The notes beneath the pieces are model-generated. The model worked only from the letters and a program-made list of their open reading frames with translations. It made no database searches and was not told where the DNA came from. A stretch of 64,000 nt of DNA from Actinoplanes sichuanensis (lineage in GTDB: Bacteria; Actinomycetota; Actinomycetes; Mycobacteriales; Micromonosporaceae). Of the stretch, positions 1 through 64,000 are shown one piece after another. The first letter of the stretch is position 1. Each line of letters starts with the position of its first letter. The DNA lies in the NCBI RefSeq assembly GCF_033097365.1, contig NZ_AP028461.1, forward strand, positions 2,728,001-2,792,000. The letters are read 5' to 3'. A program made the translations under genes and the position numbers.

Positions 1-2
1 TG

Positions 3-1844
3 ACCAACCGGGACTATCCCTCGTGGGGCTACGAGATCGCGCGCGGCGCCACCACGATCTGGGAACGCTGGGACTCGATCAAACCCGACGGCACCTTCGG
101 CGACGTCGGCATGAATTCCTTCAACCACTATGCGTACGGGGCGGTCGGCGACTGGATGTACCGGACCATCGGCGGCATCCGCCCGGACGACGGCGCGCCC
201 GGATACCGGCACGTCACCATCGCGCCGAAACCCGGCGGCGGCCTCACCTCGGCCACGGCCGCCTATCGTTCCCGGTACGGCCGGTTCGTCAGTGACTGGA
301 GTCTCGACGCGGCCGGGCAGATGTCGCTGAACGTGACCGTGCCCGGTAACACCACGGCCACCGTGGAGATCCCGGCGGTGAGCCGCTGGGCCGTCACCGA
401 GGGCGGCCGTCCCGCCGCCGACGCCGACGGCGTCACGTTCGTGCGGATGGACGGGCCCACGGCGGTGTTCACCGTGGGCGCGGGCAGCTACCGGTTCGCC
501 GTCGACACCGTCCGTGGTGACCTCGGCGAGGCCCGGGTCGCCGCCGCGACGCTGGCGTCCGGCACACCGTCGGCTCGGGCTCTGGCGCTCACGATCGCGG
601 CCGCCGACCGTGGCTACGGTGTCGTGTCGCCGCCGGCCACCGCCGCCACCGTGCACGTCGCGCTGGCCGCGGCGGCCGACCTCGACCGCCGGATCGGCCC
701 CGACCGGCGACCCGTGCTGGCCGACATCCGTACCCGCCTGTCCCGGGTCTCGGCCGCCCTGGTCGGCGCGGTCGCGGCGATGAACCCACCGGCCGGGGAC
801 CTGCTTCCCGGGGCGGTCGTCCGGGTCGAGGCGACACTGCAGAACCGGGGCGACACGCCCCTGACCGACGTCCGGATCACCGTGCCGGCACCCATCGGCT
901 GGACCGTGACACCGGTCGCCCCGGCACCGGCGACCACGGTCCGGCCCGGCGGCACGGTGACCGCCCGGTACGACGTCCGGATCGGCGCCGACCAGAGACC
1001 CGGAACCGTCGACCTGACCGGCACCGTCGCCTACCGGCGGCCGGTCGGCACCGCCACCCTGCCGATCAGCGCGGCACTCACCGTCGCACCATCCGTCGAG
1101 ATCACCGCGGTCGACCCGGACCGCGACACCCTGGACCCGGGCGACACCACACAGGTCAGCGTGACGTTGCGTAACCGATCGACGGTTCCGGCGCGAGGAG
1201 ACCTCACCCTCACCGCCCCGGCCGACTGGACGGCCGGTCCGGCACAGCGCTATGACCTGGGCGCCGGGCAGGAACGGACGGTGACGATGCCGGCCACCGC
1301 GCCGGTGACCGTCACCGAGGGCGCCGCCACCCTGACCGCCGCCACCGGCCCCGGTACGGCGGAACGGGCCACCGCCGAGGTCCGGGTCGTCGTCGCGGTG
1401 CCGCCGCCCGGTGCCGTCGACCACGCCGACCTGGGCGACGGCACCTCGGAGCAGGCGCACCGTCTGACCGCCTCGGCGACGTCGGGCACCAACACCGAGG
1501 CCGGGAAGACCCGGCGCTACACCCAGCAGGGCGTCGCCGGCGCCCACTTCGAGTTCGACCTCGCGGTCACCCCCGGGAAGCCGTTCATCCTCCGCGTCGT
1601 CGAGACCTACAACCAGGCACAGATCAAGGACTACGACATTCTCATCGACGGCGTCCTCCTCCACTCCCGCTCCCACCGGCGTACCGCGGGCGGCGAGGGC
1701 ACGGTCGGCTACCAGATCCTGGTCGACCGGGCCGACCTGACAAGCGACGGCACGGTACGTGTCCGTTTCCAGGAGGACACCGACGGCCGTAACTACGACC
1801 CGTCCATCGCCGACGTCTGGTCCCTGCCGGCGACCACCGGCTGA
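3..1844 (+). CDS. Alpha-L-rhamnosidase, GH78 family (C-terminal part; 5' end outside window)
   Basis: The frame is open from the window edge and codes for 613 residues before the TGA. The first 60 residues carry the end of the GH78 catalytic barrel: TTIWERWDS, a segment thought to hold a catalytic Glu, and MNSFNHYAYGAVGDWMYR. A beta-sandwich of the rhamnosidase C-terminal type follows to about residue 170. Two Ig-like stalk domains of the kind found in secreted glycosidases come next (around residues 255-345 and 375-440). The last 120 residues resemble the DUF6805 carbohydrate-associated module (VVETYNQAQIKDYDILIDG). The enzyme should release terminal rhamnose from plant polysaccharides or glycosides and is probably secreted, although the signal peptide is not in view. 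A strong hairpin follows the stop. Confidence 0.9.
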   Translation, partial: TNRDYPSWGYEIARGATTIWERWDSIKPDGTFGDVGMNSFNHYAYGAVGDWMYRTIGGIRPDDGAPGYRHVTIAPKPGGGLTSATAAYRSRYGRFVSDWSLDAAGQMSLNVTVPGNTTATVEIPAVSRWAVTEGGRPAADADGVTFVRMDGPTAVFTVGAGSYRFAVDTVRGDLGEARVAAATLASGTPSARALALTIAAADRGYGVVSPPATAATVHVALAAAADLDRRIGPDRRPVLADIRTRLSRVSAALVGAVAAMNPPAGDLLPGAVVRVEATLQNRGDTPLTDVRITVPAPIGWTVTPVAPAPATTVRPGGTVTARYDVRIGADQRPGTVDLTGTVAYRRPVGTATLPISAALTVAPSVEITAVDPDRDTLDPGDTTQVSVTLRNRSTVPARGDLTLTAPADWTAGPAQRYDLGAGQERTVTMPATAPVTVTEGAATLTAATGPGTAERATAEVRVVVAVPPPGAVDHADLGDGTSEQAHRLTASATSGTNTEAGKTRRYTQQGVAGAHFEFDLAVTPGKPFILRVVETYNQAQIKDYDILIDGVLLHSRSHRRTAGGEGTVGYQILVDRADLTSDGTVRVRFQEDTDGRNYDPSIADVWSLPATTG

Positions 1845-1849
1845 GCCGC

Positions 1850-1886
1850 GACGGCCGCGGTCGTCGTGGTGACGACCGCGGCCGTC
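1850..1886 (+). terminator. Hairpin terminator after the rhamnosidase
   Basis: A perfect 16-bp inverted repeat (1850-1865 and 1871-1886) with the 5-nt loop GTGGT starts five bases after the rhamnosidase stop. There is no T-tract, as is usual for actinobacterial terminators. Confidence 0.8.
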
Positions 1887-2112
1887 TGCACACGTATGGC
1901 GAACGGATGGCGTACGTGTCAACGGCGTGGCCGATGATCGGAGGACCACAGGTGCAGTCGCACTCCGGTTCGGTAGGGGCACGGGGCCCAACCGCGGCGG
2001 AGGCCGGTGACCGGGGCGGGGTTCGTCCACCGGACGACCCCGCCCCGGAGCACTGTGTCGCAAAACCACCATAAGATCGACTTTCGGTGGCTTCGAAGTT
2101 AGCCTGGCCGCA

Positions 2113-5100
2113 ATGCCATCCGAGACTGTCCACTATCGAATCCTGGGCAATGTGGAAGTGCGGCTGAGCGGTGCGAACGTCGTCGTCGCCCGGCCGCGGC
2201 ACCGGGCTGTCCTGGGTTACCTGCTGCTCAACGCGGGCCGGGTCGTCACCGTCGAAGCCCTGGCCGACGCGATGTGGGGCGGGGCCGAGCCGGCGACCGC
2301 CCGGTCTCAGCTGCAGGCCGACATCTCCGCGATCCGTCGGGCCGGTGACGGCCGGTTGGCGCTGCTCAGCCACAGTGGCGGCTACCTGCTCGAAGCCGGG
2401 CCGGCCGACCTCGACTACCTGCGCTTCCAGGAGCTCACCGCACCGACCGGCGACCTCCCACCCGTCGACCGCGTCACGCGGCTGCGGGAGGCTCTCGCGC
2501 TGTGGCGCGGCCCGGCTCTAGCCGACGCCGCCGGCGCCTATGTGGCAACGGCCCGCCGCGCGCTGGGGGAGGAGCGGCTCGCCGCCTGGGAGGAGGTCTT
2601 CGACCTCGAGCTGCAGGCCGGCCGGCACCGCGAGATCGTCCCGGAGCTGGCCGGGATGGCCCGCGACGAGCCGACCCGGGAGCGGCTGTGGATCGCCCTG
2701 ATGACCGCGCTGCATCGGGGTGGCCGCCAGGCGGACGCGCTCGCCGCGGCCCGGGAGATGCGCCGGTTCCTCGCCGATGAGCACGGGCTGGAGCCCGGCA
2801 CGGCGTTCGTGACGGCGGAGCGGACCGTCCTGCAGGCCGTCGGAGCCGTCGAGGACGGCGAGAGCGGACCGCCCGCCCCGGTCTCCCCGGCCCCGGCGCT
2901 GCTGCCGTCCGCCGTCGGGGACTTCACCGGCCGCGCCGCCGAGGTCGCCTGGTTGGACGGCGTGCTCGCGCCGGGTGACGGGCCGCGTCCGGTCGTGACG
3001 ATCACCGGGATGGGCGGGGTCGGCAAGAGCACCCTGGCCGTGCATGCCGCCCACCGGGCCGCCCACGATCATCCGGACGGGCAGCTCTATGCCCGGCTGC
3101 ACGGCACCGACGCACATCCGGCCGAGCCGGGCGACGTGCTCGCCCGTTTCCTGCGGGCCCTCGGCATGGACGAGCGGGCCGTCCCGATCGATCTGACCGA
3201 ACGCGCCGACGTCTACCGCTCGCTGATGGCCGGGCGCCGGATTCTGGTGGTGCTGGACGACGCCGCCGACGAGGCGCAGATCCGGCCGCTGCTGCCCGGC
3301 GGCAACTCCTGCACCACGGTGGTGACCAGCCGCTCCGGGCTGGACGGGCTGGAGGGCGCCGAGCGCCTGCAGTTGGAGGTCTTCTCCGGTGAGGAGGCCG
3401 TGGCGTTCCTCGACCGGGTCGCCACCGCACACCGGGTGACCGACGATCCGGCGGAGAGCGCCGCGATCCTGCAGCTGGTCGGGCGCCTGCCGCTCGCCGT
3501 CCGGATCGTCGGCGCCCGCCTGCGGTCCCGCCCGGCCTGGCCGATGTCGCGCCTCACCCGGGCACTGCGCGACGAGCGCCGGCGTCTGGATCACCTGGTC
3601 GCGGGTGACCTGGCGGTGCGCACTTCGATCGCCGCCAGCTACCGGGCGATCGGCGAGCCCGCCCGGCGACTGGCCCGCCGGCTCAGCCTGTTCGCTCTGC
3701 CGGATCTCCCGTCGTGGCTGGCCGCTGTCGTCACCGGGACCTCCACCGCGGAGGCCGAGGACCTGCTCGAGGAGTTGGTCGACGCCCAGTTGCTGTTCGA
3801 CGCGGGCACCGACACCACCGGTGGCGGCCGCTACGGTTTCCATGACCTGGTTCTGCTCTACCTGCGTGAACGCGCCCGTGCCGAGGAACCGTCCGAGGGC
3901 GCCGAGGTGCTGAGCGCCGGCCTGGGCGGCTATCTGTGGCTCGCCCGCCGGATGAGCGAGCGGATCCCCGGCCCGTGTTACGCCGCGGTGCGGGGCGACG
4001 CCATCGAGGTGGCGGTCCCCGGGGCCGACGACCTGCCCGACCCGCTCGACTGGTTCGCGGGCGAACGGTTGTCGCTGCCCGCCGCGATCCGGCAGGCCTG
4101 CGACATCGGCGCGCTCGACGCGGCCTTCGAACTGGCCGGCTGCCTGGAGAAGTTCTTCGACATCCGGGGCGTCTACATCGACTGGCGGTCCACCAACGAC
4201 TACGTGCTCGCCGCCTGCCGGGCCGCCGGGCACCGCCTCGGTGAGGCCGTCATGTTGCGGGGCCTGATCGAGCTCTCCACCTGGCACGAGGCGGACCACC
4301 CGGGCGCGGCCATGGAGCGCATGCTCCGCGACGCCGACCACCTGTTCGAACTGTTCACCGAGGCGGGCCACGGTCCCGGCATGGCCGACGCGGCGGTGGA
4401 TCAGGCGTGGGCGCTGGCGGCGACCGGTGACTACGATCGGGCGGCCGCATGCGCCGACGCCGCGATCGTGCTGGCCGAACAGCACGAGCACCTCGGCGGT
4501 CAGTCCCGCGCCCACGTGGCCCGCGCCGTCGTCTACGGCGAGTCGCTGGCACTGCCGGAGGCCGAGCGGCACCTCACCATCGCGCTGCGGCTCGCCCGGC
4601 GGCTGGGCAACCAGCGTTACGTGGCGACCACCCTCCAGTTCATCGGCGTGTTGAACACCCGGGCCGGCCGTGCTGCCGAGGCGATCATCGCGTTGGACGA
4701 GTCGCTGCGGATCCTGCGGCGCTATCAGGACCGCTACGCCGAGGTGTTGACCCTGCTGACGCTGGCCCGGGCACACCTTCCGAAGCATCCGGCGCGGGCC
4801 TTCGCCACCGAGGCGCTGACCATCGCCCGCGAATACAACCTGCCGCATCACACCGCGGACGCCCTCGGTGTCCTCGGCGTGATCGAGTTGGCCGAGGGCA
4901 ACCACGATGCGGCGATCAAACATCTGGAGGCTTCGGTACGGCTGTGGCGGCGCCGTGGCTGGCCCGCGTTCCTCGCCGAGGCTCTGCGCAAACTCGGTGA
5001 CGCGCAGGCACGGGCCGACCCGAGCGCCGCCCGGCGAGCGTTCAGCGAGGCCCGCGACATTCACCAGCGCCTCGGCCACACCGACACCGCGGCGGAGTTG

Positions 5101-5142
5101 ACCACCCTGATCAGCGCCCTCGACCGCAGCGCCCGCTGCTGA
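2113..5142 (+). CDS. AfsR/SARP-type transcriptional regulator (BTAD, NB-ARC, TPR)
   Basis: This 1009-residue protein has the full AfsR-type layout. Residues 5-95 form an OmpR-like winged helix (YRILGNVEVRLSG; LGYLLLNAGRVVTVEALADA). Residues 96-245 are a BTAD bacterial transcriptional activation domain. An NB-ARC/STAND ATPase follows with Walker A GMGGVGKSTLA at about 298-308 and Walker B ILVVLDDA at about 376-383. The C-terminal 350 residues are TPR helices. Members activate secondary metabolism or other specialised genes after ATP and ligand input. No biosynthetic cluster adjoins, so the target is unknown. The ATG at 2113 starts just at the conserved head, but no clear ribosome binding site precedes it. 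Possible -10 elements lie in the AT-richer stretch 2061-2100. Confidence 0.93.
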   Translation: MPSETVHYRILGNVEVRLSGANVVVARPRHRAVLGYLLLNAGRVVTVEALADAMWGGAEPATARSQLQADISAIRRAGDGRLALLSHSGGYLLEAGPADLDYLRFQELTAPTGDLPPVDRVTRLREALALWRGPALADAAGAYVATARRALGEERLAAWEEVFDLELQAGRHREIVPELAGMARDEPTRERLWIALMTALHRGGRQADALAAAREMRRFLADEHGLEPGTAFVTAERTVLQAVGAVEDGESGPPAPVSPAPALLPSAVGDFTGRAAEVAWLDGVLAPGDGPRPVVTITGMGGVGKSTLAVHAAHRAAHDHPDGQLYARLHGTDAHPAEPGDVLARFLRALGMDERAVPIDLTERADVYRSLMAGRRILVVLDDAADEAQIRPLLPGGNSCTTVVTSRSGLDGLEGAERLQLEVFSGEEAVAFLDRVATAHRVTDDPAESAAILQLVGRLPLAVRIVGARLRSRPAWPMSRLTRALRDERRRLDHLVAGDLAVRTSIAASYRAIGEPARRLARRLSLFALPDLPSWLAAVVTGTSTAEAEDLLEELVDAQLLFDAGTDTTGGGRYGFHDLVLLYLRERARAEEPSEGAEVLSAGLGGYLWLARRMSERIPGPCYAAVRGDAIEVAVPGADDLPDPLDWFAGERLSLPAAIRQACDIGALDAAFELAGCLEKFFDIRGVYIDWRSTNDYVLAACRAAGHRLGEAVMLRGLIELSTWHEADHPGAAMERMLRDADHLFELFTEAGHGPGMADAAVDQAWALAATGDYDRAAACADAAIVLAEQHEHLGGQSRAHVARAVVYGESLALPEAERHLTIALRLARRLGNQRYVATTLQFIGVLNTRAGRAAEAIIALDESLRILRRYQDRYAEVLTLLTLARAHLPKHPARAFATEALTIAREYNLPHHTADALGVLGVIELAEGNHDAAIKHLEASVRLWRRRGWPAFLAEALRKLGDAQARADPSAARRAFSEARDIHQRLGHTDTAAELTTLISALDRSARC

Positions 5143-5159
5143 CCGGCCCGCGAACGAAG

Positions 5160-5180
5160 CATCCGGGGTTGCCCCGCATG
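5160..5180. terminator. Short hairpin between convergent genes
   Basis: The sequence CATCCGGGGTTGCCCCGCATG forms a 5-bp GC stem on a 3-nt loop, extended by three more pairs beyond one mismatch. It lies between the AfsR-like gene and the convergent membrane-protein gene and could serve both. Confidence 0.45.
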
Positions 5181-5208
5181 ACCGGCGACGGCCGATGACG
5201 CGCCGACG

Positions 5209-5925
5209 TCAACTGACCGCCACCAACCAGGTGAACAGGACGGCCGGAATGCTGAGGTACAGCGACATCAGGAGATCGCCGCGGCGTTCCTTCTTGAAGA
5301 GATCCGCCAAGGCGTCCAGATCCTCGACGGTCGTGTTGCCGTCGTCGGAAGTCGTGGCCTCCAGGCGTCGAACTCCATCCGTTCCGATGCGTAAGGTCCC
5401 GGCGGCGACGATTGGAAGATCACCGCGAACGTGGAAACTCTCCGATGCGCGTATTCCCCAGGAATCGCTTTCTTCGACGTAGCTGTGTTCTGCCATGGGC
5501 CGGCCGGCGTAAAGTGCTTTGCGGGCGATTTCCAGAGATATCTCCAGCTGTCGTCCGTCGTGATAGATGGCCAGGGTGCCGTGTTCCGTCCAGTCTTTTT
5601 CCATTTCCGGAGGGATGTCTCGATGGCCGGTCGAACCGGTGCGGGACTTCCACCAGACCAGGTCGTGGCGGCTGGACGTGCCCGAAGCGGCGGTGTGGCC
5701 GAACACCATGACGGGTATGCCCTCCGGGGCTTCGCCGACTTCCGCCACGGTCAGTAAAGGTCGTTGAGCCAGCCGGCGCTTCTGCGCCGCGGAAAACAGC
5801 AGCGTCACCGGGCCTATGGCGGCGGCGAACCAAAACAATAGGGCGATGAGGGCGAAACAGGACAAAATGGCGAAGGAGGAGTCGCTCTTCTCGGTGATCG
5901 CCTCAAAGAGACCTCTGCCCGTCAC
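5209..5925 (-). CDS. Membrane protein with two terminal TM helices, GIDE-like middle
   Basis: The protein has 238 residues. A hydrophobic segment lies near the N terminus (FAILSCFALIALLFWFAAAIGPVTLLF, about residues 17-43, quoted here only as a landmark stretch) and a second one sits at the extreme C terminus. The soluble middle begins LLTVAEVGEAPEGIPVMVFG, which recalls the GIDE/MULAN-type membrane domain; that assignment is tentative. The GTG at 5925 is chosen because the reading frame upstream of it runs into the divergent kinase gene. Its start lies only nine bases from the kinase ATG, so the two genes must have overlapping or internal promoters. Function is unknown. Confidence 0.7.
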   Translation of the reverse strand: MTGRGLFEAITEKSDSSFAILSCFALIALLFWFAAAIGPVTLLFSAAQKRRLAQRPLLTVAEVGEAPEGIPVMVFGHTAASGTSSRHDLVWWKSRTGSTGHRDIPPEMEKDWTEHGTLAIYHDGRQLEISLEIARKALYAGRPMAEHSYVEESDSWGIRASESFHVRGDLPIVAAGTLRIGTDGVRRLEATTSDDGNTTVEDLDALADLFKKERRGDLLMSLYLSIPAVLFTWLVAVS

Positions 5926-5934
5926 GATTCCAGT

Positions 5935-7367
5935 ATGGACCGCCGGGGAGTGGTCGCCGGCCGTTACCGTCTGGTCCGGGAATTGGGGCGCGGCGGCATG
6001 GGCGCCGTGTGGCACGCCCACGACGAACTTCTCGCGCGTGACGTGGCGGTGAAGGAAGTCCACCTGCTGGGCGCGGCGTCCGACGGGGTCGATCCGGTCA
6101 CGCCGCGCGTACTGCGTGAGGCCCGGGCCGCCGCCCAGCTCAAGCATCCGGCGATCATCACCGTGCATGACGTCGTCGTCGACAGCGGACGGCCGTGGAT
6201 CGTGATGGAGCTGGTGGGTGGACGTTCGCTGAGCCAGATCGTCGACGACGACGGTGCGGTGCCCGAGCAGGGAGCCGCACTGATCGGGCTACGGGTTCTC
6301 GAGGCGCTCCGGGTCGCGCACCAGCAGGGCGTCCTGCACCGGGACGTGAAACCACCGAACATCCTGCTCGACGGTGACCGGGTGGTCTTGACCGATTTCG
6401 GGATCTCCGCGATCGACGGAGCGGCCGGCGGCTGACCGCGGAGTCCGCAGCACGGTCCCTGACAGAGATCGCTTTCCCGGTCACGGCATCAGGGTCGCGT
6501 TCACGGTCGCGGTGGGCACTGCGACGGCGCCCCCGGCCCGAGGGCGTGAGCATGCCGGCGACACGGCCCGCCCCGCCGGGCGACGAGACCGACGTCCCGG
6601 TCGACGGCGTCGCACCCCCGGTCGAGCCGGACGTGGTGGCAGAGGCGCCGGCCGCGCGCAGCCGGAGAACGTCGTGGATCGCCGGTTCGGTGGTCCTCGG
6701 ACTGCTGGTGGTCGGGGCCTCTGCGGGAGAGTTGCTGGCCAGGACACATCGCGGTCCGGACGGCGAGGCGGTCTCCACCCCTGGCACGAACTCGGCGAGC
6801 CGGGTTCCGGCCTCCGGGTCCGTACCGCCGTCGCCGCCGTTGACCATCCCGTCGCCGCCGGCCGGTTTCAAGACCGTCGACTATCGAGACACGCTCACGA
6901 TCGCCGTGCCGCAGAAATGGCTGGGCGGCAACGACAGCTGGTCGAGCCCGGACGAACGTCCCCACCCGTGGGTGCACTTGATATTCATCCAGGACACGGT
7001 GTGTGCCGAAGTGTCGGCGGCAACCTACTTGACCGAGCGGGAACAGGGCACCAAGCAGTACCACGCCCACCACCGGATCCGTCTGACCGACATCGACGCG
7101 CCGGTGGGCGGGACCAGCGCGGCCGAGTGGGAATACACGACCACGAGCACCCACTACTCCCAAGGCGGCTACGGGCGCTACATCACGAGGGCGATCACCC
7201 TCGCCAATGGCGATCTCTACCTGTTCAGCGTGTCGATGGACGCAGATTCGCGGACGGAATTGAACCGTGAATGGGCGCAGATGAAACCGACCCTGACCCG
7301 GATCCTGAACAGCGCGCGGCTCATCGGTGTGCCTTCACCGTCCATGCCGCCATCGAGAACCAACTGA
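5935..7367 (+). pseudogene. Ser/Thr protein kinase of PknB type, internally deleted and frameshifted
   Basis: Residues 1-166 (5935-6435) form a normal kinase N-lobe and catalytic loop: glycine loop LGRGGMGAVW, the lysine in VAVKEV, catalytic HRDVKPPN, and LTDFGISAIDG. A TGA then stops the frame at 6433. Read one frame over, from about 6420, the DNA continues without a stop as RRLTAESAARSLTEIA, which looks like the closing helix of a kinase domain. It then runs through a Pro-rich linker, a transmembrane helix (WIAGSVVLGLLVVGASAG) and an extracellular domain ending at 7367. The activation loop and most of the C-lobe are missing. I infer a deletion of roughly 100 codons that also shifted the frame. 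The downstream part could still be translated from GTG 6546 as a 273-residue membrane protein. Confidence 0.75.
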
Positions 7368-7417
7368 GGAGGCCGCCATCCGAGCGTGGATCACCTACGA
7401 AAACGCCCACCGGGACC

Positions 7418-7834
7418 TCAGTCGCCGATGCGGCGCACGACCGTGGCGAGGATGTGGGTGATCGGGATGAAGCCCAGGTGCCGCGAGTCGAGGCTCTGCG
7501 CCCGGTTGTCGCCGAGCACCGCGACGTGGCCGTGCGGCACGACGGCGGCTGCCATCCCGTCCGGGGCGGCGTCGTCCGCGACCGCCGCGATCCGTTTGAC
7601 CAGCACCGGCCCGTCGGAGGATCCCGGCACCCCATGCGGGCGCGGGTTGCGGAACACCACCACGTCGCCGCGCCGAGGTGTGGCCGTACGCCGGCGGCGG
7701 GCGATCAGCCGGTCGCCGTCGCGGTAGGTCGGCTGCATGCTCGGGCCGCGGACGACGGCCACGAGTACGGCGGTTCGAATCCACAGTGCACCGGCCCCGG
7801 CCAGTGCGAGCACCGCGGCGGCGGCGATCAGCAA
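7418..7834 (-). CDS. Short S26-family (type I) signal peptidase
   Basis: The protein has 138 residues. An N-terminal hydrophobic helix (residues 1-28) is followed by the S26 boxes: GPSMQPT with catalytic Ser32, GDVVVFRNP, VLVKRIAAV with catalytic Lys80, and LGDNRAQSLDSRHLGF. It is shorter than a housekeeping signal peptidase and has only one membrane anchor. The TTG at 7834 is supported by GGAGG six bases upstream. It lies on the same strand just after a small cysteine-containing peptide gene and an ABC exporter. I infer that it trims the exported peptide after its AEA motif. A general signal peptidase paralogue is the alternative. Confidence 0.88.
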   Translation of the reverse strand: MLIAAAAVLALAGAGALWIRTAVLVAVVRGPSMQPTYRDGDRLIARRRRTATPRRGDVVVFRNPRPHGVPGSSDGPVLVKRIAAVADDAAPDGMAAAVVPHGHVAVLGDNRAQSLDSRHLGFIPITHILATVVRRIGD

Positions 7835-7860
7835 AGCGGTCCTCCGTCTGACGAGGAAGT

Positions 7861-7890
7861 CCTGCCGCCGAGTGGTCGCCCGGCGGCAGG
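7861..7890 (-). terminator. Hairpin upstream of the signal peptidase gene
   Basis: A perfect 10-bp stem (CCTGCCGCCG with CGGCGGCAGG) encloses a 10-nt loop. It follows a TAG (7900-7902) that closes a short orphan reading frame, and precedes the signal peptidase ribosome binding site. Confidence 0.55.
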
Positions 7891-7899
7891 AACAACACC

Positions 7900-7968
7900 C
7901 TACGTGGAGCAGCCGCAGGCGACGTGGGTGACGCGGTCACCGTCGCGAGCAGACTGGCCGGCGCGGGT
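7900..7968 (-). other. Orphan 22-codon frame ending CGCST, possible peptide remnant
   Basis: On the minus strand an open frame without any start codon ends VTHVACGCST-stop, directly ahead of the 7861-7890 hairpin. It sits between two hairpins, beside a real small-peptide gene. It could be the tail of a decayed second precursor. It may also be chance, because the frame is short and no start is visible. Confidence 0.2.
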
Positions 7969-7995
7969 TCACCCGCCGATCGGCGGGTGAACCCG
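7964..7995 (-). terminator. 32-bp perfect palindrome after the peptide gene
   Basis: The 32 bases 7964-7995 are a perfect palindrome centred between 7979 and 7980. It begins six bases after the stop of the peptide gene. A strong partial terminator here would let the peptide be made in excess over the downstream signal peptidase. A protein-binding site is the alternative. Confidence 0.65.
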
Positions 7996-8000
7996 GGCGA

Positions 8001-8204
8001 CTACTGCCGGGGGCAGCTGTAGGTCACCTTCGCCGGGCAGGAGTCGTAGTTCCTGGTGATCTTGTACCGGACGACGCCGTCGGCGCCGGCGCAGTAGCCG
8101 GCTGGGGTGCGCACCGTGCTGATCAGGACGCAGGCCGCCTCGGCCTCCGTCGTGGGGGCCACCATCGCCAGCAGACGGTCGGCAAGCTTGCCCATCATGC
8201 TCAT
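8001..8204 (-). CDS. Small cysteine-containing peptide, probable exported precursor
   Basis: The product is a 67-residue peptide. The ATG at 8204 has GGAGGGAG about six bases upstream, which decides the start. Residues 1-23 form an amphipathic, charged leader (GKLADRLLAMVAP) that lacks the hydrophobic core of a Sec signal and ends TEAEA. The remaining 44 residues hold four cysteines (25, 38, 56, 64) in a basic, Tyr/Thr-rich sequence ending in SCPRQ. An ABC exporter is immediately upstream on the same strand and a small signal peptidase follows. I infer a leader-directed export substrate, possibly disulfide-bonded or otherwise modified. No modification enzyme is encoded next to it. I do not recognise the family. 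Confidence 0.75.
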   Translation of the reverse strand: MSMMGKLADRLLAMVAPTTEAEAACVLISTVRTPAGYCAGADGVVRYKITRNYDSCPAKVTYSCPRQ

Positions 8205-8254
8205 CTGTTGCTCCCTCCAGTGCACCGGCCGGTGGGTTTCCCGGCCGGTATCTC

Positions 8255-10168
8255 TCACCCGCCGGTCGACGGGTGAAGCTCGGTGCGCGCATCGGGCGAT
8301 GTGTAGCCGGATGCCTGCAAGGTGAAGAGCCCGGCGTAGGTGCCACCGGCCGCCAGCAGGGTGTCGTGGTCACCCAGTTCGGTGACCACCCCGTCGGACA
8401 GCACGGCGATGGTGTCGGCGTCGCGTACGGTGCTCAGCCGGTGCGAGATGAGAACGCTGGTGGATCCCTCGCGCAGCGCCCGCAGCCGGGTGTGCACCTC
8501 GTGTTCGGCGTCGGCGTCGAGTCCGGCGCTCGGCTCGTCGAGGATCAGCAGGTCCCGGTCGGCGCGCATGAACGCGCGCGCCAGAGCCAGTCGCTGCCAC
8601 TGCCCGCCGGAGAGCTGCACGCCGCTCGACGCCTCCCCGTCGAGGACCTCCTCCGGGGAGAAGAATCTGGTCAGCAGGGTGTCGTAGCCGCGGGGCAGCT
8701 TCTCGACGGTCACGTGGCAGCCGGCTCGCTCGGCGGTGGCCTCGATCGCCGAGCGGTCGTCCAATCGGGCGATGTCGCCGAGCCCGATGTTCTCGGCCGC
8801 GCTCAGGTCGTACGCCATGAAGTCCTGAAAGACGGCGCCGAGGCGTTCGCGCAGTTCCTCGACCGGGAATCGGCGTAGGTCGACGCCGTCCCACAGCACC
8901 GCGCCGCGGGTCGGGTCGTAGAGCCGGCACAGGAGTTTGACGATCGTGCTCTTGCCCGCGCCGTTGAGCCCGACCAACGCCGTCGCCCGGCCGGCCCGGA
9001 TGGTGAGGTTGACGCCCTGAAGGATCCAGGGCAGCGACGGGCCGTAGCGGAACCACACGTCGCGCAGCTCGATGGCGTCCCGCAACGACGGCACGGGCAG
9101 CAACGGCAGACCCTCCAACGGTGCCAGGTCGGCCGGCGCCCGTACCACCTGCTGGAAATGCGTGAAGATCAACAGTGCCTGATGGGTACGCGCGACGTTG
9201 CCGATGATCGAGGCGAGCAGGTTCTGGACCCCGGCGGTCGCCGCCGCGAAGACCACGATGTCGCCGACGCCCAACCGACCCGAGCGGGCGGAGAGCGCCG
9301 CCCACACCAGCCCGCCGCCGGCCACCACGGCGCCGAGCCCGGTCAGTGCCGACTGCATCCGCAACTCTCGCAGGTCCAGTCCGCGCATTCCCCGGTTGAT
9401 CTTCCGCAGCTCGGTCGTCATCCGGACGGCGAACAGGTCGCTGAGCCCGTAGATGCGGACCTCCTTGGCCGCCGTGACCGACGAGATCAGGTCCGCGTAG
9501 AACAGTTCGCGCCGGTTGGCGTGCCCGAGTTGCAGCATCATCGCCGCCCGGGCCCGCGACAGGGTCAGCTCGGCTCGGACGGTGGGAATCGCCGCGACGG
9601 CCACCACCACCGCCATCCAGGGGGCCATGCTCGCCAACGTGACGACGAAGCCGACGATGGTGACCGCGGACTGCGCGATGGTCAACCCGTTCGCGGTGAC
9701 CTGAGCGGGGGTCGCCGGGCCGTCGGAGACGGCCAGTTGCAGGCGGTCCTGGAAGTCCGGATCCTCGAAGCGGCCGAGCCCACCGAAACCGCCGATCGCC
9801 CGGTAGAGCCGGGCCCGCCCGGCGAGCTGGGTACGCCGACTCAGTTCGGCGTCGACGAAGTTGCCGACCGCCGGCAGTAGTGCGCCGGCCAGGGTGGCCC
9901 CGGCCAGCGCCAGCACCACGGTCAGCACCGCCGTGGTCGCCCCGCCGTCGACCAGCAGGTCGAGCAGCAGCTTGGTCAGCCAGGCCACCGCCACCGGGGC
10001 CACGCCACCGGCCAGCGCGACGCCGATCCGTGCCGCGAGCAGCCCTCGGGAGGCCTGCCAGACCAGCGCGAAGGCGGCCTTCAGCAGGGCGAGGGTGCCG
10101 TGGGCGCCGGAGTCTGCCCTGCTCGTGCGGCCGCCGCGACCGGTAGGTCGTCCCCAGCGAACCGCCAC
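8255..10168 (-). CDS. ABC exporter, fused permease and ATPase
   Basis: The 637-residue half-transporter has a six-helix membrane domain (about residues 25-320). Its ATPase carries Walker A GLNGAGKSTIVKLL, signature LSGGQWQRLALARA, Walker B DLLILDEPSAGLD and switch ISHRLSTVRDAD. No C39 peptidase domain precedes the membrane part, so leader removal would need a separate protease; the S26 peptidase two genes downstream is the obvious candidate. GTG 10168 has GGGGGA about eight bases upstream. The next gene, 50 bases on, encodes the small peptide, suggesting that this pump is dedicated to it. A lipid or drug exporter of the MsbA type is the alternative. Confidence 0.88.
   Translation of the reverse strand: MAVRWGRPTGRGGRTSRADSGAHGTLALLKAAFALVWQASRGLLAARIGVALAGGVAPVAVAWLTKLLLDLLVDGGATTAVLTVVLALAGATLAGALLPAVGNFVDAELSRRTQLAGRARLYRAIGGFGGLGRFEDPDFQDRLQLAVSDGPATPAQVTANGLTIAQSAVTIVGFVVTLASMAPWMAVVVAVAAIPTVRAELTLSRARAAMMLQLGHANRRELFYADLISSVTAAKEVRIYGLSDLFAVRMTTELRKINRGMRGLDLRELRMQSALTGLGAVVAGGGLVWAALSARSGRLGVGDIVVFAAATAGVQNLLASIIGNVARTHQALLIFTHFQQVVRAPADLAPLEGLPLLPVPSLRDAIELRDVWFRYGPSLPWILQGVNLTIRAGRATALVGLNGAGKSTIVKLLCRLYDPTRGAVLWDGVDLRRFPVEELRERLGAVFQDFMAYDLSAAENIGLGDIARLDDRSAIEATAERAGCHVTVEKLPRGYDTLLTRFFSPEEVLDGEASSGVQLSGGQWQRLALARAFMRADRDLLILDEPSAGLDADAEHEVHTRLRALREGSTSVLISHRLSTVRDADTIAVLSDGVVTELGDHDTLLAAGGTYAGLFTLQASGYTSPDARTELHPSTGG
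8256..8275. repeat. Second copy of the palindrome flanking the peptide gene
   Basis: CACCCGCCGGTCGACGGGTG differs from the core of the 7964-7995 palindrome (7970-7989) at only two of 20 positions and is itself nearly palindromic. It overlaps the last codons and stop of the ABC exporter gene, so the two copies bracket the peptide gene. Confidence 0.6.
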
Positions 10169-10302
10169 CTGTGTCCCCCGTACCGCTGCGCTGATCGAGA
10201 ACCTGTCGAGTTCCGTACGCTAGGCACCGCGACTCTTCATCGGCTCTCGATTCGCTCTCGGCCGCTGACCGTGCGTGTCGATGGTCGTCTTTCTCGTCGT
10301 CG

Positions 10303-10821
10303 CTACATCAGCCCGGCGAGCTTGTAGAGCACCAGCGACCCGGCGACGGCGACGTTGAGGCTGGACCCGGTGCCGACCATCGGGATCTCCACGGCGCCGT
10401 CGAGAAGGTCGAGCGCCTCGGGCGGGATGCCGGTCGCCTCGTGGCCGAGCACCATGACGGTCCGGCGCCGGGCCGGAGGCAGGTCGGCGAGCCGGATCGC
10501 CTCGTCGGCCAGTTCCACCCCGAGGACGCTCGTTCCGGCCTTGCGCTCGTCGGCAAGCCAGCGGAGGGGACTGCCGACGCGGTGGACGCAGGCGGGTCGG
10601 CGTAACGTGTTGCCGCGGGCGAGGGCCCGGTCCACCCAGCCATGCGGGGGCACCGCGAGGCAGGCCCCGACCGCGTCACAGGTCCGCAGCAGCGTGCCGA
10701 GATTGGCGTCGTGCATGGGCCACAGGGGTGCCGCGACGAGATGTCCCCAGCATTCGTGCCGGCGAGGACGGCGGACCGAACGGATCTCCCGCGCGGTCCG
10801 GACCCGGATCGCGGGGCTCAC
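10303..10821 (-). CDS. SpoU/TrmH-family RNA 2'-O-methyltransferase
   Basis: The protein is about 172 residues if GTG 10821 is used. The family motifs are clear: N-x-G-x-x-x-R in DANLGTLLRTCDAVG, then MVLGHEATGIPPEALDLLD, and the knot motif IPMVGTGSSLNVAVAGSLVLY. These form the SAM-binding trefoil knot of enzymes that methylate ribose in rRNA or tRNA. The extra N-terminal substrate domain of longer SpoU members is absent. No good ribosome binding site is visible, and the frame is open further upstream, so the start is uncertain. Confidence 0.85.
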   Translation of the reverse strand: MSPAIRVRTAREIRSVRRPRRHECWGHLVAAPLWPMHDANLGTLLRTCDAVGACLAVPPHGWVDRALARGNTLRRPACVHRVGSPLRWLADERKAGTSVLGVELADEAIRLADLPPARRRTVMVLGHEATGIPPEALDLLDGAVEIPMVGTGSSLNVAVAGSLVLYKLAGLM

Positions 10822-10964
10822 CGGAGGGGAGCAGAGGCGCTCCAGCTTTCGAAGGTCATGTGAGACGTGCTTCTCGGCGCACGCGAGCCATCGACGAACG
10901 ATGTGTGATTCCGAGCGACAGGATACCGCGTCTTCCACCGGCACGCGCTGCGCGACCCGGTGCG

Positions 10965-11582
10965 CTACCGGGCGCGCACCCGCTCGTACAGCCCGTCGGC
11001 GGCGGCCGTGAAGACGGCGACGTAGTCGATGCGGTCGGGCAGCGCGGACCACTGGTCCCGGATGCCGTCGTTGAGGGCGAGCAGTTCCAGGACGAGCTGC
11101 TGCGGATCGGTTCCCTCGGCGATCTCCCCGGCGGCGATGCGCTCCTGGACGAACGGGACCAGCGTGTCCAGGGCCGCCTCCAGGTTGCGGCCGGCGCGAC
11201 CCTCCACCGGATGACCGGCGATGCGGGAGGCGCCGGTGAGCATGACACGGAATCGCAGCAGGTCGGGTTCCCGGGCGGCGAGGCGTACCACCGCGATGAA
11301 CTCGTCGAACAGGGCTCGGACGGACTCGGTGGTCAGCTTGATCGTCTGATAGACCTCTTCGCGGCGCTCGACGACGGCCATGAACAGGTCGTACTTGGTT
11401 CCGAAGTGGTGCAGCACCCCGGCGTCGGTCACCCCGGCCGACCGGGCGATGTCGGAGACCCGGGCGCCGTCGTAGCCCTTACGGCCGAACTCCGCGGTGG
11501 CGGCGGTGAGGATCCGGGCTCGTCGTGCGTCGCCGCGAGCGAGTCGATGGTCGCCGTCGGGGGCACGCTCTGAGCTTTCCAC
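10965..11582 (-). CDS. TetR-family repressor
   Basis: The 205-residue protein has an N-terminal TetR helix-turn-helix (residues 20-66: ILTAATAEFGRKGYDGARVS and AGVTDAGVLHHFGTKYDLF), followed by an all-helical ligand domain. It is divergent from a phosphatase gene 112 bp away, with an 18-bp perfect palindrome midway between the two starts. It therefore most likely represses both itself and the phosphatase until an unknown ligand binds. The GTG start at 11582 lacks a strong ribosome binding site. Confidence 0.92.
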   Translation of the reverse strand: MESSERAPDGDHRLARGDARRARILTAATAEFGRKGYDGARVSDIARSAGVTDAGVLHHFGTKYDLFMAVVERREEVYQTIKLTTESVRALFDEFIAVVRLAAREPDLLRFRVMLTGASRIAGHPVEGRAGRNLEAALDTLVPFVQERIAAGEIAEGTDPQQLVLELLALNDGIRDQWSALPDRIDYVAVFTAAADGLYERVRAR

Positions 11583-11637
11583 TCGGAAACCCTACGAGAT
11601 GCCGCCGCCGGGTGACGGCGGGCGGTGCCGTCAGCTA

Positions 11638-11655
11638 ACTTAGTCGCGACTAAGT
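11638..11655. promoter_or_regulatory. 18-bp palindromic operator for the TetR regulator
   Basis: ACTTAGTCGCGACTAAGT is a perfect inverted repeat in the middle of the 112-bp gap between the divergent TetR and phosphatase genes. Its size and symmetry match a TetR dimer site. Confidence 0.75.
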
Positions 11656-11694
11656 CGACGGGTCGATCATGCATCCAGAGCAGAAGGGGGTCGC

Positions 11695-12468
11695 GTGAGC
11701 GCGATCATCGCCGGGACCTACAACTCCAGGGACACCGGAGGCATCCCGCTCACGGCGGGCGGTTCGACCCGCACCGGAGTGCTCTACCGGTCCGACGCCC
11801 TCGCCGGCACCACCGACGACGGGATCAAAACCCTGACGGCGAGCCCGATCGGTACGATCGTCGACTTCCGCACCGACATGGAGAAGACCGGCCTACCGAA
11901 CCGGGTCGGCACGCGGCGCCGGTTCACCGCCGTGCAACTGCCGCTGCTCGACGGGGCGTTCACCGGCATGCCGTCGCCGGCCGACCTCGACGAGGCCACG
12001 ATGCGAGAGCTGTTCGTGCGTATCCCCACACTGGCCGACCTCTATCTCCGGATGCTCGGCACGGCCGCCGAGACCTTCGCCGAGGTCGCCCGACTCGTCG
12101 CCCGGCCCACCGACGACACCTACAACGGGGTGCTCGTGCACTGCACGGCCGGCAAGGACCGTACCGGCGTGGCCGTCGCCCTGTTGCTCGACGCCGCGGG
12201 AGCCGACCGCGACGCCGTCATCGCCGACTACGCGCTCAGTGAGACGAATCTCGTCGGTGACTGGGCCGATCTGATGCTGGCCCGCCTGAAGGCCTGGGGA
12301 GTGCCGCCCCTCCCGGCGATCACCGACCTGGTCACCGCCACCCCGCCGGAGGCGATCAAGGCCGCTTTCGCCTGGCTCGACGAGCGCGGCGGCTCGGCCC
12401 GCTACCTGTGCGACGGGGGACTTTCCGACGACGACCTCGAAGCCCTGCGCGAGCGCATCGCCGGCTGA
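11695..12468 (+). CDS. Protein tyrosine/Ser phosphatase, Y_phosphatase3 type
   Basis: The 257-residue protein carries the phosphatase signature HCTAGKDRTG, the Cx5R loop with nucleophile Cys150 and Arg156. The N terminus has NSRDTGGIPLTAGG, typical of actinobacterial and mycobacterial PtpB-like enzymes. It should dephosphorylate phosphotyrosine, phosphoserine or phosphoinositide substrates. GTG 11695 follows AGAAGGGGG. Control by the divergent TetR through the 11638-11655 palindrome is likely. The 3' end overlaps the convergent GNAT gene by 67 bp. Confidence 0.9.
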   Translation: MSAIIAGTYNSRDTGGIPLTAGGSTRTGVLYRSDALAGTTDDGIKTLTASPIGTIVDFRTDMEKTGLPNRVGTRRRFTAVQLPLLDGAFTGMPSPADLDEATMRELFVRIPTLADLYLRMLGTAAETFAEVARLVARPTDDTYNGVLVHCTAGKDRTGVAVALLLDAAGADRDAVIADYALSETNLVGDWADLMLARLKAWGVPPLPAITDLVTATPPEAIKAAFAWLDERGGSARYLCDGGLSDDDLEALRERIAG

Positions 12469-13379
12469 ATCGCCGGTAGCGGACCCTGCATCTTCAACCA
12501 GGCGGGCTGAATCCGGTAGCCGAGCTTCTCGTTGACCCGTCGCATCCCGTGATTGACACCCTGGGTGTAGCTGACCAGCTCGGGAACGCCCGCCGCCGAC
12601 GCCCACGCCAGCTGCCGGAGCTTGAGGTGAGTGGCGATGCCGCGGCCGCGATGGGACCGGGCGACCGTGGTGAGCCCGTGCTCGTCCTTGAGCATCCCCG
12701 CGTAGCCGACGATCCGGCCGTCCTCGATCGCCACGAAGGAACCGTCGGGAACCGTCGCCTCCTCCTCGATCCAGTCCTCGACCGTCATCGACAGCGGGGA
12801 GGGCAGGGGGATGTCGGCACAACCGTCGGCGCCGACCGCGTGCCAGGCGGCCTCCAGCAACTCCGGGCGTTCGGCGATGGTCACCACCTCGATGCCGGGC
12901 AGCGCCGCCGGTGGGGCCTCGTGCGAGATGCGGCGCCGGGCCTCCACCTCGCGGGCCACCTCGGCCAGGCCGCGGCGCGCGGCGAAGGCCACACCGTCGG
13001 CCGACTGCTCGTCCACGGTGCAGAACACGAACGGCCGTCCGAAGGTCCGGGCATGAACCGTGAGACGGTCCCACAATGCCCGGCCGATGCCCGCGCGCCG
13101 GGCGGCCGGATCGACGTAGATCTGAACGGTGACCGAGTCGGCGAGGTCCGAGCGTGCGGCCAGGCCGCAGCCCACATCCCGCCACAGCAGCATCAGCCGG
13201 TCGGGTTCACGCCGCGGCGGAACGGGCCACTCCCGCGGCGACGCGGCGAGCCGGATCCGCGCGAACAACTGCAGATCGGCGTCGGATTCGGCGACCCGAA
13301 TGCTTCCGGTCGCCTTCGCATCACCTTCCATCTGCCCGATCATGCCGTACGGGTACGGCTGCCCGGAATGCCACATCAT
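12402..13379 (-). CDS. GNAT acetyltransferase with two GNAT domains
   Basis: The 325-residue protein contains two tandem GNAT folds. The first has the acetyl-CoA motif VDPAARRAGIGRALWDRL (about residues 90-107). The second has VARSHRGRGIATHLKLRQL (about 240-260) and the typical family ending NEKLGYRIQPAW. Substrate is not evident. ATG 13379 is the first of several possible starts; the ATGs about 12 and 16 codons in are alternatives because none has a clear ribosome binding site. The C-terminal 20 residues are Ser/Arg-rich and overlap the end of the convergent phosphatase gene. Confidence 0.87.
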   Translation of the reverse strand: MMWHSGQPYPYGMIGQMEGDAKATGSIRVAESDADLQLFARIRLAASPREWPVPPRREPDRLMLLWRDVGCGLAARSDLADSVTVQIYVDPAARRAGIGRALWDRLTVHARTFGRPFVFCTVDEQSADGVAFAARRGLAEVAREVEARRRISHEAPPAALPGIEVVTIAERPELLEAAWHAVGADGCADIPLPSPLSMTVEDWIEEEATVPDGSFVAIEDGRIVGYAGMLKDEHGLTTVARSHRGRGIATHLKLRQLAWASAAGVPELVSYTQGVNHGMRRVNEKLGYRIQPAWLKMQGPLPAIQPAMRSRRASRSSSESPPSHR

Positions 13380-13409
13380 CGGTGGTGCAAGGCTGAGCCC
13401 ACCGGCGAA

Positions 13410-13451
13410 CGCGGATGGGGTGGGTGCCTGCCGACACCCACCCCATCCGCG
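13410..13451 (-). terminator. 17-bp hairpin terminator
   Basis: A perfect 17-bp stem (13410-13426 with 13435-13451) on the 8-nt loop CCTGCCGA lies 12 bases after the stop of the small YtxH-like gene. It should end transcription of the envelope cluster to its right. Confidence 0.85.
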
Positions 13452-13463
13452 TGACGATCGTGG

Positions 13464-13790
13464 TCACCGCAGCGGGTCGCCGCCGGCCGGTGACGGCTTG
13501 GTGCGAGCCGGCCTCGGCGCCGACGGCGCGGGTGACCCCGGCGTGGTGACAGTCGTGGCGGCGACGGTGGACTCGCTGCCGGTGACCGTGTCGTCGTGGG
13601 GGAGGGCCGCGGCGATCTTCTGCCGGCCGGTGCCCAGTAGCGCCTTCGCCCGCTCCTGGGCCTGGATCGTGGTGGGGTGGTTGCTCGCCTTGCGTGCGGC
13701 CGCGGCGATCTGCTCGTACTTCTCCCGGCCGGCGCGGCTGCCGAGTACGTAACCGGCGGCGAACCCGACGGCCAGCTTCAGAACCTTCAT
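13464..13790 (-). CDS. Small YtxH-like membrane-associated protein
   Basis: The 108-residue protein starts MKVLKLAVGFAAGYVLGSRA: a short hydrophobic segment ending in G-x-x-x-G spacing and followed by a charged helix (GREKYEQIAAAARKA), as in YtxH-like envelope stress proteins. The C-terminal half is low-complexity Pro/Thr/Ala. ATG 13790 has AGAAG nearby and fits the family start. It forms a same-strand cluster with the DUF3618 and holin-like genes, a common actinobacterial grouping. Confidence 0.75.
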   Translation of the reverse strand: MKVLKLAVGFAAGYVLGSRAGREKYEQIAAAARKASNHPTTIQAQERAKALLGTGRQKIAAALPHDDTVTGSESTVAATTVTTPGSPAPSAPRPARTKPSPAGGDPLR

Positions 13791-13871
13791 GATGTGTCTT
13801 CTCCGATTCTCGTGGTCAGTCGGGCCGTACACCCGTCGCGCTGGTTTCGGCGAACGCGAAGAACACGCCTC

Positions 13872-14249
13872 TCACCTGCGGCTTCCGCGGACGATCAGGA
13901 TCACGCCGGCGGCGGCCAGGGCCACCGCGGCGACCGGCACGGCGGTGCTGCGAACCTTCGGATCGCGGGCGGCCGAGGCGGCCTTCGACGTGGCGGTACG
14001 GGCGTGCTGCTGTACCGGCGCCGTACCGGAAACGATCTTGTCCTTGACCGCCTCGGCGGTCGCCGCGACCTTGTCGCCAGTGGCGGCCAGCTGTTCGCGG
14101 CCGCGTTCGGCCAGTTCCGCGGCCGACTGCTTGGCCCGGGCCTTGACGTCGGTCTTGGCCGCCAGCGCCTCCACGGTGGAGCCGAGATCGGCGCGGGTCT
14201 GGGCGATCTCACTTCGTAGCTGCTGCGGATCGTTCTGTGGGGTGCTCAT
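13872..14249 (-). CDS. DUF3618 membrane protein
   Basis: The 125-residue protein begins with the DUF3618 signature DPQQLRSEIAQTRADLGSTVEALAAKTDVKARAK. A long charged helix follows and then one C-terminal transmembrane helix (AVPVAAVALAAAGVILIV) with a basic tail. Its ATG overlaps the TGA of the upstream holin-like gene by four bases, so the two are translated together. The cellular role is not established; the family is tied to envelope maintenance by context only. Confidence 0.85.
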   Translation of the reverse strand: MSTPQNDPQQLRSEIAQTRADLGSTVEALAAKTDVKARAKQSAAELAERGREQLAATGDKVAATAEAVKDKIVSGTAPVQQHARTATSKAASAARDPKVRSTAVPVAAVALAAAGVILIVRGSRR

Positions 14250-14677
14250 CCATGCCGTCCTCTCCGGGCTGCGGTCTTGATGGTCTGCACGTCGGCCTGC
14301 ACACCGGCGACGGCGTCGCCGGGCACCGGCGGGGTGGCGGCCTTCAGCTTCTGCCGGCCGAGCAGTGCGGCCACCGCTGCGGCGGCGAACACGACCACCA
14401 TCACGACCAGCACGGCCAGCCACAGTGGCCAGACCAGGTCCAGCAGGACCACGGCCAGGGTCACCAGCAGGGCCAAGCCGAACCAGCCCAGAACCGCGGA
14501 CCCGCCGAGCAGGCCGCCTCCGACGCCGGCCCGCTTGCCCTTCTCGGCCAGTTCGAGCTTGGCGAGGGCGAGCTCGTCGCGTACCAGTGTGGAGATCTGC
14601 GCCGCGGCCTGACTCACCAGATCCGCCGTCGAGGCCGATCCGGTCGGCCCACCGCCATGCGCCGCGTTCGTTGTCAC
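14246..14677 (-). CDS. Phage-holin-like membrane protein (PF07332 type)
   Basis: The 143-residue protein has the helix ADLVSQAAAQISTLVRDELALAKLELAEKGKR, followed by two transmembrane helices (residues 56-80 and 86-112), the pattern of the Actinobacteriota holin superfamily. GTG 14677 is chosen because AAGGAGG ends eight bases upstream. It is the first gene of the three-gene envelope cluster. Confidence 0.85.
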   Translation of the reverse strand: MTTNAAHGGGPTGSASTADLVSQAAAQISTLVRDELALAKLELAEKGKRAGVGGGLLGGSAVLGWFGLALLVTLAVVLLDLVWPLWLAVLVVMVVVFAAAAVAALLGRQKLKAATPPVPGDAVAGVQADVQTIKTAARRGRHG

Positions 14678-14813
14678 AGCACTCACCTCCTTGCTCAGCG
14701 GTAACAACTGCGTGCCCATGGACCGAACTGCCAAAACGTCTGAGCGACTGTCCGGAATTCGACTGGCCCGGCTTGGGTCCGACGATTCGACGGCGTCGTC
14801 TGCCGGGCTGGAT

Positions 14814-15752
14814 TCACCGCGGGGTGAGGGCGTCCACCTTTCGCCGGAGTCGACGGCAGAACGGTCCGATCATGGCCGGGTCGTCGATGAACATGGAGGG
14901 TTTGAAACAGATGGTGGTGAAACCCTGGTCCAGCTGGCGGGGAAGGTCGGCGAGCGCCGCGTCGATGTCACCGGTGTCGTCCTCGCCGCCGAAGGTGGCC
15001 CGGATGCCACCGATCAGTTCCAGGTCGCCCGGATCGCGGCCGGCCTCGGTGAACGCGGTCCGGACCGCCGTGAGGTCGGTGTCGGTGAGCGGCCCGAACG
15101 GGTTGAGCCCCGCGCCGTAGCGGACGAGCCGGCGCAGGAGCGGCGGGTGCACACCCTGTCCACCGAACCACAGCGGTGGCCCGCCGGGCCGCCATGGCTG
15201 GGGCTCGATCCAGACGTCGTCGAACTGGAAGTGGGCGCCGTGGTGGCTGATCGGCCCGGGCGTCCACGCGGCCCGCAGGATCTCCAGTTGCTCGTCCATG
15301 ATTCGCCCTCGCCGGTGGAACGGCACCCCGAGCGCGTCGTACTCGTCCCGGTGCCAGCTCACCGAGGGCAGCACCACCAGTCGCCCCTCGGACAACAGGT
15401 CCAGGGTCGCGAGTTCCTTCGCGAGGTGCAGTGGATGACGCAGCGGTGCGATGATCGCGCCGGCGACGATCCGCAGTGTGCTGGTGGCCTGGGCGATCGC
15501 GGCCATCAGGACGGTCGAGCTGGGCCAGGGCATGGCCGGATCCTGGTTGCCGGGTGCGGCGTAGTCACGCGGATTGGCCATCACACCGTACGCGCCGGCG
15601 CCCGGACCGAGCACGATGTGCTCGCTGAGCATGACGCCGTCGATGCCCGCCTGCTCGGCCTCGACGGCGAGGCGGATCAGAGCACGCAGGTCGCGGGGCG
15701 GTACGAGGGTCCAGTTCTCGGTCAGCACCATCAGCAGCTTCGGGGCCGGCAT
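14814..15752 (-). CDS. LLM-class (luciferase-like) oxidoreductase, probably F420-dependent
   Basis: The 312-residue TIM-barrel protein shows family motifs: LIRLAVEAEQAGIDGVMLSEH, STLRIVAGAIIAPLRHPLHLAKELATLDLLSEGRL, WHRDEYDALGVPF, and PPLWFGG. The family uses reduced flavin or F420; in this type of organism F420 is the better guess. The ATG lies one base after the stop of the amidohydrolase gene, so it is the last gene of the ABC importer operon. A catabolic reduction or oxygenation of the imported compound is inferred. Confidence 0.88.
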   Translation of the reverse strand: MPAPKLLMVLTENWTLVPPRDLRALIRLAVEAEQAGIDGVMLSEHIVLGPGAGAYGVMANPRDYAAPGNQDPAMPWPSSTVLMAAIAQATSTLRIVAGAIIAPLRHPLHLAKELATLDLLSEGRLVVLPSVSWHRDEYDALGVPFHRRGRIMDEQLEILRAAWTPGPISHHGAHFQFDDVWIEPQPWRPGGPPLWFGGQGVHPPLLRRLVRYGAGLNPFGPLTDTDLTAVRTAFTEAGRDPGDLELIGGIRATFGGEDDTGDIDAALADLPRQLDQGFTTICFKPSMFIDDPAMIGPFCRRLRRKVDALTPR

Positions 15753-15753
15753 G

Positions 15754-17451
15754 TCAGAGCGTCCGCTCGTAGACCACGGTGCCGTCGAAGACGGTGAGGT
15801 CGATCGGTATGCCGGGCAGATCGTGGGGATCGACGGTGGCCAGGTCGGCGGCCAGCACGCAGAGGTCGGCCACCTTGCCGACCTCGATCGATCCCTTCCA
15901 GTCCTCGGCGAAGTCCTGCCGGGCCGGATTGATGGTGTAGGCGCGGATCGCGTCGGCCAGTCCGACACGTTGGTCCGGCCCACTGATCCGGCCGGTGGCC
16001 TTGGACTCGCGCAGCAGCATGGCGGCCACCCCCTGTCGCCAGTCCGGGATGGTGATCGGCGCGTCGGAGCTGGCGCAGACGTTCACGCCGGCGTCGAAGG
16101 CCGCCCGTACCGGCCACTGGTAGGCCGACCGGGCCGGGCCGACGAGCTCGTCCATCAGGTCGGAGATGGTCCATTTGATGGCCGGGTTCATGTTCACGCC
16201 GTACCCGTGCTCGGCCATGACGGCGAGGCTGCCGGCACCGATGAAGTCGCCATGGATGATGTAGTGGCGGGCGTCGGGGCGCGGATGGGCCCGGTCGGCG
16301 CAGACCAGCGCGTCCACCACGGTGTCGATCGCGCGGTCTCCGGTCACGTGGACACCGACCTGATAGCCGGCTGCGTGCGCGATCCGTACCATCTCGCGGA
16401 GCTCTTGCTCCTGTGCGGCCGCGGTGGTGCCGTGTACGCACAGGGCTCCGTGCCCGCCGCCGGTGTATTCCTCGCTCATCCACGCGGTCCGGTTCGGTGG
16501 CACCCCGTCGCCGAAGATCTTCACGCCGAGCACCCGTAGCCGGCGGGGATCGGCCGGCTGCGGCAGCGCGTCGGCCAGCCCGGCGGCCAGATCGGCCGCT
16601 GACCCGCCCATCGGAGCGGGCAGCAGCAGCACGCTGACGCGGGCGGCCAGCGCCGCGTCGGCCGCCAGTTCGGCGTACGCGGTCAGGTTGTCGGTGCTGA
16701 GCCCGCCGAACAGGGTGTCCGTTCCGCCGACGCCGAGGCCGGGTTCGGTGTAGCTGGTGATTCCCCGGGTGTGCAACTCGGTGATCACCGTTTCGATGGC
16801 GGCGCGCCGCTGGGCGACGGTGGGTTTCGGCAGGTGCTGCTGGACGAGGATCTGCGCCGCTTCCCGGAGGATCCCGGTCGGCACACCGTCGTCGTCGACG
16901 TCGATCGTTCCGCCGGGCGGTGCCTGCCCGGCGGCGGTGATTCCGGCCGCTCGCAGTGCGGCGGTGTTCGCCCAGACCATGTGTGCGGAGAAGTCGTTCA
17001 GGCAGACCGGGTGATCCGGTGCGACCCGGTCCAGGTCGTGCCGGTGAGGCAGGCGCTGCGGATCGGTGGTGCATTCGGTGAGATAGCCCGGGTTCCAGCC
17101 GAGCCCGACGAGCCACGTGCCGGCCGGGGTCGCGTCGGCGGCGCGGGCCACCGTGGCGGCCACGTCGGCGATCGACCGTACCGCGGGATAGGCGAGGTCC
17201 AGTGCGAACGGCGGTCGCGACATCCCGTACGCGGCGCCGTGCAGATGCGAGTCGTTGATGCCGGGAAGCACGGTCCGTCCGGCCAGATCGATCAGGCGGG
17301 TGGACGGCCCGGCCAGGGGTCGCACGAGGCTGTCGGAGCCGACGGCCACGACGTGCCCGTCGCTGACGGCGACCGCCTGTGCGATGGAGAACCGCCTGTC
17401 GACGGTGAGGACCGTGCCGTTGAACAGGATCAGATCCGGCTCGTCAGTCAT
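15754..17451 (-). CDS. Amidohydrolase, YtcJ-like (Amidohydro_3)
   Basis: The 565-residue protein opens with NGTVLTVDRRFSIAQAVAV and the metal motif PGINDSHLHG. Further landmarks are GVHVTGDRAIDTVVDAL, the Asp-containing SSDAPITIPDW, and the closing family segment GSIEVGKVADLCVLAADLATVDPHD. YtcJ-like enzymes hydrolyse exocyclic amide or related bonds in cytoplasmic small molecules. The ATG overlaps the permease TGA by four bases and its stop is one base from the oxidoreductase start. This places it in a catabolic role for whatever the ABC system imports. Confidence 0.9.
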   Translation of the reverse strand: MTDEPDLILFNGTVLTVDRRFSIAQAVAVSDGHVVAVGSDSLVRPLAGPSTRLIDLAGRTVLPGINDSHLHGAAYGMSRPPFALDLAYPAVRSIADVAATVARAADATPAGTWLVGLGWNPGYLTECTTDPQRLPHRHDLDRVAPDHPVCLNDFSAHMVWANTAALRAAGITAAGQAPPGGTIDVDDDGVPTGILREAAQILVQQHLPKPTVAQRRAAIETVITELHTRGITSYTEPGLGVGGTDTLFGGLSTDNLTAYAELAADAALAARVSVLLLPAPMGGSAADLAAGLADALPQPADPRRLRVLGVKIFGDGVPPNRTAWMSEEYTGGGHGALCVHGTTAAAQEQELREMVRIAHAAGYQVGVHVTGDRAIDTVVDALVCADRAHPRPDARHYIIHGDFIGAGSLAVMAEHGYGVNMNPAIKWTISDLMDELVGPARSAYQWPVRAAFDAGVNVCASSDAPITIPDWRQGVAAMLLRESKATGRISGPDQRVGLADAIRAYTINPARQDFAEDWKGSIEVGKVADLCVLAADLATVDPHDLPGIPIDLTVFDGTVVYERTL

Positions 17452-18470
17452 CGACGAACTCCTTCGCGGTGTGGCGTGGCGGCATGCCGCACGGTTTGCA
17501 GTCGTGGTGCCAGAGTGGCCAGCCCGGCACCGACGATCAGGGCGACGCCCTGGGCGATGAGCTGCCAGAAGGTGGGAACGCTGAGCAGGGTCAGGCCGTT
17601 CTGCAGCGCGCCGAGGAACAACACGCCGAGCAGCACGCCGAAGATCGATCCGGCGCCGCCGCTGAGTGCTACGCCGCCGAGCAGGACCGCCGTCAGCACG
17701 GTCAGTTCGAAACCGAGGCCGGAGGTGCCGGAGGCGACACTGTCCAGCACCGACGCCTTGATCGCGCCGGCCAGGGCGGCCGCCGCGGCGGTGACCACGA
17801 ACAGGGCGGCGGGGGTACGGCGAACGTTGATCCCGGAGAGATGGGCGGCCTCCCGGTTGACGCCGATGGCGAAGACGTAGCGTCCCGCCGGGACGAGCGC
17901 GAGGAAGGCCGCCGCACCGGCGAGGACGGCCGCGGCGATCACGATGGGCGCGGCGATGCCGGCCAGTGCCGCGCCGCCGAGCCAGGCGAATCCGGTGCCG
18001 AAGTTGCTCAGGGGGAGCGGGAACAGTTGCTGGCCGAGGCCCCGTACCGCGGTGAGCATGCCGAGCGTGACGATGAACGACGACAGTCCGGCATGGCAGC
18101 ACAGAAGGGCGTTGAGTGCGCCCACCGCGGCACCTGCGGCCAGTGCGCCGAGCACGGCCACCGGCAGCGAGTGTCCGTCGGCGGCCAGCCATCCGGCGAC
18201 CAGGCCGCCGAGGGCGAGCGTCGAGCCGACGGACAGGTCCAGGTAGCCGCTGATGATCAGCAGGGCGAGCGGTGCGGCCACGATCGCGATGGTCGCGGCG
18301 TCCAGGGCGATGCCGCGCAGGTTGACGGGATCGAGGAAGCTGCCGGTACTCAGGTGGAAGGCGAGGGCCAGAAGGACCAGCAGCGGCAGCATCGGGTGGC
18401 GCAGGGCCGCGGCCCGGCCGGTGTCGGCGACCAGCCGTCGGCGTGGCAGTGGCGGGTCGATCGTGGTCAT
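17448..18470 (-). CDS. ABC importer permease, RbsC/BPD_transp_2 family
   Basis: The 340-residue integral membrane protein has 8-10 hydrophobic helices and family landmarks: ISGYLDLSVGSTLALGG, SSFIVTLGMLTAVRGLGQQLF, and VLLGGVALSGGAGSIFGVLLG. It should form the transmembrane dimer of a CUT2 (ribose-type) importer. Its start overlaps the stop of the ATPase gene by four bases, and its stop overlaps the amidohydrolase start by four. Confidence 0.93.
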   Translation of the reverse strand: MTTIDPPLPRRRLVADTGRAAALRHPMLPLLVLLALAFHLSTGSFLDPVNLRGIALDAATIAIVAAPLALLIISGYLDLSVGSTLALGGLVAGWLAADGHSLPVAVLGALAAGAAVGALNALLCCHAGLSSFIVTLGMLTAVRGLGQQLFPLPLSNFGTGFAWLGGAALAGIAAPIVIAAAVLAGAAAFLALVPAGRYVFAIGVNREAAHLSGINVRRTPAALFVVTAAAAALAGAIKASVLDSVASGTSGLGFELTVLTAVLLGGVALSGGAGSIFGVLLGVLFLGALQNGLTLLSVPTFWQLIAQGVALIVGAGLATLAPRLQTVRHAATPHREGVRR

Positions 18471-19972
18471 CGGGCGGCTCCTTCGGCGGATGGCGGCGAC
18501 GCGGCGTGGGCTGCCGCCAGCAGGGCCGCCTCGGTCAGTCGGGGCCTGGAGAATTCCGCGGTCACCCGACCGCCGGCGATCACCAGGCAGCGGTGGGCGA
18601 GAGCGACGATCTCCTCGGGGTCGGTCGAGGCGAACAGAACGGCGGTTCCGGCGCCCGCGGCCTGTTCGGCGACGACCCGGTAGATCTCCTGGCGGGAGCC
18701 GACATCGACGCCCTGTGTCGGCTCGTCGAGCAGCAGCAGTCTCGTGGTGCGAGACCGGTTTACCCAACGGCCGAGCAGGAGCTTCTGCTGGTTTCCGCCG
18801 GAGAAGGCCGCGGCCGGCGTTTGCGGTACGGCCGGCCGCAGCCGCAGGGCCGTCGCGGTGTCGGCGAACAGCCGTCGTTCGGCGCGCCGCCGGCGCAGGC
18901 GGTGACGTGCCAACGGGCTTAGTGCGGGCAGCAGCACGTTGTCCGCGGCGCTGAGCGAGCCGAACAGGCCCTGGCTGCGCCGGTCCGCCGGCACCAGGGC
19001 GATTCCCGCGGCGAGCGCATCGGACGGGTTCCGGAGGGCGACGGTCCGGCCGTCGACTCGTATCGTGCCGCGTATCCGGTGGCGCCGGCCGAACAACGTC
19101 TCGATCAGGCGGGTACGGCCGGAGCCGATCAGCCCGTACAGGCCGACGATCTCGCCCGCGTTGACAGTGAGACTCACCGGCCCGAACCCGGGTCCGGTCA
19201 GATGGTCGACTTCCAGGCGCAGCGGGCCGGGAGTGGGCACGCCGCCCGGCGGCGGCGCAGCGGCGGACTCTCCGGCGATCGCCGTGACGAGTTCGGTACG
19301 GCTGCGCCCGGCGGAGTGATGGCTGACCAGTCCGTCGCGCATCACCGTCACCGCGTCGGCCAGCCGTTCCACCTCGGCCAGCAGGTGCGTGACGTAGACG
19401 ATGGCCAGGCCTTGAGCGCGGAGGTCGTCGACGCACGCGGCCAGTGCGGTGCTCTCCGCGGTGGACAGTGCTGCGGTCGGTTCGTCCAGTACGAGCACGG
19501 AGGCGCTGCGGTTGAGTGCCTTGGCGATCTCGACCAGCTGACGTTGCCCCATCGGCAGGTCACCGACCCGGTCTGCGGCCCGGCAGGAAGCGCCGACCCG
19601 CTGCAGCAACCCGGTCGCCACCTCGCGCTGAGCGCGCCGGTCGACTATTCCGGCGCGGGTCCATTCCTGGCCGAGGAAGATGTTCTCGGCCACGGTGAGC
19701 GGTTCGACCACGCTCAAGTGCTGGTAGATGATCGCGACACCCGCCGAGATCGCCGTTCGGGGAGTCAGTCGCGCGTACCTGGTGCCGCCGACCTCGATCG
19801 AGCCCGCGTCGGGAGCGAACGCGCCTCCGAGGCACTTGATCAACGTCGACTTGCCGGCACCGTTGTGGCCGAGCAGGGCGTGCACCTGACCGCCCGGAAC
19901 CCGCAGATCGACACCATTCAGAGCGGGTACGCCGTTGAAGGTCTTCACCAGAGCGGTGACCTGGAGACTCAT
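18467..19972 (-). CDS. CUT2 ABC importer ATPase, two ABC domains (RbsA type)
   Basis: The 501-residue protein holds two ATPase domains. The first has Walker A GHNGAGKSTLIK, signature LPMGQRQLVEIAKAL and Walker B VLVLDEPTAALS. The second has the degenerate GLIGSGRTRLIE loop usual for RbsA C-halves, FSGGNQQKLLLGRW and LLLLDEPTQGVDVGS. It energises uptake together with the permease downstream. It lies eight bases after the binding-protein gene. Confidence 0.94.
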   Translation of the reverse strand: MSLQVTALVKTFNGVPALNGVDLRVPGGQVHALLGHNGAGKSTLIKCLGGAFAPDAGSIEVGGTRYARLTPRTAISAGVAIIYQHLSVVEPLTVAENIFLGQEWTRAGIVDRRAQREVATGLLQRVGASCRAADRVGDLPMGQRQLVEIAKALNRSASVLVLDEPTAALSTAESTALAACVDDLRAQGLAIVYVTHLLAEVERLADAVTVMRDGLVSHHSAGRSRTELVTAIAGESAAAPPPGGVPTPGPLRLEVDHLTGPGFGPVSLTVNAGEIVGLYGLIGSGRTRLIETLFGRRHRIRGTIRVDGRTVALRNPSDALAAGIALVPADRRSQGLFGSLSAADNVLLPALSPLARHRLRRRRAERRLFADTATALRLRPAVPQTPAAAFSGGNQQKLLLGRWVNRSRTTRLLLLDEPTQGVDVGSRQEIYRVVAEQAAGAGTAVLFASTDPEEIVALAHRCLVIAGGRVTAEFSRPRLTEAALLAAAHAASPPSAEGAAR

Positions 19973-19980
19973 GGCGTGGC

Positions 19981-21021
19981 TCAGGAGTTCTGCGCGATCA
20001 AGTCGTCGATCTTCGTGCCGTCGGCCTGCTGGAGCAGGGTGATCGGCAGGTCGACGCTGGGATCGGGTTTACCGGCGGCCACGGCCAACGGCACCTCGAC
20101 GACGGCGGCGGCGATGTCGTTCGGGGCGAGTGCCGCCGAGGCCCGGTAGAAGCTGCCCTGCTTGATCGCCATCAGCGAGGGCACCGCGCCGTCCTGCCCG
20201 CCGACGAAGGTCCGTGCGTCGGTCAGTGCCCGGCCGGCCTGCTGCAGGGCCTTGAATCCGCCGTAGGCGGCGGCGTCGGTGACTCCCAGGATGATGTTGA
20301 GATCGGGATGCCGGGCCAGCAGCGCCGATGACTTCGACAGGCCGGTGTCCGGGTCGATGGCCTGTTCCTGCGCTACCACCTCGACATTCGGTGCGGCCTT
20401 GGTGAACGCGTCGACCATGCCCTTGGTCCGGTCACGGCCGAGTTGGATGGTCTCGTCCACGAGGAAGGCGATCTTGCCCTTGCCGCCCAGGTTCTCGTCG
20501 GCCCATCGGGCGGCGGCCTCCCCGAGCAGGGTGCCGCCCTTGAGGAAGCTGAACTGGATGTCGGCACTCTGGTTCTGCAGCGTTCCGCCGTAGGTGACCC
20601 AGATCAGCCCGGCGTCCAGTGCCGCCTTTGCGATCTTCTCGGTCGCCTCGAAGACCATCGGGAACGACACGATCGCCGGGATCCCCTGGCCGACCCAGGT
20701 GCTCAGGTTGGTGATCTGCGCGTCGACTTTGGCCGCGTCGTTGGTGGTGACGACCTCGACGCCCTGTCGCCGGGCCGCGGCTGTGGCCAGCTTGACCAGG
20801 GTGGCGTACAGGGGCAGTTGTGTGAAGGGGTAGTCGAAGCCGATCTTCGTGACCGGTTTCGGGCCGGAGGAGGCCGAGCCGGTGGATGTCGGCTGCGTCT
20901 GCGGGCCGCTGCACGCGCCCAGAGCGGTGGCGGCGGTCATCCCGCCGGCCAGGGTGAGCAGGTTACGGCGTGACAGGCTCCGGCCGGCCGGCGGCAAGGG
21001 GTGGCTGAGGAAGGAAGTCAT
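19981..21021 (-). CDS. Substrate-binding lipoprotein of the CUT2 ABC importer
   Basis: The 346-residue protein carries a twin-arginine-like leader (SRRNLLTLAGGMTAATALGAC) whose last residue is the lipobox Cys, then a Ser/Thr/Pro linker and a periplasmic-binding-protein fold of the RbsB type. ATG 21021 has AGAGG upstream. It is the first gene of a five-gene operon (binding protein, ATPase, permease, amidohydrolase, luciferase-like oxidoreductase). The substrate is not a simple sugar if the downstream enzymes act on it. The divergent LuxR gene starts 189 bp away. Confidence 0.9.
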   Translation of the reverse strand: MTSFLSHPLPPAGRSLSRRNLLTLAGGMTAATALGACSGPQTQPTSTGSASSGPKPVTKIGFDYPFTQLPLYATLVKLATAAARRQGVEVVTTNDAAKVDAQITNLSTWVGQGIPAIVSFPMVFEATEKIAKAALDAGLIWVTYGGTLQNQSADIQFSFLKGGTLLGEAAARWADENLGGKGKIAFLVDETIQLGRDRTKGMVDAFTKAAPNVEVVAQEQAIDPDTGLSKSSALLARHPDLNIILGVTDAAAYGGFKALQQAGRALTDARTFVGGQDGAVPSLMAIKQGSFYRASAALAPNDIAAAVVEVPLAVAAGKPDPSVDLPITLLQQADGTKIDDLIAQNS

Positions 21022-21210
21022 GATGAGGCCTCTCGGGTTTCCGGCCCTGTGTCGGTGCCCTTGACAGCGGGGTCCGGGGTGCCGAGAAGCAAAGCGCGGA
21101 CCCGGTCCGCGCCGCATCCGTAGGAATACCGAATTCCTTGTCCTGACCCACGCCGCGGCCTATCGTTAGGGCCCGAACGTTATCGGCTGCCCTCGCCGGG
21201 GAGGCTCGGT

Positions 21211-22242
21211 TTGCTCACCCATCGCCAGATCGCAGTCGCCACCCGACTGGGCATGCTCACTCGGGAACGCGACGTCGCGGCAGCCTGCCAGGAGGCGCTG
21301 AGCGCACTCGGCGAGGCGATCCCGGCGGACGCGGTCACCCTGGTCGGAGTCGACCCGACAACCGGCGGTCACCTTCAGTTCGCCGGCATCGGATACCCGG
21401 CCGCGGTCAGCAACCGGTTGGCCGAAGAATTCGCCCGGACCCCGTGGCACCGCAAGATCCTGAACCGCGATCTGCCCGAATCCATCTCCGACGAGGCGGG
21501 CCAGTCGTTCCGGCAGGGCTGGTTCTATGCCGAACACGTCAGGCCGGCCGGCTACCGCGACGCCATGACCGGGGCGCTGCGCCACCAGGGCCGCTACGTC
21601 GGCCTGGTCAATCTGTCCACCGGCCGGGCCGACGTGTTCGGCACCGACTGCCGGCGTCTGCTCGCCGCCGTGATGCCGGCACTGGCCGTGCTGGCCGACC
21701 GGCTCGCCTGGGCGGGCGACACCGACGACAGGGCGGTGGGCCCCTGCGCCTCGCTGATCGCCGGTGACCAGGTGGTGGACATGCCGGGCCGCACTCGTCC
21801 GCCGATGCTCGACGATGTGACGTTTCGTCAGCTGGTCCACGAACTCGCCCGATGGCCCGGCCGTCGGCTGAGCCTGCTGTGGCCGGTCGGCCGCGACTGG
21901 TTGCGGGTGAACCTCAGACACCAGCACCTTGCCGGATCCCGCCCGGCCATCCTCGTCGACGCACGGCCGGTCGATCTTCCGTACACCTTGAGCCCGCGCG
22001 AACTCGAAGTGGTGACCCGGGCCGCGATGGGGCAGACCAACCCGGCGATCGCCCACGACCTGTTCCTGTCACCGCGCACCGTGCACACCCACATCGAGCA
22101 CATCTTGCGAAAGACCGGAGCGAACTCACGGGCGGAGGTGGCGGCCATGGCCATCCGAGACGATCTCATGCGCTTCACCGCCGGGATGACACCCGGCCCA
22201 TGGCTGAGATCCTTCGCCAAACCGGACATGACCCGACCGTGA
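21211..22242 (+). CDS. LuxR-type regulator with GAF-like sensor domain
   Basis: The 343-residue protein has an N-terminal GAF-like region (residues 1-170, with HQGRYVGLVNLSTGRADVFG) and a C-terminal LuxR helix-turn-helix (LSPRELEVVTRAAMGQTNPA and LFLSPRTVHTHIEHILRKTG). TTG 21211 is preceded by GGGGAGG. It is divergent from the importer operon, so local control of that operon is the simplest role. The shared gap holds two CGTTA repeats (21164-21168 and 21178-21182) that might be its site; this is a guess. Confidence 0.88.
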   Translation: MLTHRQIAVATRLGMLTRERDVAAACQEALSALGEAIPADAVTLVGVDPTTGGHLQFAGIGYPAAVSNRLAEEFARTPWHRKILNRDLPESISDEAGQSFRQGWFYAEHVRPAGYRDAMTGALRHQGRYVGLVNLSTGRADVFGTDCRRLLAAVMPALAVLADRLAWAGDTDDRAVGPCASLIAGDQVVDMPGRTRPPMLDDVTFRQLVHELARWPGRRLSLLWPVGRDWLRVNLRHQHLAGSRPAILVDARPVDLPYTLSPRELEVVTRAAMGQTNPAIAHDLFLSPRTVHTHIEHILRKTGANSRAEVAAMAIRDDLMRFTAGMTPGPWLRSFAKPDMTRP

Positions 22243-22301
22243 GCTGACGGCACCGGCACGATCCCTCTCACCGGACGTCGGCTCGCCGCCCCTTATCTCC
22301 G

Positions 22302-22742
22302 TCACGGGTGCAGCGGAAACGTGGCCCAGATGTGTTTGGTGGTGGCGGTGGCGTACCAGCCGACGTCGAGTGAGAAGGATCGCGCGAGTTGGAGTCCGCG
22401 GCCACCGGCATGCAACGGCCGGGTGTCGGCCAGTTCGGGCACGGTGCTCAGGTCACGGTCGGCGACGTCGAGTACGAAGCAGTCGTCGGCCCTCAGCAAC
22501 CGGACCTCGGTGGGCGGGTGCCCGTGAATGATCGCGTTGGTCGCCAGTTCGGTCGCCACCAGGACCATGCGTTCGGGAACGTCACCGAGGGTGTCGCCGG
22601 CCACGAGCGGGTGGCCGGTCAGCGCCTCCTGCAACGCGGAACGGAGGTGGCGGAGCTGTGTGCTGTCGTCGAGGATCCACGCTTGAATCAACTCGGAAAC
22701 GGGTGGGGGCGGCGATGTCTGCAGTCGGGACACCGCTGGCAT
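22302..22742 (-). CDS. RsbW-like anti-sigma/serine kinase ATP-binding protein
   Basis: The 146-residue single-domain GHKL ATPase shows the N box ELATNAIIHG, the DVADRDLSTVPEL segment and GGRGLQLARSFSLDVGW near the C terminus. Actinobacterial proteins of this kind bind or phosphorylate anti-sigma-antagonists or sit under SpoIIE-type regulators. No sigma factor gene is adjacent. ATG 22742 matches the usual family length. Confidence 0.88.
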   Translation of the reverse strand: MPAVSRLQTSPPPPVSELIQAWILDDSTQLRHLRSALQEALTGHPLVAGDTLGDVPERMVLVATELATNAIIHGHPPTEVRLLRADDCFVLDVADRDLSTVPELADTRPLHAGGRGLQLARSFSLDVGWYATATTKHIWATFPLHP

Positions 22743-22819
22743 ATGCCCACTACGCAAGGTTTCCAGGCCTAGCGTCCGCGTGGACGGACCGGGAACCTCC
22801 CGACGGCTCCCGGCTGCCG

Positions 22820-23653
22820 TCAGTAGCCGTATCCGCCTCGGCTTTGTCGCCGGCGGTATCGGCGGCGCGGGTCGTTCATCATCTTGCGGCTCACCCACAG
22901 GCCGCCGGCCAGGGCCGCGACCACGACCGCGCCCACCACCGGCAGGCTCACCGACGAGGTGCCGCCGGTGGCGGTGTCGGAGGCCGACAGCACCGGGTTC
23001 GCCGCGGCGGTGGTGGCGGTGGCGGCGTTCGGCGGCGGGGCGGTGGGCAGCGCCGCGAAGTCGACGATGCCACTGCTCTCCAGCAGGGTCAGGTGGGTCA
23101 TCACGAACTGGTTGGCGCGCTGGGCCAGCTTGCGGACGGTGTCGTTGCGGGTGCTGGTCCGGATGGTGGCGATGGCCGGGAAGATCTTGCCGTGCGCGGC
23201 GCGGAGCCGGTCGATGTAGATCTGGTCGAACTCCTGGCCGACGGCGGCGTCCTCCATCTCCCGCAGCCAGCCCTGCTGATCCTCGTTCGGCTCGTTCGGC
23301 AGCGTGATCTTCAGTTTCTTCGCCGCGTCCCGGGTCAGCTGGTCGAGGACCTTGTGCTGTTCGGCGATGTCCGCGCCGATGCCCTTGACCCGGTTGCTCC
23401 TCGATTTGTCCTGCGCCATGTCGCCGGCCGGGATCTCCCACAGACCGGCCAGCCGAACCTTGATCACGAAGTCCTTGTCGGCGGCGGCCAGCTTGCCCTC
23501 GCCGGTGTCGGGGACCAGGTTGGTCGGCGGGTCCGGCACGCCCGGCTCGACGGCCGATGCCGCTTGCGGGCTGAACAGGACGAGAGCCAGTGCGGCTATG
23601 AGCAACGCGGTCACCCGGCGGGGCGACGCGAACATGCGGACGACGGCGAACAC
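22820..23653 (-). CDS. DUF4142 secreted protein with C-terminal membrane anchor
   Basis: The 277-residue protein has an N-terminal signal (VTALLIAALALVLFSPQAAS), a helical ferritin-like DUF4142 domain (residues 55-185: AADKDFVIKVRLAGLWEIPA; LREMEDAAVGQEFDQIYID), an Ala/Thr/Pro linker, a C-terminal transmembrane helix (PVVGAVVVAALAGGLWV), and a short Arg/Gly/Tyr tail. GTG 23653 has GGAGG six bases upstream. Function of the domain is unknown; it is exposed outside the membrane. Confidence 0.85.
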   Translation of the reverse strand: MFAVVRMFASPRRVTALLIAALALVLFSPQAASAVEPGVPDPPTNLVPDTGEGKLAAADKDFVIKVRLAGLWEIPAGDMAQDKSRSNRVKGIGADIAEQHKVLDQLTRDAAKKLKITLPNEPNEDQQGWLREMEDAAVGQEFDQIYIDRLRAAHGKIFPAIATIRTSTRNDTVRKLAQRANQFVMTHLTLLESSGIVDFAALPTAPPPNAATATTAAANPVLSASDTATGGTSSVSLPVVGAVVVAALAGGLWVSRKMMNDPRRRYRRRQSRGGYGY

Positions 23654-23842
23654 GTGCGCCTCCAGGAACAGTCCGGGGAATTCCGGCTGCCCATGACCAC
23701 GGATCACCGGGACGCCCGGATCAACGACGTGCCGAGTTGTTCGGGTCCGGAGGCGACGAGTGGTGCGGTGATCGATGAATCAGCTGTCCACCGCCACCCG
23801 GATGAGGACCGGCTCCGAGTCGACGACACTAAGGTGTGGTTC

Positions 23843-25423
23843 ATGGCCGGTCCGACGGATGCACGTGCGGAACTTTTCGGTGCGCTGGTCGAGGTCGAAG
23901 AACAGTTCGCCTGGGCGGATCTGGACACCTTGCAGACCGCGGTGGACCTGGAGGAGCGCGCCCGGGTCCTCGGCGATGAGGAACTGGTCATGAGGGCCCG
24001 CATCTGCCAGGCGAAGATGAGAATGCGCAAGGGCGAGATCGCGGCCGCGGCCCGTCAGGTCCGGGAGATCGAGCAGTGGGGCGTCGTGAACGATTCACCG
24101 CCCGTGCGGGCCCGCGCTCATCTGCTCTGGGCGAACCTCGAGCGGCATGTCGGCAGTTTCGCCGAGGCGTTGGAGCATTCCGTCCTGGCGGTGGAGTTAC
24201 TCGAGGACACCGCGACGGCGAGCACCCGGGTGTGGCATCGAGCCAAGCTCGCCGACGCGTTGGGGCAATTCGATTCGATGGAGCTCGCCCGCAGCCACTA
24301 TCGGCAGGCCGAGGAGCTTGCGGCCCGCCACCGGCTGTCCTGGCTGCGGATGGCGGTGCTCAACAACTGGGCGTACATGGAGTTGACCTCGGGTTTCTCC
24401 CGGGACGCGCACCAGGTGGCCCGGCGGCTCCAGGCTGCGGCCGAGGCCGACGGCTTGGAGTTGGAGGGCGCCGACCTGGACACGATCGCCAACATTCACC
24501 TGGCGAACGGCCGGTTCGCCGAGGCGGAGCGGGCTGTCGAGCAGGCGATGGCCTACGACGAGAGCCACGGCGTCGAGGAGGCGGACTCCCGCGCCGAGTA
24601 TCTGCTCACCCTGGCCGCCGCTCTGCGGGGACAGGGCGAGCACGAGCGGGCGCAGGCATGCCTCGACGCGTGCGGCGACCTCTGTGCGCAGCGCGAGCTG
24701 GGTGACGTGCTTGTGCGGTTGTGGCAGGAACAGGCCGAGTTGCATGCCGCCCGCAGTGATTTCGAAGCCGCGTTCGGCATGTACCGGAGGTTCTTCGTCG
24801 CTTACCGTGACCAGCACCTGTCCCTGCAGCGGACGCAGGCCCGCGACCGGCACGCCATGTTCGAGGTCTCGGAAGCACGTCGGGACGCGGAACGCTTCCG
24901 TGAGCAGGCCCGTCGGGACCAGCTGACCGGCCTGCGCAACCGCCGCTTCGTCGACGAGCAGTTGCCACTGTTGATGAACGGTCCCGACCAGCCGCTCAGT
25001 GTGGCGATCCTCGACCTCGACCACTTCAAACTGATCAACGACGGTTTCTCGCACGACGTCGGCGATCGTGTGTTGAAACGTGTCGCCGCACTGCTGGACA
25101 ACGAACTCGTCGCCGCCCCGCCCGCCTTCGCCGCGCGTCTGGGCGGTGAGGAGCTGCTTCTGGTGCTGCCGGGTGTCGACGCCGTCGAGGCCGGCGCCCG
25201 GCTGGACGGTGTCCGGCGGGCGATCCGCGCGTACGACTGGCAGAGTGTCACCGACGGGCTGTCCGTGACGGTCAGTGTCGGGGTGGCGCAAGCCGCCCCG
25301 GGCTTCACCCAGGCCGATGTGCTCTCCGCCGCGGACCGATGCCTGTATGCGGCCAAGCACGGGGGCCGCGATCAGGTGGTCGTGGACGGTCACCGGGTTC
25401 AGGAGGCGTTGCGACTGTCCTGA
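23843..25423 (+). CDS. Diguanylate cyclase with TPR-type sensor region
   Basis: The 526-residue soluble protein has about 330 residues of TPR-like helices and a short coiled coil. It then has a GGDEF domain from about residue 360 (RDQLTGLRNRRFVDEQ; LSVAILDLDHFKLINDGFSH). The active-site loop reads ARLGGEELLLVL, so the usual GG[DE]EF ends in Leu instead of Phe. Catalytic acidic residues are otherwise in place and activity is plausible. No RxxD inhibitory site is seen before the loop. ATG 23843 lies just after AAGGTG. This layout resembles CdgB-like actinobacterial cyclases. Confidence 0.87.
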   Translation: MAGPTDARAELFGALVEVEEQFAWADLDTLQTAVDLEERARVLGDEELVMRARICQAKMRMRKGEIAAAARQVREIEQWGVVNDSPPVRARAHLLWANLERHVGSFAEALEHSVLAVELLEDTATASTRVWHRAKLADALGQFDSMELARSHYRQAEELAARHRLSWLRMAVLNNWAYMELTSGFSRDAHQVARRLQAAAEADGLELEGADLDTIANIHLANGRFAEAERAVEQAMAYDESHGVEEADSRAEYLLTLAAALRGQGEHERAQACLDACGDLCAQRELGDVLVRLWQEQAELHAARSDFEAAFGMYRRFFVAYRDQHLSLQRTQARDRHAMFEVSEARRDAERFREQARRDQLTGLRNRRFVDEQLPLLMNGPDQPLSVAILDLDHFKLINDGFSHDVGDRVLKRVAALLDNELVAAPPAFAARLGGEELLLVLPGVDAVEAGARLDGVRRAIRAYDWQSVTDGLSVTVSVGVAQAAPGFTQADVLSAADRCLYAAKHGGRDQVVVDGHRVQEALRLS

Positions 25424-25495
25424 ACCGCGCGGCCGTGCCGCAGGCCCGGATGGGGACCACGGCGCAGTGGCGACCTCTGTTGCGCTGGGGCCGGT

Positions 25496-26563
25496 TCACC
25501 ATGAGTCGGCGGCGATGGGGGAGCGCGGTGGCAGTTCGCCCGAGCCGCGGCGGATCAGGGTGGTGGGTATCCAGTGCTGGCGGGGCGGGCCGGAGTCGCC
25601 GTCGATGCGGCTGAACAGGGCCTGGGCCGCGATCCGGCCCATCATCGCCGGATCCTGGGCGATGACGGTGACCGCTGGTTCGAGCAGGTCGGCGAGTGGG
25701 AAGTCGTCGAACCCGATCAGCGCGAGCGTGCGGTGCAGGCCGAGGCGGCGTAGGGCCCGCACGGCGCCGATCGTGACCAGGTTCTGACCGGTGAACAGGG
25801 CGGTGGGCGGGTCCGGGCGGTGCAGCAGCTCCATGACCGCGCTCTCTGCCGAGAGTGCGGTGTGCAGGTCCGGCAGCACGAGCGCGGGGTCGGGTTCCAG
25901 GCCGGCGTCGCCCATGGCCGTGAGGTATCCCTGGTGCCGCTGCCGGGCGGTGGAGATGCGGGTGTAGTCGCCGAGGTAGGCGATCCGGCGGTGCCCGTGG
26001 TCGATGAGGTGCCGGGTGGCCTCGGTGGCGCCGATGACATTGGTGGCGAGCACGGTGTCAGCGGGAATGCCGTGACCCGGGCGGTCGACGAAGACGACGG
26101 GGGTGTCACCCTGGAACTCGCTGGTCAGGTAGCTCTGATCGGTGCTGGCCGGGGCGATGATGAGCCCGTCGGCCCGGCGCATGGTGAAGGCCCGGGCCAG
26201 TTCCCGTTCGCGTTGGGGGTCCTCGTCGAGGCTTCCGGTGAGGACCTGGACCCCGCGGGTACGGGCCTCGTCCTCCACCGCGCGGTGCAACGCCGACGAG
26301 AACGGGTTGCTGACGTCTTCGAGGAGCAGGGCGATCGTCCCGGTACGCCGGTCGCTGCGGCGCAGGGTGCTGGCACCCATGTCGGGGCGGTAGTTGAGGG
26401 CTTCGATGGCGCTGCGCACTTGCGCCGCCAGCGTGGGGTCGACGGTCTGCACGCCGTTGACGACCCGCGAGACCGTTTTGAGGCTCACCCCTGCGGCACG
26501 GGCGACATCGTTCATCCTCGGCCGGCCGCTCCTACCCCCGTCGGGCGTCACTTCGCTTGACAC
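25496..26563 (-). CDS. LacI-family repressor of the fructose-type operon
   Basis: The 355-residue protein begins with a LacI helix-turn-helix (MNDVARAAGVSLKTVSRVVN) and hinge, followed by the periplasmic-binding-like ligand domain (TIALLLEDVSNPFSSALHRA; IGFDDFPLADLLEPAVTVI). GTG 26563 has AGGAG nine bases upstream. It is divergent from a sugar ABC operon and two matching operator-like sites lie in the gap, one near each promoter. Repression of both transcripts and release by a sugar or sugar phosphate is inferred. Confidence 0.93.
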   Translation of the reverse strand: MSSEVTPDGGRSGRPRMNDVARAAGVSLKTVSRVVNGVQTVDPTLAAQVRSAIEALNYRPDMGASTLRRSDRRTGTIALLLEDVSNPFSSALHRAVEDEARTRGVQVLTGSLDEDPQRERELARAFTMRRADGLIIAPASTDQSYLTSEFQGDTPVVFVDRPGHGIPADTVLATNVIGATEATRHLIDHGHRRIAYLGDYTRISTARQRHQGYLTAMGDAGLEPDPALVLPDLHTALSAESAVMELLHRPDPPTALFTGQNLVTIGAVRALRRLGLHRTLALIGFDDFPLADLLEPAVTVIAQDPAMMGRIAAQALFSRIDGDSGPPRQHWIPTTLIRRGSGELPPRSPIAADSW

Positions 26564-26617
26564 GCTGCTCCTAGCTGGCCTCGTTCGAGAGGCGCAGCGT
26601 AGCAATGCCAAGGTGAA

Positions 26618-26633
26618 GAGACAACGATGTCTC
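26618..26633. promoter_or_regulatory. LacI-type operator near the repressor promoter
   Basis: GAGACAACGATGTCTC is an almost perfect inverted repeat sharing GACAACG-TGTCTC with the second site at 26764-26777. It lies 55 bases upstream of the repressor start codon. Confidence 0.65.
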
Positions 26634-26730
26634 GGCGAGACTCGCCCCGGGGTTGAGTAGGCGCGAACCAGGATCACGGACCAATCCCTGCTGGATTGGT
26701 GTCTCACGGAAATCCCGATGTCACATGGTG

Positions 26731-26777
26731 TTGACAAGCCACACACCGTCGCGTCTACTCCAGGACAACGTTGTCTC
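26731..26777 (+). promoter_or_regulatory. Promoter with LacI operator for the sugar ABC operon
   Basis: A consensus TTGACA (26731-26736) is followed after 17 bases by TCTACT (26754-26759). The perfect palindrome GACAACGTTGTC (26764-26775) sits over the expected transcription start, a classic repressing position. The same half-sites recur at 26618-26633. Confidence 0.7.
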
Positions 26778-26830
26778 AGTCACAGCGATGAACGAAAATC
26801 CTTCGCCCGCATACCCTCCTGGAGGCTTCG

Positions 26831-27892
26831 ATGCCCCGTACCCGCATAACCGGCCGTCGGCTCTCGGCGATGGGTCTGGCCGCCGCGCTCAGCCTGTCCG
26901 CCGCCGCCTGCAGTGGCTCCGACACCGGTGCGAGCTCCGACGGCAAGCCGATCGTCGGCCTGATCACCAAGACCGACACCAACCCGTTCTTCGTCAAGAT
27001 GAAGGAAGGCGCGCAACAGGCCGCCCAGCAGCAGGGCATCGAGTTGCAGACGTTCGCCGGCAAACAGGACGGCGACAACGAGGCCCAGGTCCAGGCGATC
27101 GAGAACCTGATCTCCGTCGGCGCCAAGGGATTCCTGATCACCCCGAACGACTCGAAGGCCATCGTCCCGGCCATCGACAAGGCCCGCCAGGCGGGCCTGC
27201 TGGTGATCGCGCTGGACACCCCGACCGACCCGGCCGGCGCGGTCGACGCCACCTTCGCCACCGACAACTACCAGGCCGGCCTGCTCATCGGCCAGTGGGC
27301 CAAGGCCAAGTTCGCCGCCGACGGCAAGCAGGCCAAGATCGCCCTGCTCGATCTCAACGCCAACCAGATCTCCGTCGACGTCCAGCGTGACCAGGGCTTC
27401 CTGGAGGGCTTCGGGGTGGACGTCAAGGACAAGACGAAGATCGGCGACGAGGCCGACCCCCGGATCGCCGGACACGACGTCACCGACGGCGCCGAGGACG
27501 GTGGCCGGACCGCGATGGAGAACCTGCTGCAGAAGGACCCGTCGATCAACCTGGTCTACACGATCAACGAACCCGCCGCGGCCGGCGCCTACGAGGCCCT
27601 CAAGGCGGCCGGCAAGGAGAAGGACGTCACGATCGTCTCCGTGGACGGCGGCTGCCCCGGCGTGAACAACGTCAAGGGCGGCGTCATCGGGGCGACCTCC
27701 ATGCAGTTCCCGCTGAAGATGGCGTCTCTGGGCGTCGAGTCGATCGCGAAGTTCGCCAAGGACGGCACCAAGCCCACCGCCACCGAGGGCAAGACCTTCA
27801 CCGACACCGGCGTCCAGCTCATCTCCGACCAGCCGCAGACCGGCGTCGACAGCAAGGACTCCACCTGGGGCAAGGACAACTGCTGGGGCTGA
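26831..27892 (+). CDS. Sugar ABC substrate-binding lipoprotein (fructose/ribose type)
   Basis: The 353-residue protein has a lipoprotein signal ending LSAAAC and an RbsB-type binding fold ([60 protein letters not shown]). ATG 26831 follows TGGAGG. It heads an operon with a permease, a single-domain ATPase and a PfkB kinase. That set, including the one-domain ATPase, matches FrcBCA-type fructose importers; the sugar itself is inferred from the kinase. Confidence 0.92.
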
Positions 27893-27942
27893 CCCGCACC
27901 TCCGTGACCCGCCCCCACCCCCTGGCATGAGGAGTGCCGATC

Positions 27943-28980
27943 TTGACTACCCGGTCAGTCACCAGAAACCCGGTTCCCGCACCCGACTTCGACACCGACA
28001 AGAACGACTCCTGGGGTACGCGCCTGCAGCACCTGATGCACGCCAACCCCACCCTCGGACCCTTCACCGTCCTGATCGCGGCGATCATCGTGTTCAGCGC
28101 CATGAGCCCGCGCTTCTTCACCGCACCGAACCTGTCGCTGGTCCTGGCCCAGGTCACCGTCATCGCCGTACTCGCGCTCGGTCAGACCCTGGTCATCCTG
28201 ACCGCAGGCATCGACCTGTCGGTCGGTGCGATCGCCGTCTTCTCCTCCATCCTGATGGCCCACTTCGCCACCGACGCCGGCCTTCCCGGAGCCCTCGCCC
28301 TCGTCATCGGGCTCGTCCTGGGCACCGCGATGGGCGCCCTCAACGGCATCCTGGTCACCCGGATCAAGCTCCCACCGTTCATCGTCACGCTCGGCACCCT
28401 GACCATCTTCTTCTCGCTGAACTCGGTGGTCAGCAAGAGCGAGACGGTCCGCGGCTCGGACATGCCCGCCCTGATGACCTGGACCGGCACCACGATCCCG
28501 CTCGGCGGTTTCCGGCTCACCTACGGCTCGCTCATCATGCTGCTGCTCTTCGCCGCCCTGCTGTACGCGCTGCGGATGACCGCCTGGGGCAAGCACGTCT
28601 ACGCCACCGGCGACGACGTGGACGCGGCCCGGCTCGCCGGCATCCGCACCAACCGGGTCCTGCTGTCGGTCTACACCGTCGCCGGAGCCCTGTACGCCGT
28701 CGGCGCCTGGATCCTCATCGGCCGCCTCGCCTCGGCCAGCCCGAACGTCGGCACCGACTACAACCTCGACTCGATCACCGCGGTGGTGCTCGGCGGCGCC
28801 AGCCTCTTCGGTGGTCGCGGCGGGGTGATCGGCACGCTGATCGGGGCGCTGATCGTCGGGGTCTTCCGCAACGGCCTGCAACTGGCCGGCGTCGAGGTGG
28901 TCTGGCAGGGCTTCGCCATCGGCCTGCTCGTGCTGGTCGCGGTCTCCCTCGACCAGTGGATCAGAAAGGTCAAATCGTGA
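27943..28980 (+). CDS. Sugar ABC permease (FrcC/RbsC type)
   Basis: The 345-residue membrane protein has about nine hydrophobic helices and the landmarks LTAGIDLSVGAIAVFSS, PPFIVTLGTLTIFFSLNSVV, and TAVVLGGASLFGGRGGVIG. TTG 27943 is preferred because GAGGAG lies eight bases upstream; the in-frame GTG at 27934 would sit directly on that ribosome binding site. The stop overlaps the ATPase start by four bases. Confidence 0.92.
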   Translation: MTTRSVTRNPVPAPDFDTDKNDSWGTRLQHLMHANPTLGPFTVLIAAIIVFSAMSPRFFTAPNLSLVLAQVTVIAVLALGQTLVILTAGIDLSVGAIAVFSSILMAHFATDAGLPGALALVIGLVLGTAMGALNGILVTRIKLPPFIVTLGTLTIFFSLNSVVSKSETVRGSDMPALMTWTGTTIPLGGFRLTYGSLIMLLLFAALLYALRMTAWGKHVYATGDDVDAARLAGIRTNRVLLSVYTVAGALYAVGAWILIGRLASASPNVGTDYNLDSITAVVLGGASLFGGRGGVIGTLIGALIVGVFRNGLQLAGVEVVWQGFAIGLLVLVAVSLDQWIRKVKS

Positions 28981-29750
28981 CTCCGGTATTGCAGGCGAAA
29001 GGCCTGACCAAGCGGTACGGCCGAGTCGTCGCGATCGACGGCAGCGACCTCGAACTGCACGCGGGCGAGATCCTGGCCGTCATCGGCGACAACGGAGCCG
29101 GCAAGTCCAGCCTGATCAAAGCCCTGTCCGGTGCCCTGGTCCCGGACCAGGGCGAGATCTACCTCGACGGCGAACGGGTGCACTTCCGCAACCCGATGGA
29201 CGCCCGCGCCGCCGGGATCGAGACGGTCTACCAGACCCTGGCCGTCGCCCCCGGCCTCGACATCGCCGACAACCTCTTCCTCGGCCGGGAGAAACGTCGG
29301 CCCGGCCTGCTCGGCTCGGTCTTCCGGATGCTCGACCACAAACACATGCGCACCGAAGCCGCCCGGCACATGAGCGAACTCGGCGTCGGCACCCTGCAGA
29401 ACATCGGCCAGGCCGTCGAGTCACTCTCCGGCGGCCAGCGCCAGGCCGTCGCGGTCGCCCGGTCCGCCGCCTTCGGCAGCAAGGTGATCATCCTCGACGA
29501 GCCGACCGCCGCACTCGGCGTCAAGGAGGGCAACCGGGTCCTGCAACTCATCCGCGACGTCCGCGACCGCGGCCTGCCGGTCATCCTGATCAGCCACAAC
29601 ATGCCACACGTCTTCGAGGTGGCCGACCGTATCCACATCCAGCGCCTCGGCCGCCGGATCGCGGTGATCAGCCCCAAGACCCACACCATGTCCGACGCTG
29701 TGGCCATCATGACCGGAGCCGCCCCCGCACCGGCCCAGCCGGCCGAATAG
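28977..29750 (+). CDS. Sugar ABC ATPase, single ABC domain (FrcA type)
   Basis: The 257-residue ATPase has Walker A GDNGAGKSSLIKALSG, signature ESLSGGQRQAVAVARSA, Walker B VIILDEPTAALG and switch LISHNMPHVFEVAD. Having one domain instead of the two of RbsA is characteristic of fructose-type CUT2 systems. GTG 28977 overlaps the permease TGA. Confidence 0.93.
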   Translation: MTPVLQAKGLTKRYGRVVAIDGSDLELHAGEILAVIGDNGAGKSSLIKALSGALVPDQGEIYLDGERVHFRNPMDARAAGIETVYQTLAVAPGLDIADNLFLGREKRRPGLLGSVFRMLDHKHMRTEAARHMSELGVGTLQNIGQAVESLSGGQRQAVAVARSAAFGSKVIILDEPTAALGVKEGNRVLQLIRDVRDRGLPVILISHNMPHVFEVADRIHIQRLGRRIAVISPKTHTMSDAVAIMTGAAPAPAQPAE

Positions 29751-29762
29751 AAAAGGAGAACC

Positions 29763-30710
29763 ATGCGATACGCGGCGGTCCTGGGCGAAGCCCTGGTCGA
29801 TCTGCTGGAAACCCCCACCGACACCGGACCCGTCTACCGCTGCGCCATCGGCGGCGCTCCGTTGAACGTGGCAGTCGGCGTGAGCCGCCTCGGTGGCAAC
29901 GCCCACTTCATCGGCACTCTCAGCGAGGACACCTGGGGCGACCGGATCGCCGCGTTCCTGACCGACAACGGCGTCGGCACCCGTCACGTGCGGCGGGTGC
30001 CGGCAGCCAGCACACTGGCCCTCACCACCTTCGCCGGTCCCGAACCGCAGTTCCGGTTCTACGGCACACCCGCCTCGTACGCCCAGCTCGCACCCGCCGA
30101 CCTGGACCTGCCGCACCTCAGCGGAGCCGCGGTCCTCTACACCGGCTCGATCAGCCTGCTCGCCCAGCCCGTCCTCGACTCCGCCCGCCGGGCCTGGGCA
30201 CGACCGGGCCCACTGCGAGTCCTCGACCCCAACATCCGCCCCGGGCTGCTACCCGACCACACCGCCGTCACCGAGCTGCGTGACCTCATCGAGCACTTCG
30301 CGGCCACCGCCGACCTGGTCAAACTCAGCGCGGCAGACACGGCCGTGCTCTACGGCGGTGCCACCGTCGCGCAGGCGGCGGCACGACTGCGCGCCGCCGG
30401 AGCCGCCGCCGTCATCGTCACACTCGGCCCGGACGGCGCCTGGCTGGACACCGGGAACGAGACGAGAGTGATCGCGGCACCGCAGGTCACCGCGATCGAC
30501 GCGACCGGCGCCGGCGACTCCGTGATGGCCGCCCTCATCTCACGACTGCTGGACACCGGACTACCCGACAGCACCACCACCTGGCACGACCACATCCACT
30601 TCGCACTCCATGTGGCCGCACTCGTCTGCGAACGCCCCGGCGGCGCGGACGCGATGCCCACCCGCGAGGAGTTGCGTCAACGCTGGGGAACCGCCGCCCT
30701 CGCCGCCTGA
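29763..30710 (+). CDS. PfkB-family sugar kinase, probable fructokinase
   Basis: The 315-residue protein shows the PfkB signatures GGAPLNVAVGVSRLGGNAHFIG near the N terminus and IDATGAGDSVMAAL near the C terminus, where Asp in GAGD is the catalytic base. ATG 29763 follows AAAAGGAGA. Position as the last gene of the importer operon suggests that it phosphorylates the imported sugar, most simply fructose to fructose-6-phosphate. 2-Keto-3-deoxygluconate or ribose cannot be excluded. Confidence 0.9.
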   Translation: MRYAAVLGEALVDLLETPTDTGPVYRCAIGGAPLNVAVGVSRLGGNAHFIGTLSEDTWGDRIAAFLTDNGVGTRHVRRVPAASTLALTTFAGPEPQFRFYGTPASYAQLAPADLDLPHLSGAAVLYTGSISLLAQPVLDSARRAWARPGPLRVLDPNIRPGLLPDHTAVTELRDLIEHFAATADLVKLSAADTAVLYGGATVAQAAARLRAAGAAAVIVTLGPDGAWLDTGNETRVIAAPQVTAIDATGAGDSVMAALISRLLDTGLPDSTTTWHDHIHFALHVAALVCERPGGADAMPTREELRQRWGTAALAA

Positions 30711-30856
30711 AGCGTTGGGCACCTCGTCGTCGCCTGGGCCTGGCGCACGCCGACCCGACCCGCCGACTCGCCGCACCGTCACCTGGCGATCACCGAGACG
30801 GGCGTCAGTACGATGACGCCCGTCCGTGCTCGCCGGTGTTCTCTGTGGAGGCCCGA

Positions 30857-33766
30857 TTGCAGTTTCAGGTGCTCGGGCCGCTGGCTGTCGAGCTGGACGG
30901 TGAGTCGCTCCCGTTGGGGCCGCCCCTGCAACGCCGGGTGCTGGCGGCGCTGCTGCTGCGCCGCAACGAGAACGTCGCACGCCGTACCCTCATCGAGGAA
31001 GTCTGGTCGGCCGACGCCGAGGCGTTCGACGGCTGGGAGCTGGAGGACCGCAAACGTGGGGCGCTGTTCACCTACATCGCCCGCCTGCGGGTGGCACTCG
31101 CACCGGCGGCCGCGGCGATCGGCCGGGACACGCTGCTGGTCACCGAGGACGGCGGCTACCGCCTGGACCTGCCCGACGATCACGTCGACGAGACCGAGTT
31201 CCGTGGCCTGATCCGGCAAGGGCAGGACGCGCTCGCCGCGGACCAGCCGGCCGTGGCGGTGCAACGGCTCGACAGTGCTCTCGCCCTGTGGCGCGGCCGG
31301 CCGCTGGGCAGTCTGCACACCGAAGCGTTCGCCCGGGACACCGTCGCCCGGCTGGACGCCGCACGATTGGAGGCCCTGGAGGCGACGGCGGACGCGTTCC
31401 AGCGGCTGCACCGCTACCGCGAGCTTCTCACCGACGTGGGGCTCGGCCGCTGGATCGAGGAGTACCCGGACAGCGAGCGTCTGCACCACGCGCTGGTGAT
31501 CGCCCTGCACCGCAGCGGTCAGCCGGCAGCCGCGCTCTCGGCCTGCCAGGACGGCATCGCCCGACTGCACAAGAGCGGATCGACACCCACGCTTCTGTAC
31601 GCCGTGGCCGACGAACTGTCCGCCCCGGACACCGCCCCGCGCCTGCCGCCGATGATGCCCGCCGACCTGCTCGAAGCGGCGGCGCAGACGCTCACGAGCG
31701 CGGTCCGCCGGCAGTGGCAGGACGAGATCGCCCTGTTGCAGCTGTCGGATCCGTACCCGATCCCGGTGCGATGGAGCGACGGGTCCGCTGACGTCGCCGC
31801 CCTCGCGTCGGCTTTCCAGGCGCTGGATCGGCGGCGTCTGGTGGTGCTCGGACCGGCCGGGTCCGGCAAGACCACCCTCGCGGTCATGTTGACCGTGGAA
31901 CTGGCGACCCGCCGGCTGCCGGGGGAGCCGGTGCCGGTGCTGCTGTCGCTGTCCTCCTGGCGACCCGGCAACGAACACCTGCACGCCTGGCTGCGTCGGG
32001 AACTCGCTGAGCGGTACCCGATCCTGCAGGACCGGGCCCGTTTCGGGCCCACCGCGATCGCCGACCTGGTGGCCGACCGGCGGCTCGTGCCGATCCTCGA
32101 CGGCCTGGACGAGGTTCCGGCGTCGCGCCGGTCCGCGGCGATCCGGGCGATCAACCGGGCCGTGCTGGCCGGCGACGCGTTCGTGCTCACCTCCCGGGCG
32201 GAGGAATACCGGGCGGCGGTCACCGCAGGCGAGCGACTCACCGCCGCGACGATCATCGAGGCTCAGCCGGTACGCCTGACCGAAGCCGCCGAATACCTCC
32301 GGGCCGCCAGTGCACTGCAGGCCGGCGAGCACCGCTGGGAACCCGTCCTCGCCGCGCTGACCGCCCAGCCGGACGGACCGCTCGCGGCTGCTCTGACCAG
32401 CCCGTCGACGCTGATGTTGACGCGGCAGGTCTACGGCGGGGCGAGCGATCCGGCGCAACTGCTGGACAGCGTCCGTTTCCCGGATCGGGATGCGATCGAG
32501 GCGCACCTGCTCGACGTGCTGGTGCCCACGCTGCTCGAACAGGATGCACACCGGGACGAGCGGCGGACGGTCCGCGACGACCGGATCTTCCGTGATCGGC
32601 TGGCGTTCCTGGCCCGCCACGCGCGCAGCGTTCAGACGTACGACCTCGCGTGGTGGGATCTGGCCCGGTCGGTCCGGCCGTTGGCGAGCCGGGTCGGCCG
32701 GTCCGTCACCGCCGCCGCATTGATCATGGTGATCGCGGTGGTCATCGTGCTGGTCAAGGACCTGCCCGACTATGTCGCCAAGATCGGTCTGGTGGCCGCG
32801 TTGCAGCACTGCTCGCTGCAGGCGGTCAAGCACGGCCTGGCGTACAGCCTGGGCACCCTGGCCGCCGCCCTCTGTGTCGGGTCGATCATCCCGCCCGGCC
32901 CGCAGGACGCACCGCGCCGCAGGCGGGTTCTGACCGGGGCGCTGCAGGCCGGTGCGGCCGGTGGCGGCGTGCTCGGGCTGGTGCAGGGTGCCGGGGCGGC
33001 GCTCGGGAACGAGTCGGCGGCGGGCGGTGTCGTCACCGGTGTCGCGTACGGGCTGGGGCTGGGGTTCGCGTTCGGTCTCAGTGCGGTGATCGCCGCCGTG
33101 CCCACGCCGACCGCGACCGACTTCCGGCTCCGCGGCCGGGTTCGGAGGCCGGCGCGGATGCTGGGCCGGGGCGTCGCCGCCGGTGCCGTCGTCGGGCTGG
33201 TGGTCGGCGGGGTCCAGGAGGGTGTGCTGGCGTTCGCCCGGCACGCCGGTGTCCGGTACGACGACGAACTCGTGATCGGCCTGCTGCCCGCTCTGGTGTT
33301 CGGTCTCGTGGTGGGGCCGGCGTCCGCGCTGATCCACTGGTCGCGTACGCCGATCGCGGTCGAGCGGGCGCACGATCTGCGCTCGACGCTGGCCGTGGAC
33401 CGCCGCCAGTACCTGACGCTGCTGGCCATGGTCACCACGACGATCGTGGTCGCCTTCACCTCGGGTGCACTGGTCTCGCTCGACCTGAGCATCGCCGAGA
33501 CCGTCGGGCACGGCGTGAGCGCCGGTCTGGGCGGGGCGTTCGTGCTGGCGGTGGCGTTCGGATTCACCGCGGCGTGGCCCCGCTATCAGGCGGCCCGGCT
33601 GTGGCTCGTACTGCGCGGGAGGCTGCCCTGGGATCTGACCGGGTTCCTGGCCGAGGCGCACCGGATCGGCGTGCTGCGCCGGCACGGTGCGGTGTACCAG
33701 TTCCGGCATGGCCGCCTGCGTGACAGCCTGGCCGGGTCGAGTCAGGCGGCCAGGGCGTCGCGGTGA
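30857..33766 (+). CDS. AfsR-type BTAD regulator fused to NACHT NTPase and membrane tail
   Basis: The 969-residue protein has three parts. Residues 1-240 are an OmpR-like winged helix and BTAD domain (MQFQVLGPLAVELDGESLPL). Residues 300-560 are a NACHT NTPase with Walker A GPAGSGKTTLAV (about 335-346) and the NACHT-type Walker B LVPILDGLDEVP (about 412-423). From about 605 to 920 there are several hydrophobic helices (for example AAALIMVIAVVIVLV). The protein ends with the VYQFRHGRLRDSLA motif seen at the end of actinobacterial NACHT membrane proteins. TTG 30857 is chosen because TGGAGG lies five bases upstream. A DNA-binding head tethered to the membrane is unusual. Target and signal are unknown. 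Confidence 0.87.
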   Translation: MQFQVLGPLAVELDGESLPLGPPLQRRVLAALLLRRNENVARRTLIEEVWSADAEAFDGWELEDRKRGALFTYIARLRVALAPAAAAIGRDTLLVTEDGGYRLDLPDDHVDETEFRGLIRQGQDALAADQPAVAVQRLDSALALWRGRPLGSLHTEAFARDTVARLDAARLEALEATADAFQRLHRYRELLTDVGLGRWIEEYPDSERLHHALVIALHRSGQPAAALSACQDGIARLHKSGSTPTLLYAVADELSAPDTAPRLPPMMPADLLEAAAQTLTSAVRRQWQDEIALLQLSDPYPIPVRWSDGSADVAALASAFQALDRRRLVVLGPAGSGKTTLAVMLTVELATRRLPGEPVPVLLSLSSWRPGNEHLHAWLRRELAERYPILQDRARFGPTAIADLVADRRLVPILDGLDEVPASRRSAAIRAINRAVLAGDAFVLTSRAEEYRAAVTAGERLTAATIIEAQPVRLTEAAEYLRAASALQAGEHRWEPVLAALTAQPDGPLAAALTSPSTLMLTRQVYGGASDPAQLLDSVRFPDRDAIEAHLLDVLVPTLLEQDAHRDERRTVRDDRIFRDRLAFLARHARSVQTYDLAWWDLARSVRPLASRVGRSVTAAALIMVIAVVIVLVKDLPDYVAKIGLVAALQHCSLQAVKHGLAYSLGTLAAALCVGSIIPPGPQDAPRRRRVLTGALQAGAAGGGVLGLVQGAGAALGNESAAGGVVTGVAYGLGLGFAFGLSAVIAAVPTPTATDFRLRGRVRRPARMLGRGVAAGAVVGLVVGGVQEGVLAFARHAGVRYDDELVIGLLPALVFGLVVGPASALIHWSRTPIAVERAHDLRSTLAVDRRQYLTLLAMVTTTIVVAFTSGALVSLDLSIAETVGHGVSAGLGGAFVLAVAFGFTAAWPRYQAARLWLVLRGRLPWDLTGFLAEAHRIGVLRRHGAVYQFRHGRLRDSLAGSSQAARASR

Positions 33767-33880
33767 TGTCGGAAGGGCTGTCAGGTCGCACGTGCCGCAG
33801 AAGGCGCCGACGGTGTCGTGTGCGCCCGCTGCCAGCGCCGTGCGAGTTCGATGACAGCGGGCGCCCGCATGCTTCCCGGC

Positions 33881-35017
33881 ATGACAGAGAGCAGAGATCT
33901 CGGCTGGATCCGCAGCTGGGCGACGTCGCCGCAGATGACCGACGCGGTGTTCGCGGATGTGACGCTACGTCAGGAGATCCGCATCAGCGGCGGCGGCCGG
34001 CGGGTGCGGATCCGGCTGACCAACGAGTACGGAACGGCGCCGCTGACCGTCGGCGCGGGGCGGCTGGGTCTGGCGACTGCCGGCGGCGGCATCGCGCCGG
34101 GCAGTGACCGGGTCCTGACCTTCGGCGGCCGTGCCGGTGTGGTGATCCCGGCCGGTGCACCGGTCCTGAGTGATCCGGTGGACCTGCCGGTGTCCGCCCT
34201 GGCCCGGCTGTCGGTCAGCCTGTATCTGCCCAACCGGGTCGAGGCGTGCACCGGCCACGACATGCCGCTGGACACCGGCTGGGTGATCCCGGGCGATGCG
34301 GTCGCCGAAGCCGCACTGCCGGGCGACGCCGAGCCGCTGCCGGCGTGGGCACTGGTCTCCGCGGTCGAGGTGCTGCCCGACGAACCGGCCGGGGTCGTCG
34401 TGGTGCTGGGCGACTCGCGCGTCGACGGCGTGGGCTCCACCGCCGGCGGTGGCTGGCCGGAGCGGTTGGCCGAACGCGGCGTCTACGTCTGTGGTCAGGG
34501 GATCAGCGGGAACCGGCTGCTCAACGACGGACTGGGCCCGTCGGGCCTGGCCCGCTTCGACCGCGACGTGCTGGCCACGCCGGGGCTCAGCCACGTGGTG
34601 GTCTCGATCGGCCTCAACGACATCGCCGTCTCGTTCGCCCCGCGGGTCGGACCACTCGCCGACTTCCTCACGATGTTCCCCGGCGAACCGGTGACGGCTC
34701 AGGACGTCATCGCCGGATTCCGGCAGCTGATCGACCGCGGCCACGATCGGGGGGTGCGGGTGTACGCCACCACGATGGCGCCCTACGGGGGCAACGACAT
34801 CTTCAGCCCGGAGGGCGAAGCCGTACGCCGCACGGTCAACGACTGGATCCGCACGAGCGACGCCTTCGACGCGGTTCTCGACTTCGATGCCGTCTGGCGT
34901 GATCCGACCCGGCTCGACCGGATCCGCGGCGACCTGCACGAGGGCGACCACCTGCACGGCAACGACGCCGGCTACCAGGCCCTGGCCGACTCCATCGACC
35001 CGTCGATCTTCAAGTAG
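33881..35017 (+). CDS. SGNH/GDSL-type hydrolase
   Basis: The protein has 378 residues. An N-terminal beta-rich region (ATSPQMTDAVFADVTLRQEI) precedes the SGNH core: block I VVLGDSRVDGVGSTAGGGW with nucleophile Ser179, block II GISGNRLLNDG, block III VSIGLNDIA, and block V GDHLHGNDAGYQ with the catalytic Asp and His. This two-part form is common in actinobacterial esterases acting on acetylated sugars or lipids. No signal peptide is visible. An upstream ATG at 33869 is an equally possible start. Confidence 0.88.
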   Translation: MTESRDLGWIRSWATSPQMTDAVFADVTLRQEIRISGGGRRVRIRLTNEYGTAPLTVGAGRLGLATAGGGIAPGSDRVLTFGGRAGVVIPAGAPVLSDPVDLPVSALARLSVSLYLPNRVEACTGHDMPLDTGWVIPGDAVAEAALPGDAEPLPAWALVSAVEVLPDEPAGVVVVLGDSRVDGVGSTAGGGWPERLAERGVYVCGQGISGNRLLNDGLGPSGLARFDRDVLATPGLSHVVVSIGLNDIAVSFAPRVGPLADFLTMFPGEPVTAQDVIAGFRQLIDRGHDRGVRVYATTMAPYGGNDIFSPEGEAVRRTVNDWIRTSDAFDAVLDFDAVWRDPTRLDRIRGDLHEGDHLHGNDAGYQALADSIDPSIFK

Positions 35018-35029
35018 GGGAGACCGTTC

Positions 35030-36484
35030 ATGTATGACGTAGTGATCGTGGGCGGCGGCCCGGTCGGGCTCTTCCTGGCCTGCGAGCTCGGACTCGCCGG
35101 CTGCGCGGTGCTGGTGCTCGAACGTGAGCCGGAGTCGCGTACCCCCGGAAAGGCCCTTCCGCTCGGCATGCGTGGTTTGAACGCGGGCTCGGTGGAGGCG
35201 TTCTACCGCCGCGGCATGCTCGCCGACCTCGGCGTCGCCGATGACCCGCACACCACCCCACGCAACCTCGGCCACTTCGCCGGGATCATGCTCGACGCGG
35301 CGAACGTCGACCTGGCGACGCTGCCCAGCCCGGCCCTGGAAGGCCACATGACCAGCCTCGAAGCGGTCGAGACGATCCTCGCCGAGCGCGCGGCCAAACT
35401 CGGGGTCCACATCGAGCGGGCCGTCACGGTCGACGCGATCGATCAGGACGATCAAGGCGTGGTCGCCAGGGCCGGCTCCCGAGAGTATCGAGCGCGCTGG
35501 CTCGTCGGCTGCGACGGCGGACGCAGCGTGGTACGCAAGACGGCCGGCTTCGAATTCACCGGCACCGGACCGCAGCTCACCGGCTACGTCGCGCTGACCG
35601 CGATCGCCGACCCGGAGAAGCTGAGTCCCGGTTTCAACCTCACACCGCACGGTATGTACCTGCGCACACCCATCGAGGGACACCTCGGCATGATGGACTT
35701 CGACGGCGGCGCGTTCGACCGCTCCCGACCGCCCACCCGCGAGCATCTCCAGCAGGTACTGCGCCGGATCTCCGGCACCGACGTGACACTGAACGAGGTC
35801 CACCAGGCCGCCAGTTTCACCGACCGCGCCATGCAGACGACCACCTACCGCCGCGGCCGGGTACTGCTCGCCGGGGATGCCGCGCACATCCACTCCCCGC
35901 TCGGCGGCCAAGGTCTGAACCTCGGCATCGGCGACGCGATGAACCTGGGGTGGAAGCTGGCGGCGGCCGTGCACGGGCACGCGCCGGACGCCCTTCTCGA
36001 CACCTACACCAGCGAACGGCACCCGATCGGTGCCCGCGTGCTCGACTGGTCCCGTGCCCAGGTCGCGGTCATGCGGCCGGACGCGACCGCCCCGGCGCTC
36101 CAAGGTCTCATCCGGGATCTGCTCGCTACCCGGGCCGGAGCGACGTACGTGTTCGGCCGGGTGGCCGGCCTGTCGAACACCTACGACGTGGGCGACGCAC
36201 ACCCGCTCGCCGGCCGGAACGCCCCGGACTTTCGGCTTCAGGACGGCACCCGGCTGGGCGACCTGCTGCAGCGGGGGACCGGCGTGCTGCTCGACTTCCG
36301 CGGCGACCTGGAACACGCCGTTGCGCCCTGGGCGGATCGCATCCACTACGCGGCCGGCCCCGCGTACGACGACCTCGGCCTCGACGGCGTTCTGATCCGG
36401 CCGGACGGTGTCATCGCCTGGGCCGGTGAACGTGGCGGCTTCGTCCGCGCCGCGGCCCACTGGTTCGGTGCACCGACATCGTGA
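35030..36484 (+). CDS. FAD-dependent aromatic monooxygenase (PHBH/RdmE class)
   Basis: The 484-residue flavoprotein has the Rossmann motif VIVGGGPVGLFLACELGLAG, the CDGGRSVVRKTAGFEF segment (DG motif) and the second FAD motif VLLAGDAAHIHSPLGGQGLNLGIGDAMNLGWKLA, referred to here only by landmarks. A thioredoxin-like C-terminal domain follows from about residue 395, as in polyketide and rifampicin hydroxylases. ATG 35030 follows AGGGGAGA. It starts 13 bases after the SGNH hydrolase gene, so the two are probably co-transcribed. Substrate unknown; detoxification of an aromatic drug is possible. Confidence 0.9.
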   Translation: MYDVVIVGGGPVGLFLACELGLAGCAVLVLEREPESRTPGKALPLGMRGLNAGSVEAFYRRGMLADLGVADDPHTTPRNLGHFAGIMLDAANVDLATLPSPALEGHMTSLEAVETILAERAAKLGVHIERAVTVDAIDQDDQGVVARAGSREYRARWLVGCDGGRSVVRKTAGFEFTGTGPQLTGYVALTAIADPEKLSPGFNLTPHGMYLRTPIEGHLGMMDFDGGAFDRSRPPTREHLQQVLRRISGTDVTLNEVHQAASFTDRAMQTTTYRRGRVLLAGDAAHIHSPLGGQGLNLGIGDAMNLGWKLAAAVHGHAPDALLDTYTSERHPIGARVLDWSRAQVAVMRPDATAPALQGLIRDLLATRAGATYVFGRVAGLSNTYDVGDAHPLAGRNAPDFRLQDGTRLGDLLQRGTGVLLDFRGDLEHAVAPWADRIHYAAGPAYDDLGLDGVLIRPDGVIAWAGERGGFVRAAAHWFGAPTS

Positions 36485-36587
36485 AAACGCCCCCGGCAGG
36501 GGATTCCAGATTCGTGTGAGTTCTGGTGTGGGGTCCGCGCCGAAACTCCTACCGACGCGCTAGTCCACCAGGGGGAAAGAGGAAGAC

Positions 36588-37181
36588 ATGAGCGCACGTA
36601 GGAAATGGTTCGCGGCCCTTGCCGTCATGGTCGCCGTGGTCGGGATCGGGTCGGTGGCCAATGCCTCGATTCCGAACTCGGGCACGGGGCTGATCAACGC
36701 CTGCTACAACACCGACAACGGGGCGCTGCGAGTGATCGACACGCAGATCGGGCAGGCCTGCCGCGGGGTCGAACAACCGCTCAACTGGCCGTCGTCGGGA
36801 TCGCGGGCGACGTCCTGACACACCGCCGGGCCGGTCGCGCTGCCGCGCACGGCCGTGACCGGGCGGATCCTGGTGCCGGGGCCGGTGCTTCCGGCCGGGA
36901 CCTGGTCGGTGACGCTGCGGGTCATCCTGATCAACGGCACCAACGTGCGGGACACCTTCCGGTGCGGGCTCAACAACGGCGCCGGTGGGCTGCTGACCGG
37001 GGACGCGACGACCGTGGAGGGTTCGGCCTACCACAGCGTCACGATTCCGGGCCTGATCACTCTCACCGAACCGGACCGGCTGAACGCGCAGTGCTTCCAC
37101 GACAACAACCTGCCGGCCGGTGGCGCGCTCGAGGCGAACTTCGCCGAGGTCATCGCGGAACAGATCGGCACACGGTTCTGA
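36588..37181 (+). pseudogene. Secreted protein gene interrupted by one in-frame TGA
   Basis: ATG 36588 begins a 76-residue product with a signal peptide (FAALAVMVAVVGIGSVANAS) and the segment GLINACYNTDNGALRVIDTQ, which ends at TGA 36816-36818. The same frame then continues open as a beta-rich domain (GRILVPGPVLPAGTWSVTLR; TIPGLITLTEPDRLNAQCFH) to the TGA at 37179. Similar actinobacterial secreted proteins have both parts in one chain, often joined by a collagen-like Gly-Pro-Gln linker, which is missing here. Either the gene is broken by a nonsense change, or a truncated 76-residue form is made. The N-terminal half alone is a credible small secreted protein. Confidence 0.6.
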
Positions 37182-37212
37182 TTCGGCGGTAGAGCGCGGC
37201 CCGCCCCGGGGA

Positions 37213-39999
37213 TCAGTTCAGCCGGGACAACTCCTCGAGGCGGGCCCGCATCGTGTCGGCGTCCGGATGGTCGAGTCGCCGCAGGATGCTCAGAGCACGC
37301 TGCCAGGCCCGTCGGGTGCCGTCGAGGTCTCCGGTGGCGCGCCGGGCGTCGCCGAGGCCGGTCAGCACGATCGTCTCGTCGTAGCCGAGGCCCAGGGCGC
37401 CGATCAGGTCGATGGCCCGCAGGTAGCACTCGGTGGCGCGGTCGGCGCCGCCGAGGTTCATGTGGACCCGGCCGAGACTGTCCCAGGCCTGCGCCTCACC
37501 GCGCGGGTCGCCGGCCCGCTGGTGCAGGGCGACCGACCGGCGACAGTGGATCAGCGCCTGCCGGTGATGGCCCAGGTGGGTGAGGTAGTAGCCGATGCTG
37601 TTGAGCCCGTCGGCCTGCCCGGCCACGTGCCCGATGCTCCGATAGAGGCCGACGGCCCGCCGTGAATGCGGCAGTGCCTCCGCGTACCGACCCTGCCGGT
37701 CCAGTGACCAGGCCAGGTTCAGGTGGGTGTGCGCCTGACTGGTCAGGTCGCCGACCTGCTCGAACAGATCCAGCGCCCGCGTGAAGTGGGTGTGGGCGTC
37801 ACCGGCGCGGCCCAGCTTCGCATGGGCCCGGCCCAGACCCCAGTGCGCGTGCGCCCGCCCGGTACGGTCACCGAGCCGTTCGGCCGCGGCCATCGCGGTG
37901 GTCTGGGCGGTGAGCAGGTCGGTCCAGTAGCCGTGCATGTCGAGGTAGTCCATCAACGTCCACGCCAGCCGCCACGCATGCTGATCGAAACCGGTCCGGG
38001 CGGCCTGACCGACGGCGGCCAGCAGCACCGGCCTCTCCACGGTGTACCAGGCGAGCGCGTGTTCGTATCCGGCGAACGACATCGGCAGCGCGGCGGGATC
38101 GGGCGCAGACCCGATGATCGGCTCCCGATGCGGATCCATGCGCCGGGCGGCCGTGTCGGCACTGTGCAGGTAATGGTCGAGCATCCGCTGCCGAGCCAGG
38201 TGACGGTCCACGGCGCTGTCGTGGAGTTCGGCCAGCTCACGGGCGTACCAGCGGAGAAGGTCGTGAAAGGCAAAACGGCCTTCGGCCGGATGCTCCAGCA
38301 GATGGGTACGAGTGAGTTCCGCCAGCATGGGTCGGATGCCGGCCACGCCGAGCCCGGCCAGACCGGCGGCCGCGATGACGTCGATGTCCGGGCCCGCGTG
38401 CAGGGCGAGCAGTCGGAAGAGCCGGGCCGCGCCGTCGCTCAGTGCCCGGTAGGACCAGGAGAACACGGCCCGCACATCGGTCGACGCGTCACCGCCGTCG
38501 AGCGCGTCGAGCACACCGGCGGCATCACGCAGTTGGGTGACCAGCTCGGCCAGTGGCGCCCAGGCCCCGGCTGCGGCGGCGATGACCAGAGCGAGCGGCA
38601 GCCGCCCGCACCGTTCGATGATCTCGTCGACGGCACCGGATTCCGCGGCGACCCGGTCCGCGCCGAGCCGGGCGGCGATCAGCTCCCGGGACTCGCCGAC
38701 GGTCAACACGTTCAGGGCCACCGGGTGCGCGCCTTCGGCCGCGACCAGCGGGGTGAGCCGGTTGCGGCTGGTCACCACGGCCGCGCAGCCGGGTGTGCCG
38801 GGCAGCATCGGCCGGACCTGCTCGGCGTCACGGGCGTTGTCGAGCACGACCAGTACCCGTCTACCGGCCAGGATGCTCCGGTACAGGGTGGCCCGCTCGT
38901 CGAGCCCGGAAGGCAGCCGCCCGGCCGGCACGGTGAACGCCTCCAGAAAACCGCGCAGCGCCTCGGCCGGATCGGTCGCCTGGCGACGTGGGTCGAAGCC
39001 GTGCAGGTTGACGTACAGCTGGCCGTCGGGATAGCGGTCGGCGACCCGGTGTGCCCAGTGCACGGCCAGGCTCGTCTTGCCGACCCCGGCCGGGCCGGAC
39101 ACCGCGACGACCGGCATGCCGTGGTCGGCGGGAATGGTGTCGAGCCGCGCGAGTGCGTCGTGTCGGCCACGGAACGACCGCGGCGGCGCCGGTAGCTGAC
39201 GTGGCGGCGTGACCCGCGCCCCGGCGATCACCGGTCGCCGCGGGACGTCCAACGCCGGGTCGACGGTGAGGATCCGCTGGTGCAGTGACCACAGGTCGGG
39301 TCCGGGGTCGATGCCGAGCTCGTCGGCCAGGCGGGATCGGGTCCGCTGGAAGGTGTCCACCGCTTCGGCCTGGCGGCCCGACCGGTACAGCGCGAGCATG
39401 AGCTGCCCGGCGAGCCGTTCGTCCAGCGGCGACGCGGCGGCCCGCACGGACAGATCCGGTACGAGCTCACCGTGCCGCCCGAGGCGTAACTCGACATCGG
39501 TGCGGTCGAGCTCGGCAGCGGTCCGCCGCCGGTGGGCCGCGTCGCGTGCCGGGTCGAGCCACGGCGAGTCCAGGCCGGCGAACGCCTGCCCCCGCCACAG
39601 CCCGAGCGCCCGGGCGAACAGCGCCGACGCCTCGTCGTCGTCGGCGGCCCGGGCCCGTGTCGTCAGCTGCTCGAACCGGTGCAGGTCCACGGCCGGCGCG
39701 TCGACCTGGAGCAGGTAGCCACCCGGCCGTCGGGTGATCGCGACGTCGTCGGCGGTGTTCAGGATTCGCCGCAGCCGTGACACGTAGTTGTAGAGCGCCC
39801 CGCGTGCGCGCTGCGGCGGCCGGTCGGCCCACACCCGGTCGGTGAGTTGATCGGCCGAGACCACCTGGTTGGCGTCGACCAGCAGGGCGAGCAGCACACG
39901 CTGCTGGCGGGCGTGACCGACGTCCATCGCGGTGGTCCCGATGCGGACCTCGAAGTCGCCGAGCACGCGGAACTCGACGGCGCCCCTGAAATCAGCCAC
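37213..39999 (-). CDS. AfsR/SARP-type regulator (BTAD, NB-ARC, TPR)
   Basis: The 928-residue protein has a winged-helix/BTAD head (VEFRVLGDFEVRIGTTAMDV), an NB-ARC ATPase with Walker A SGPAGVGKTSLAVHWAHR at about residues 299-316, Walker B RVLVVLDNARDAEQVR and the GLPLAL-like RLPLALVIAA. A long TPR array occupies the C-terminal 300 residues. GTG 39999 has GAGGAA about ten bases upstream. It is the third large BTAD regulator in the window. It is preceded on the same strand by a lipoprotein gene, which may or may not be co-transcribed. Confidence 0.93.
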   Translation of the reverse strand: MADFRGAVEFRVLGDFEVRIGTTAMDVGHARQQRVLLALLVDANQVVSADQLTDRVWADRPPQRARGALYNYVSRLRRILNTADDVAITRRPGGYLLQVDAPAVDLHRFEQLTTRARAADDDEASALFARALGLWRGQAFAGLDSPWLDPARDAAHRRRTAAELDRTDVELRLGRHGELVPDLSVRAAASPLDERLAGQLMLALYRSGRQAEAVDTFQRTRSRLADELGIDPGPDLWSLHQRILTVDPALDVPRRPVIAGARVTPPRQLPAPPRSFRGRHDALARLDTIPADHGMPVVAVSGPAGVGKTSLAVHWAHRVADRYPDGQLYVNLHGFDPRRQATDPAEALRGFLEAFTVPAGRLPSGLDERATLYRSILAGRRVLVVLDNARDAEQVRPMLPGTPGCAAVVTSRNRLTPLVAAEGAHPVALNVLTVGESRELIAARLGADRVAAESGAVDEIIERCGRLPLALVIAAAAGAWAPLAELVTQLRDAAGVLDALDGGDASTDVRAVFSWSYRALSDGAARLFRLLALHAGPDIDVIAAAGLAGLGVAGIRPMLAELTRTHLLEHPAEGRFAFHDLLRWYARELAELHDSAVDRHLARQRMLDHYLHSADTAARRMDPHREPIIGSAPDPAALPMSFAGYEHALAWYTVERPVLLAAVGQAARTGFDQHAWRLAWTLMDYLDMHGYWTDLLTAQTTAMAAAERLGDRTGRAHAHWGLGRAHAKLGRAGDAHTHFTRALDLFEQVGDLTSQAHTHLNLAWSLDRQGRYAEALPHSRRAVGLYRSIGHVAGQADGLNSIGYYLTHLGHHRQALIHCRRSVALHQRAGDPRGEAQAWDSLGRVHMNLGGADRATECYLRAIDLIGALGLGYDETIVLTGLGDARRATGDLDGTRRAWQRALSILRRLDHPDADTMRARLEELSRLN

Positions 40000-40001
40000 T
40001 C

Positions 40002-40017
40002 ATCGAGATTCCTCGAT
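40002..40017. promoter_or_regulatory. Short inverted repeat over the regulator's leader
   Basis: ATCGAG-ATTC-CTCGAT is a 6-bp inverted repeat covering the likely ribosome binding site of the AfsR-type gene. It could be an autoregulatory site or RNA hairpin. It could also be chance. Confidence 0.25.
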
Positions 40018-40083
40018 AAGAATGAATGGTCGGAAGGATCTGGCAGATTCGCGACAGCTGCCACTCGGCCCACGACGGGGCGT

Positions 40084-41139
40084 TCATGGTCCGGTGAGTA
40101 GCGCGGGCAGGTCCGTGGACGCCTGCCAGATCGTGTCGCCGCTGGTTCCGTCGGCGGCGAGGGCACCTTGAGCGACGAGGCGCCGGCAACCGTCGAGTTC
40201 CACGTAGATGTCGCCCCGGGGAGTCTCCAGCCGGGCGAACCGGTTCGCCGGAGTGGTACATGCCGCCGCTTTTCCGGAGGTCGCGACCGCCCGCTTGACC
40301 GCCGCCCACCTGCCGGGTGGCAGGACGCGGCCGGAGACGAAGTCACCCTGCGGCTTCTCGCTGTCGCGGCCGCTCGCCAGCACCCGGTAGACGCACAACC
40401 GCACCGATGCGGCGTCGTCGGCCAGAGCAGCCAGATCGCCCTGCCGACCGGGCGGATGGACGCCGGTGAACCACACCATGTCGGTGTGGACCTGATCGCA
40501 TCCGCTCGCGGCGGCACCGGCCGACTCGACCTCGCCGAGAACCCGGGTGCTGACGCGCGTCCACCGCAGCTCGCCCAGGGCGGCGGCGGCCTCGGCACGG
40601 GGTTTGTCGCAGCTGTCGCGGGGGAGCCGGGGCCGCACCCAGCGACCCTGGCCGTCGAGGAGCACCATCCGCGGTGTGAAGTAGCCATCCGCGGCGCAGA
40701 TCAGCCCCGCCTCCGGTGGCACGTCGCCGGTCGGCGGTTCGAGTGACGGCGGCGGCTCGTCGGGCAGACTCAGTGCGGCGATCAGGGCGGCCACATCGTC
40801 GGCCCGGTCCTCCACGGCGATCGCGTCCGTTCCGCCGTCCGTCCGTCGCTGGGTGTCCTCCCGGCAGAGGAGGGCGGCCACCGGGTGGAAGGTGCCGGCG
40901 AAGTGCGCGAGCGGCACGGCGTCGTTGCCGCCGTCCTGCGGCTGCATGGTCGGTTCGTCGGCACAGGTACGCCACTTCGGGTGGATCGTCGGTGCGCTGG
41001 ACGGCTGCGGGTCCGACACGGGTGCGGCGACCGAGGTGAGCGGCTGGGCCGATCCGGTGCGGCTCACCTGGCCGGCGCAACCGGCCAGCGCGAGAGTGAG
41101 CACCCCGCCGGCTGCGAGGGCCGCACCGACCCGGGTCAT
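40084..41139 (-). CDS. Putative lipoprotein of unknown function
   Basis: The 351-residue protein has a lipoprotein signal (VGAALAAGGVLTLALAGC) with Cys at about residue 21, then a Ser/Pro-rich linker and a soluble domain with several cysteines. ATG 41139 has GGGAG upstream. I do not recognise a catalytic motif. It lies 84 bases upstream of the third AfsR-type gene on the same strand. Confidence 0.75.
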   Translation of the reverse strand: MTRVGAALAAGGVLTLALAGCAGQVSRTGSAQPLTSVAAPVSDPQPSSAPTIHPKWRTCADEPTMQPQDGGNDAVPLAHFAGTFHPVAALLCREDTQRRTDGGTDAIAVEDRADDVAALIAALSLPDEPPPSLEPPTGDVPPEAGLICAADGYFTPRMVLLDGQGRWVRPRLPRDSCDKPRAEAAAALGELRWTRVSTRVLGEVESAGAAASGCDQVHTDMVWFTGVHPPGRQGDLAALADDAASVRLCVYRVLASGRDSEKPQGDFVSGRVLPPGRWAAVKRAVATSGKAAACTTPANRFARLETPRGDIYVELDGCRRLVAQGALAADGTSGDTIWQASTDLPALLTGP

Positions 41140-41497
41140 CGCGCCGGGACTCCCGGAAGCCGGAAACCACACCTTGATCATTCGGGTGACCCTAGGACGC
41201 GCGGAGGCGCCCGCGGTGCCGGTATACCGGCGCATCAACGATCCCGAACGGTCAGCGGCGGCGGCCGCCTCGGACCCGGTGGCCGCCGTTCGGCCGAATC
41301 GCCTTCACCGGGCGCCGGATGGTGAGTGGTCGCTTCCTGATCCACCGCTACCCGACTCGGCGGGAGGCATCGTCCGCCGCGACGCGGTCCGGCCGATCAG
41401 CGATGCCGATGAACGAAATCGGTCCGTCATGAGGATGTGGGCCGGCTGGCGGCGTAGCACAATCGACCGCGTCAGGGGGTCGGACGGGGAAGGTGCC

Positions 41498-42106
41498 ATG
41501 CCGCGCAAGAAGATGTGGGTCACGTACGAGGACGACGCGGAGCTGTCGAAATCGCACAAGCGGCCGGGCAGTTTCAGCCCGCTGACCCGTGAGGACGGCA
41601 CCAACAAGCTCGGGCACGTCACCCTCGACCCGATCGACGAGGACGAGGAGGACGACGACGAGCCGTCGGTCTCATACGTCTTTCACACCCACACCCACAC
41701 CTACGAGCACGCGGACACGCAGCCTCAGCAGAAACGCGCCGAACAGGACGACGATACGGATCTCGTCGAACTGGTGGCCCTGGGAGTCGCCGCCCTTGCG
41801 GTGACCGCTGCCCCGGCCGTCCGAAAGACGGTGGAATGGTGGAGGAAACGGCGTCAGCCGCGGGCGGCGCTGACGCCGGGGGACATGGCCCGGGAGGTCT
41901 CCGAGGCGCTCAAATTCTTCCAGATCGGTGGAAGCCGCATCGAGGCCCGCGACCGGATCGTCGAGGCCCTGACCGCACAGTTGCGAGATTCCAAGCCGCT
42001 GACACAGCAGCAGCTCGGTGAGGGTGTCCGGCTGGCGCTGGAGGCGAGCCCGTCATTGCGTGACGAGGCCGCGCTGACCGATCTGCGGAAGATCCTGGAG
42101 AACTGA
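41498..42106 (+). CDS. Hypothetical protein with acidic stretch, His-rich patch and one TM helix
   Basis: The 202-residue protein has a basic start (MPRKKMWVTY), an acidic run (DPIDEDEEDDDE), an alternating His/Thr patch (FHTHTHTYEHAD), a hydrophobic helix (VELVALGVAALAVTAAPAV) and a charged helical C terminus. ATG 41498 follows GGGGAAGG. The His/Thr patch could bind metal, but nothing else supports this. The 358-bp gap between it and the divergent lipoprotein gene holds no convincing gene. Confidence 0.7.
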   Translation: MPRKKMWVTYEDDAELSKSHKRPGSFSPLTREDGTNKLGHVTLDPIDEDEEDDDEPSVSYVFHTHTHTYEHADTQPQQKRAEQDDDTDLVELVALGVAALAVTAAPAVRKTVEWWRKRRQPRAALTPGDMAREVSEALKFFQIGGSRIEARDRIVEALTAQLRDSKPLTQQQLGEGVRLALEASPSLRDEAALTDLRKILEN

Positions 42107-42114
42107 TCATTCGG

Positions 42115-42133
42115 TGAAGTGGGGCCCACTTCA
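42115..42133. terminator. Bidirectional hairpin between convergent genes
   Basis: TGAAGTGG-GGC-CCACTTCA is a perfect 8-bp stem on a 3-nt loop, eight bases after the stop at 42106 and ahead of the convergent gene end at 42208. Confidence 0.65.
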
Positions 42134-42207
42134 ATCGAGTGAGCCGGCCCTTGTGTGTTCCTCTGCGGCCGATCGACCCGCCGATCGAGCAGCGGTGTGT
42201 CGCAGCC

Positions 42208-43074
42208 CTACTGCCCCATCGGCGGAACCCGCCACCGGAGGACCGCCCCGCCCTCGTCGTTCTCCAGGGAGACCGGATAGACCTGTCCGGCGGACCGGCC
42301 GCCGCCGAAACGCTGAAGTTCGAGCGGCGTCCAGGCCAGACAAAGAACCGGTGAACCCGCCACCTCGATCAGCCCGGCACCGAGCGGGTCCGGCCCGCCC
42401 GCCCGCCACCCGAGATGCTGATGATGGTGCAGATCGACACGTGCCATGTGCCGGTAGAGGCCTTGCTCGGCCGACCACTCGTTGATCGCCCGCGCCCGTT
42501 CCCGGGCCATCTCGACCGGAAGGTCGAGCCAGCCACGACAGCCGTCCCCGGACGGCAACGGCAAGGCCCCGAAATGAGCCCACGCCTGCTCCTCGCCCCG
42601 GCCCGAGACCCGCACATCCGCAAGCCCATCAACTGTACGCGAACCGTGCAGAAACCCGACCCAGGAGTCGAGAGCCCGAGCGTCGCCGACGACCATCCCG
42701 CACCGATCCACGGGAAGGTCCCCGAGCGACACCGGTCCGGAACCGGACGCCAACGCTGCCCAGGGCAGATCCAGGTCGACAGTCAGCACCGCGATCGTTT
42801 CGCTGGTGTCGTACGGCTGGTAGGCGCCGGCACGGGTGATCGCGGTCGCGGTCAACGATCCGGGACCAGCCGGCACGGCCACCGCCTCAGCGAGCCGATC
42901 CCGCAGACAGCAACCCCCGGCAGCGACGGCCCGCCCAGCCCGGACGGACAGCGGCTCACCGAGTTCCGCCCACTCGTCGAGAAAGCCCGCGCATGCCAGG
43001 ACAACGGCGCCCGATGGTGCGGACACCTCACCCAGCACCACCCCCGCAGACCCTGGATCGTCAGCGCTCGCCAT
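42208..43074 (-). CDS. Conserved hypothetical protein, unrecognised family
   Basis: The 288-residue soluble protein has no signal or membrane helix. Features seen are a cysteine-containing Gly-rich stretch (RAVAAGGCCLRDRL), a His-rich segment (VDLHHHQHLGW), and an orderly C terminus ending VLRWRVPPMGQ. ATG 43074 lies 14 bases inside the end of the upstream peptidase gene, so the two are translationally coupled. A partner role to the S51-type peptidase is suggested by this overlap only. Confidence 0.75.
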   Translation of the reverse strand: MASADDPGSAGVVLGEVSAPSGAVVLACAGFLDEWAELGEPLSVRAGRAVAAGGCCLRDRLAEAVAVPAGPGSLTATAITRAGAYQPYDTSETIAVLTVDLDLPWAALASGSGPVSLGDLPVDRCGMVVGDARALDSWVGFLHGSRTVDGLADVRVSGRGEEQAWAHFGALPLPSGDGCRGWLDLPVEMARERARAINEWSAEQGLYRHMARVDLHHHQHLGWRAGGPDPLGAGLIEVAGSPVLCLAWTPLELQRFGGGRSAGQVYPVSLENDEGGAVLRWRVPPMGQ

Positions 43075-43762
43075 GGCTGTCGTTCAACAATCTCCAGTCA
43101 CCTTCGGAGATGACCTCGACCTCGCCGTCGACGACCTTGATGGCGGTGTCGTCGTCGACGGCATACGTCGGGACGGGGATCCCGGACGCCCATTTCTGAA
43201 TGTTGGACAGCGAGGTGTCCTCCATGTCCGGGTGATTCAGGTGCGGGTACAGCGTGAAATCCACCAGCCCCAGCGCCCGGTCGGCGTCCCGCCCCATGTC
43301 ATGGCCGTCGGGCATGAAGGCAAGATCAAATTCGGCGTCACAGTTGTACGGGGTGACGGCGATACTGCCGGCGCTGACCCCCACATAAACCGTGTCAGTC
43401 AGCGACGGCAGGAGGTCGGCCAGGCCCGACTGGCGTAGCCAGTAGGTCAGGTACAGCACGTCCCCGCCGCCGACGAGCAGCGCATCGACCTGCCGAACCG
43501 CGGGAACCCAGTTCTCCTCGCGGATCGTCGGCAGCGCGGTGAGCTCCAGAATCCCGAGCGACTTCCAGCCCAGCTGTAACAGCCGGCTCGGGCCCTGGCC
43601 GTGGATCGTCTTCCACGCCATCCCGGCTCCACCGGGAAAGGGATGGAGGCCGGTGGGGATGAACAGCGCTGTGGACTCGGCGATCGGCTTACCCAGCAGG
43701 TCGACGAGCGCGCCGGAGATGCTCGGGTTGCTGACGCCCCCCGACGTGAGAAGGAACTTCAT
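43061..43762 (-). CDS. Peptidase S51-like (dipeptidase E / class I glutaminase-like)
   Basis: The 233-residue protein starts MKFLLTSGGVSNPSI and shows the S51 landmarks VDALLVGGGDVLYLTYWLR, the nucleophile elbow VGVSAGSIAVTP and the His segment YPHLNHPDMED. Enzymes of this group cleave Asp-X dipeptides or related small peptides in the cytoplasm. ATG 43762 follows GGAGAG. The gene overlaps the downstream hypothetical gene by 14 bases. Confidence 0.9.
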   Translation of the reverse strand: MKFLLTSGGVSNPSISGALVDLLGKPIAESTALFIPTGLHPFPGGAGMAWKTIHGQGPSRLLQLGWKSLGILELTALPTIREENWVPAVRQVDALLVGGGDVLYLTYWLRQSGLADLLPSLTDTVYVGVSAGSIAVTPYNCDAEFDLAFMPDGHDMGRDADRALGLVDFTLYPHLNHPDMEDTSLSNIQKWASGIPVPTYAVDDDTAIKVVDGEVEVISEGDWRLLNDSHGER

Positions 43763-43907
43763 GAAATCCGCTCTCCTGCCGCCATCGCATGCCGACGATC
43801 ATGTTGCCCATGTGGGCCGACGTCCCAGTTCGCCGATCCCTCCGCTCGCGGCCATCCAACCATCAAACGCCTTCGCCCGCAGGACGACCGCCTTCGGTCT
43901 CCCGCGG

Positions 43908-44111
43908 CTATCCCGCTGGGCCCTTCTCCGCGGCGGGATGCAGCCGGTAGAGCGCGCTGTCACCGCGACCGTCATCCTGGTCGGCAAGAGTGAGTTGGCA
44001 GACGAGAACGTCTCGCATGTGGCCTGGTCCGGATCCGATGTCGATCCATACGCGCACCCTGCCGTGGGAAGGCAGGTTGCGGGGGCCGACGGTCAGGATC
44101 GGCCAGCGCAT
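43908..44111 (-). CDS. Small hypothetical protein (67 aa)
   Basis: The frame starting MRWPILTVGPRNLPSHGRVR reads like a compact beta-rich protein (VRVWIDIGSGPGHM; LVCQLTLADQDD). ATG 44111 lies inside the end of the preceding small gene (19-bp overlap). There is no strong ribosome binding site. It faces away from the DUF6879/XRE module. Supported only by sequence character and the overlap. Confidence 0.45.
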   Translation of the reverse strand: MRWPILTVGPRNLPSHGRVRVWIDIGSGPGHMRDVLVCQLTLADQDDGRGDSALYRLHPAAEKGPAG

Positions 44112-44293
44112 GCGGCCCGGCCGGCGTGGTCGAGGATGCGGCGCACGGCGGCGCTGTGCTCGGCTGCCTGTCGGCGTTCGGCTTCCTGCCAGACCCGTGC
44201 TTCGCGCAGTCGGCGACGCCAGAACAGTCTCCGCGCGGCTTCCACGAGCATCTCCGCCTCCGAACTGGTCAGAAAGTTGCACACGAGGGTCAT
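44093..44293 (-). CDS. Small helical hypothetical protein (66 aa)
   Basis: The product has a short start MTLVCNFLTSSEAEM followed by one long amphipathic Arg/Glu/Ala helix (AARRLFWRRRLREARVWQEA). It is divergent from the 67-residue gene at 44449, with the tandem AGAAGTTTGC repeat in between. No good ribosome binding site is visible, so the gene is tentative. Confidence 0.4.
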   Translation of the reverse strand: MTLVCNFLTSSEAEMLVEAARRLFWRRRLREARVWQEAERRQAAEHSAAVRRILDHAGRAACAGRS

Positions 44294-44363
44294 GCGCGGC
44301 GAGAGGTCGAGAAATCCCCGTGCCGGTGCCCGAAACGCTATGGCGACCGCATGATCACCCACT

Positions 44364-44386
44364 AGAAGTTTGCAGAAGTTTGCAGA
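44364..44386. promoter_or_regulatory. Tandem AGAAGTTTGC repeat, probable XRE operator
   Basis: Two perfect 10-bp units (44364-44373 and 44374-44383) are followed by a partial third. One-helical-turn spacing suggests side-by-side binding by a dimer. The repeat lies about 65 bases upstream of the first gene of the small-protein/DUF6879/XRE operon. Similar AGTTTGC-type repeats accompany XRE-DUF5753 regulators elsewhere, to my recollection. Confidence 0.6.
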
Positions 44387-44448
44387 TTGACACCGCGAGT
44401 CGGGTCGGCAACTCTGAGCCGGGACCGATGCGAAACGAGGAGGCAGAG

Positions 44449-44652
44449 ATGGAACTCCAGTTCGTCGCCAAGGACCCCGGTTCCGAACCGTCCGGGTCAC
44501 CGACGCTCTACCGCACCGATCGTGGCTTCTGGGTGGTCCAGGGCTGGGTGGTGAACGACCCGGACGCACTGGCCGCCATGGACATCCCGGCCGGTGAATC
44601 CTGCGTGGAGATCCCGGATCGACTGGTGCCGTACTTCCAGCTCCAACCGTGA
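44449..44652 (+). CDS. Small protein of DUF6879/XRE modules (67 aa)
   Basis: The product begins MELQFVAKDPGSEPSGSPTL and ends with CVEIPDRLVPYFQLQ, a compact beta-rich protein typically found beside DUF6879 and XRE-DUF5753 genes in actinobacteria. ATG 44449 follows GAGGAGG by six bases. The stop overlaps the next start (GTGA), so the genes are translated together. Function is unknown; by context it may be the partner or toxin-like member of a three-gene module. Confidence 0.8.
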   Translation: MELQFVAKDPGSEPSGSPTLYRTDRGFWVVQGWVVNDPDALAAMDIPAGESCVEIPDRLVPYFQLQP

Positions 44653-45170
44653 TGCGGCCCGCCACCTACGAAGACCTCAACAACCTGTGCCGAGGCATCC
44701 GGAAGTCCTTCGTGCACCTGGAGACACGCGACGCGTACGGCACCGAGGTGGAACTGCCACACATGGCCAAGTGGGTTCGCGGCGAAGCGGATGACTACGC
44801 CTGGCTGGGCTGGTGGCTCGACATGCTGCGCGGCCACCGAGCAGCCGGACGAACCTGCCGCCGGGCCCGCATCGTGTCCGAGCCGCTGAGCCCCTACCAA
44901 CAGTGGACCCGAAGCCACGTCAAACTGTTCACCCGGGCCGGCGAGGACATCAGATACGTCAGCCGTTCCCGGCTCACCGACGTGATGCTGCCCGGAAGCG
45001 GCGACTTCTACGTTTTCGACGGAACGACCGTCCTGTTCCTGCACTATGCGGGGACAGGAACCAATGCCTCGTTCGAGATCACCGATGACCCGCGGATCGT
45101 TCACACTTGCGTCACCGCATTCGAGAACGTCTGGGGCCTGACGAAAGCCGATGACAACCGATCCGAGTAG
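44649..45170 (+). CDS. DUF6879 family protein
   Basis: The 173-residue protein has family landmarks: MAKWVRGEADDYAWLGWWLD, the GRTCRRARIVSEPLSPYQQW segment, VKLFTRAGEDIRYVSRSRL and FYVFDGTTVLFLHYAG. It starts at GTG 44649 overlapping the previous stop; ATG 44652 is equally possible. Its last 20 bases overlap the XRE gene. Family function is not established. The fold is thought to pair with XRE-DUF5753 regulators. Confidence 0.85.
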   Translation: MMRPATYEDLNNLCRGIRKSFVHLETRDAYGTEVELPHMAKWVRGEADDYAWLGWWLDMLRGHRAAGRTCRRARIVSEPLSPYQQWTRSHVKLFTRAGEDIRYVSRSRLTDVMLPGSGDFYVFDGTTVLFLHYAGTGTNASFEITDDPRIVHTCVTAFENVWGLTKADDNRSE

Positions 45171-45999
45171 CTCCGTTCAGGAGACACGCAAGGACCTGGG
45201 CGTACGCCTACGACACCTGCGGAAGGCCGCCGGGCTCACGGGCAAGGAGTTGGCCGCCGCCACCGGTCAGCACTTCACCCGGATCAGTCGCATCGAGAAC
45301 GGCGGCCAACCTCCGACCGAGTCCAATATCCGAGCCTGGTGCCTGGCCTGCGATGCCGAGGACCAAATCGGCGATCTACTGGCCACGGCTCAATCGATCG
45401 AGTCCGCCTACCTGGAATGGTCACGACAGGCGCGAGCCGGTATGCGGCGGCTGGGCGACCTTCATTCCATCGCGACCTACCGGGCCACCACGACGTTTCG
45501 CATCCACGAACCGCTCGTGATGCCCGGCATCTTTCAAACCGAGGCGTACATCAGGCGGATGCTGGCCTTCTGGTACGACTTCCTCGACGCTCCCGACGAC
45601 GCCGACGAGACGGTGGCCATGAAGGCTGACCGTACCGCCATCGCGCTGACGCCGGCCAAACGGATCGTCGCGGTCCTGGGCGAGCAGGTACTGCACACCC
45701 GGCGGGGCGCACCGGATGAGCATGCTGAGCAACTGCGCCATCTGCTGGACATGATGCGGTTGCCGTTCATCTCGGTTGGCATCATCCCCGCCGATGTCCA
45801 ACGATTCGCCATCGCCACCACGGGCTTCTGGATCTTCGACCACAATGCGGTCGCCCTCGAGACGCCCACCGCCGCCATCAAAGTGACGCGACCGCAGGAG
45901 ATCGCCCGGTACATGGCGATGTTCGAGCGTCTCCGAGCCGAGGCCGTCTACGGACAGCCCGCCCGCGACCTCGTCGACGCTGTCATCGACCGGCTGTGA
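45151..45999 (+). CDS. XRE-family regulator with DUF5753 domain
   Basis: The 282-residue protein has an N-terminal XRE helix-turn-helix (GVRLRHLRKAAGLTGKELAA; HFTRISRIENGGQPP) and the DUF5753 domain (EPLVMPGIFQTEAYIRRMLA; LGEQVLHTRRG). Members control development, antibiotic production or neighbouring small proteins such as DUF397/Scr1-like partners. Here the partner genes are the 67-residue protein and DUF6879. Autoregulation through the tandem repeat at 44364-44386 is likely. Confidence 0.93.
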   Translation: MTTDPSSSVQETRKDLGVRLRHLRKAAGLTGKELAAATGQHFTRISRIENGGQPPTESNIRAWCLACDAEDQIGDLLATAQSIESAYLEWSRQARAGMRRLGDLHSIATYRATTTFRIHEPLVMPGIFQTEAYIRRMLAFWYDFLDAPDDADETVAMKADRTAIALTPAKRIVAVLGEQVLHTRRGAPDEHAEQLRHLLDMMRLPFISVGIIPADVQRFAIATTGFWIFDHNAVALETPTAAIKVTRPQEIARYMAMFERLRAEAVYGQPARDLVDAVIDRL

Positions 46000-46280
46000 C
46001 CGGATGGAAGCAGCCCTCCGGCAGCTGGTCAGCCGTCGTGCGGGCGGTCTCCCGGTATCGCCGGGCAGCGTCGGTCGCGGTGTTCCCGGATTCCCAGGTG
46101 AAGCTCCCGCGATTGCCGCGACATCAGGTGGCGCATCGCCGATGCAGAGACTCAGGGCATAGGAGCGATCTGCAGGCTTACCGTGTCGGCGGCATCGAAG
46201 TGCGCCGGCCTCGCATCGCGGTGCGCCGGAGTGGTCGTGCGCGGGAGCGGACACCTCGGGCCTCGGGTCCGGATAGCTCG

Positions 46281-46880
46281 TCAGTCGGCGGGCCGCACAC
46301 CCTCCGATGCGATGGCCGACGTGCTGAGCAGCGGGAACGCGGCCAGCAGCGGTGGGCCGGCGAAGAGCAGGGCGGCGACCACGGCGAGCGCCGGCTCACC
46401 GACGTTGTCCAGCGAGGACGCCGCCGCTGCGGCCCCGTAGCCGAGGAGGGCGGCCAGCAGGGTGATCCGTGGCCGGCGGCCGGCGGTGCGGCGCCGATTC
46501 GCCAGGAACGCCACCACCACGAGGATCTGCGCCGCCAGCATGATTGCCGTCGACCGGGGGCTGCCGTCCGGCGCGTCTCGTTCGGCCAGGCCCTGCACCG
46601 ACACGGCCAGCCAGGGACTGACGGTGAGGATGCCGACCGCCACGCAGACCGGTCGCGTCCACGACCGTACCGGTGCTTCGATCGTGGGAGCCGCCGCCGG
46701 ACCGCGATGCGCGACCACGAACCACAGGCTTCCCAGCGCCCAGCGCAGCCGGCGCTCGCCGTCCGGCACAGCCGACTGCTCGGCGACGATCGCCTCACCC
46801 CACTCCCGGCGACCGGGGGGAAGGTCCGCCGCCAGCCGGGCGACGAGCCGGCACACCTGGTCGGTCAACCACCGTCGCAT
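46281..46880 (-). CDS. Membrane protein coupled to PadR regulator
   Basis: The 199-residue protein has an N-terminal soluble helix (ADLPPGRREWGEAIVAEQSA, as in actinobacterial membrane proteins paired with PadR) and four to five hydrophobic helices. ATG 46880 shares its A with the last base of the PadR stop (TGATG). PadR regulators usually repress the membrane protein that follows them. The 281-bp stretch on its 3' side up to the XRE gene shows no credible gene. Confidence 0.8.
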   Translation of the reverse strand: MRRWLTDQVCRLVARLAADLPPGRREWGEAIVAEQSAVPDGERRLRWALGSLWFVVAHRGPAAAPTIEAPVRSWTRPVCVAVGILTVSPWLAVSVQGLAERDAPDGSPRSTAIMLAAQILVVVAFLANRRRTAGRRPRITLLAALLGYGAAAAASSLDNVGEPALAVVAALLFAGPPLLAAFPLLSTSAIASEGVRPAD

Positions 46881-47197
46881 CAGGCACCTCCGAGAACGGG
46901 ACGGATCCGGGCCGGGCCCGGGGAAGGCGTCGGCCGGGCGAGTTCGGCGGCGTGCTGCACGCCGGTGGCGGTGAGCCGGTAGAGGTGCCGGCGTGGGCGG
47001 CCGGGCGGCGGGTCGGTCTCCCACTGCGCTTGCAGGTAGGAACGGTCGGAGAGGCGCGCCAGCAGGGGGTAGAGGGTGCCGGAGCTGAGCCCGGTTCGGC
47101 GGGCGATGTCGTAGCCGTACCACCATTGATCGGGGTCTGCGGCGAGCAGGTCGAAGACCGCAAGGGTCCGCGGATGAGTGTCGGGTCGTCGAGCCAC
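46880..47197 (-). CDS. PadR-family transcriptional regulator
   Basis: The 105-residue protein has the PadR winged helix (LAVFDLLAADPDQWWYGYDI; TGLSSGTLYPLLARL; YRLTATGVQHAAEL). GTG 47197 is used; only a weak GAG-type ribosome binding site precedes it. It is translationally coupled to the membrane protein gene downstream and probably represses that pair in response to envelope or drug stress. Confidence 0.9.
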   Translation of the reverse strand: MARRPDTHPRTLAVFDLLAADPDQWWYGYDIARRTGLSSGTLYPLLARLSDRSYLQAQWETDPPPGRPRRHLYRLTATGVQHAAELARPTPSPGPARIRPVLGGA

Positions 47198-48038
47198 GAA
47201 CGAAACTCTACCTATGTCGACTATTGCCGTCCAGGCAGGTCCGCCGCCTCGACGCTGCCGGAGGCGGGGTCAGCGCTCGTGCGAGGGTTCGACGCCCTCG
47301 CCTGTGCCCGGCATCCTTCCGGCGAGTTGACCTACCGGTTCCCGCCCGCCACCACATGTCGGTCACTCTCGGTGCCGCCGGCTACCGGGGTGTGGGCCAG
47401 TGCTTCGGCCTTCAGGTCGGGGGTGAAGGCCCGCGCTGGGAGGGCCGCCAGGCCCCGTATTCGTACTCCATCAGCGACAGCAGCGTCTCCGGCCGACGCC
47501 GTCAGGTCGTCGACCGGCACCGGCGACCGCCACCGACGCCGGACTGAGCAGCGTGCGGAGGGAGGCGCGCTCAGCGGTTCGGTCGCGGTCGTCGACGATC
47601 GCATCGGCCATGTCCACCTCGGGGTGAGTGTGGCCGGGCCGGGCTGGGCGAAGAATCGCAGCCGGAGGTTCGCGGCGGAGGCGTGGGCGTTCATGTCGGT
47701 CGCGGCGGCGTCCCCGACCGCGACCGACCGGATGGCGACGATGTCGCCACCTGCGGTCGGGAGCGCAGGATCAGCTCGGCCTGGATCCCGAACGTCTGCA
47801 GGATCGCAGCGTGGCGGTGATCTCGCCGAACGGGCCATGCACCGGGACTCCGGCGTAGCTGCGGAACCGCACGCCGGTATGAGGAATTCGTCGTTCACGT
47901 CGAGCTCCGGAGGGCATCCGCCGCCTACCGCATTCTGCACGACCGCGAAGAGATCGCGTTCAACGCTCTGCCGAAAGGCGGGCCGCGGCGTCGTTGTCCG
48001 GGTAGGACTCGAGTGGCTGATACTGTGACCGTCGCGAA
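47198..48038. other. 841-bp stretch without an intact gene
   Basis: The frames here are broken and show no coherent protein with a start and stop. The left 60 bases hold the PadR promoter. The right half carries the GAF-like fragment listed separately. The stretch looks like decayed coding DNA between the PadR pair and a methyltransferase of lower GC. Confidence 0.5.
47771..47880 (-). pseudogene. GAF-like domain remnant
   Basis: On the minus strand the frame HTGVRFRSYAGVPVHGPFGE reads like the conserved end of an actinobacterial GAF domain (FRFYAGVPL-type), but it closes at a TGA after 36 codons. Neighbouring frames give only scraps of sense. I infer a decayed sensor or phosphatase gene. Confidence 0.35.
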
Positions 48039-49118
48039 GTGTGGCCTCAAGAAAAGGATCGGCTGGTCAAGTTGTATTCACAAGAAGTGATCTACGACGA
48101 GCGCTATCGTCACGCCGGATACGAGGAGCGGTCTTCGGTACGCGTGTTGACGGCTGAATCAACGGCGTTGTGGAACGCAGTGGAGCGTGCGATCGAGATC
48201 AACGCCGACCAGCCCGTTACGCTACTTGACTTTGGTTATGGCACCGGTCGAGTCACCAACGACTTCGTGTTCAAGTTCCACGAGCGGTACTCGGTCGGCC
48301 TCACCGTCGTCGCCTACGACGTCTCCATCGTCGGGCTGCACAAGGCGGCCGATGAGTTGACTGCGCACGGCTTCTCGGGGGGCGAGTCGCTCGACTGGGA
48401 GAAACGCCCTAGGACTGGGCATACCGTCGGATCGATGCGTATGGGGTCGGGCGACGCGGCGATCACCGTAACGTTTGTGCATGGCAGCGAGTCCGACGAC
48501 CCGGCTACGGTTCGAAGCCGGCTGCTGAACGTCAATGAGGGCCGGCCGTATCTGCTAGTCACTTCGTGGTATAGCGGCCTCGGCCACATCTTCCCCTCCG
48601 ATCTACGCCGGCAGTTCTTCGAGGAGCTCGGCGTTCTGACGCTTCCAACCGGAGAGCTGCTCTTAGCCGTCGCCGCCACCGGCGATCTGCAGGACGCGCA
48701 GACCCATTCTGCCAACCTCCTGGCTGATGGCACTGTCGGCGATCTGCCGATCGAGAGCGATGGTGACGTGCTCTATAAGACGGAGCTGGATCAGGACAAT
48801 TATTGGCACGTCTTCAGTACCGATTTAGCCCGGCTGATGCGAGGTGTGCTCAAGCACGACGGTCAAGAAACGTGGATCGAGGCGATCCGTATGCCTGATG
48901 AAGAGTTTGAAACGGTCGAGGCCGAGCAGGACAATTATCGACGGGTGAAGGCGTTCAACCTCAAGATGGTCCGCCCCGAGGCTGAGTGGTCCAGGGAGGA
49001 CTACCGCCGAGTGCACACGGTCGCCGCGATTCGCAGCGCCCACCCGCTGGGGATCCCTGCGGGCGGCTATTCTGCTGCATGCTTCAGTCGGCGGGCTCCG
49101 GTGATGATGGTGAGTTGA
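48039..49118 (+). CDS. SAM-dependent methyltransferase, class I fold
   Basis: The 359-residue protein has motif I VTLLDFGYGTGRVTNDFVF at about residues 60-78 and an acidic motif II VVAYDVSIVGLHKAADEL. A long central region with ITVTFVHGSESDDP and YLLVTSWYSGLGHIFPSDL follows. It is not a close match to any methyltransferase family I know by sight. Base composition is clearly less GC-rich than its neighbours, with more A/T in third positions, which suggests recent transfer. GTG 48039 is the likely start. The last 17 codons overlap a convergent gene and look atypical, so the native C terminus may differ. Confidence 0.75.
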   Translation: MWPQEKDRLVKLYSQEVIYDERYRHAGYEERSSVRVLTAESTALWNAVERAIEINADQPVTLLDFGYGTGRVTNDFVFKFHERYSVGLTVVAYDVSIVGLHKAADELTAHGFSGGESLDWEKRPRTGHTVGSMRMGSGDAAITVTFVHGSESDDPATVRSRLLNVNEGRPYLLVTSWYSGLGHIFPSDLRRQFFEELGVLTLPTGELLLAVAATGDLQDAQTHSANLLADGTVGDLPIESDGDVLYKTELDQDNYWHVFSTDLARLMRGVLKHDGQETWIEAIRMPDEEFETVEAEQDNYRRVKAFNLKMVRPEAEWSREDYRRVHTVAAIRSAHPLGIPAGGYSAACFSRRAPVMMVS

Positions 49119-49811
49119 GTAGGGGATCCGCTGTCGGCCCGGACCCGGTAGACGCACTCGAACTCGGCCGGAGCATGGGATATCTCGGGCATTAGTGTGA
49201 GATGTACGCCCGCCCATGTGGCGTACCCCAGACAGCCGGCGATGATGACGACCCAGTTGTTGGGGTTCCAGTGGATTACGTGCCCGAATCAGCACGCCGT
49301 AGTCGTAGATCACGCGGCCGTCCACCACTTCAGGCTGAAGACGCAGCGGTGGGCTGCTGATCTTGTCAACCAGCACCGGGGGATGAATCTTATCTTCATT
49401 CATCAACTCAACCAGCGATCCGACCCCTTTCATGATCTCAGCCGACAGGGGATTTCCGTCAATTCCCCCGAGCAGCACCAGATTTCCTTTTCTCTGCTTG
49501 TCATTCAAGGCGCCACCGAATGCTATCCCGAATCGGCGTAGCCTTCCACGAAGAAAAACCTCGTTCAGCCTGTCAAGGGCGCGGACGTCACCTACACCCA
49601 CGACGCCGGACGGCTCGAAGGCCAAGAATTCTTGGCGGTCCAACTGACCCACGACCACCGTCACGTCGCGTTGAGCAAATCGTCGCCAGAATCGGCCGTT
49701 CGTAAAACTTCGCCAGAGCTCGAATAGTCGGCGAGTCAGCACGCCCAGGAAAAATAGCAATATACCGGCAACAATGTTGATGACGATATTTCGTAGGTCG
49801 TCGCCCTTCAT
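49067..49811 (-). pseudogene. N-terminally anchored membrane protein, frameshifted near 49280
   Basis: ATG 49811 (GGAG just upstream) starts a good frame. It has one transmembrane helix (VINIVAGILLFFLGVLTRRL), VGVGDVRALDRLNEVFLRG and LVLLGGIDGNPLSAEIMKGV, continuing to IYDYGVLIRAR. The frame then turns to nonsense. One base over, the minus strand continues with HWNPNNWVVIIAGCLGYATW and ends after RVRADSGSPTQLTIITGARR at TAG 49067. Together the halves make a plausible chain of about 248 residues. A one-base indel, a sequencing error or programmed shift could explain it. Composition is also less GC-rich. I do not recognise the family. Confidence 0.6.
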
Positions 49812-49968
49812 GTGACTCCAGACAGTCGGTAGGTTCCGCCTAGGTCTCTATCGCCATCATAGGGTCCTCGTCAACCGCGGGCAGGGTGCCGTTACGTGGT
49901 TCGGAAACCGGACCGCGACATTCGGGATCTTCGAAGGCAAGAGCTGGCTAACGCGATCTCTACCGCGT

Positions 49969-50141
49969 TCATTTGATCAAGCGGTGTCGGCATTTCATGG
50001 CGCAGGCGTGGCTGTCGTGGATGCCGATACGGCGTTTTCGGCGGATGGCGATCGGTAGAGCCGGTGTAGGAGAGCGAAGGTCTGCTCGACGGTGTGGCGG
50101 ACCTTGCCCAGGACCTTGATATTGAGCGTTCTGCGAGCCAT
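49969..50141 (-). mobile_element. IS5-family transposase C-terminal remnant
   Basis: On the minus strand, VLGKVRHTVEQTFALLHRLY in one frame and AIRRKRRIGIHDSHACAMKC in the next together reproduce the C-terminal end of an IS5-type DDE transposase (the VE-TFALLH and R-D-HDA landmarks). A frameshift separates them, the upstream two-thirds of the gene is missing, and no terminal inverted repeats were found. This is a dead insertion-sequence end. Confidence 0.65.
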
Positions 50142-50147
50142 TCCGGC

Positions 50148-50589
50148 GTCGCCGGCCTGGCGTACCTATCACGCGCTCTGCGTTACCGTCTTCGGTCTGG
50201 CCGACAGCGACCTGCGCGAGCAGGTTCAGATCGTTTTCGTTCAGTCGGAGAAGGTTTGCATCACGCAGGTCGCGGAAGCCTGGCGGACCTTGACCGGCCT
50301 GTTCGGTTACCGTCTGCGGGCTGAGCTCGACGCCGATTTCGAGACCCTGACCTCCGCTCTGAGCATCGCCATGCACGGTCGACTGGTCGCCGAACTCGGC
50401 GCACCGGACATCGCCGGCCGACACATCACTGCCAGCCCTTACGGTGCCCCTGAGCGAGAGCGCTGCACGTTGTCGGCGCTGAGCGTCGCCGGTGTCGCGA
50501 TGACCTTCCTCGAGCCGGACCCGGAAGCCGAGTGGGGAGAGCAGAGTCTGTACCGGATCCACCAGGCGATCGACACGTGGGTCGGCTGA
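50148..50589 (+). pseudogene. C-terminal fragment of a probable TetR-type regulator
   Basis: From about 50150 the plus strand reads as a coherent helical domain (EAWRTLTGLFGYRLRAELDA; DFETLTSALSIAMHGRLVAE) ending at 50589. This looks like the ligand-binding end of a TetR-type regulator. The DNA-binding head is absent, and the DNA to its left is the transposase remnant. I infer that insertion followed by deletion removed the 5' part. TetR assignment is tentative. Confidence 0.45.
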
Positions 50590-50907
50590 GTCGCCCGCGC
50601 ATGCGCCGGTGGGGTAGGACGCGGCGGCCAGAGGTCGTACACCACAACGTCGTAACGACGACTTCTGCGAAAACCTGACACGTCCAAGGACCCGCCGTCA
50701 CACCCGAAACCGCACCTCCAACATCGACAGACCCGCGGCCTCCCCAAGAAATCGATCAACCGTGGAGACCCTGACCATGACGGTGCGCCCGCACCGTCAG
50801 ACGATCGCCGCGGACCGCAGTCCGCCACGCACCGTCCAGCCGCAATTCGGCCCAGACGGCGCTGCCGGTGCTCGCCGGGTGGGCTTCCCAGCTGTGCGCG
50901 GGGCTTC
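50590..50907. other. 318-bp stretch without an identifiable gene
   Basis: No start-to-stop frame here looks coding. A minus-strand frame at 50756-50880 reads AELRLDGAWRTAVRGDRLTV but has no credible start and joins the end of the amidase gene in another frame. I see nothing firm. Confidence 0.4.
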
Positions 50908-52380
50908 CTAGACGGGCCTGTCGATCGGGGGCGGGGTGAAGCCGCCGAATTCGCGGTCGAGGAGCTCGGCGAAGCGCAGCGGGGTGTGGTCCTCGAAGAG
51001 CGGGCCGATCAGCTGGACGCCGATGGGTAGCCCCTGCGCCGAGCGGGTCAGCGGCACCACGGTCGACGGGAGACCGGGTGCCGTCGCGATGCCGCCCCAC
51101 GCCAACTGGTCGAGGTAGTCGTGTTCCGTACCGTCGATGGGGATCGTGCGTCGCCATATCGGCTCGCTGTGGTCGTGTTGGAAGGCCGGGGTGGAGGACA
51201 CCGGCGCGAGCACGATGTCGACGTGGGTGAACAGCCGCGCCCACTGGGCGCGTTGAACAGCCCGGACGGTGTCGGCCGCAACCCGGTCGCGGTGGCTCAG
51301 GACCATGCCGCGGGTCCGCTCGGCGAACAGGGACGTGTCGGCCGGGTCGAGGGCGGCCGCGGCCGTGAGCGCCGTCGCGTACACGTGGGGTGGGAGGTTG
51401 GCCGCCAGGGTCGACTGGAGCAGCCGCATGTAGCAGCGGGCGCCTTCGGCCAGGTCGGGCAGGTGTGGGCTGTCTCGCAGGACCGTCACCCCGGAGGCTT
51501 CCAGTCTTGTGGCCAGCTCGGTGATCGCGGCGCGTACCTCGGACGAGATCGGGACGAGCGGGTGCGTGTCCAGCACCAGGACCCGGAACGTGCTGAGGTC
51601 GTCGTGGCGGGCCGGGCGCACGGCGGTCCGGTAGGCGATGCCGAGGCCCTCCTCGTCGGGGTCGCAGAGCAGCCGGATCAGCATCGTGAGGTCGGCCGCG
51701 CTGCGCGCCAGCGGGCCGATGACGCCCAGGTCGCCGCCGAGATCGGGGAGTGGCGGGGTGCCCGGGAAGGTGTGGCCGCGTAACGGGAGCAGGCCGATCG
51801 AGGGCTTGTGGGCGTACACCCCGGAGAAATGCGCCGGAACCCGCAGCGAACCGCCGATGTCCGAACCCAGCGACAGGGCGCCGAAGCCGGCGGCGACGGC
51901 GGCGGCCGAGCCGCCGGAGGAGCCCCCGGGGGTACGGCCGAGGTCCCACGGATTGTTCGTGGTGCCGTAGATCGCGTTGTAGGACTGGAAGTCGCCGAGC
52001 GCGAGCGGGACGTTCGTCTTGCCGAGGATGACCGCTCCGGCTGCCTTGAGCCGGGCGACCGCGACCGCGTCGGCCGCTGCCACATGGTCCTTGAACGGCG
52101 GGAGTCCCCAGGTGGTGGGCAGCCCGGCGACGTCGAGCGAGTCCTTGATGGTCATCGGGACGCCGAGCACGGGCCCGGTTTCTCCCCGCGACCGCGCCGC
52201 ATCGGCCTCGCGGGCCGCCGTGAGGGCCCGGTCGAAGTCGGGTACGCAGACCGCGTTGATGTCGCCGTCGAGGCGCTCGATCCGGGCGATCGCGGCCGTG
52301 GCGAGCTCGACCGCAGACACTTCGCCGGTATCCATCGCCGTGGTCAGTTCGGCAGCCGTCGCATACGTGTGGTCGGTCAT
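50908..52380 (-). CDS. Amidase signature family hydrolase
   Basis: The 490-residue protein has the Ser-cisSer-Lys triad of amidases: Lys79 in GVPMTIKDSLDVAG, cis-Ser154 in RTPGGSSGGSAAA, and nucleophile Ser178 in GSDIGGSLRVPA. It should hydrolyse a carboxamide. It lacks the partner genes of a GatCAB transamidase, so a stand-alone catabolic amidase is more likely. ATG 52380 is chosen at the conserved family start (TYATAAELTTAMDTGEVSAV). The divergent acetyltransferase starts 108 bp away. Confidence 0.92.
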   Translation of the reverse strand: MTDHTYATAAELTTAMDTGEVSAVELATAAIARIERLDGDINAVCVPDFDRALTAAREADAARSRGETGPVLGVPMTIKDSLDVAGLPTTWGLPPFKDHVAAADAVAVARLKAAGAVILGKTNVPLALGDFQSYNAIYGTTNNPWDLGRTPGGSSGGSAAAVAAGFGALSLGSDIGGSLRVPAHFSGVYAHKPSIGLLPLRGHTFPGTPPLPDLGGDLGVIGPLARSAADLTMLIRLLCDPDEEGLGIAYRTAVRPARHDDLSTFRVLVLDTHPLVPISSEVRAAITELATRLEASGVTVLRDSPHLPDLAEGARCYMRLLQSTLAANLPPHVYATALTAAAALDPADTSLFAERTRGMVLSHRDRVAADTVRAVQRAQWARLFTHVDIVLAPVSSTPAFQHDHSEPIWRRTIPIDGTEHDYLDQLAWGGIATAPGLPSTVVPLTRSAQGLPIGVQLIGPLFEDHTPLRFAELLDREFGGFTPPPIDRPV

Positions 52381-52488
52381 GCTCACAGCGTGCCTCATCG
52401 GGTGGCCGACGATCACCGACACGCGAACCGATCTCCCGAACAGTTCCCGGTCGGTCGATGGGTCGGCGGGGATGATGTCGTGGTGACC

Positions 52489-52959
52489 ATGAGGATTCGC
52501 GAGGCCGGCCCCGATGACGTCGAGGCGATCATCTCCGTGGGGCAGCGAACGTGGCCGACGACGTACCGGTTCGCCGGCCCGGAGTACATCGCCGAGGGCC
52601 TGGAGACGTGGTGGTCGCCCGAGGCGATCAGGCGAAGTCTGGAGAACACGACGGTGCTCGTCGCGGAGCAAGACGGAGCAGTGGTGGGCAGTGGGAACAT
52701 CGATCTGCGGGGTGAGGCTGCGATCATCTGGAAGCTCTACGTGGTTCCCGAGGCCCAGGGAACGGGCATCGGCTCGGCGCTGATCACTGAGCTGTGCGGC
52801 TACGCCGACGGCCGGCCCGTACGGCTGGAGTACACCGACGGAAACACGCCGGCGGCCGGCTTCTACGCCGCACACGGATTCGTCGAGATTCGTCGCGAAG
52901 CCAACGAACGTCCCGGTTGGCCCGAGGCGGTATGGGTCGAACGGCGCTCCGCAGCGTAG
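52489..52959 (+). CDS. GNAT-family acetyltransferase
   Basis: The 156-residue single GNAT domain begins MRIREAGPDDVEAIISVGQR, with acetyl-CoA loop VVPEAQGTGIGSALITELCG and the closing NTPAAGFYAAHGFVEIRR. Substrate is unknown. ATG 52489 is preferred; GTGs a few codons earlier are possible because the TGGTG just upstream is a weak ribosome binding site. Confidence 0.9.
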   Translation: MRIREAGPDDVEAIISVGQRTWPTTYRFAGPEYIAEGLETWWSPEAIRRSLENTTVLVAEQDGAVVGSGNIDLRGEAAIIWKLYVVPEAQGTGIGSALITELCGYADGRPVRLEYTDGNTPAAGFYAAHGFVEIRREANERPGWPEAVWVERRSAA

Positions 52960-53113
52960 TGACACCGGCCGGGATCAGCACGACCTGCGGCCATCGAAGA
53001 CGTGGTGGAGTCACACCGTGACGCCCGGGTCCGGCCCGAGCCGTTGTAACAGGCGACACGTATCGTCAAAACGAGTCTTCCGACGGTTCTCCTTTTCTCC
53101 GGGGATGTGATTC

Positions 53114-54076
53114 ATGAGCACGCCGGACATTCCGCTCTTCGACATCGGCGTCTGGCGGGGCGCCGGTCCGCGGGAGCGCTCCGCGCTGGCCGCCCGGCTC
53201 GACCGGGCCATGCGCGACTCCGGGTTCTTCATGGTCAGCGGGCACGGCATCGACGAATCACTCAAGGAGAGCATCCGCGAGTCGGCCCGCGCGTTCTTCG
53301 CCCTGCCCGACCCCGTCAAACAGGGGTACGCCACCGGTGTCGGCGGGCGCGGCTGGATCCCGTACGGACGCGAGGCGAACGCCTTCTACGGCGAGGTCGC
53401 CGACGCGGAGAAGGCCGACCTGAAGGAGACCTTCACCCTCGGGCGGGAGTTTCCCGCCGGTGACCCCGCCTGGTTCGCGGCGAACGTCTGGCCGGCCGAG
53501 GTGCCCGGTCTGCGCGAGCCGGTGACCACCTACGCCGACCAGATCCAGGACCTCTACCGGGAGCTGCTGGAGGTGCTGGCCGTCGCGCTCGGGCTGGACC
53601 CCGGCTACTTCGTCGACCGGACCAGGAACGCACCGCACACGTTCAACATCAACCGTTATCCGGCACTGTCGGCGACCGGCACACCACTGGACGGCCAGTT
53701 CCGGGTGGCGCCGCACACCGACTGGGGGATCCTGACCATCCTCGACCGGCAGCCGGGCTACGGCGGGCTGCAGGTGCAGACCCTCGACGGCGAGTGGGCG
53801 GACGCGCCATACGTCCCGGGCGCCTTCACCGTCAACATCGCCGACCTGCTCGCCCGGTGGACCGGCGACCGGTGGCGTTCCACCCGGCACCGGGTGCTGC
53901 CGCCGTCGCAGGTCGACCCCGACGAGGAACTGATCAGTCTCATCGTCTTCTGTGAATCGGACATGGACCGGGTCGTCACACCGCTCGCACCCCCGATCGG
54001 TGGCGGCACGGACTACCCGCCGGTGGTGGCCGGCGACTACTTCCGGGAACGGGAAGCCGCAGCGTCGGTGGACTGA
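53114..54076 (+). CDS. Iron/2-oxoglutarate-type oxygenase (isopenicillin-N-synthase-like)
   Basis: The 320-residue protein has the DIOX_N start (IPLFDIGVWRGAG; SGFFMVSGHGID) and the double-stranded beta-helix core. The iron ligands are in APHTDWGILTIL (His and Asp) and STRHRVLPP (His). The usual RXS motif that follows is LIS here (ELISLIVF), so the Arg that normally binds the co-substrate carboxylate is missing. Substrate is unknown. The gene ends eight bases before the convergent membrane-protein gene. Confidence 0.88.
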   Translation: MSTPDIPLFDIGVWRGAGPRERSALAARLDRAMRDSGFFMVSGHGIDESLKESIRESARAFFALPDPVKQGYATGVGGRGWIPYGREANAFYGEVADAEKADLKETFTLGREFPAGDPAWFAANVWPAEVPGLREPVTTYADQIQDLYRELLEVLAVALGLDPGYFVDRTRNAPHTFNINRYPALSATGTPLDGQFRVAPHTDWGILTILDRQPGYGGLQVQTLDGEWADAPYVPGAFTVNIADLLARWTGDRWRSTRHRVLPPSQVDPDEELISLIVFCESDMDRVVTPLAPPIGGGTDYPPVVAGDYFREREAAASVD

Positions 54077-54084
54077 CACGCCGG

Positions 54085-54507
54085 TCAGGCGGATGCGCTC
54101 GGCAGGGGAGTGGGCGCCTGAGGGACGGTGCTGGCCGTCGGTGCCGGAGCGGGTCCTCGCCGGTCGTCGCGTCGGTGGTCGCCCCGCCTGTCACCGCGGT
54201 CACCGCCGTGCCGTTCGGCCGCCGAACCGGGACGGCCCCGCTCGTCGCCGCGGTGCCCGCCGGCGGCGACGGCGCCGAGCACCGTGACGGCACCGAGCAG
54301 CACGCCCAGAACCAGCGCGGCGGCCACGGCCGGCACCGGCACCCGACGGCGATACCACCGGACACCCGCAGGGGCCGCCACCACCGCGGGCGGGGCCGGC
54401 GGCGCGGCCGGCGCGGGTTGCGGATCGGCCGGCGCGGCGCCGGCGACGGCGGTCACCTCCGGTGTCTCGTCATCGTCGTGCGGTGAACGTGGCGTCAGGT
54501 CACTCAT
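54085..54507 (-). CDS. Small Pro-rich single-pass membrane protein
   Basis: The 140-residue protein has a Pro/Ala-rich cytoplasmic part, one transmembrane helix (VPAVAAALVLGVLLGAVTVL) and an Arg/Asp/Gly-rich external tail (HRGDERGRPG; RGDRRGDHRRDDRRG). It starts 87 bp downstream of the response regulator stop, and the gap contains the same TTCAGC repeats as that system's own promoter. I infer that it is a target of the two-component system. Confidence 0.75.
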   Translation of the reverse strand: MSDLTPRSPHDDDETPEVTAVAGAAPADPQPAPAAPPAPPAVVAAPAGVRWYRRRVPVPAVAAALVLGVLLGAVTVLGAVAAGGHRGDERGRPGSAAERHGGDRGDRRGDHRRDDRRGPAPAPTASTVPQAPTPLPSASA

Positions 54508-54567
54508 CGGAATCCTCGGTCTCTCGGGGAGGTGCGCTGGTCGAGAGGCACAGGCTGCCAGAGAGGA

Positions 54568-54584
54568 CCTGAAATATCGCTGAA
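54568..54584 (-). promoter_or_regulatory. TTCAGC direct repeat, probable response-regulator site
   Basis: Read on the minus strand, TTCAGC-GATAT-TTCAGG has two half-sites 11 bp apart, the spacing typical of OmpR-family dimers. It matches the repeat at 55348-55364 and lies 61-77 bases upstream of the small membrane-protein gene. Confidence 0.65.
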
Positions 54585-54594
54585 GAAGCCCGCG

Positions 54595-55278
54595 TCAGCC
54601 GTCGGCGGAGATCCGGTATCCCGCACCGCGGACGGTCTCGATGGCGTTGCGGCCGAACGGATGGTCGATCTTCTTGCGCAGGTAGCCGACGTACACCTCG
54701 ACGATGTTGCGGTCGCCGGCGAAGTGCGCGTCCCACACGTTCTCGATGATCGCCGCCTTGGTGACGGCCCGGCCCCGGTTGCGCAGCAGGAACTCCAACA
54801 GCGCGAACTCGCGGGGAGTGACCGGGACGGGCACACCGCCACGGCTGACCAGCCGCTGCCCCGGATCGAGGGTCAGGTCACCGGCGGTCAGGACCGCCGG
54901 GCGTTCCGGCGCGCCCCGGCGGATCAGGGCACGCAGGTGGGCGATCAGGAGCACGAACGAGAACGGTTTGATCATGTAGTCGTCGGCGCCGAGATCGAGG
55001 GCGTCGGCCTCGTCGTACTCGCCGTCCTTGGCGGTCAGCATCAGCACGGGGGTCCAGACCGCCCGTGACCGCAGCTGCCGGCAGATCTCGTAGCCGCTGA
55101 GACCGGGCAGCATGATGTCGAGGACGATGGCGTCGTACGCGCCGTGCGGATTCTCGGTGGCCATCCACAGGCCGTCGGCGCCGTCGTGGGCCAGGTCGAC
55201 GGCGAAACCCTCCCGGGCCAGGCCGTCGCGAATCGTCTCCGCCAGCTCCCGCTCGTCCTCGACGACGAGAATCCGCAT
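54595..55278 (-). CDS. OmpR/PhoB-family response regulator
   Basis: The 227-residue protein has a receiver domain (MRILVVEDERELAETIRDG; phosphoacceptor Asp54 in IVLDIMLPG; the Lys in YMIKPFSF) and a C-terminal winged helix (VTPREFALLEFLLRNRGRAV; ETVRGAGYRISADG). ATG 55278 follows AGGAGG. It is divergent from the histidine kinase gene, with shared TTCAGC half-sites in the 109-bp gap, so autoregulation is likely. Confidence 0.95.
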   Translation of the reverse strand: MRILVVEDERELAETIRDGLAREGFAVDLAHDGADGLWMATENPHGAYDAIVLDIMLPGLSGYEICRQLRSRAVWTPVLMLTAKDGEYDEADALDLGADDYMIKPFSFVLLIAHLRALIRRGAPERPAVLTAGDLTLDPGQRLVSRGGVPVPVTPREFALLEFLLRNRGRAVTKAAIIENVWDAHFAGDRNIVEVYVGYLRKKIDHPFGRNAIETVRGAGYRISADG

Positions 55279-55334
55279 CCCGTACCTCCTGGTCCTTGTC
55301 GTCTCCAAGCTTGCCCGCCGTGCACTGAGAATCC

Positions 55335-55364
55335 GCTGAACCGTGTTTTCAGCGTTCGTTCAGC
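55335..55364. promoter_or_regulatory. TTCAGC half-sites in the two-component promoter
   Basis: TTCAGC (55348-55353) and TTCAGC (55359-55364) are spaced 11 bp apart, with a third inverted half-site GCTGAA at 55335-55340. They lie between the divergent response regulator and kinase genes. Confidence 0.65.
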
Positions 55365-55387
55365 CGCCGCTGATTAGCGTTGCGGCC

Positions 55388-56785
55388 ATGCCCATGCGTG
55401 CCGTGTCGCGGTTGCTGCCCCGCAGGATCGGCATCCGGCTGCGCTCCGCCATCGCCGCCGCGCTGGTCGTCGCGGTCGCCGCCGTGCTCGCCGGAGCGGC
55501 GCTGCTGGCCACCGCTCGGGGGATCCTGCTCGACAACGTGTCCGCGGCCGCCACCGACCGGGCCAACCAGGTGATCGCCGCCTTGCGCGCCGACGACCCC
55601 GCGGCGCTGACCGTCGCGATGAGCCCACCCGAGCCGGGCCGCACCCTGGTGCAGATCGTCGACGCGTCCGGCCGGGTGATCCGGTCCTCACCGGCGTTCG
55701 CCGCGGACCGGCCGTTGTCCGCGTCGCGTCCGGGGCCCGGTCGCAGCGCCTGGGAGACCAGGCGGCTCCGGAACGGCCGGCACGGGCCGTTCCGGGTGGT
55801 GGCCATCGGCGTGGCGACGCCGTCCGGTCCGCGGACGGTGCTGGTCGCGCAGTCGACGGAGACCGTCGACGAGGCCACCGGGGCGGTCGTGACGGCACTG
55901 CTGGTCGGGATGCCGGCGCTCGCCCTGGTGGTCGGGGTGGCGACGTTCTTCTTCGTCGGCCGCACGCTGCGCCCGGTCGAGGCGATGACCCACCGGGCCG
56001 CGTCGATCACCGCGGCCAACCTGGGTGCGCGACTGCCGGTGCCGGACTCGGGTGATGAGATCGCCGCGCTCGCGGCCACCATGAACACGATGCTCGACCG
56101 CATCGAGGTCGCCTCGGCCGCGCAGCGACGGTTCGTCGCCGACGCCAGCCATGAGCTGCGCAGCCCGCTCGCCACCATCCACGCCAACGCCGACCTGCTG
56201 CGGGCGGCCGACCTGCAGGAGAGCGCCGAACGATCGGTGACGCGGATCCACCGGGAGAGCACCCGGCTGGCGCGGCTGGTGGAGGACCTGCTGCTGCTCG
56301 CCCGGGTCGACGACGCCGCCCTGCGGCTGCGCCGCGAGGAGGTCGACCTCGACGATCTGGTCTATGCCGCGCGGGAGCGGGTCGCGGTGGAACGGCCCGG
56401 GCTGCGCCTGGCCGGCGAGGTCGTTCCGGTACGGGTGCTCGGTGACGCCGACCAGCTGCACCGGTTGTTGCGCAACCTGGTCGACAACGCGATGCGTCAC
56501 GCTCGTGACCGGATCACGATCAGCCTCGGTCGGGCCGGTGAGCAGGCGGAGATCGTCGTCGGCAACGACGGGCCCGGCATCGCGGCTCAGGATCGGGAGA
56601 GGATCTTCGACCGGTTCGTACGCCTCGACGACAGCCGGTCACGCCAGGACGGCGGAACCGGTCTGGGGCTGTCCATCGCCCGGGAGATCACCGTCCTGCA
56701 CGACGGCACCCTGACCGTCGAGGACCTCACTGACGGCGCCGCCTTCCGGCTGCGCCTGCCGTCCGACGGCTCGGTGACCGGCTGA
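55388..56785 (+). CDS. Membrane sensor histidine kinase (HisKA/HATPase)
   Basis: The 465-residue protein has a first transmembrane helix (ALVVAVAAVLAGAALLATA), an extracytoplasmic sensor of about 110 residues, a second helix (VVTALLVGMPALALVVGVAT) and HAMP. The dimerisation segment with phosphoacceptor His follows in FVADASHELRSPLATIHANA, and then a HATPase with NLVDNAMRHA, GNDGPGI and DGGTGLGLSIAREI. It is the partner of the divergent OmpR-type regulator. ATG 55388 or 55394 may be used. Confidence 0.94.
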   Translation: MPMRAVSRLLPRRIGIRLRSAIAAALVVAVAAVLAGAALLATARGILLDNVSAAATDRANQVIAALRADDPAALTVAMSPPEPGRTLVQIVDASGRVIRSSPAFAADRPLSASRPGPGRSAWETRRLRNGRHGPFRVVAIGVATPSGPRTVLVAQSTETVDEATGAVVTALLVGMPALALVVGVATFFFVGRTLRPVEAMTHRAASITAANLGARLPVPDSGDEIAALAATMNTMLDRIEVASAAQRRFVADASHELRSPLATIHANADLLRAADLQESAERSVTRIHRESTRLARLVEDLLLLARVDDAALRLRREEVDLDDLVYAARERVAVERPGLRLAGEVVPVRVLGDADQLHRLLRNLVDNAMRHARDRITISLGRAGEQAEIVVGNDGPGIAAQDRERIFDRFVRLDDSRSRQDGGTGLGLSIAREITVLHDGTLTVEDLTDGAAFRLRLPSDGSVTG

Positions 56786-56787
56786 TG

Positions 56788-56833
56788 GCCGGGGCACACC
56801 GGATCGCCCCGAGACGATCCGGGATGCCCCGGC
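56788..56833. terminator. Nested bidirectional hairpin
   Basis: A 9-bp outer stem (GCCGGGGCA with TGCCCCGGC) and an 8-bp inner stem (CCGGATCG with CGATCCGG) are separated by a CA/GA internal loop. It fills the 53-bp gap between the convergent kinase and protease genes. Confidence 0.85.
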
Positions 56834-56838
56834 GCGGG

Positions 56839-58695
56839 TCAGCGCTTCCAGGTGCGGACTGTGGTGACCGCCGTGTTGCCGACCTTGTCGACCGCCCGAA
56901 TCTGGATCTTCATCGTCTTCGGGAACTTCGAGACCTTGATCTTGAAGGCGTACGCCGCGGACACGTCCTTCGCCACCACCTTGCCGTTGATCAGCAGCTC
57001 GACCCGGTTGATGCCGGCGGTGTCGCCGGCCGAGACCTTCACGGTCACCGTCCCCTTGACCTTCGCGCCGTTCTTGGGCCCGCTGGTGATCTTCACCGTC
57101 GGTGCCTTGTTGTCGGCGATCAGCGTCCGGTTGAAGACCGCGGAGTTACCGGCCCGGTCGACGACCCGCCACTGGAAGGCGACCGGGCCGTTGCTCTTTC
57201 CGCTGTTGTACTTCACCGCGTACGGCGCCGTGGTGTCGCGCCCGACCAGTTTGCCGCCCGCGTACAGCGCGGCGTAGGCGACGCCGGAGCCGGTGTCGGA
57301 CACGCCCGTCGCGGTGACCGTGACGGTGCCCCGGAACCGGGCGTTCGGTCCCGGCGCGACTCCGGTGATCTTCGGTGCGGAGGCGTCGACCCGGCTCAGC
57401 GCCGCAGCGGCGCGGATCTCACCGAACTGGGTGAAGCCCGTCGTCTGGGTCGGCCGGGCCGTGGACGTGAGCGCCTGGGTGAGCGCCGCCGAGGTGGCGC
57501 CGGGGGACTTCGACTTCAGCAGCGCGGTGACCCCGGAGACCAGCGGCGCCGAACCGGAGGTCCCGCAGAACACGTCGTAGTCGTCGTCGGTCTCCGGGGT
57601 CGAGTAGCCGGGCAGGTTCGCCGCGATCGAGCACCACGGCGCCGCCACGTCGACCCAGTCCGGCCCGTAGTTGGTGCCTTCACACCACAACCAGCAGAAG
57701 ATGTACGGCTCGCTGTCCTCGTCGGTGCCGCCGACCGCGAGCACCCCGTCGAAGGCCGCCGGGTAGAGCTTGTCGGCCACCAGGTCGTTGCCGGCCGAGG
57801 CGATGACCAGCGCACCCTTGCTCTGGGCGTACGCCACCGCGTCCTTCTCCACCTGGGTCGCCGTGTAGCCGCCGAGCGACACGTTGATGATCTTGACGCC
57901 CTTGTCGGCGGCGAACACGATGCCCGCCGCGGAGGCGCTCGCCAGGCCGCTGCCGGTGGCGTCCAGCGTCTTGACCGCGAGGACCTTGCACGACCAGCAG
58001 ACCCCGGCCATCCCCACACCGTCGTTGCCGCGCCCGGCGATCAGCGAGGCCACCGCCGTACCGTGGCCCTGGTCGTCGCTCGGATCGGCGTCGTTGTTGA
58101 CGAAGTCCCAGCCGGGCACGACCGCCCCGGCGAGGTCACCGACCGGGCTCACTCCCGTGTCGATCACGGCGACCGTCACCGCCGAGCCGGTGGTGGTGCT
58201 CCACGCGTCCGGCACGGTGATCTGCGGCAGTTCGGTCTGCTGCGGGTACAGCGGATCGTTCGGTGTCAGGGCGGTGGCCTGAACGACCGCGTCCGCCTCG
58301 ACGTAGGCGACCCGCGGATCGGCCCGTAGAGCCGCCGTCACCTCGGCCAGGTCGGCGGCCGGCACCGTCACCGCCTGCGCGCCGAGGCTCGCCAGCGAGG
58401 CGTCGGCCCGTACGCTCACGCCTGTGGCGCGCAGATGTCCGGCCATCGCCGTAGCGCTGGTACCGGCTCGATAGCCGACCACCAGGTGGGCCGGCCCGTT
58501 CGCGGGAGCGGCCGGGCCGATGCGGCGGGCGGGCGGCCTGGTCTCGGACGATGCGGGCGCGGCCTGGGCCGCGGCGATCCGGTCGGCCATGTCGTCGCCG
58601 CCCGCCGCACGGGCCGGCCCTGGCACGATCCCGAGAGCCAGGACCACGGCCGGCGCCAGTACGGCCGCCGGCCGATGAGAATTCCTTCGGAACAA
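56839..58695 (-). CDS. Secreted subtilisin-like serine protease (S8)
   Basis: The 618-residue protein has a signal peptide ending near PARAAG, an inhibitor-I9-like propeptide (about 70-140) and an S8 catalytic domain. The triad is Asp in VAVIDTGVSP (about 180), His in DQGHGTAVASL (about 211) and Ser in GTSGSAPLVSG (about 379; the common GTSMA is GTSGS here). Two C-terminal Ig-like domains follow (for example GTVTVTATGVSDTGSGVAYA), which often bind or orient the protease at the cell surface. TTG 58695 follows GGGAGG by six bases. Confidence 0.93.
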   Translation of the reverse strand: MFRRNSHRPAAVLAPAVVLALGIVPGPARAAGGDDMADRIAAAQAAPASSETRPPARRIGPAAPANGPAHLVVGYRAGTSATAMAGHLRATGVSVRADASLASLGAQAVTVPAADLAEVTAALRADPRVAYVEADAVVQATALTPNDPLYPQQTELPQITVPDAWSTTTGSAVTVAVIDTGVSPVGDLAGAVVPGWDFVNNDADPSDDQGHGTAVASLIAGRGNDGVGMAGVCWSCKVLAVKTLDATGSGLASASAAGIVFAADKGVKIINVSLGGYTATQVEKDAVAYAQSKGALVIASAGNDLVADKLYPAAFDGVLAVGGTDEDSEPYIFCWLWCEGTNYGPDWVDVAAPWCSIAANLPGYSTPETDDDYDVFCGTSGSAPLVSGVTALLKSKSPGATSAALTQALTSTARPTQTTGFTQFGEIRAAAALSRVDASAPKITGVAPGPNARFRGTVTVTATGVSDTGSGVAYAALYAGGKLVGRDTTAPYAVKYNSGKSNGPVAFQWRVVDRAGNSAVFNRTLIADNKAPTVKITSGPKNGAKVKGTVTVKVSAGDTAGINRVELLINGKVVAKDVSAAYAFKIKVSKFPKTMKIQIRAVDKVGNTAVTTVRTWKR

Positions 58696-58800
58696 GAGCT
58701 ACCTCCCCATAGGCAGTCCACGATGGACGCGAACCTATGGGGTTTGCGAGCTCGGTGTGGTGCTCGTTGGACACCGCTGGACAAAGATCAGGCGACCGGA

Positions 58801-60414
58801 TCAGACGCGGTAGGCGGAGATCGTCGACTGGAGGTCGGCCGCCATCCGCGCCAGGTCGTGGGCGGTGGTCTGGGTCTGCGTGGCACCGGTGGCGGTGGAG
58901 TCGGCGGCCTGCGCGACACCACCGATCGTCTCGGCGATACCACCGGCGCTGGTGGCGGCATCGTTGACGTTACGAGCCATCTCCGCGGTGGTGGCGGTCT
59001 GCTCCTCCACCGCGGCCGCGATGGTCGAGGTGTAGTCGTTGATCCGCGAGGTGACCGCGGTGATCTCGACGATCGCGGTGACGGCCTGCTGGGTCTCGTC
59101 CTGGATCGTCGCGATCCGGCGCGAGATGTCGTCGGTGGCCTTCGCCGTCTCCTGGGCCAGATCCTTGACCTCGGACGCGACCACGGCGAAACCTTTGCCC
59201 AGCTCACCGGCCCGGGCCGCCTCGATGGTGGCGTTGAGCGCGAGCAGGTTGGTCTGCTCGGCGATCGCGGTGATCAACTGAACCACCTCGCTGATCTCGG
59301 ACGACGACTGGCCCAGTTTCGCCACGATCACGTTGGTGCGGTTGGCGGCCTGAGCAGCCGACGCGGAGACGATCGCCGCCTCGCCGGCACTGCTGGCGAT
59401 CTCCCGGATCGAGGTGCCCATCTGCTCGGCCCCCGCGGCGACGGTCTGCACGTTGCGGGACACCTCACCGGCCGCATCCGCCACGGTCCCGGCCTGCGCG
59501 GAGGTCTCCTCGGCGGCCGACGACATCTCGACCGCGACGTTGGACAACTCCTCGGACGCCGCCGCGACGTGCTGCGCACTGTCACCGACCCGGCGGACCA
59601 TCTCGGCGATCGAGTCGGTGGACGCGTCCAGCGCCCGGGCCAGCTGCGCGATCTCGTCACGACCGGTCACCCCGGTACGGCCGGTGAGGTCACCGTCGCG
59701 GACCCGGTCCAGGACCTGCACGCAGCGGGTCAACGGGTGGGTGATCAGTCTGGCTATCGCGGCCGCCGCGGCCACGCCGATCACCACACCCACGACGATC
59801 AGAGCCGCGACCAGGGTACGGGCGGTGGTGTAACGATCCTCGGCGGCGTGTCTCTCCTCGTCTGCCTTGACCACGGTCTGCTCGGCGAGGATGTCCATCG
59901 CCTTGCGCATCTCGGCCACCAGAGGTGCGGTCTCCGCCTCGCGGATGGCGGCGATCTCGATCCGTTTGCCGGCCCGGCTCAGCGGTAACAGCCGGTCGTT
60001 CACGATCGTCTGATACCGCTCCCAGGCCTGATCGAAGGCGGCCAGCGCCTCCAGGCGGATCGGGCCCAGATGGAACCGCCGATACTCGTCCCTGACCTCG
60101 GCGAGAACCTGCTCGTGGTGCCGGAGTGCCTGCTCGGCGGCGTCCTTGGCGGCGCTGTCGGTGGTGAAATAGTGTTCGAGTGCTTCGGTCCGGGTCCGGT
60201 TGAACGCGTTGCGCACCTCGGCGATCTTCCGCAGTTGCAGACCATCGTCGTACACCACGCCGGTGCTGTCGTTGACCGCCGACATCTTGACCAGCGAGAA
60301 CACCGCGACACCGGAGCAGATCGCCGCGGCCAGCAGTACGGCCGTCAGGATCTTGGTGATCACCCGACGGTCTTTGATCAACCCGAGCGGGCCTGAGTTC
60401 GTCTCCACGACCAC
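58801..60414 (-). CDS. Methyl-accepting chemotaxis protein
   Basis: The 537-residue protein has an N-terminal transmembrane helix ([20 protein letters not shown]), a four-helix-bundle external sensor (about 45-195), a second helix ([19 protein letters not shown]), HAMP, and a long helical signalling domain. The hairpin tip is [20 protein letters not shown] and [15 protein letters not shown] follows. It would feed CheA/CheW; no other chemotaxis gene is in view. GTG 60414 follows a weak GGAG. Confidence 0.93.
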
Positions 60415-60528
60415 TCCGTCAGCCGCTGAACGTGAAAAGTCTTCCGAAGTCTCATCGTCACCTGGGCGCGAAGACTGAGCGACTCGGCCGGCACACCGAA
60501 CGCGCCACGCCCAACCGACGTCACCGCC

Positions 60529-60578
60529 TTGACAGGACGCCTAGAGTTATCGATAGTCGATACATCGATTGTCGATAA
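60529..60578 (+). promoter_or_regulatory. Promoter overlapped by a 32-bp imperfect palindrome
   Basis: TTGACA (60529-60534) and GATAGT (60552-60557) are separated by 17 bp. The bases 60547-60578 form an inverted repeat with 26 of 32 positions symmetrical, built from TCGAT units and covering the -10 box and start point. This is a good repressor site for the DUF2975/XRE operon that follows. Confidence 0.7.
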
Positions 60579-60598
60579 ACCGAAGGGATGTGGTCATC

Positions 60599-61195
60599 AT
60601 GCGAACGTCCTTGCGCCGGCCCGACTGGCTGGATGAGCTTCACGGGCTGCTGACGATGGGCGTGGTGCTGACCGGCATCGGGGGTGCGGTGACCACGATC
60701 GGGATCCTCATGGGACGGCCCTTCGACGTGCAGGTGAGCGGCGCGAGCTTGCTGAGTGCCGATGTGCCGCTCAATCTGCCGCCGGGAACCAGCATCGACT
60801 CCGCGGTCAGCCTGCAAGTAGACCACCCGACCGGCGCGCAGCGAGCCTGGGAGCTGCTGGCGACGCTCCCCGCCATCCTGCTGCTGTTGCTGGTGCTGTT
60901 CCTGCTCTGGCGGCTGGTCGGCCGGGCACGGCACGACGACCCGTTCACCGGGGGCATCGTCACCCGCTTTCGGGCGCTCGGTCTGCTGTCGGTCATCGGC
61001 GGTCCGGTGGTCTGGGCGATCCAGTCCGCCGCCGGGTTCGCGCTCAGCACCACACTCAAGCCCCTCGACGCCTATACACTGCTGGACTTCGCCGTCCCGG
61101 GATCATGGCTGCTGTTCGGCTTCGGCATGTTCGCCATCGCCGAGATCGTGCGCCGAGGTCGGTCGCTGCGCGCCGAACTCGACGAGGTGGTCTGA
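60599..61195 (+). CDS. DUF2975 membrane protein
   Basis: The 198-residue protein has four hydrophobic helices (GLLTMGVVLTGIGGAVTTIG; LLATLPAILLLLLVLFLLWR; LGLLSVIGGPVVWAIQ; WLLFGFGMFAIAEIV) and the R-H-DPF segment typical of DUF2975. ATG 60599 follows GAAGGGA. The stop overlaps the XRE start by one base (TGATG). DUF2975 proteins commonly occur with a small Cro/CI-type regulator, as here; their function is unknown. Confidence 0.87.
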   Translation: MRTSLRRPDWLDELHGLLTMGVVLTGIGGAVTTIGILMGRPFDVQVSGASLLSADVPLNLPPGTSIDSAVSLQVDHPTGAQRAWELLATLPAILLLLLVLFLLWRLVGRARHDDPFTGGIVTRFRALGLLSVIGGPVVWAIQSAAGFALSTTLKPLDAYTLLDFAVPGSWLLFGFGMFAIAEIVRRGRSLRAELDEVV

Positions 61196-61440
61196 TGCCA
61201 CCGGAGGGCGAGCACCGCGTAGAGGTCCACATCGACAAGCTGCTCGCCGCCCGGGGCCTGACACTGACCGAGCTCGCCGACCGTGTCGGCATCACCCTGG
61301 CCAACCTTTCCGCGCTCAAGAACGGACGCGTCAGGGCCGTGCGTTTCAGCACCCTCACCGCGCTGTGCGACGCGTTGCAGTGTCAACCCGGCGACCTGTT
61401 CACCGTCCGCCGGCCATCGCAGGTGCAGGTGCCGACCTGA
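61195..61440 (+). CDS. Small XRE/Cro-CI regulator (YozG-like)
   Basis: The 81-residue protein is almost entirely one helix-turn-helix domain (HIDKLLAARGLTLTELADRV; GITLANLSALKNGRVRAVRF) and ends with the CQPGDLF motif of YozG-like regulators. It is translated together with the DUF2975 protein. It is the best candidate for binding the 60547-60578 palindrome. Confidence 0.92.
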   Translation: MPPEGEHRVEVHIDKLLAARGLTLTELADRVGITLANLSALKNGRVRAVRFSTLTALCDALQCQPGDLFTVRRPSQVQVPT

Positions 61441-61481
61441 CGCTCACCGGGTGAGCAGACACGCAAATATACAGTGAGGCG

Positions 61482-62141
61482 ATGGACGCAGTGGGTGGGG
61501 ACAAGACCTTCGAGCAAACCATCCTGAGGTACGCGGCGGGCCTGTTCGTCATCCTGCTGTTCGTCGTGGCCTACCCCACCTACGTCCAGATCACGACCCT
61601 CAGCGACTTCGCCGCCGACCGCCTGGAGACGCACCGGGCGACCGTTGTGGCCATCGACTACGACTCCGGCTGGGACACCGCCCAGCACTGGACGAGTCAG
61701 CAACTCACGCTGCGGCTGGACGACGGCGCCGAGCGGACGGAATCGATGAGCGGGACCATGGTCGACGTGCAGGAGGGCGACATGGTGTCGGTCGGACTCT
61801 CCCACGGCCGGCTGGTGTCGGTGGAGGGCGTCTACGTCAGATCGAAATCGGCCGTCGTCGGGATCGGGCTGTTGATCATGGCGGGGGCGTTCGTGCTGTC
61901 GGCCATCTCCGCCGTCCAGATCCGCAGACCGACCTCGACCCGGTCCACTCCATACACCTCGGGCTACGTCACCCAGGCCGTGGTGTTGTGTCTCCTGCTC
62001 ACCCTCGTGCCGTGGCCCGGCCGGCTCGAAGCGTGGGGCCCGGTCATCGCCCTGGTCCTGGCGGCGGCCATCCCGCTGACCATCTTCCGGGCACGTCACC
62101 GCCGACCCGCCCCGGCGGTCATCTCGCCCGACAACCCCTGA
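61482..62141 (+). CDS. Membrane protein, DUF3592-like
   Basis: The 219-residue protein has an N-terminal transmembrane helix (YAAGLFVILLFVVAYPTYVQ), an external beta-rich domain (THRATVVAIDYDSGWDTAQH; GTMVDVQEGDMVSVGLSHGR) and three further helices. The layout resembles DUF3592-type proteins. No function is evident. It starts 41 bases after the XRE gene and could share its transcript. Confidence 0.75.
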   Translation: MDAVGGDKTFEQTILRYAAGLFVILLFVVAYPTYVQITTLSDFAADRLETHRATVVAIDYDSGWDTAQHWTSQQLTLRLDDGAERTESMSGTMVDVQEGDMVSVGLSHGRLVSVEGVYVRSKSAVVGIGLLIMAGAFVLSAISAVQIRRPTSTRSTPYTSGYVTQAVVLCLLLTLVPWPGRLEAWGPVIALVLAAAIPLTIFRARHRRPAPAVISPDNP

Positions 62142-62301
62142 CCGGCAACGCCGGCGAACGGCGTCCCACCCTCAGCGATCGTCACGCCTTAAAAAGATCC
62201 GATGCGCAGGCAACCGTCGGAACCTTCGCCTCCGTTTGGTAGCGGGCGTCCAGAAACCGACCGGACACCGCTGCCTACACGCAGGAAGCTGACCGAGATT
62301 C

Positions 62302-63438
62302 GTGACGACACCATCGCGGGGCGCCGGCCTCGTCCTGACCGCCGCGCTCCTCTGGGGCACCATCGGCCCCGCCCAGACACTGACCACCGGTCACCTCGAC
62401 CCGGTGGCGCTCGCGGGATGGCGCCACCTCGTCGGCGGGGTGGTCCTCTGCGGCATAGCCCTGGCCGACCCGTCCGGCGGGCGTCGGCTTCGTGAGCGTC
62501 GCAGTTGGACCGCGATGCTGCTTGCCGGACCGGCCAGCGCCGCCTACCAGGCCAGCTTCCTGACGTCGGTGGCGTACAACGGCGCGGCGGTCGGCACCGT
62601 GGTCGGTGTGGCGGGCGTCCCGCTGTTCTGCGGCCTGGCCACGTACCTGGCGGACCGGCAGCGGCTGATCCGCGGCTGGATCGCCGGCTCGGCGCTCGCC
62701 GCGGCCGGCTCACTCCTGCTGTTCTACCCGGGCGCCGGTGCCCGGATCGCGCCCGCGGGGCTCGTCTTCGGCATCGCCGCCGGCGCTCTGTTCGCGCTGT
62801 ACACCGCCGCGGCGAAACGGCTCGGCGCCACCGGCGTCTCGGTGTACGCGGGCACCGGCGTCAGCATGCTGATCGGCGGCCTCATCCTGTCGCCGACCAT
62901 GATCGCTGACGCACACGAACTGACCAGGCCACGGATTCTGGCGGTCGTCGTCTGGCTCGGTGTGGTCACCACCGCCGCCGCTTACGTCCTGTACGCCCGC
63001 GGACTGCGATCGGTCGGCACCCATGTCGCCGGCACCCTGAGCCTGGGCGAACCGGTGGCCGCCGCGCTGTTGAGTCTCACCGTGCTCGGCGAGCGCCTCA
63101 CCCTCGCCGAATGGGCGGCCTGCGCCACGATCCTGGCGGGCCTGGTACTGGCGACCCGGGCACCGGCCGGTGCGCAGGCGCCCCTGGTGGTCGCGATCGG
63201 CATGGTGCCCATGCCGGTTCGGGTGCCTCTGCGACCGGACCTGGTGGGCCAGCCGCACCCGCCCGCGCGAGGAGTGGCCAAGGCGTGGACCACGGTCGAG
63301 CGCTCGTGCGAACAGCCCGACATCGCCGCCCTCCGCACACCGCAACCGTGGGGTCCCGATCTGGTGCATCCCACGGGCAACCCCACCGCGCCTCCCTTCC
63401 GTTTCAGTACGGACCAGGCGAGGAGCTCGGGTGACTGA
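62302..63438 (+). CDS. EamA/DMT-family transporter with long C-terminal tail
   Basis: The 378-residue protein has ten hydrophobic helices in two EamA repeats (VLTAALLWGTIGPAQTLTTG; HVAGTLSLGEPVAAALLSL; WAACATILAGLVLATRAP). The helices end near residue 295. A tail of about 80 polar, Pro-rich residues follows and runs to a stop eight bases inside the sigma factor gene. Family members normally stop soon after the last helix, so the tail may result from a lost stop. GTG 62302 has no clear ribosome binding site. An efflux or uptake role for a small metabolite is likely. Confidence 0.85.
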   Translation: MTTPSRGAGLVLTAALLWGTIGPAQTLTTGHLDPVALAGWRHLVGGVVLCGIALADPSGGRRLRERRSWTAMLLAGPASAAYQASFLTSVAYNGAAVGTVVGVAGVPLFCGLATYLADRQRLIRGWIAGSALAAAGSLLLFYPGAGARIAPAGLVFGIAAGALFALYTAAAKRLGATGVSVYAGTGVSMLIGGLILSPTMIADAHELTRPRILAVVVWLGVVTTAAAYVLYARGLRSVGTHVAGTLSLGEPVAAALLSLTVLGERLTLAEWAACATILAGLVLATRAPAGAQAPLVVAIGMVPMPVRVPLRPDLVGQPHPPARGVAKAWTTVERSCEQPDIAALRTPQPWGPDLVHPTGNPTAPPFRFSTDQARSSGD

Positions 63439-63931
63439 GGACTACCGGGAGTACGTCGCGGCGCGGATGACCAGTCTGCGCCGGACGGCGTACCTGCTGT
63501 GCGGTGACTGGCACCTGGCCGATGATCTCGTCTCGACGGCATTGCTGAAGTTGCTGCGGCACTGGCGGCGCGTATCGGTCATGGAGGATCCGGACAGCTA
63601 CATGCGGCGGGTGTTGCTGCGCTGCCTCCTGGACGAACGACGCCGACCCTGGCGGCGCGAGATCTCCTGGGACCGGCTGCCGGAGCCGCGCACCGTCGAC
63701 ACCGACGCGCAGGCCACCGACCGGGTCACCGTCGTCGCGGCGCTGGCCCAGCTACCGCCACGTCGCCGGGCCGTGGTCGTGCTGCGCTACTTCTGCGACC
63801 TGTCGGTGGAGCAGACCGCAGCCGAACTCGACTGCACACCCGGCACCGTCAAGAGCCAGACCGCGCGAGCACTGCTCACCCTGCGCGACACCCTGGGCGC
63901 CGTCAGAGAAGGGAGCACCACCGATGGATGA
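63431..63931 (+). CDS. SigE-like ECF sigma factor (SigE family of actinobacteria)
   Basis: The 166-residue protein has region 2 (VAARMTSLRRTAYLLCGDWH; ADDLVSTALLKLLRHW) and region 4 (ALAQLPPRRRAVVVLRYFCD; SVEQTAAELDCTPGTVKSQT). It matches the small SANT/SigE-type sigma-70 family abundant in Micromonosporaceae. GTG 63431 follows AGGAG. It overlaps the transporter gene at its start and the next gene by eight bases at its end. Confidence 0.93.
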   Translation: MTEDYREYVAARMTSLRRTAYLLCGDWHLADDLVSTALLKLLRHWRRVSVMEDPDSYMRRVLLRCLLDERRRPWRREISWDRLPEPRTVDTDAQATDRVTVVAALAQLPPRRRAVVVLRYFCDLSVEQTAAELDCTPGTVKSQTARALLTLRDTLGAVREGSTTDG

Positions 63932-64000
63932 CCTGCCGGCCATGCTGCGCGAAGCGACCCGGAACCCACCACCGACCCGCATCGACCTCGACCGGATGAT
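63924..64000 (+). CDS. Probable anti-sigma factor partner (5' end only)
   Basis: ATG 63924 opens a frame (MDDLPAMLREATRNPPPTRI) that overlaps the sigma factor stop by eight bases and runs off the window after 25 full codons. Proteins with this type of N terminus follow SigE-like sigma genes and usually have one transmembrane helix. Only the start is visible, so the role rests on context. Confidence 0.65.
   Translation, partial: MDDLPAMLREATRNPPPTRIDLDRM

Follow-up and report, generated by a model that had tools for sequence, protein, structure and literature searches.

Genome mining with decRiPPter in 2020 yielded three candidate RiPP families of Streptomyces with mauE and Cys-rich precursors, one of which also contained mauD, and the strict filter of that study required a transporter, a peptidase, and a regulator (PMC7794033). 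As described there, these families resemble the module family analyzed here, which has MauE and a Cys-rich precursor and whose leader is carried by Streptomyces genomes. In contrast, their precursors have at least eight Cys residues versus four in that of the window (the 64,000-nucleotide stretch of Actinoplanes sichuanensis DNA analyzed in this study), and they contain mauE, whereas the window cassette has neither MauE nor a redoxin (PMC7794033). The main text of the decRiPPter study does not use the terms "redoxin", "S26", or "signal peptidase", and its section 7 names no common leader. This kind of system was therefore glimpsed before in that study, and the earlier note, which regarded the cassette as undescribed, was right only in part, because mauE candidate families, compared here by description, were flagged in 2020.

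Two other peptide systems were compared by description. TMcin, reported in a preprint (PMC13252029), is described as sharing with the window family leader removal, a dedicated DsbA-like disulfide-forming protein, and an ABC transporter, but it has a single disulfide, a transmembrane-helix precursor, and an S2P-type protease, and it occurs in Staphylococcus. Actinomycesin-type defensins are also Cys-rich, occur in actinobacteria and myxobacteria, and in many cases have a non-classical leader; the Actinomyces defensin gene lies between two ABC transporter genes (PMC8819291). They differ in that they were found by similarity to eukaryotic defensins and that cleavage in actinobacteria is mostly at acidic residues, and the passages covered of that report describe no MauE/redoxin/S26 module with them (PMC8819291).

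The leader of nickel superoxide dismutase (NiSOD) is likewise short and ends with P-x4-[ST]-A or a similar motif just before HCDLPCG. It is removed by a small S26-like protease. Kinship with the NiSOD leader was considered owing to the weak scores of the S26 proteins against TIGR02754: the window protein scored 38.1 bits and ten relatives 31.7 to 40.4 bits, against a cut-off of 63.25, and assignment as a nickel-SOD maturation protease was rejected. The leader HMM scored 10 of 12 NiSOD leaders, at −0.5 to 6.4, which was not convincing; one of them (L264, 6.4) narrowly exceeded the highest score among 960 shuffled leaders (6.0). The main text of a leader-protease review contains neither "S26" nor "signal peptidase".

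With a probability of about 0.7, we consider the window cassette to be a reduced version of a module that is widespread in actinobacteria and serves exported peptides with disulfide bonds.

Genes of the window cassette

The features of the cassette are listed in Table 1. The precursor gene has GGAGG nine bases 5′ of its ATG, and the GC content at its third codon positions is 0.96. The leader has no long hydrophobic run, its longest uncharged run being nine residues; a Sec-secreted peptide was rejected since there is no hydrophobic signal-peptide core (best 15-mer Kyte-Doolittle mean, 0.9). Structure prediction placed a helix at residues 4–23 with low confidence and three strands in the core, with pLDDT of 73–89 per block of ten residues.

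Table 1. Positions of the cassette features within the window
Feature	Position	Strand	Description or basis
S26 signal-peptidase-like protease	7418..7834	minus	138 aa, TTG start, Ser32/Lys80
Strong hairpin	7957..8001	minus	directly after precursor stop, ahead of S26
Precursor peptide gene	8001..8204, stop included	minus	67 aa, ATG at 8204, family alignment
Core	8004..8135	minus	44 residues, four Cys
Leader	8136..8204	minus	23 residues, MSMMGKLADRLLAMVAPTTEAEA, ends A-x-A
ABC exporter gene	8255..10168	minus	637 aa, Pfam ABC_tran 98.9 bits
Redoxin deletion scar	10124..10168	minus	blastn, alignment, translations
Upstream block, probable promoter region	10169..10259	minus	common to L033 and L100

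In a Pfam scan, the exporter scored 25.2 bits against ABC_membrane, under the cut-off of 28, and no peptidase C39 domain was listed. Across the 18 rows of an alignment, its Walker A, signature, and Walker B residues showed little or no variation. A double-glycine bacteriocin with a C39 exporter was rejected given the missing domain and a TIGR01193 score of 136 bits against a cut-off of 524, and a double-glycine leader type was rejected on the leader end, TEAEA rather than GG or GA. The protease scored 85 bits against Peptidase_S26 (PF10502) and 88.5 bits against TIGR02227 (cut-off, 47), and its dyad was kept in all 65 family S26 matches scoring above 60 bits. These analyses bear out what the earlier note had read from the sequence, namely a 67-residue precursor with a leader ending in AEA and a four-Cys core of 44 residues, an exporter without a C39 domain, and a short S26 peptidase with Ser32/Lys80.

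Leader family and linked genes

The full module consists of a precursor, MauE, a CxxC redoxin, an exporter, and S26. The family pattern of the leader is L-[AG]-D-R-L-L ... P ... A-x-A. Homologous exporters seeded 28 of 60 loci (L031–L058); L060, with an exporter fragment, a redoxin, and a precursor, and L061, a contig-end fragment in which no leader was found, were left out. After HMM searches, a leader was accepted beside 25 of the 28 exporters: seven loci were HMM seeds, 12 scored at E ≤0.06, five at E 0.23–0.98 were accepted by their place, A-x-A, and Cys-rich tail, and that of L055 was accepted by eye. Precursors of this kind are also present in at least six other genomes of the phylum of L055, and these six contain the full module. 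All 25 leaders, some of which rest on weak scores, trained a second HMM. The window leader matched with an E-value of 2e-11, yet it is itself a training row, and the independent support is the plain leader pattern, present in 9 of the 28 loci.

The leader HMMs gave no match in 32 remote ABC loci (L059, L062–L090, L094, and L095), many of which contain remote ABC ATPases that are not exporters; L094 and L095 are shorter than 5 kb and can show little. A first control with 55 loci had given two strong matches, L006 and L009, family members that had been fetched by a peptide query and are not among the 32; the next best matches had E-values of 0.29 and 0.99. The small gene is not a chance reading frame, since the same leader and a Cys-rich tail recur beside homologous exporters. 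The check proposed in the earlier note, conservation of the leader beside other exporter/S26 pairs, was positive. Among the three exporters without the leader, that of L053 has another Cys-rich reading frame beside it, and L034 and L035 carry a different precursor with three Cys residues, L034 together with an ATP-grasp enzyme.

Redoxin, S26, and MauE genes were found in 27, 23, and 15 of the 28 loci, respectively, and all of them together with a precursor in 12. In 44 further loci, ABC, redoxin, S26, and MauE genes were present in 38, 40, 39, and 38, respectively, and all four partners in 34; six had no exporter within 4.5 kb. Of these loci, 42 were reached via the precursor and two (L101 and L102) via the exporter, and the two sets overlap at least once, L132 being the contig of L056. 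Pfam searches with ten neighbor proteins identified eight as MauE and/or redoxin and one as ATP-grasp, with no match for the last. The CxxC motif was present in all 82 distinct redoxins. At least 20 of 67 Actinoplanes genomes and at least 33 of 246 in a sample of the genus Streptomyces had leader profile matches, both counts being lower bounds because only part of the first-look candidates was scored.

Loss of the redoxin gene

In L033 (from A. xinjiangensis), L100, L031, and L060, a redoxin gene lies directly upstream of the exporter gene, and in L100, the closest relative, MauE directly follows S26. Compared with both L033 and L100, the window lacks 482 bp between positions 10160 and 10161, leaving about the first three and the last dozen codons of the redoxin gene. 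The former ATG of the exporter, at about 10124–10126, now reads ACG, and the exporter frame opens with the GTG left over from the deleted redoxin gene. By blastn, 10156–10259 had 86% and 79% identity to L033 and L100, respectively, with no nucleotide match to either beyond the upstream block. Neither an HMM match to MauE nor a tblastn trace of the MauE of L100 was found in window positions 1–16000, and L033 has no MauE within its 13.9 kb. The cassette had been called a self-sufficient unit without a tailoring enzyme. It is not self-sufficient, and the lack of a tailoring enzyme is not supported as its ancestral state: L100 has both redoxin and MauE, homologous exporters have redoxin beside them in 27 of 28 cases and MauE in 15, and the window has lost most of its redoxin gene and bears no trace of MauE.

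Decay of the cassette, in which the peptide would no longer be matured properly after the loss of redoxin and MauE and the remaining genes would be relics, is unlikely. The deletion, the changed exporter start codon, and the absence of MauE are consistent with it, as are L032, a second Actinoplanes locus without redoxin, and L096, a paralogous cassette of the same genome in which the precursor is intact but the exporter survives only in fragments. However, the exporter frame of the window is intact, and the dN/dS values of the window against L033 and L100 (0.15 for the exporter with each and 0.20–0.23 for the precursor) are not above those between the two redoxin-bearing loci (0.16 and 0.44, respectively). 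Against the more distant L032, the values were 0.20 for the exporter and 0.70 for the precursor; that of S26, obtained against L100 only, was 0.19. The genome contains two other modules, L101 and L102, each with redoxin and MauE, which might act in trans for the window cassette.

Cysteine content and possible roles of the cores

The core sequences vary widely, and the number of Cys residues was even in all 101 distinct precursors, counted from a fixed position and leaving out precursors with a leader E-value of 0.05 or above. With an automatic cut, 77 of 80 were even, the three odd ones arising where the cut fell behind a Cys. The number was also even in all 42 core clusters, which have 41 different spacings. 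Control reading frames with at least four Cys residues were even in 87 cases and odd in 30, so that the null is not one half; at this rate, 42 even clusters would have a probability of about 4e-6 if the clusters are independent. At least eight Cys residues were present in 40 of the 101 precursors. Even numbers despite such varied cores point to disulfides. The proposal of a likely disulfide peptide with a dedicated exporter and S26 and a leader ending in A-x-A is supported.

A short, Cys-rich core could instead bind metal in the manner of metallothionein, with even Cys numbers as paired ligands, but this is very improbable considering the 41 spacings and the exporter, S26, and CxxC redoxin/MauE partners, which are in keeping with extracellular oxidation.

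The variability of the cores is more suggestive of a putative secreted weapon of a bacteriocin-like kind than of a housekeeping factor; no immunity gene was identified. The peptide could instead be a secreted signal read by a regulator, for example one of the BTAD type. BTAD-type regulators lie within 4.5 kb in 12 of the 28 and 24 of the 44 loci; L100 has one downstream on the opposite strand, and the window has one at 2113–5142 in the same orientation as the cassette. We regard a signal as quite unlikely: the regulators of the window and L100 share only 33% identity, a gap of 2.3 kb with a broken kinase gene separates that of the window from S26, none is present in the 13.9 kb of L033, and 41 spacings would be unusual for one receptor type.

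Proposed maturation and its implications

For a disulfide-bonded exported peptide, the amphipathic leader would direct the precursor to the ABC exporter of its own cassette. Once outside, the core would fold and its cysteines pair, normally aided by the membrane-anchored redoxin with MauE as its redox partner, and S26 would cut after A-x-A, releasing the free 44-residue core. Because redoxin is deleted and MauE absent in the window, its two disulfides would have to form with the help of redoxin and MauE encoded by other modules of this genome or by spontaneous oxidation. Since both genes are naturally knocked out in the window copy, it can show directly whether a core with two disulfides requires them.

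More tentatively, at slightly under even odds, actinobacteria and myxobacteria may share a single large peptide class, with one leader and an ABC exporter/MauE/redoxin/S26 module serving dozens of unrelated disulfide-folded cores and S26 acting as the dedicated leader protease. If so, the class would be the bacterial equivalent of cystine-rich, venom-like scaffolds, and many actinobacterial genomes would encode disulfide-rich peptides behind one recognizable leader. This would provide a simple handle for genome mining, define a pathway of oxidation and cleavage, and supply stable scaffolds for peptides.

Like the redoxin deletion, the hairpin between the precursor and S26 genes was absent from the earlier note. 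Its 83 nt had a folding energy of −46.5 kcal/mol (z = −3.65), and the equivalent site in six other Actinoplanes loci had z-scores of −2.24 to −5.51. The hairpin is probably a terminator or attenuator.

Leader family beside homologous exporters

The three genes that the earlier note had proposed, encoding an ABC exporter, a cysteine-containing precursor, and an S26 signal peptidase, were found by sequence and domain profile checks to be real and correctly positioned in the genome, a single contig of 12.1 Mb. The precursor gene has a Shine-Dalgarno sequence and a strong codon-position bias. In the window, and likewise in six further Actinoplanes loci (z −2.24 to −5.51), a strong hairpin lies 3′ of the precursor stop codon, an arrangement that would fit production of much precursor and little S26.

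The window precursor as sole query gave almost no matches. With the window exporter as query, homologous loci were found in which the exporter adjoins a small gene encoding the leader pattern followed by a cysteine-rich tail. Among these 28 exporter-seeded loci, the leader was recognized beside the exporter in nine by the plain pattern and in 25 after HMM searches and inspection, some on weak scores. It was not found in L034, L035, and L053; L053 has a different 8-Cys ORF in its stead. At less than about 40% identity to the window exporter, none of 32 loci showed the leader–exporter link. L034 and L035 contain MauE and redoxin (fused in L034) and another precursor of about 96 aa with three C-terminal cysteines, ending in NCGDCVTDD-CA. 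An MvdD-type ATP-grasp enzyme was detected in L034, the one of the two loci covered by that scan. These loci represent a sister system, perhaps a graspetide with a redox step.

Coordinates of the cassette and related features
Feature	Locus	Position (strand)	Remark
ABC exporter	window	8255-10168 (−)	
Precursor	window	8001-8204 (−)	67 aa
S26 peptidase	window	7418-7834 (−)	
BTAD-type regulator	window	2113-5142 (+)	large
Ser/Thr kinase gene, broken	window	5935-7367 (+)	adjoins cassette
kinase part	window	5935-6435 (+)	
downstream part	window	6546-7367 (+)	
MauE	L100	4966-5475	directly after S26
BTAD regulator	L100	1111-3867	
Exporter-clade member	L034	3640-5980	
Exporter-clade member	L035	3561-5860	
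Paralogous cassette	L096, own genome	C1:697000-710000	

Redox partners and even cysteine numbers

Pfam scanning identified eight of ten neighbour proteins as MauE (PF07291), a thioredoxin-like AhpC-TSA/redoxin protein, or both. The 28 exporter-seeded loci contained redoxin (27), precursor (25), S26 (23), MauE (15), and BTAD regulator (12) genes, and precursor, redoxin, S26, and MauE occurred together in 12. In 44 further loci, redoxin, S26, ABC, MauE, and BTAD genes were present in 40, 39, 38, 38, and 24, respectively, with the first four together in 34. All 82 distinct redoxins counted had a CxxC motif, and structure matches of one were solved thioredoxin-family proteins, including DsbF and ResA. 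The catalytic Ser and Lys were kept in 65/65 S26 matches counted.

The 101 distinct precursors, excluding those of L034 and L035 (other type, three Cys), had 4 (9), 6 (52), 8 (38), 10 (1), or 12 (1) cysteines C-terminal to the leader, and never an odd number. Control ORFs with four or more cysteines included 87 with even and 30 with odd counts, so the null expectation for an even count is near 0.74, not 0.5. Clustering of cores at 50% identity gave 42 clusters, all with even counts, in 41 different spacings. Leaders had a mean pairwise identity of 0.36 and cores one of 0.28 (5050 pairs), a modest difference. Cores of L134, L135, L137, L138, L140, L141, and L143 have the order C-C-CC-C-C, which is that of inhibitor cystine knots; they are at most candidates for that fold.

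PMC7794033 describes three candidate families that contain mauE homologues, mauD also being present in one of them; every family has a precursor with eight or more cysteines. The paper cites the idea of disulfide formation by MauE and suggests that these mauE/mauD genes modify RiPP precursors. "S26" and "signal peptidase" are absent from the main text of the leader-protease review PMC10885120. Within the mainly open-access literature covered by our searches, no paper was found to define this leader, its association with S26, or the rule of even cysteine numbers.

Loss of most of the redoxin gene and absence of MauE in the window cassette

The cassette common to the window, L033 (A. xinjiangensis), and L100 (the closest relative of the window copy) shows about 93% nucleotide identity. 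In L033 and L100 the common upstream block is separated from the exporter by a redoxin gene, which is also present in L031 and L060. The window retains approximately the first three and last dozen codons of this gene, with 482 bp absent relative to both L033 and L100. As we read the alignment, the exporter's own ATG is now ACG, and its frame would continue from the redoxin's GTG. L032 also lacks redoxin, and its scar looks different, so the gene was probably lost twice.

No trace of the L100 MauE was found in window positions 1-16000, and L033 has neither MauE nor a BTAD regulator within 13.9 kb. dN/dS against L033 and L100 gave no sign of relaxed selection on the window cassette. Profile searching found five precursors in the window's genome, and its modules L101 and L102 both have redoxin and MauE, so supply in trans is possible. 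The paralogous cassette L096 has an intact 4-Cys-type precursor and an exporter only as fragments.

Genomic surroundings and distribution

Nucleotide homology of the window with L033 and L100 ends at the cassette edges. The L100 genome (G021) has the cassette at 0.69 Mb and, at 6.09 Mb, a homologue of the gene that flanks the cassette in the window, which we take to be rRNA-methyltransferase-like; cassette location thus differs among related genomes. In two relatives (L244 and L245), about 5 kb separate a homologue of this gene from a full module whose precursor is different, and such modules may therefore use its neighbourhood as a landing spot. About 180 bp between the two kinase-gene parts are absent from the window; in a relative (L240, genome G371) they are joined in one 522-aa frame. 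BTAD-type regulators are common beside full modules; those of the window and L100 have the same orientation and are only 33% identical, and a tie of the former to the cassette would be tentative.

A profile built from 36 precursors matched at least 17/296 genomes at class level (E 1e-3) and, at E 1e-4, at least 20/67 of Actinoplanes, 33/246 of Streptomyces (genus of L058), and 7/146 of the phylum of L055 (a Corallococcus locus). Exporter, redoxin, and S26 were present at 18 of 20 match places inspected, 17 of these also with MauE; of the exceptions, L259 ends at a contig edge and L247 comprises redoxin and an exporter fragment only. L247 and L248 have contigs equal in length to those of L060 and L033, respectively, and are probably identical with these loci. 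L251-L256, from the Corallococcus phylum, have very short 6-Cys cores with the order C-CC-C-C-C, which in L253 and L255 stand in tandem.
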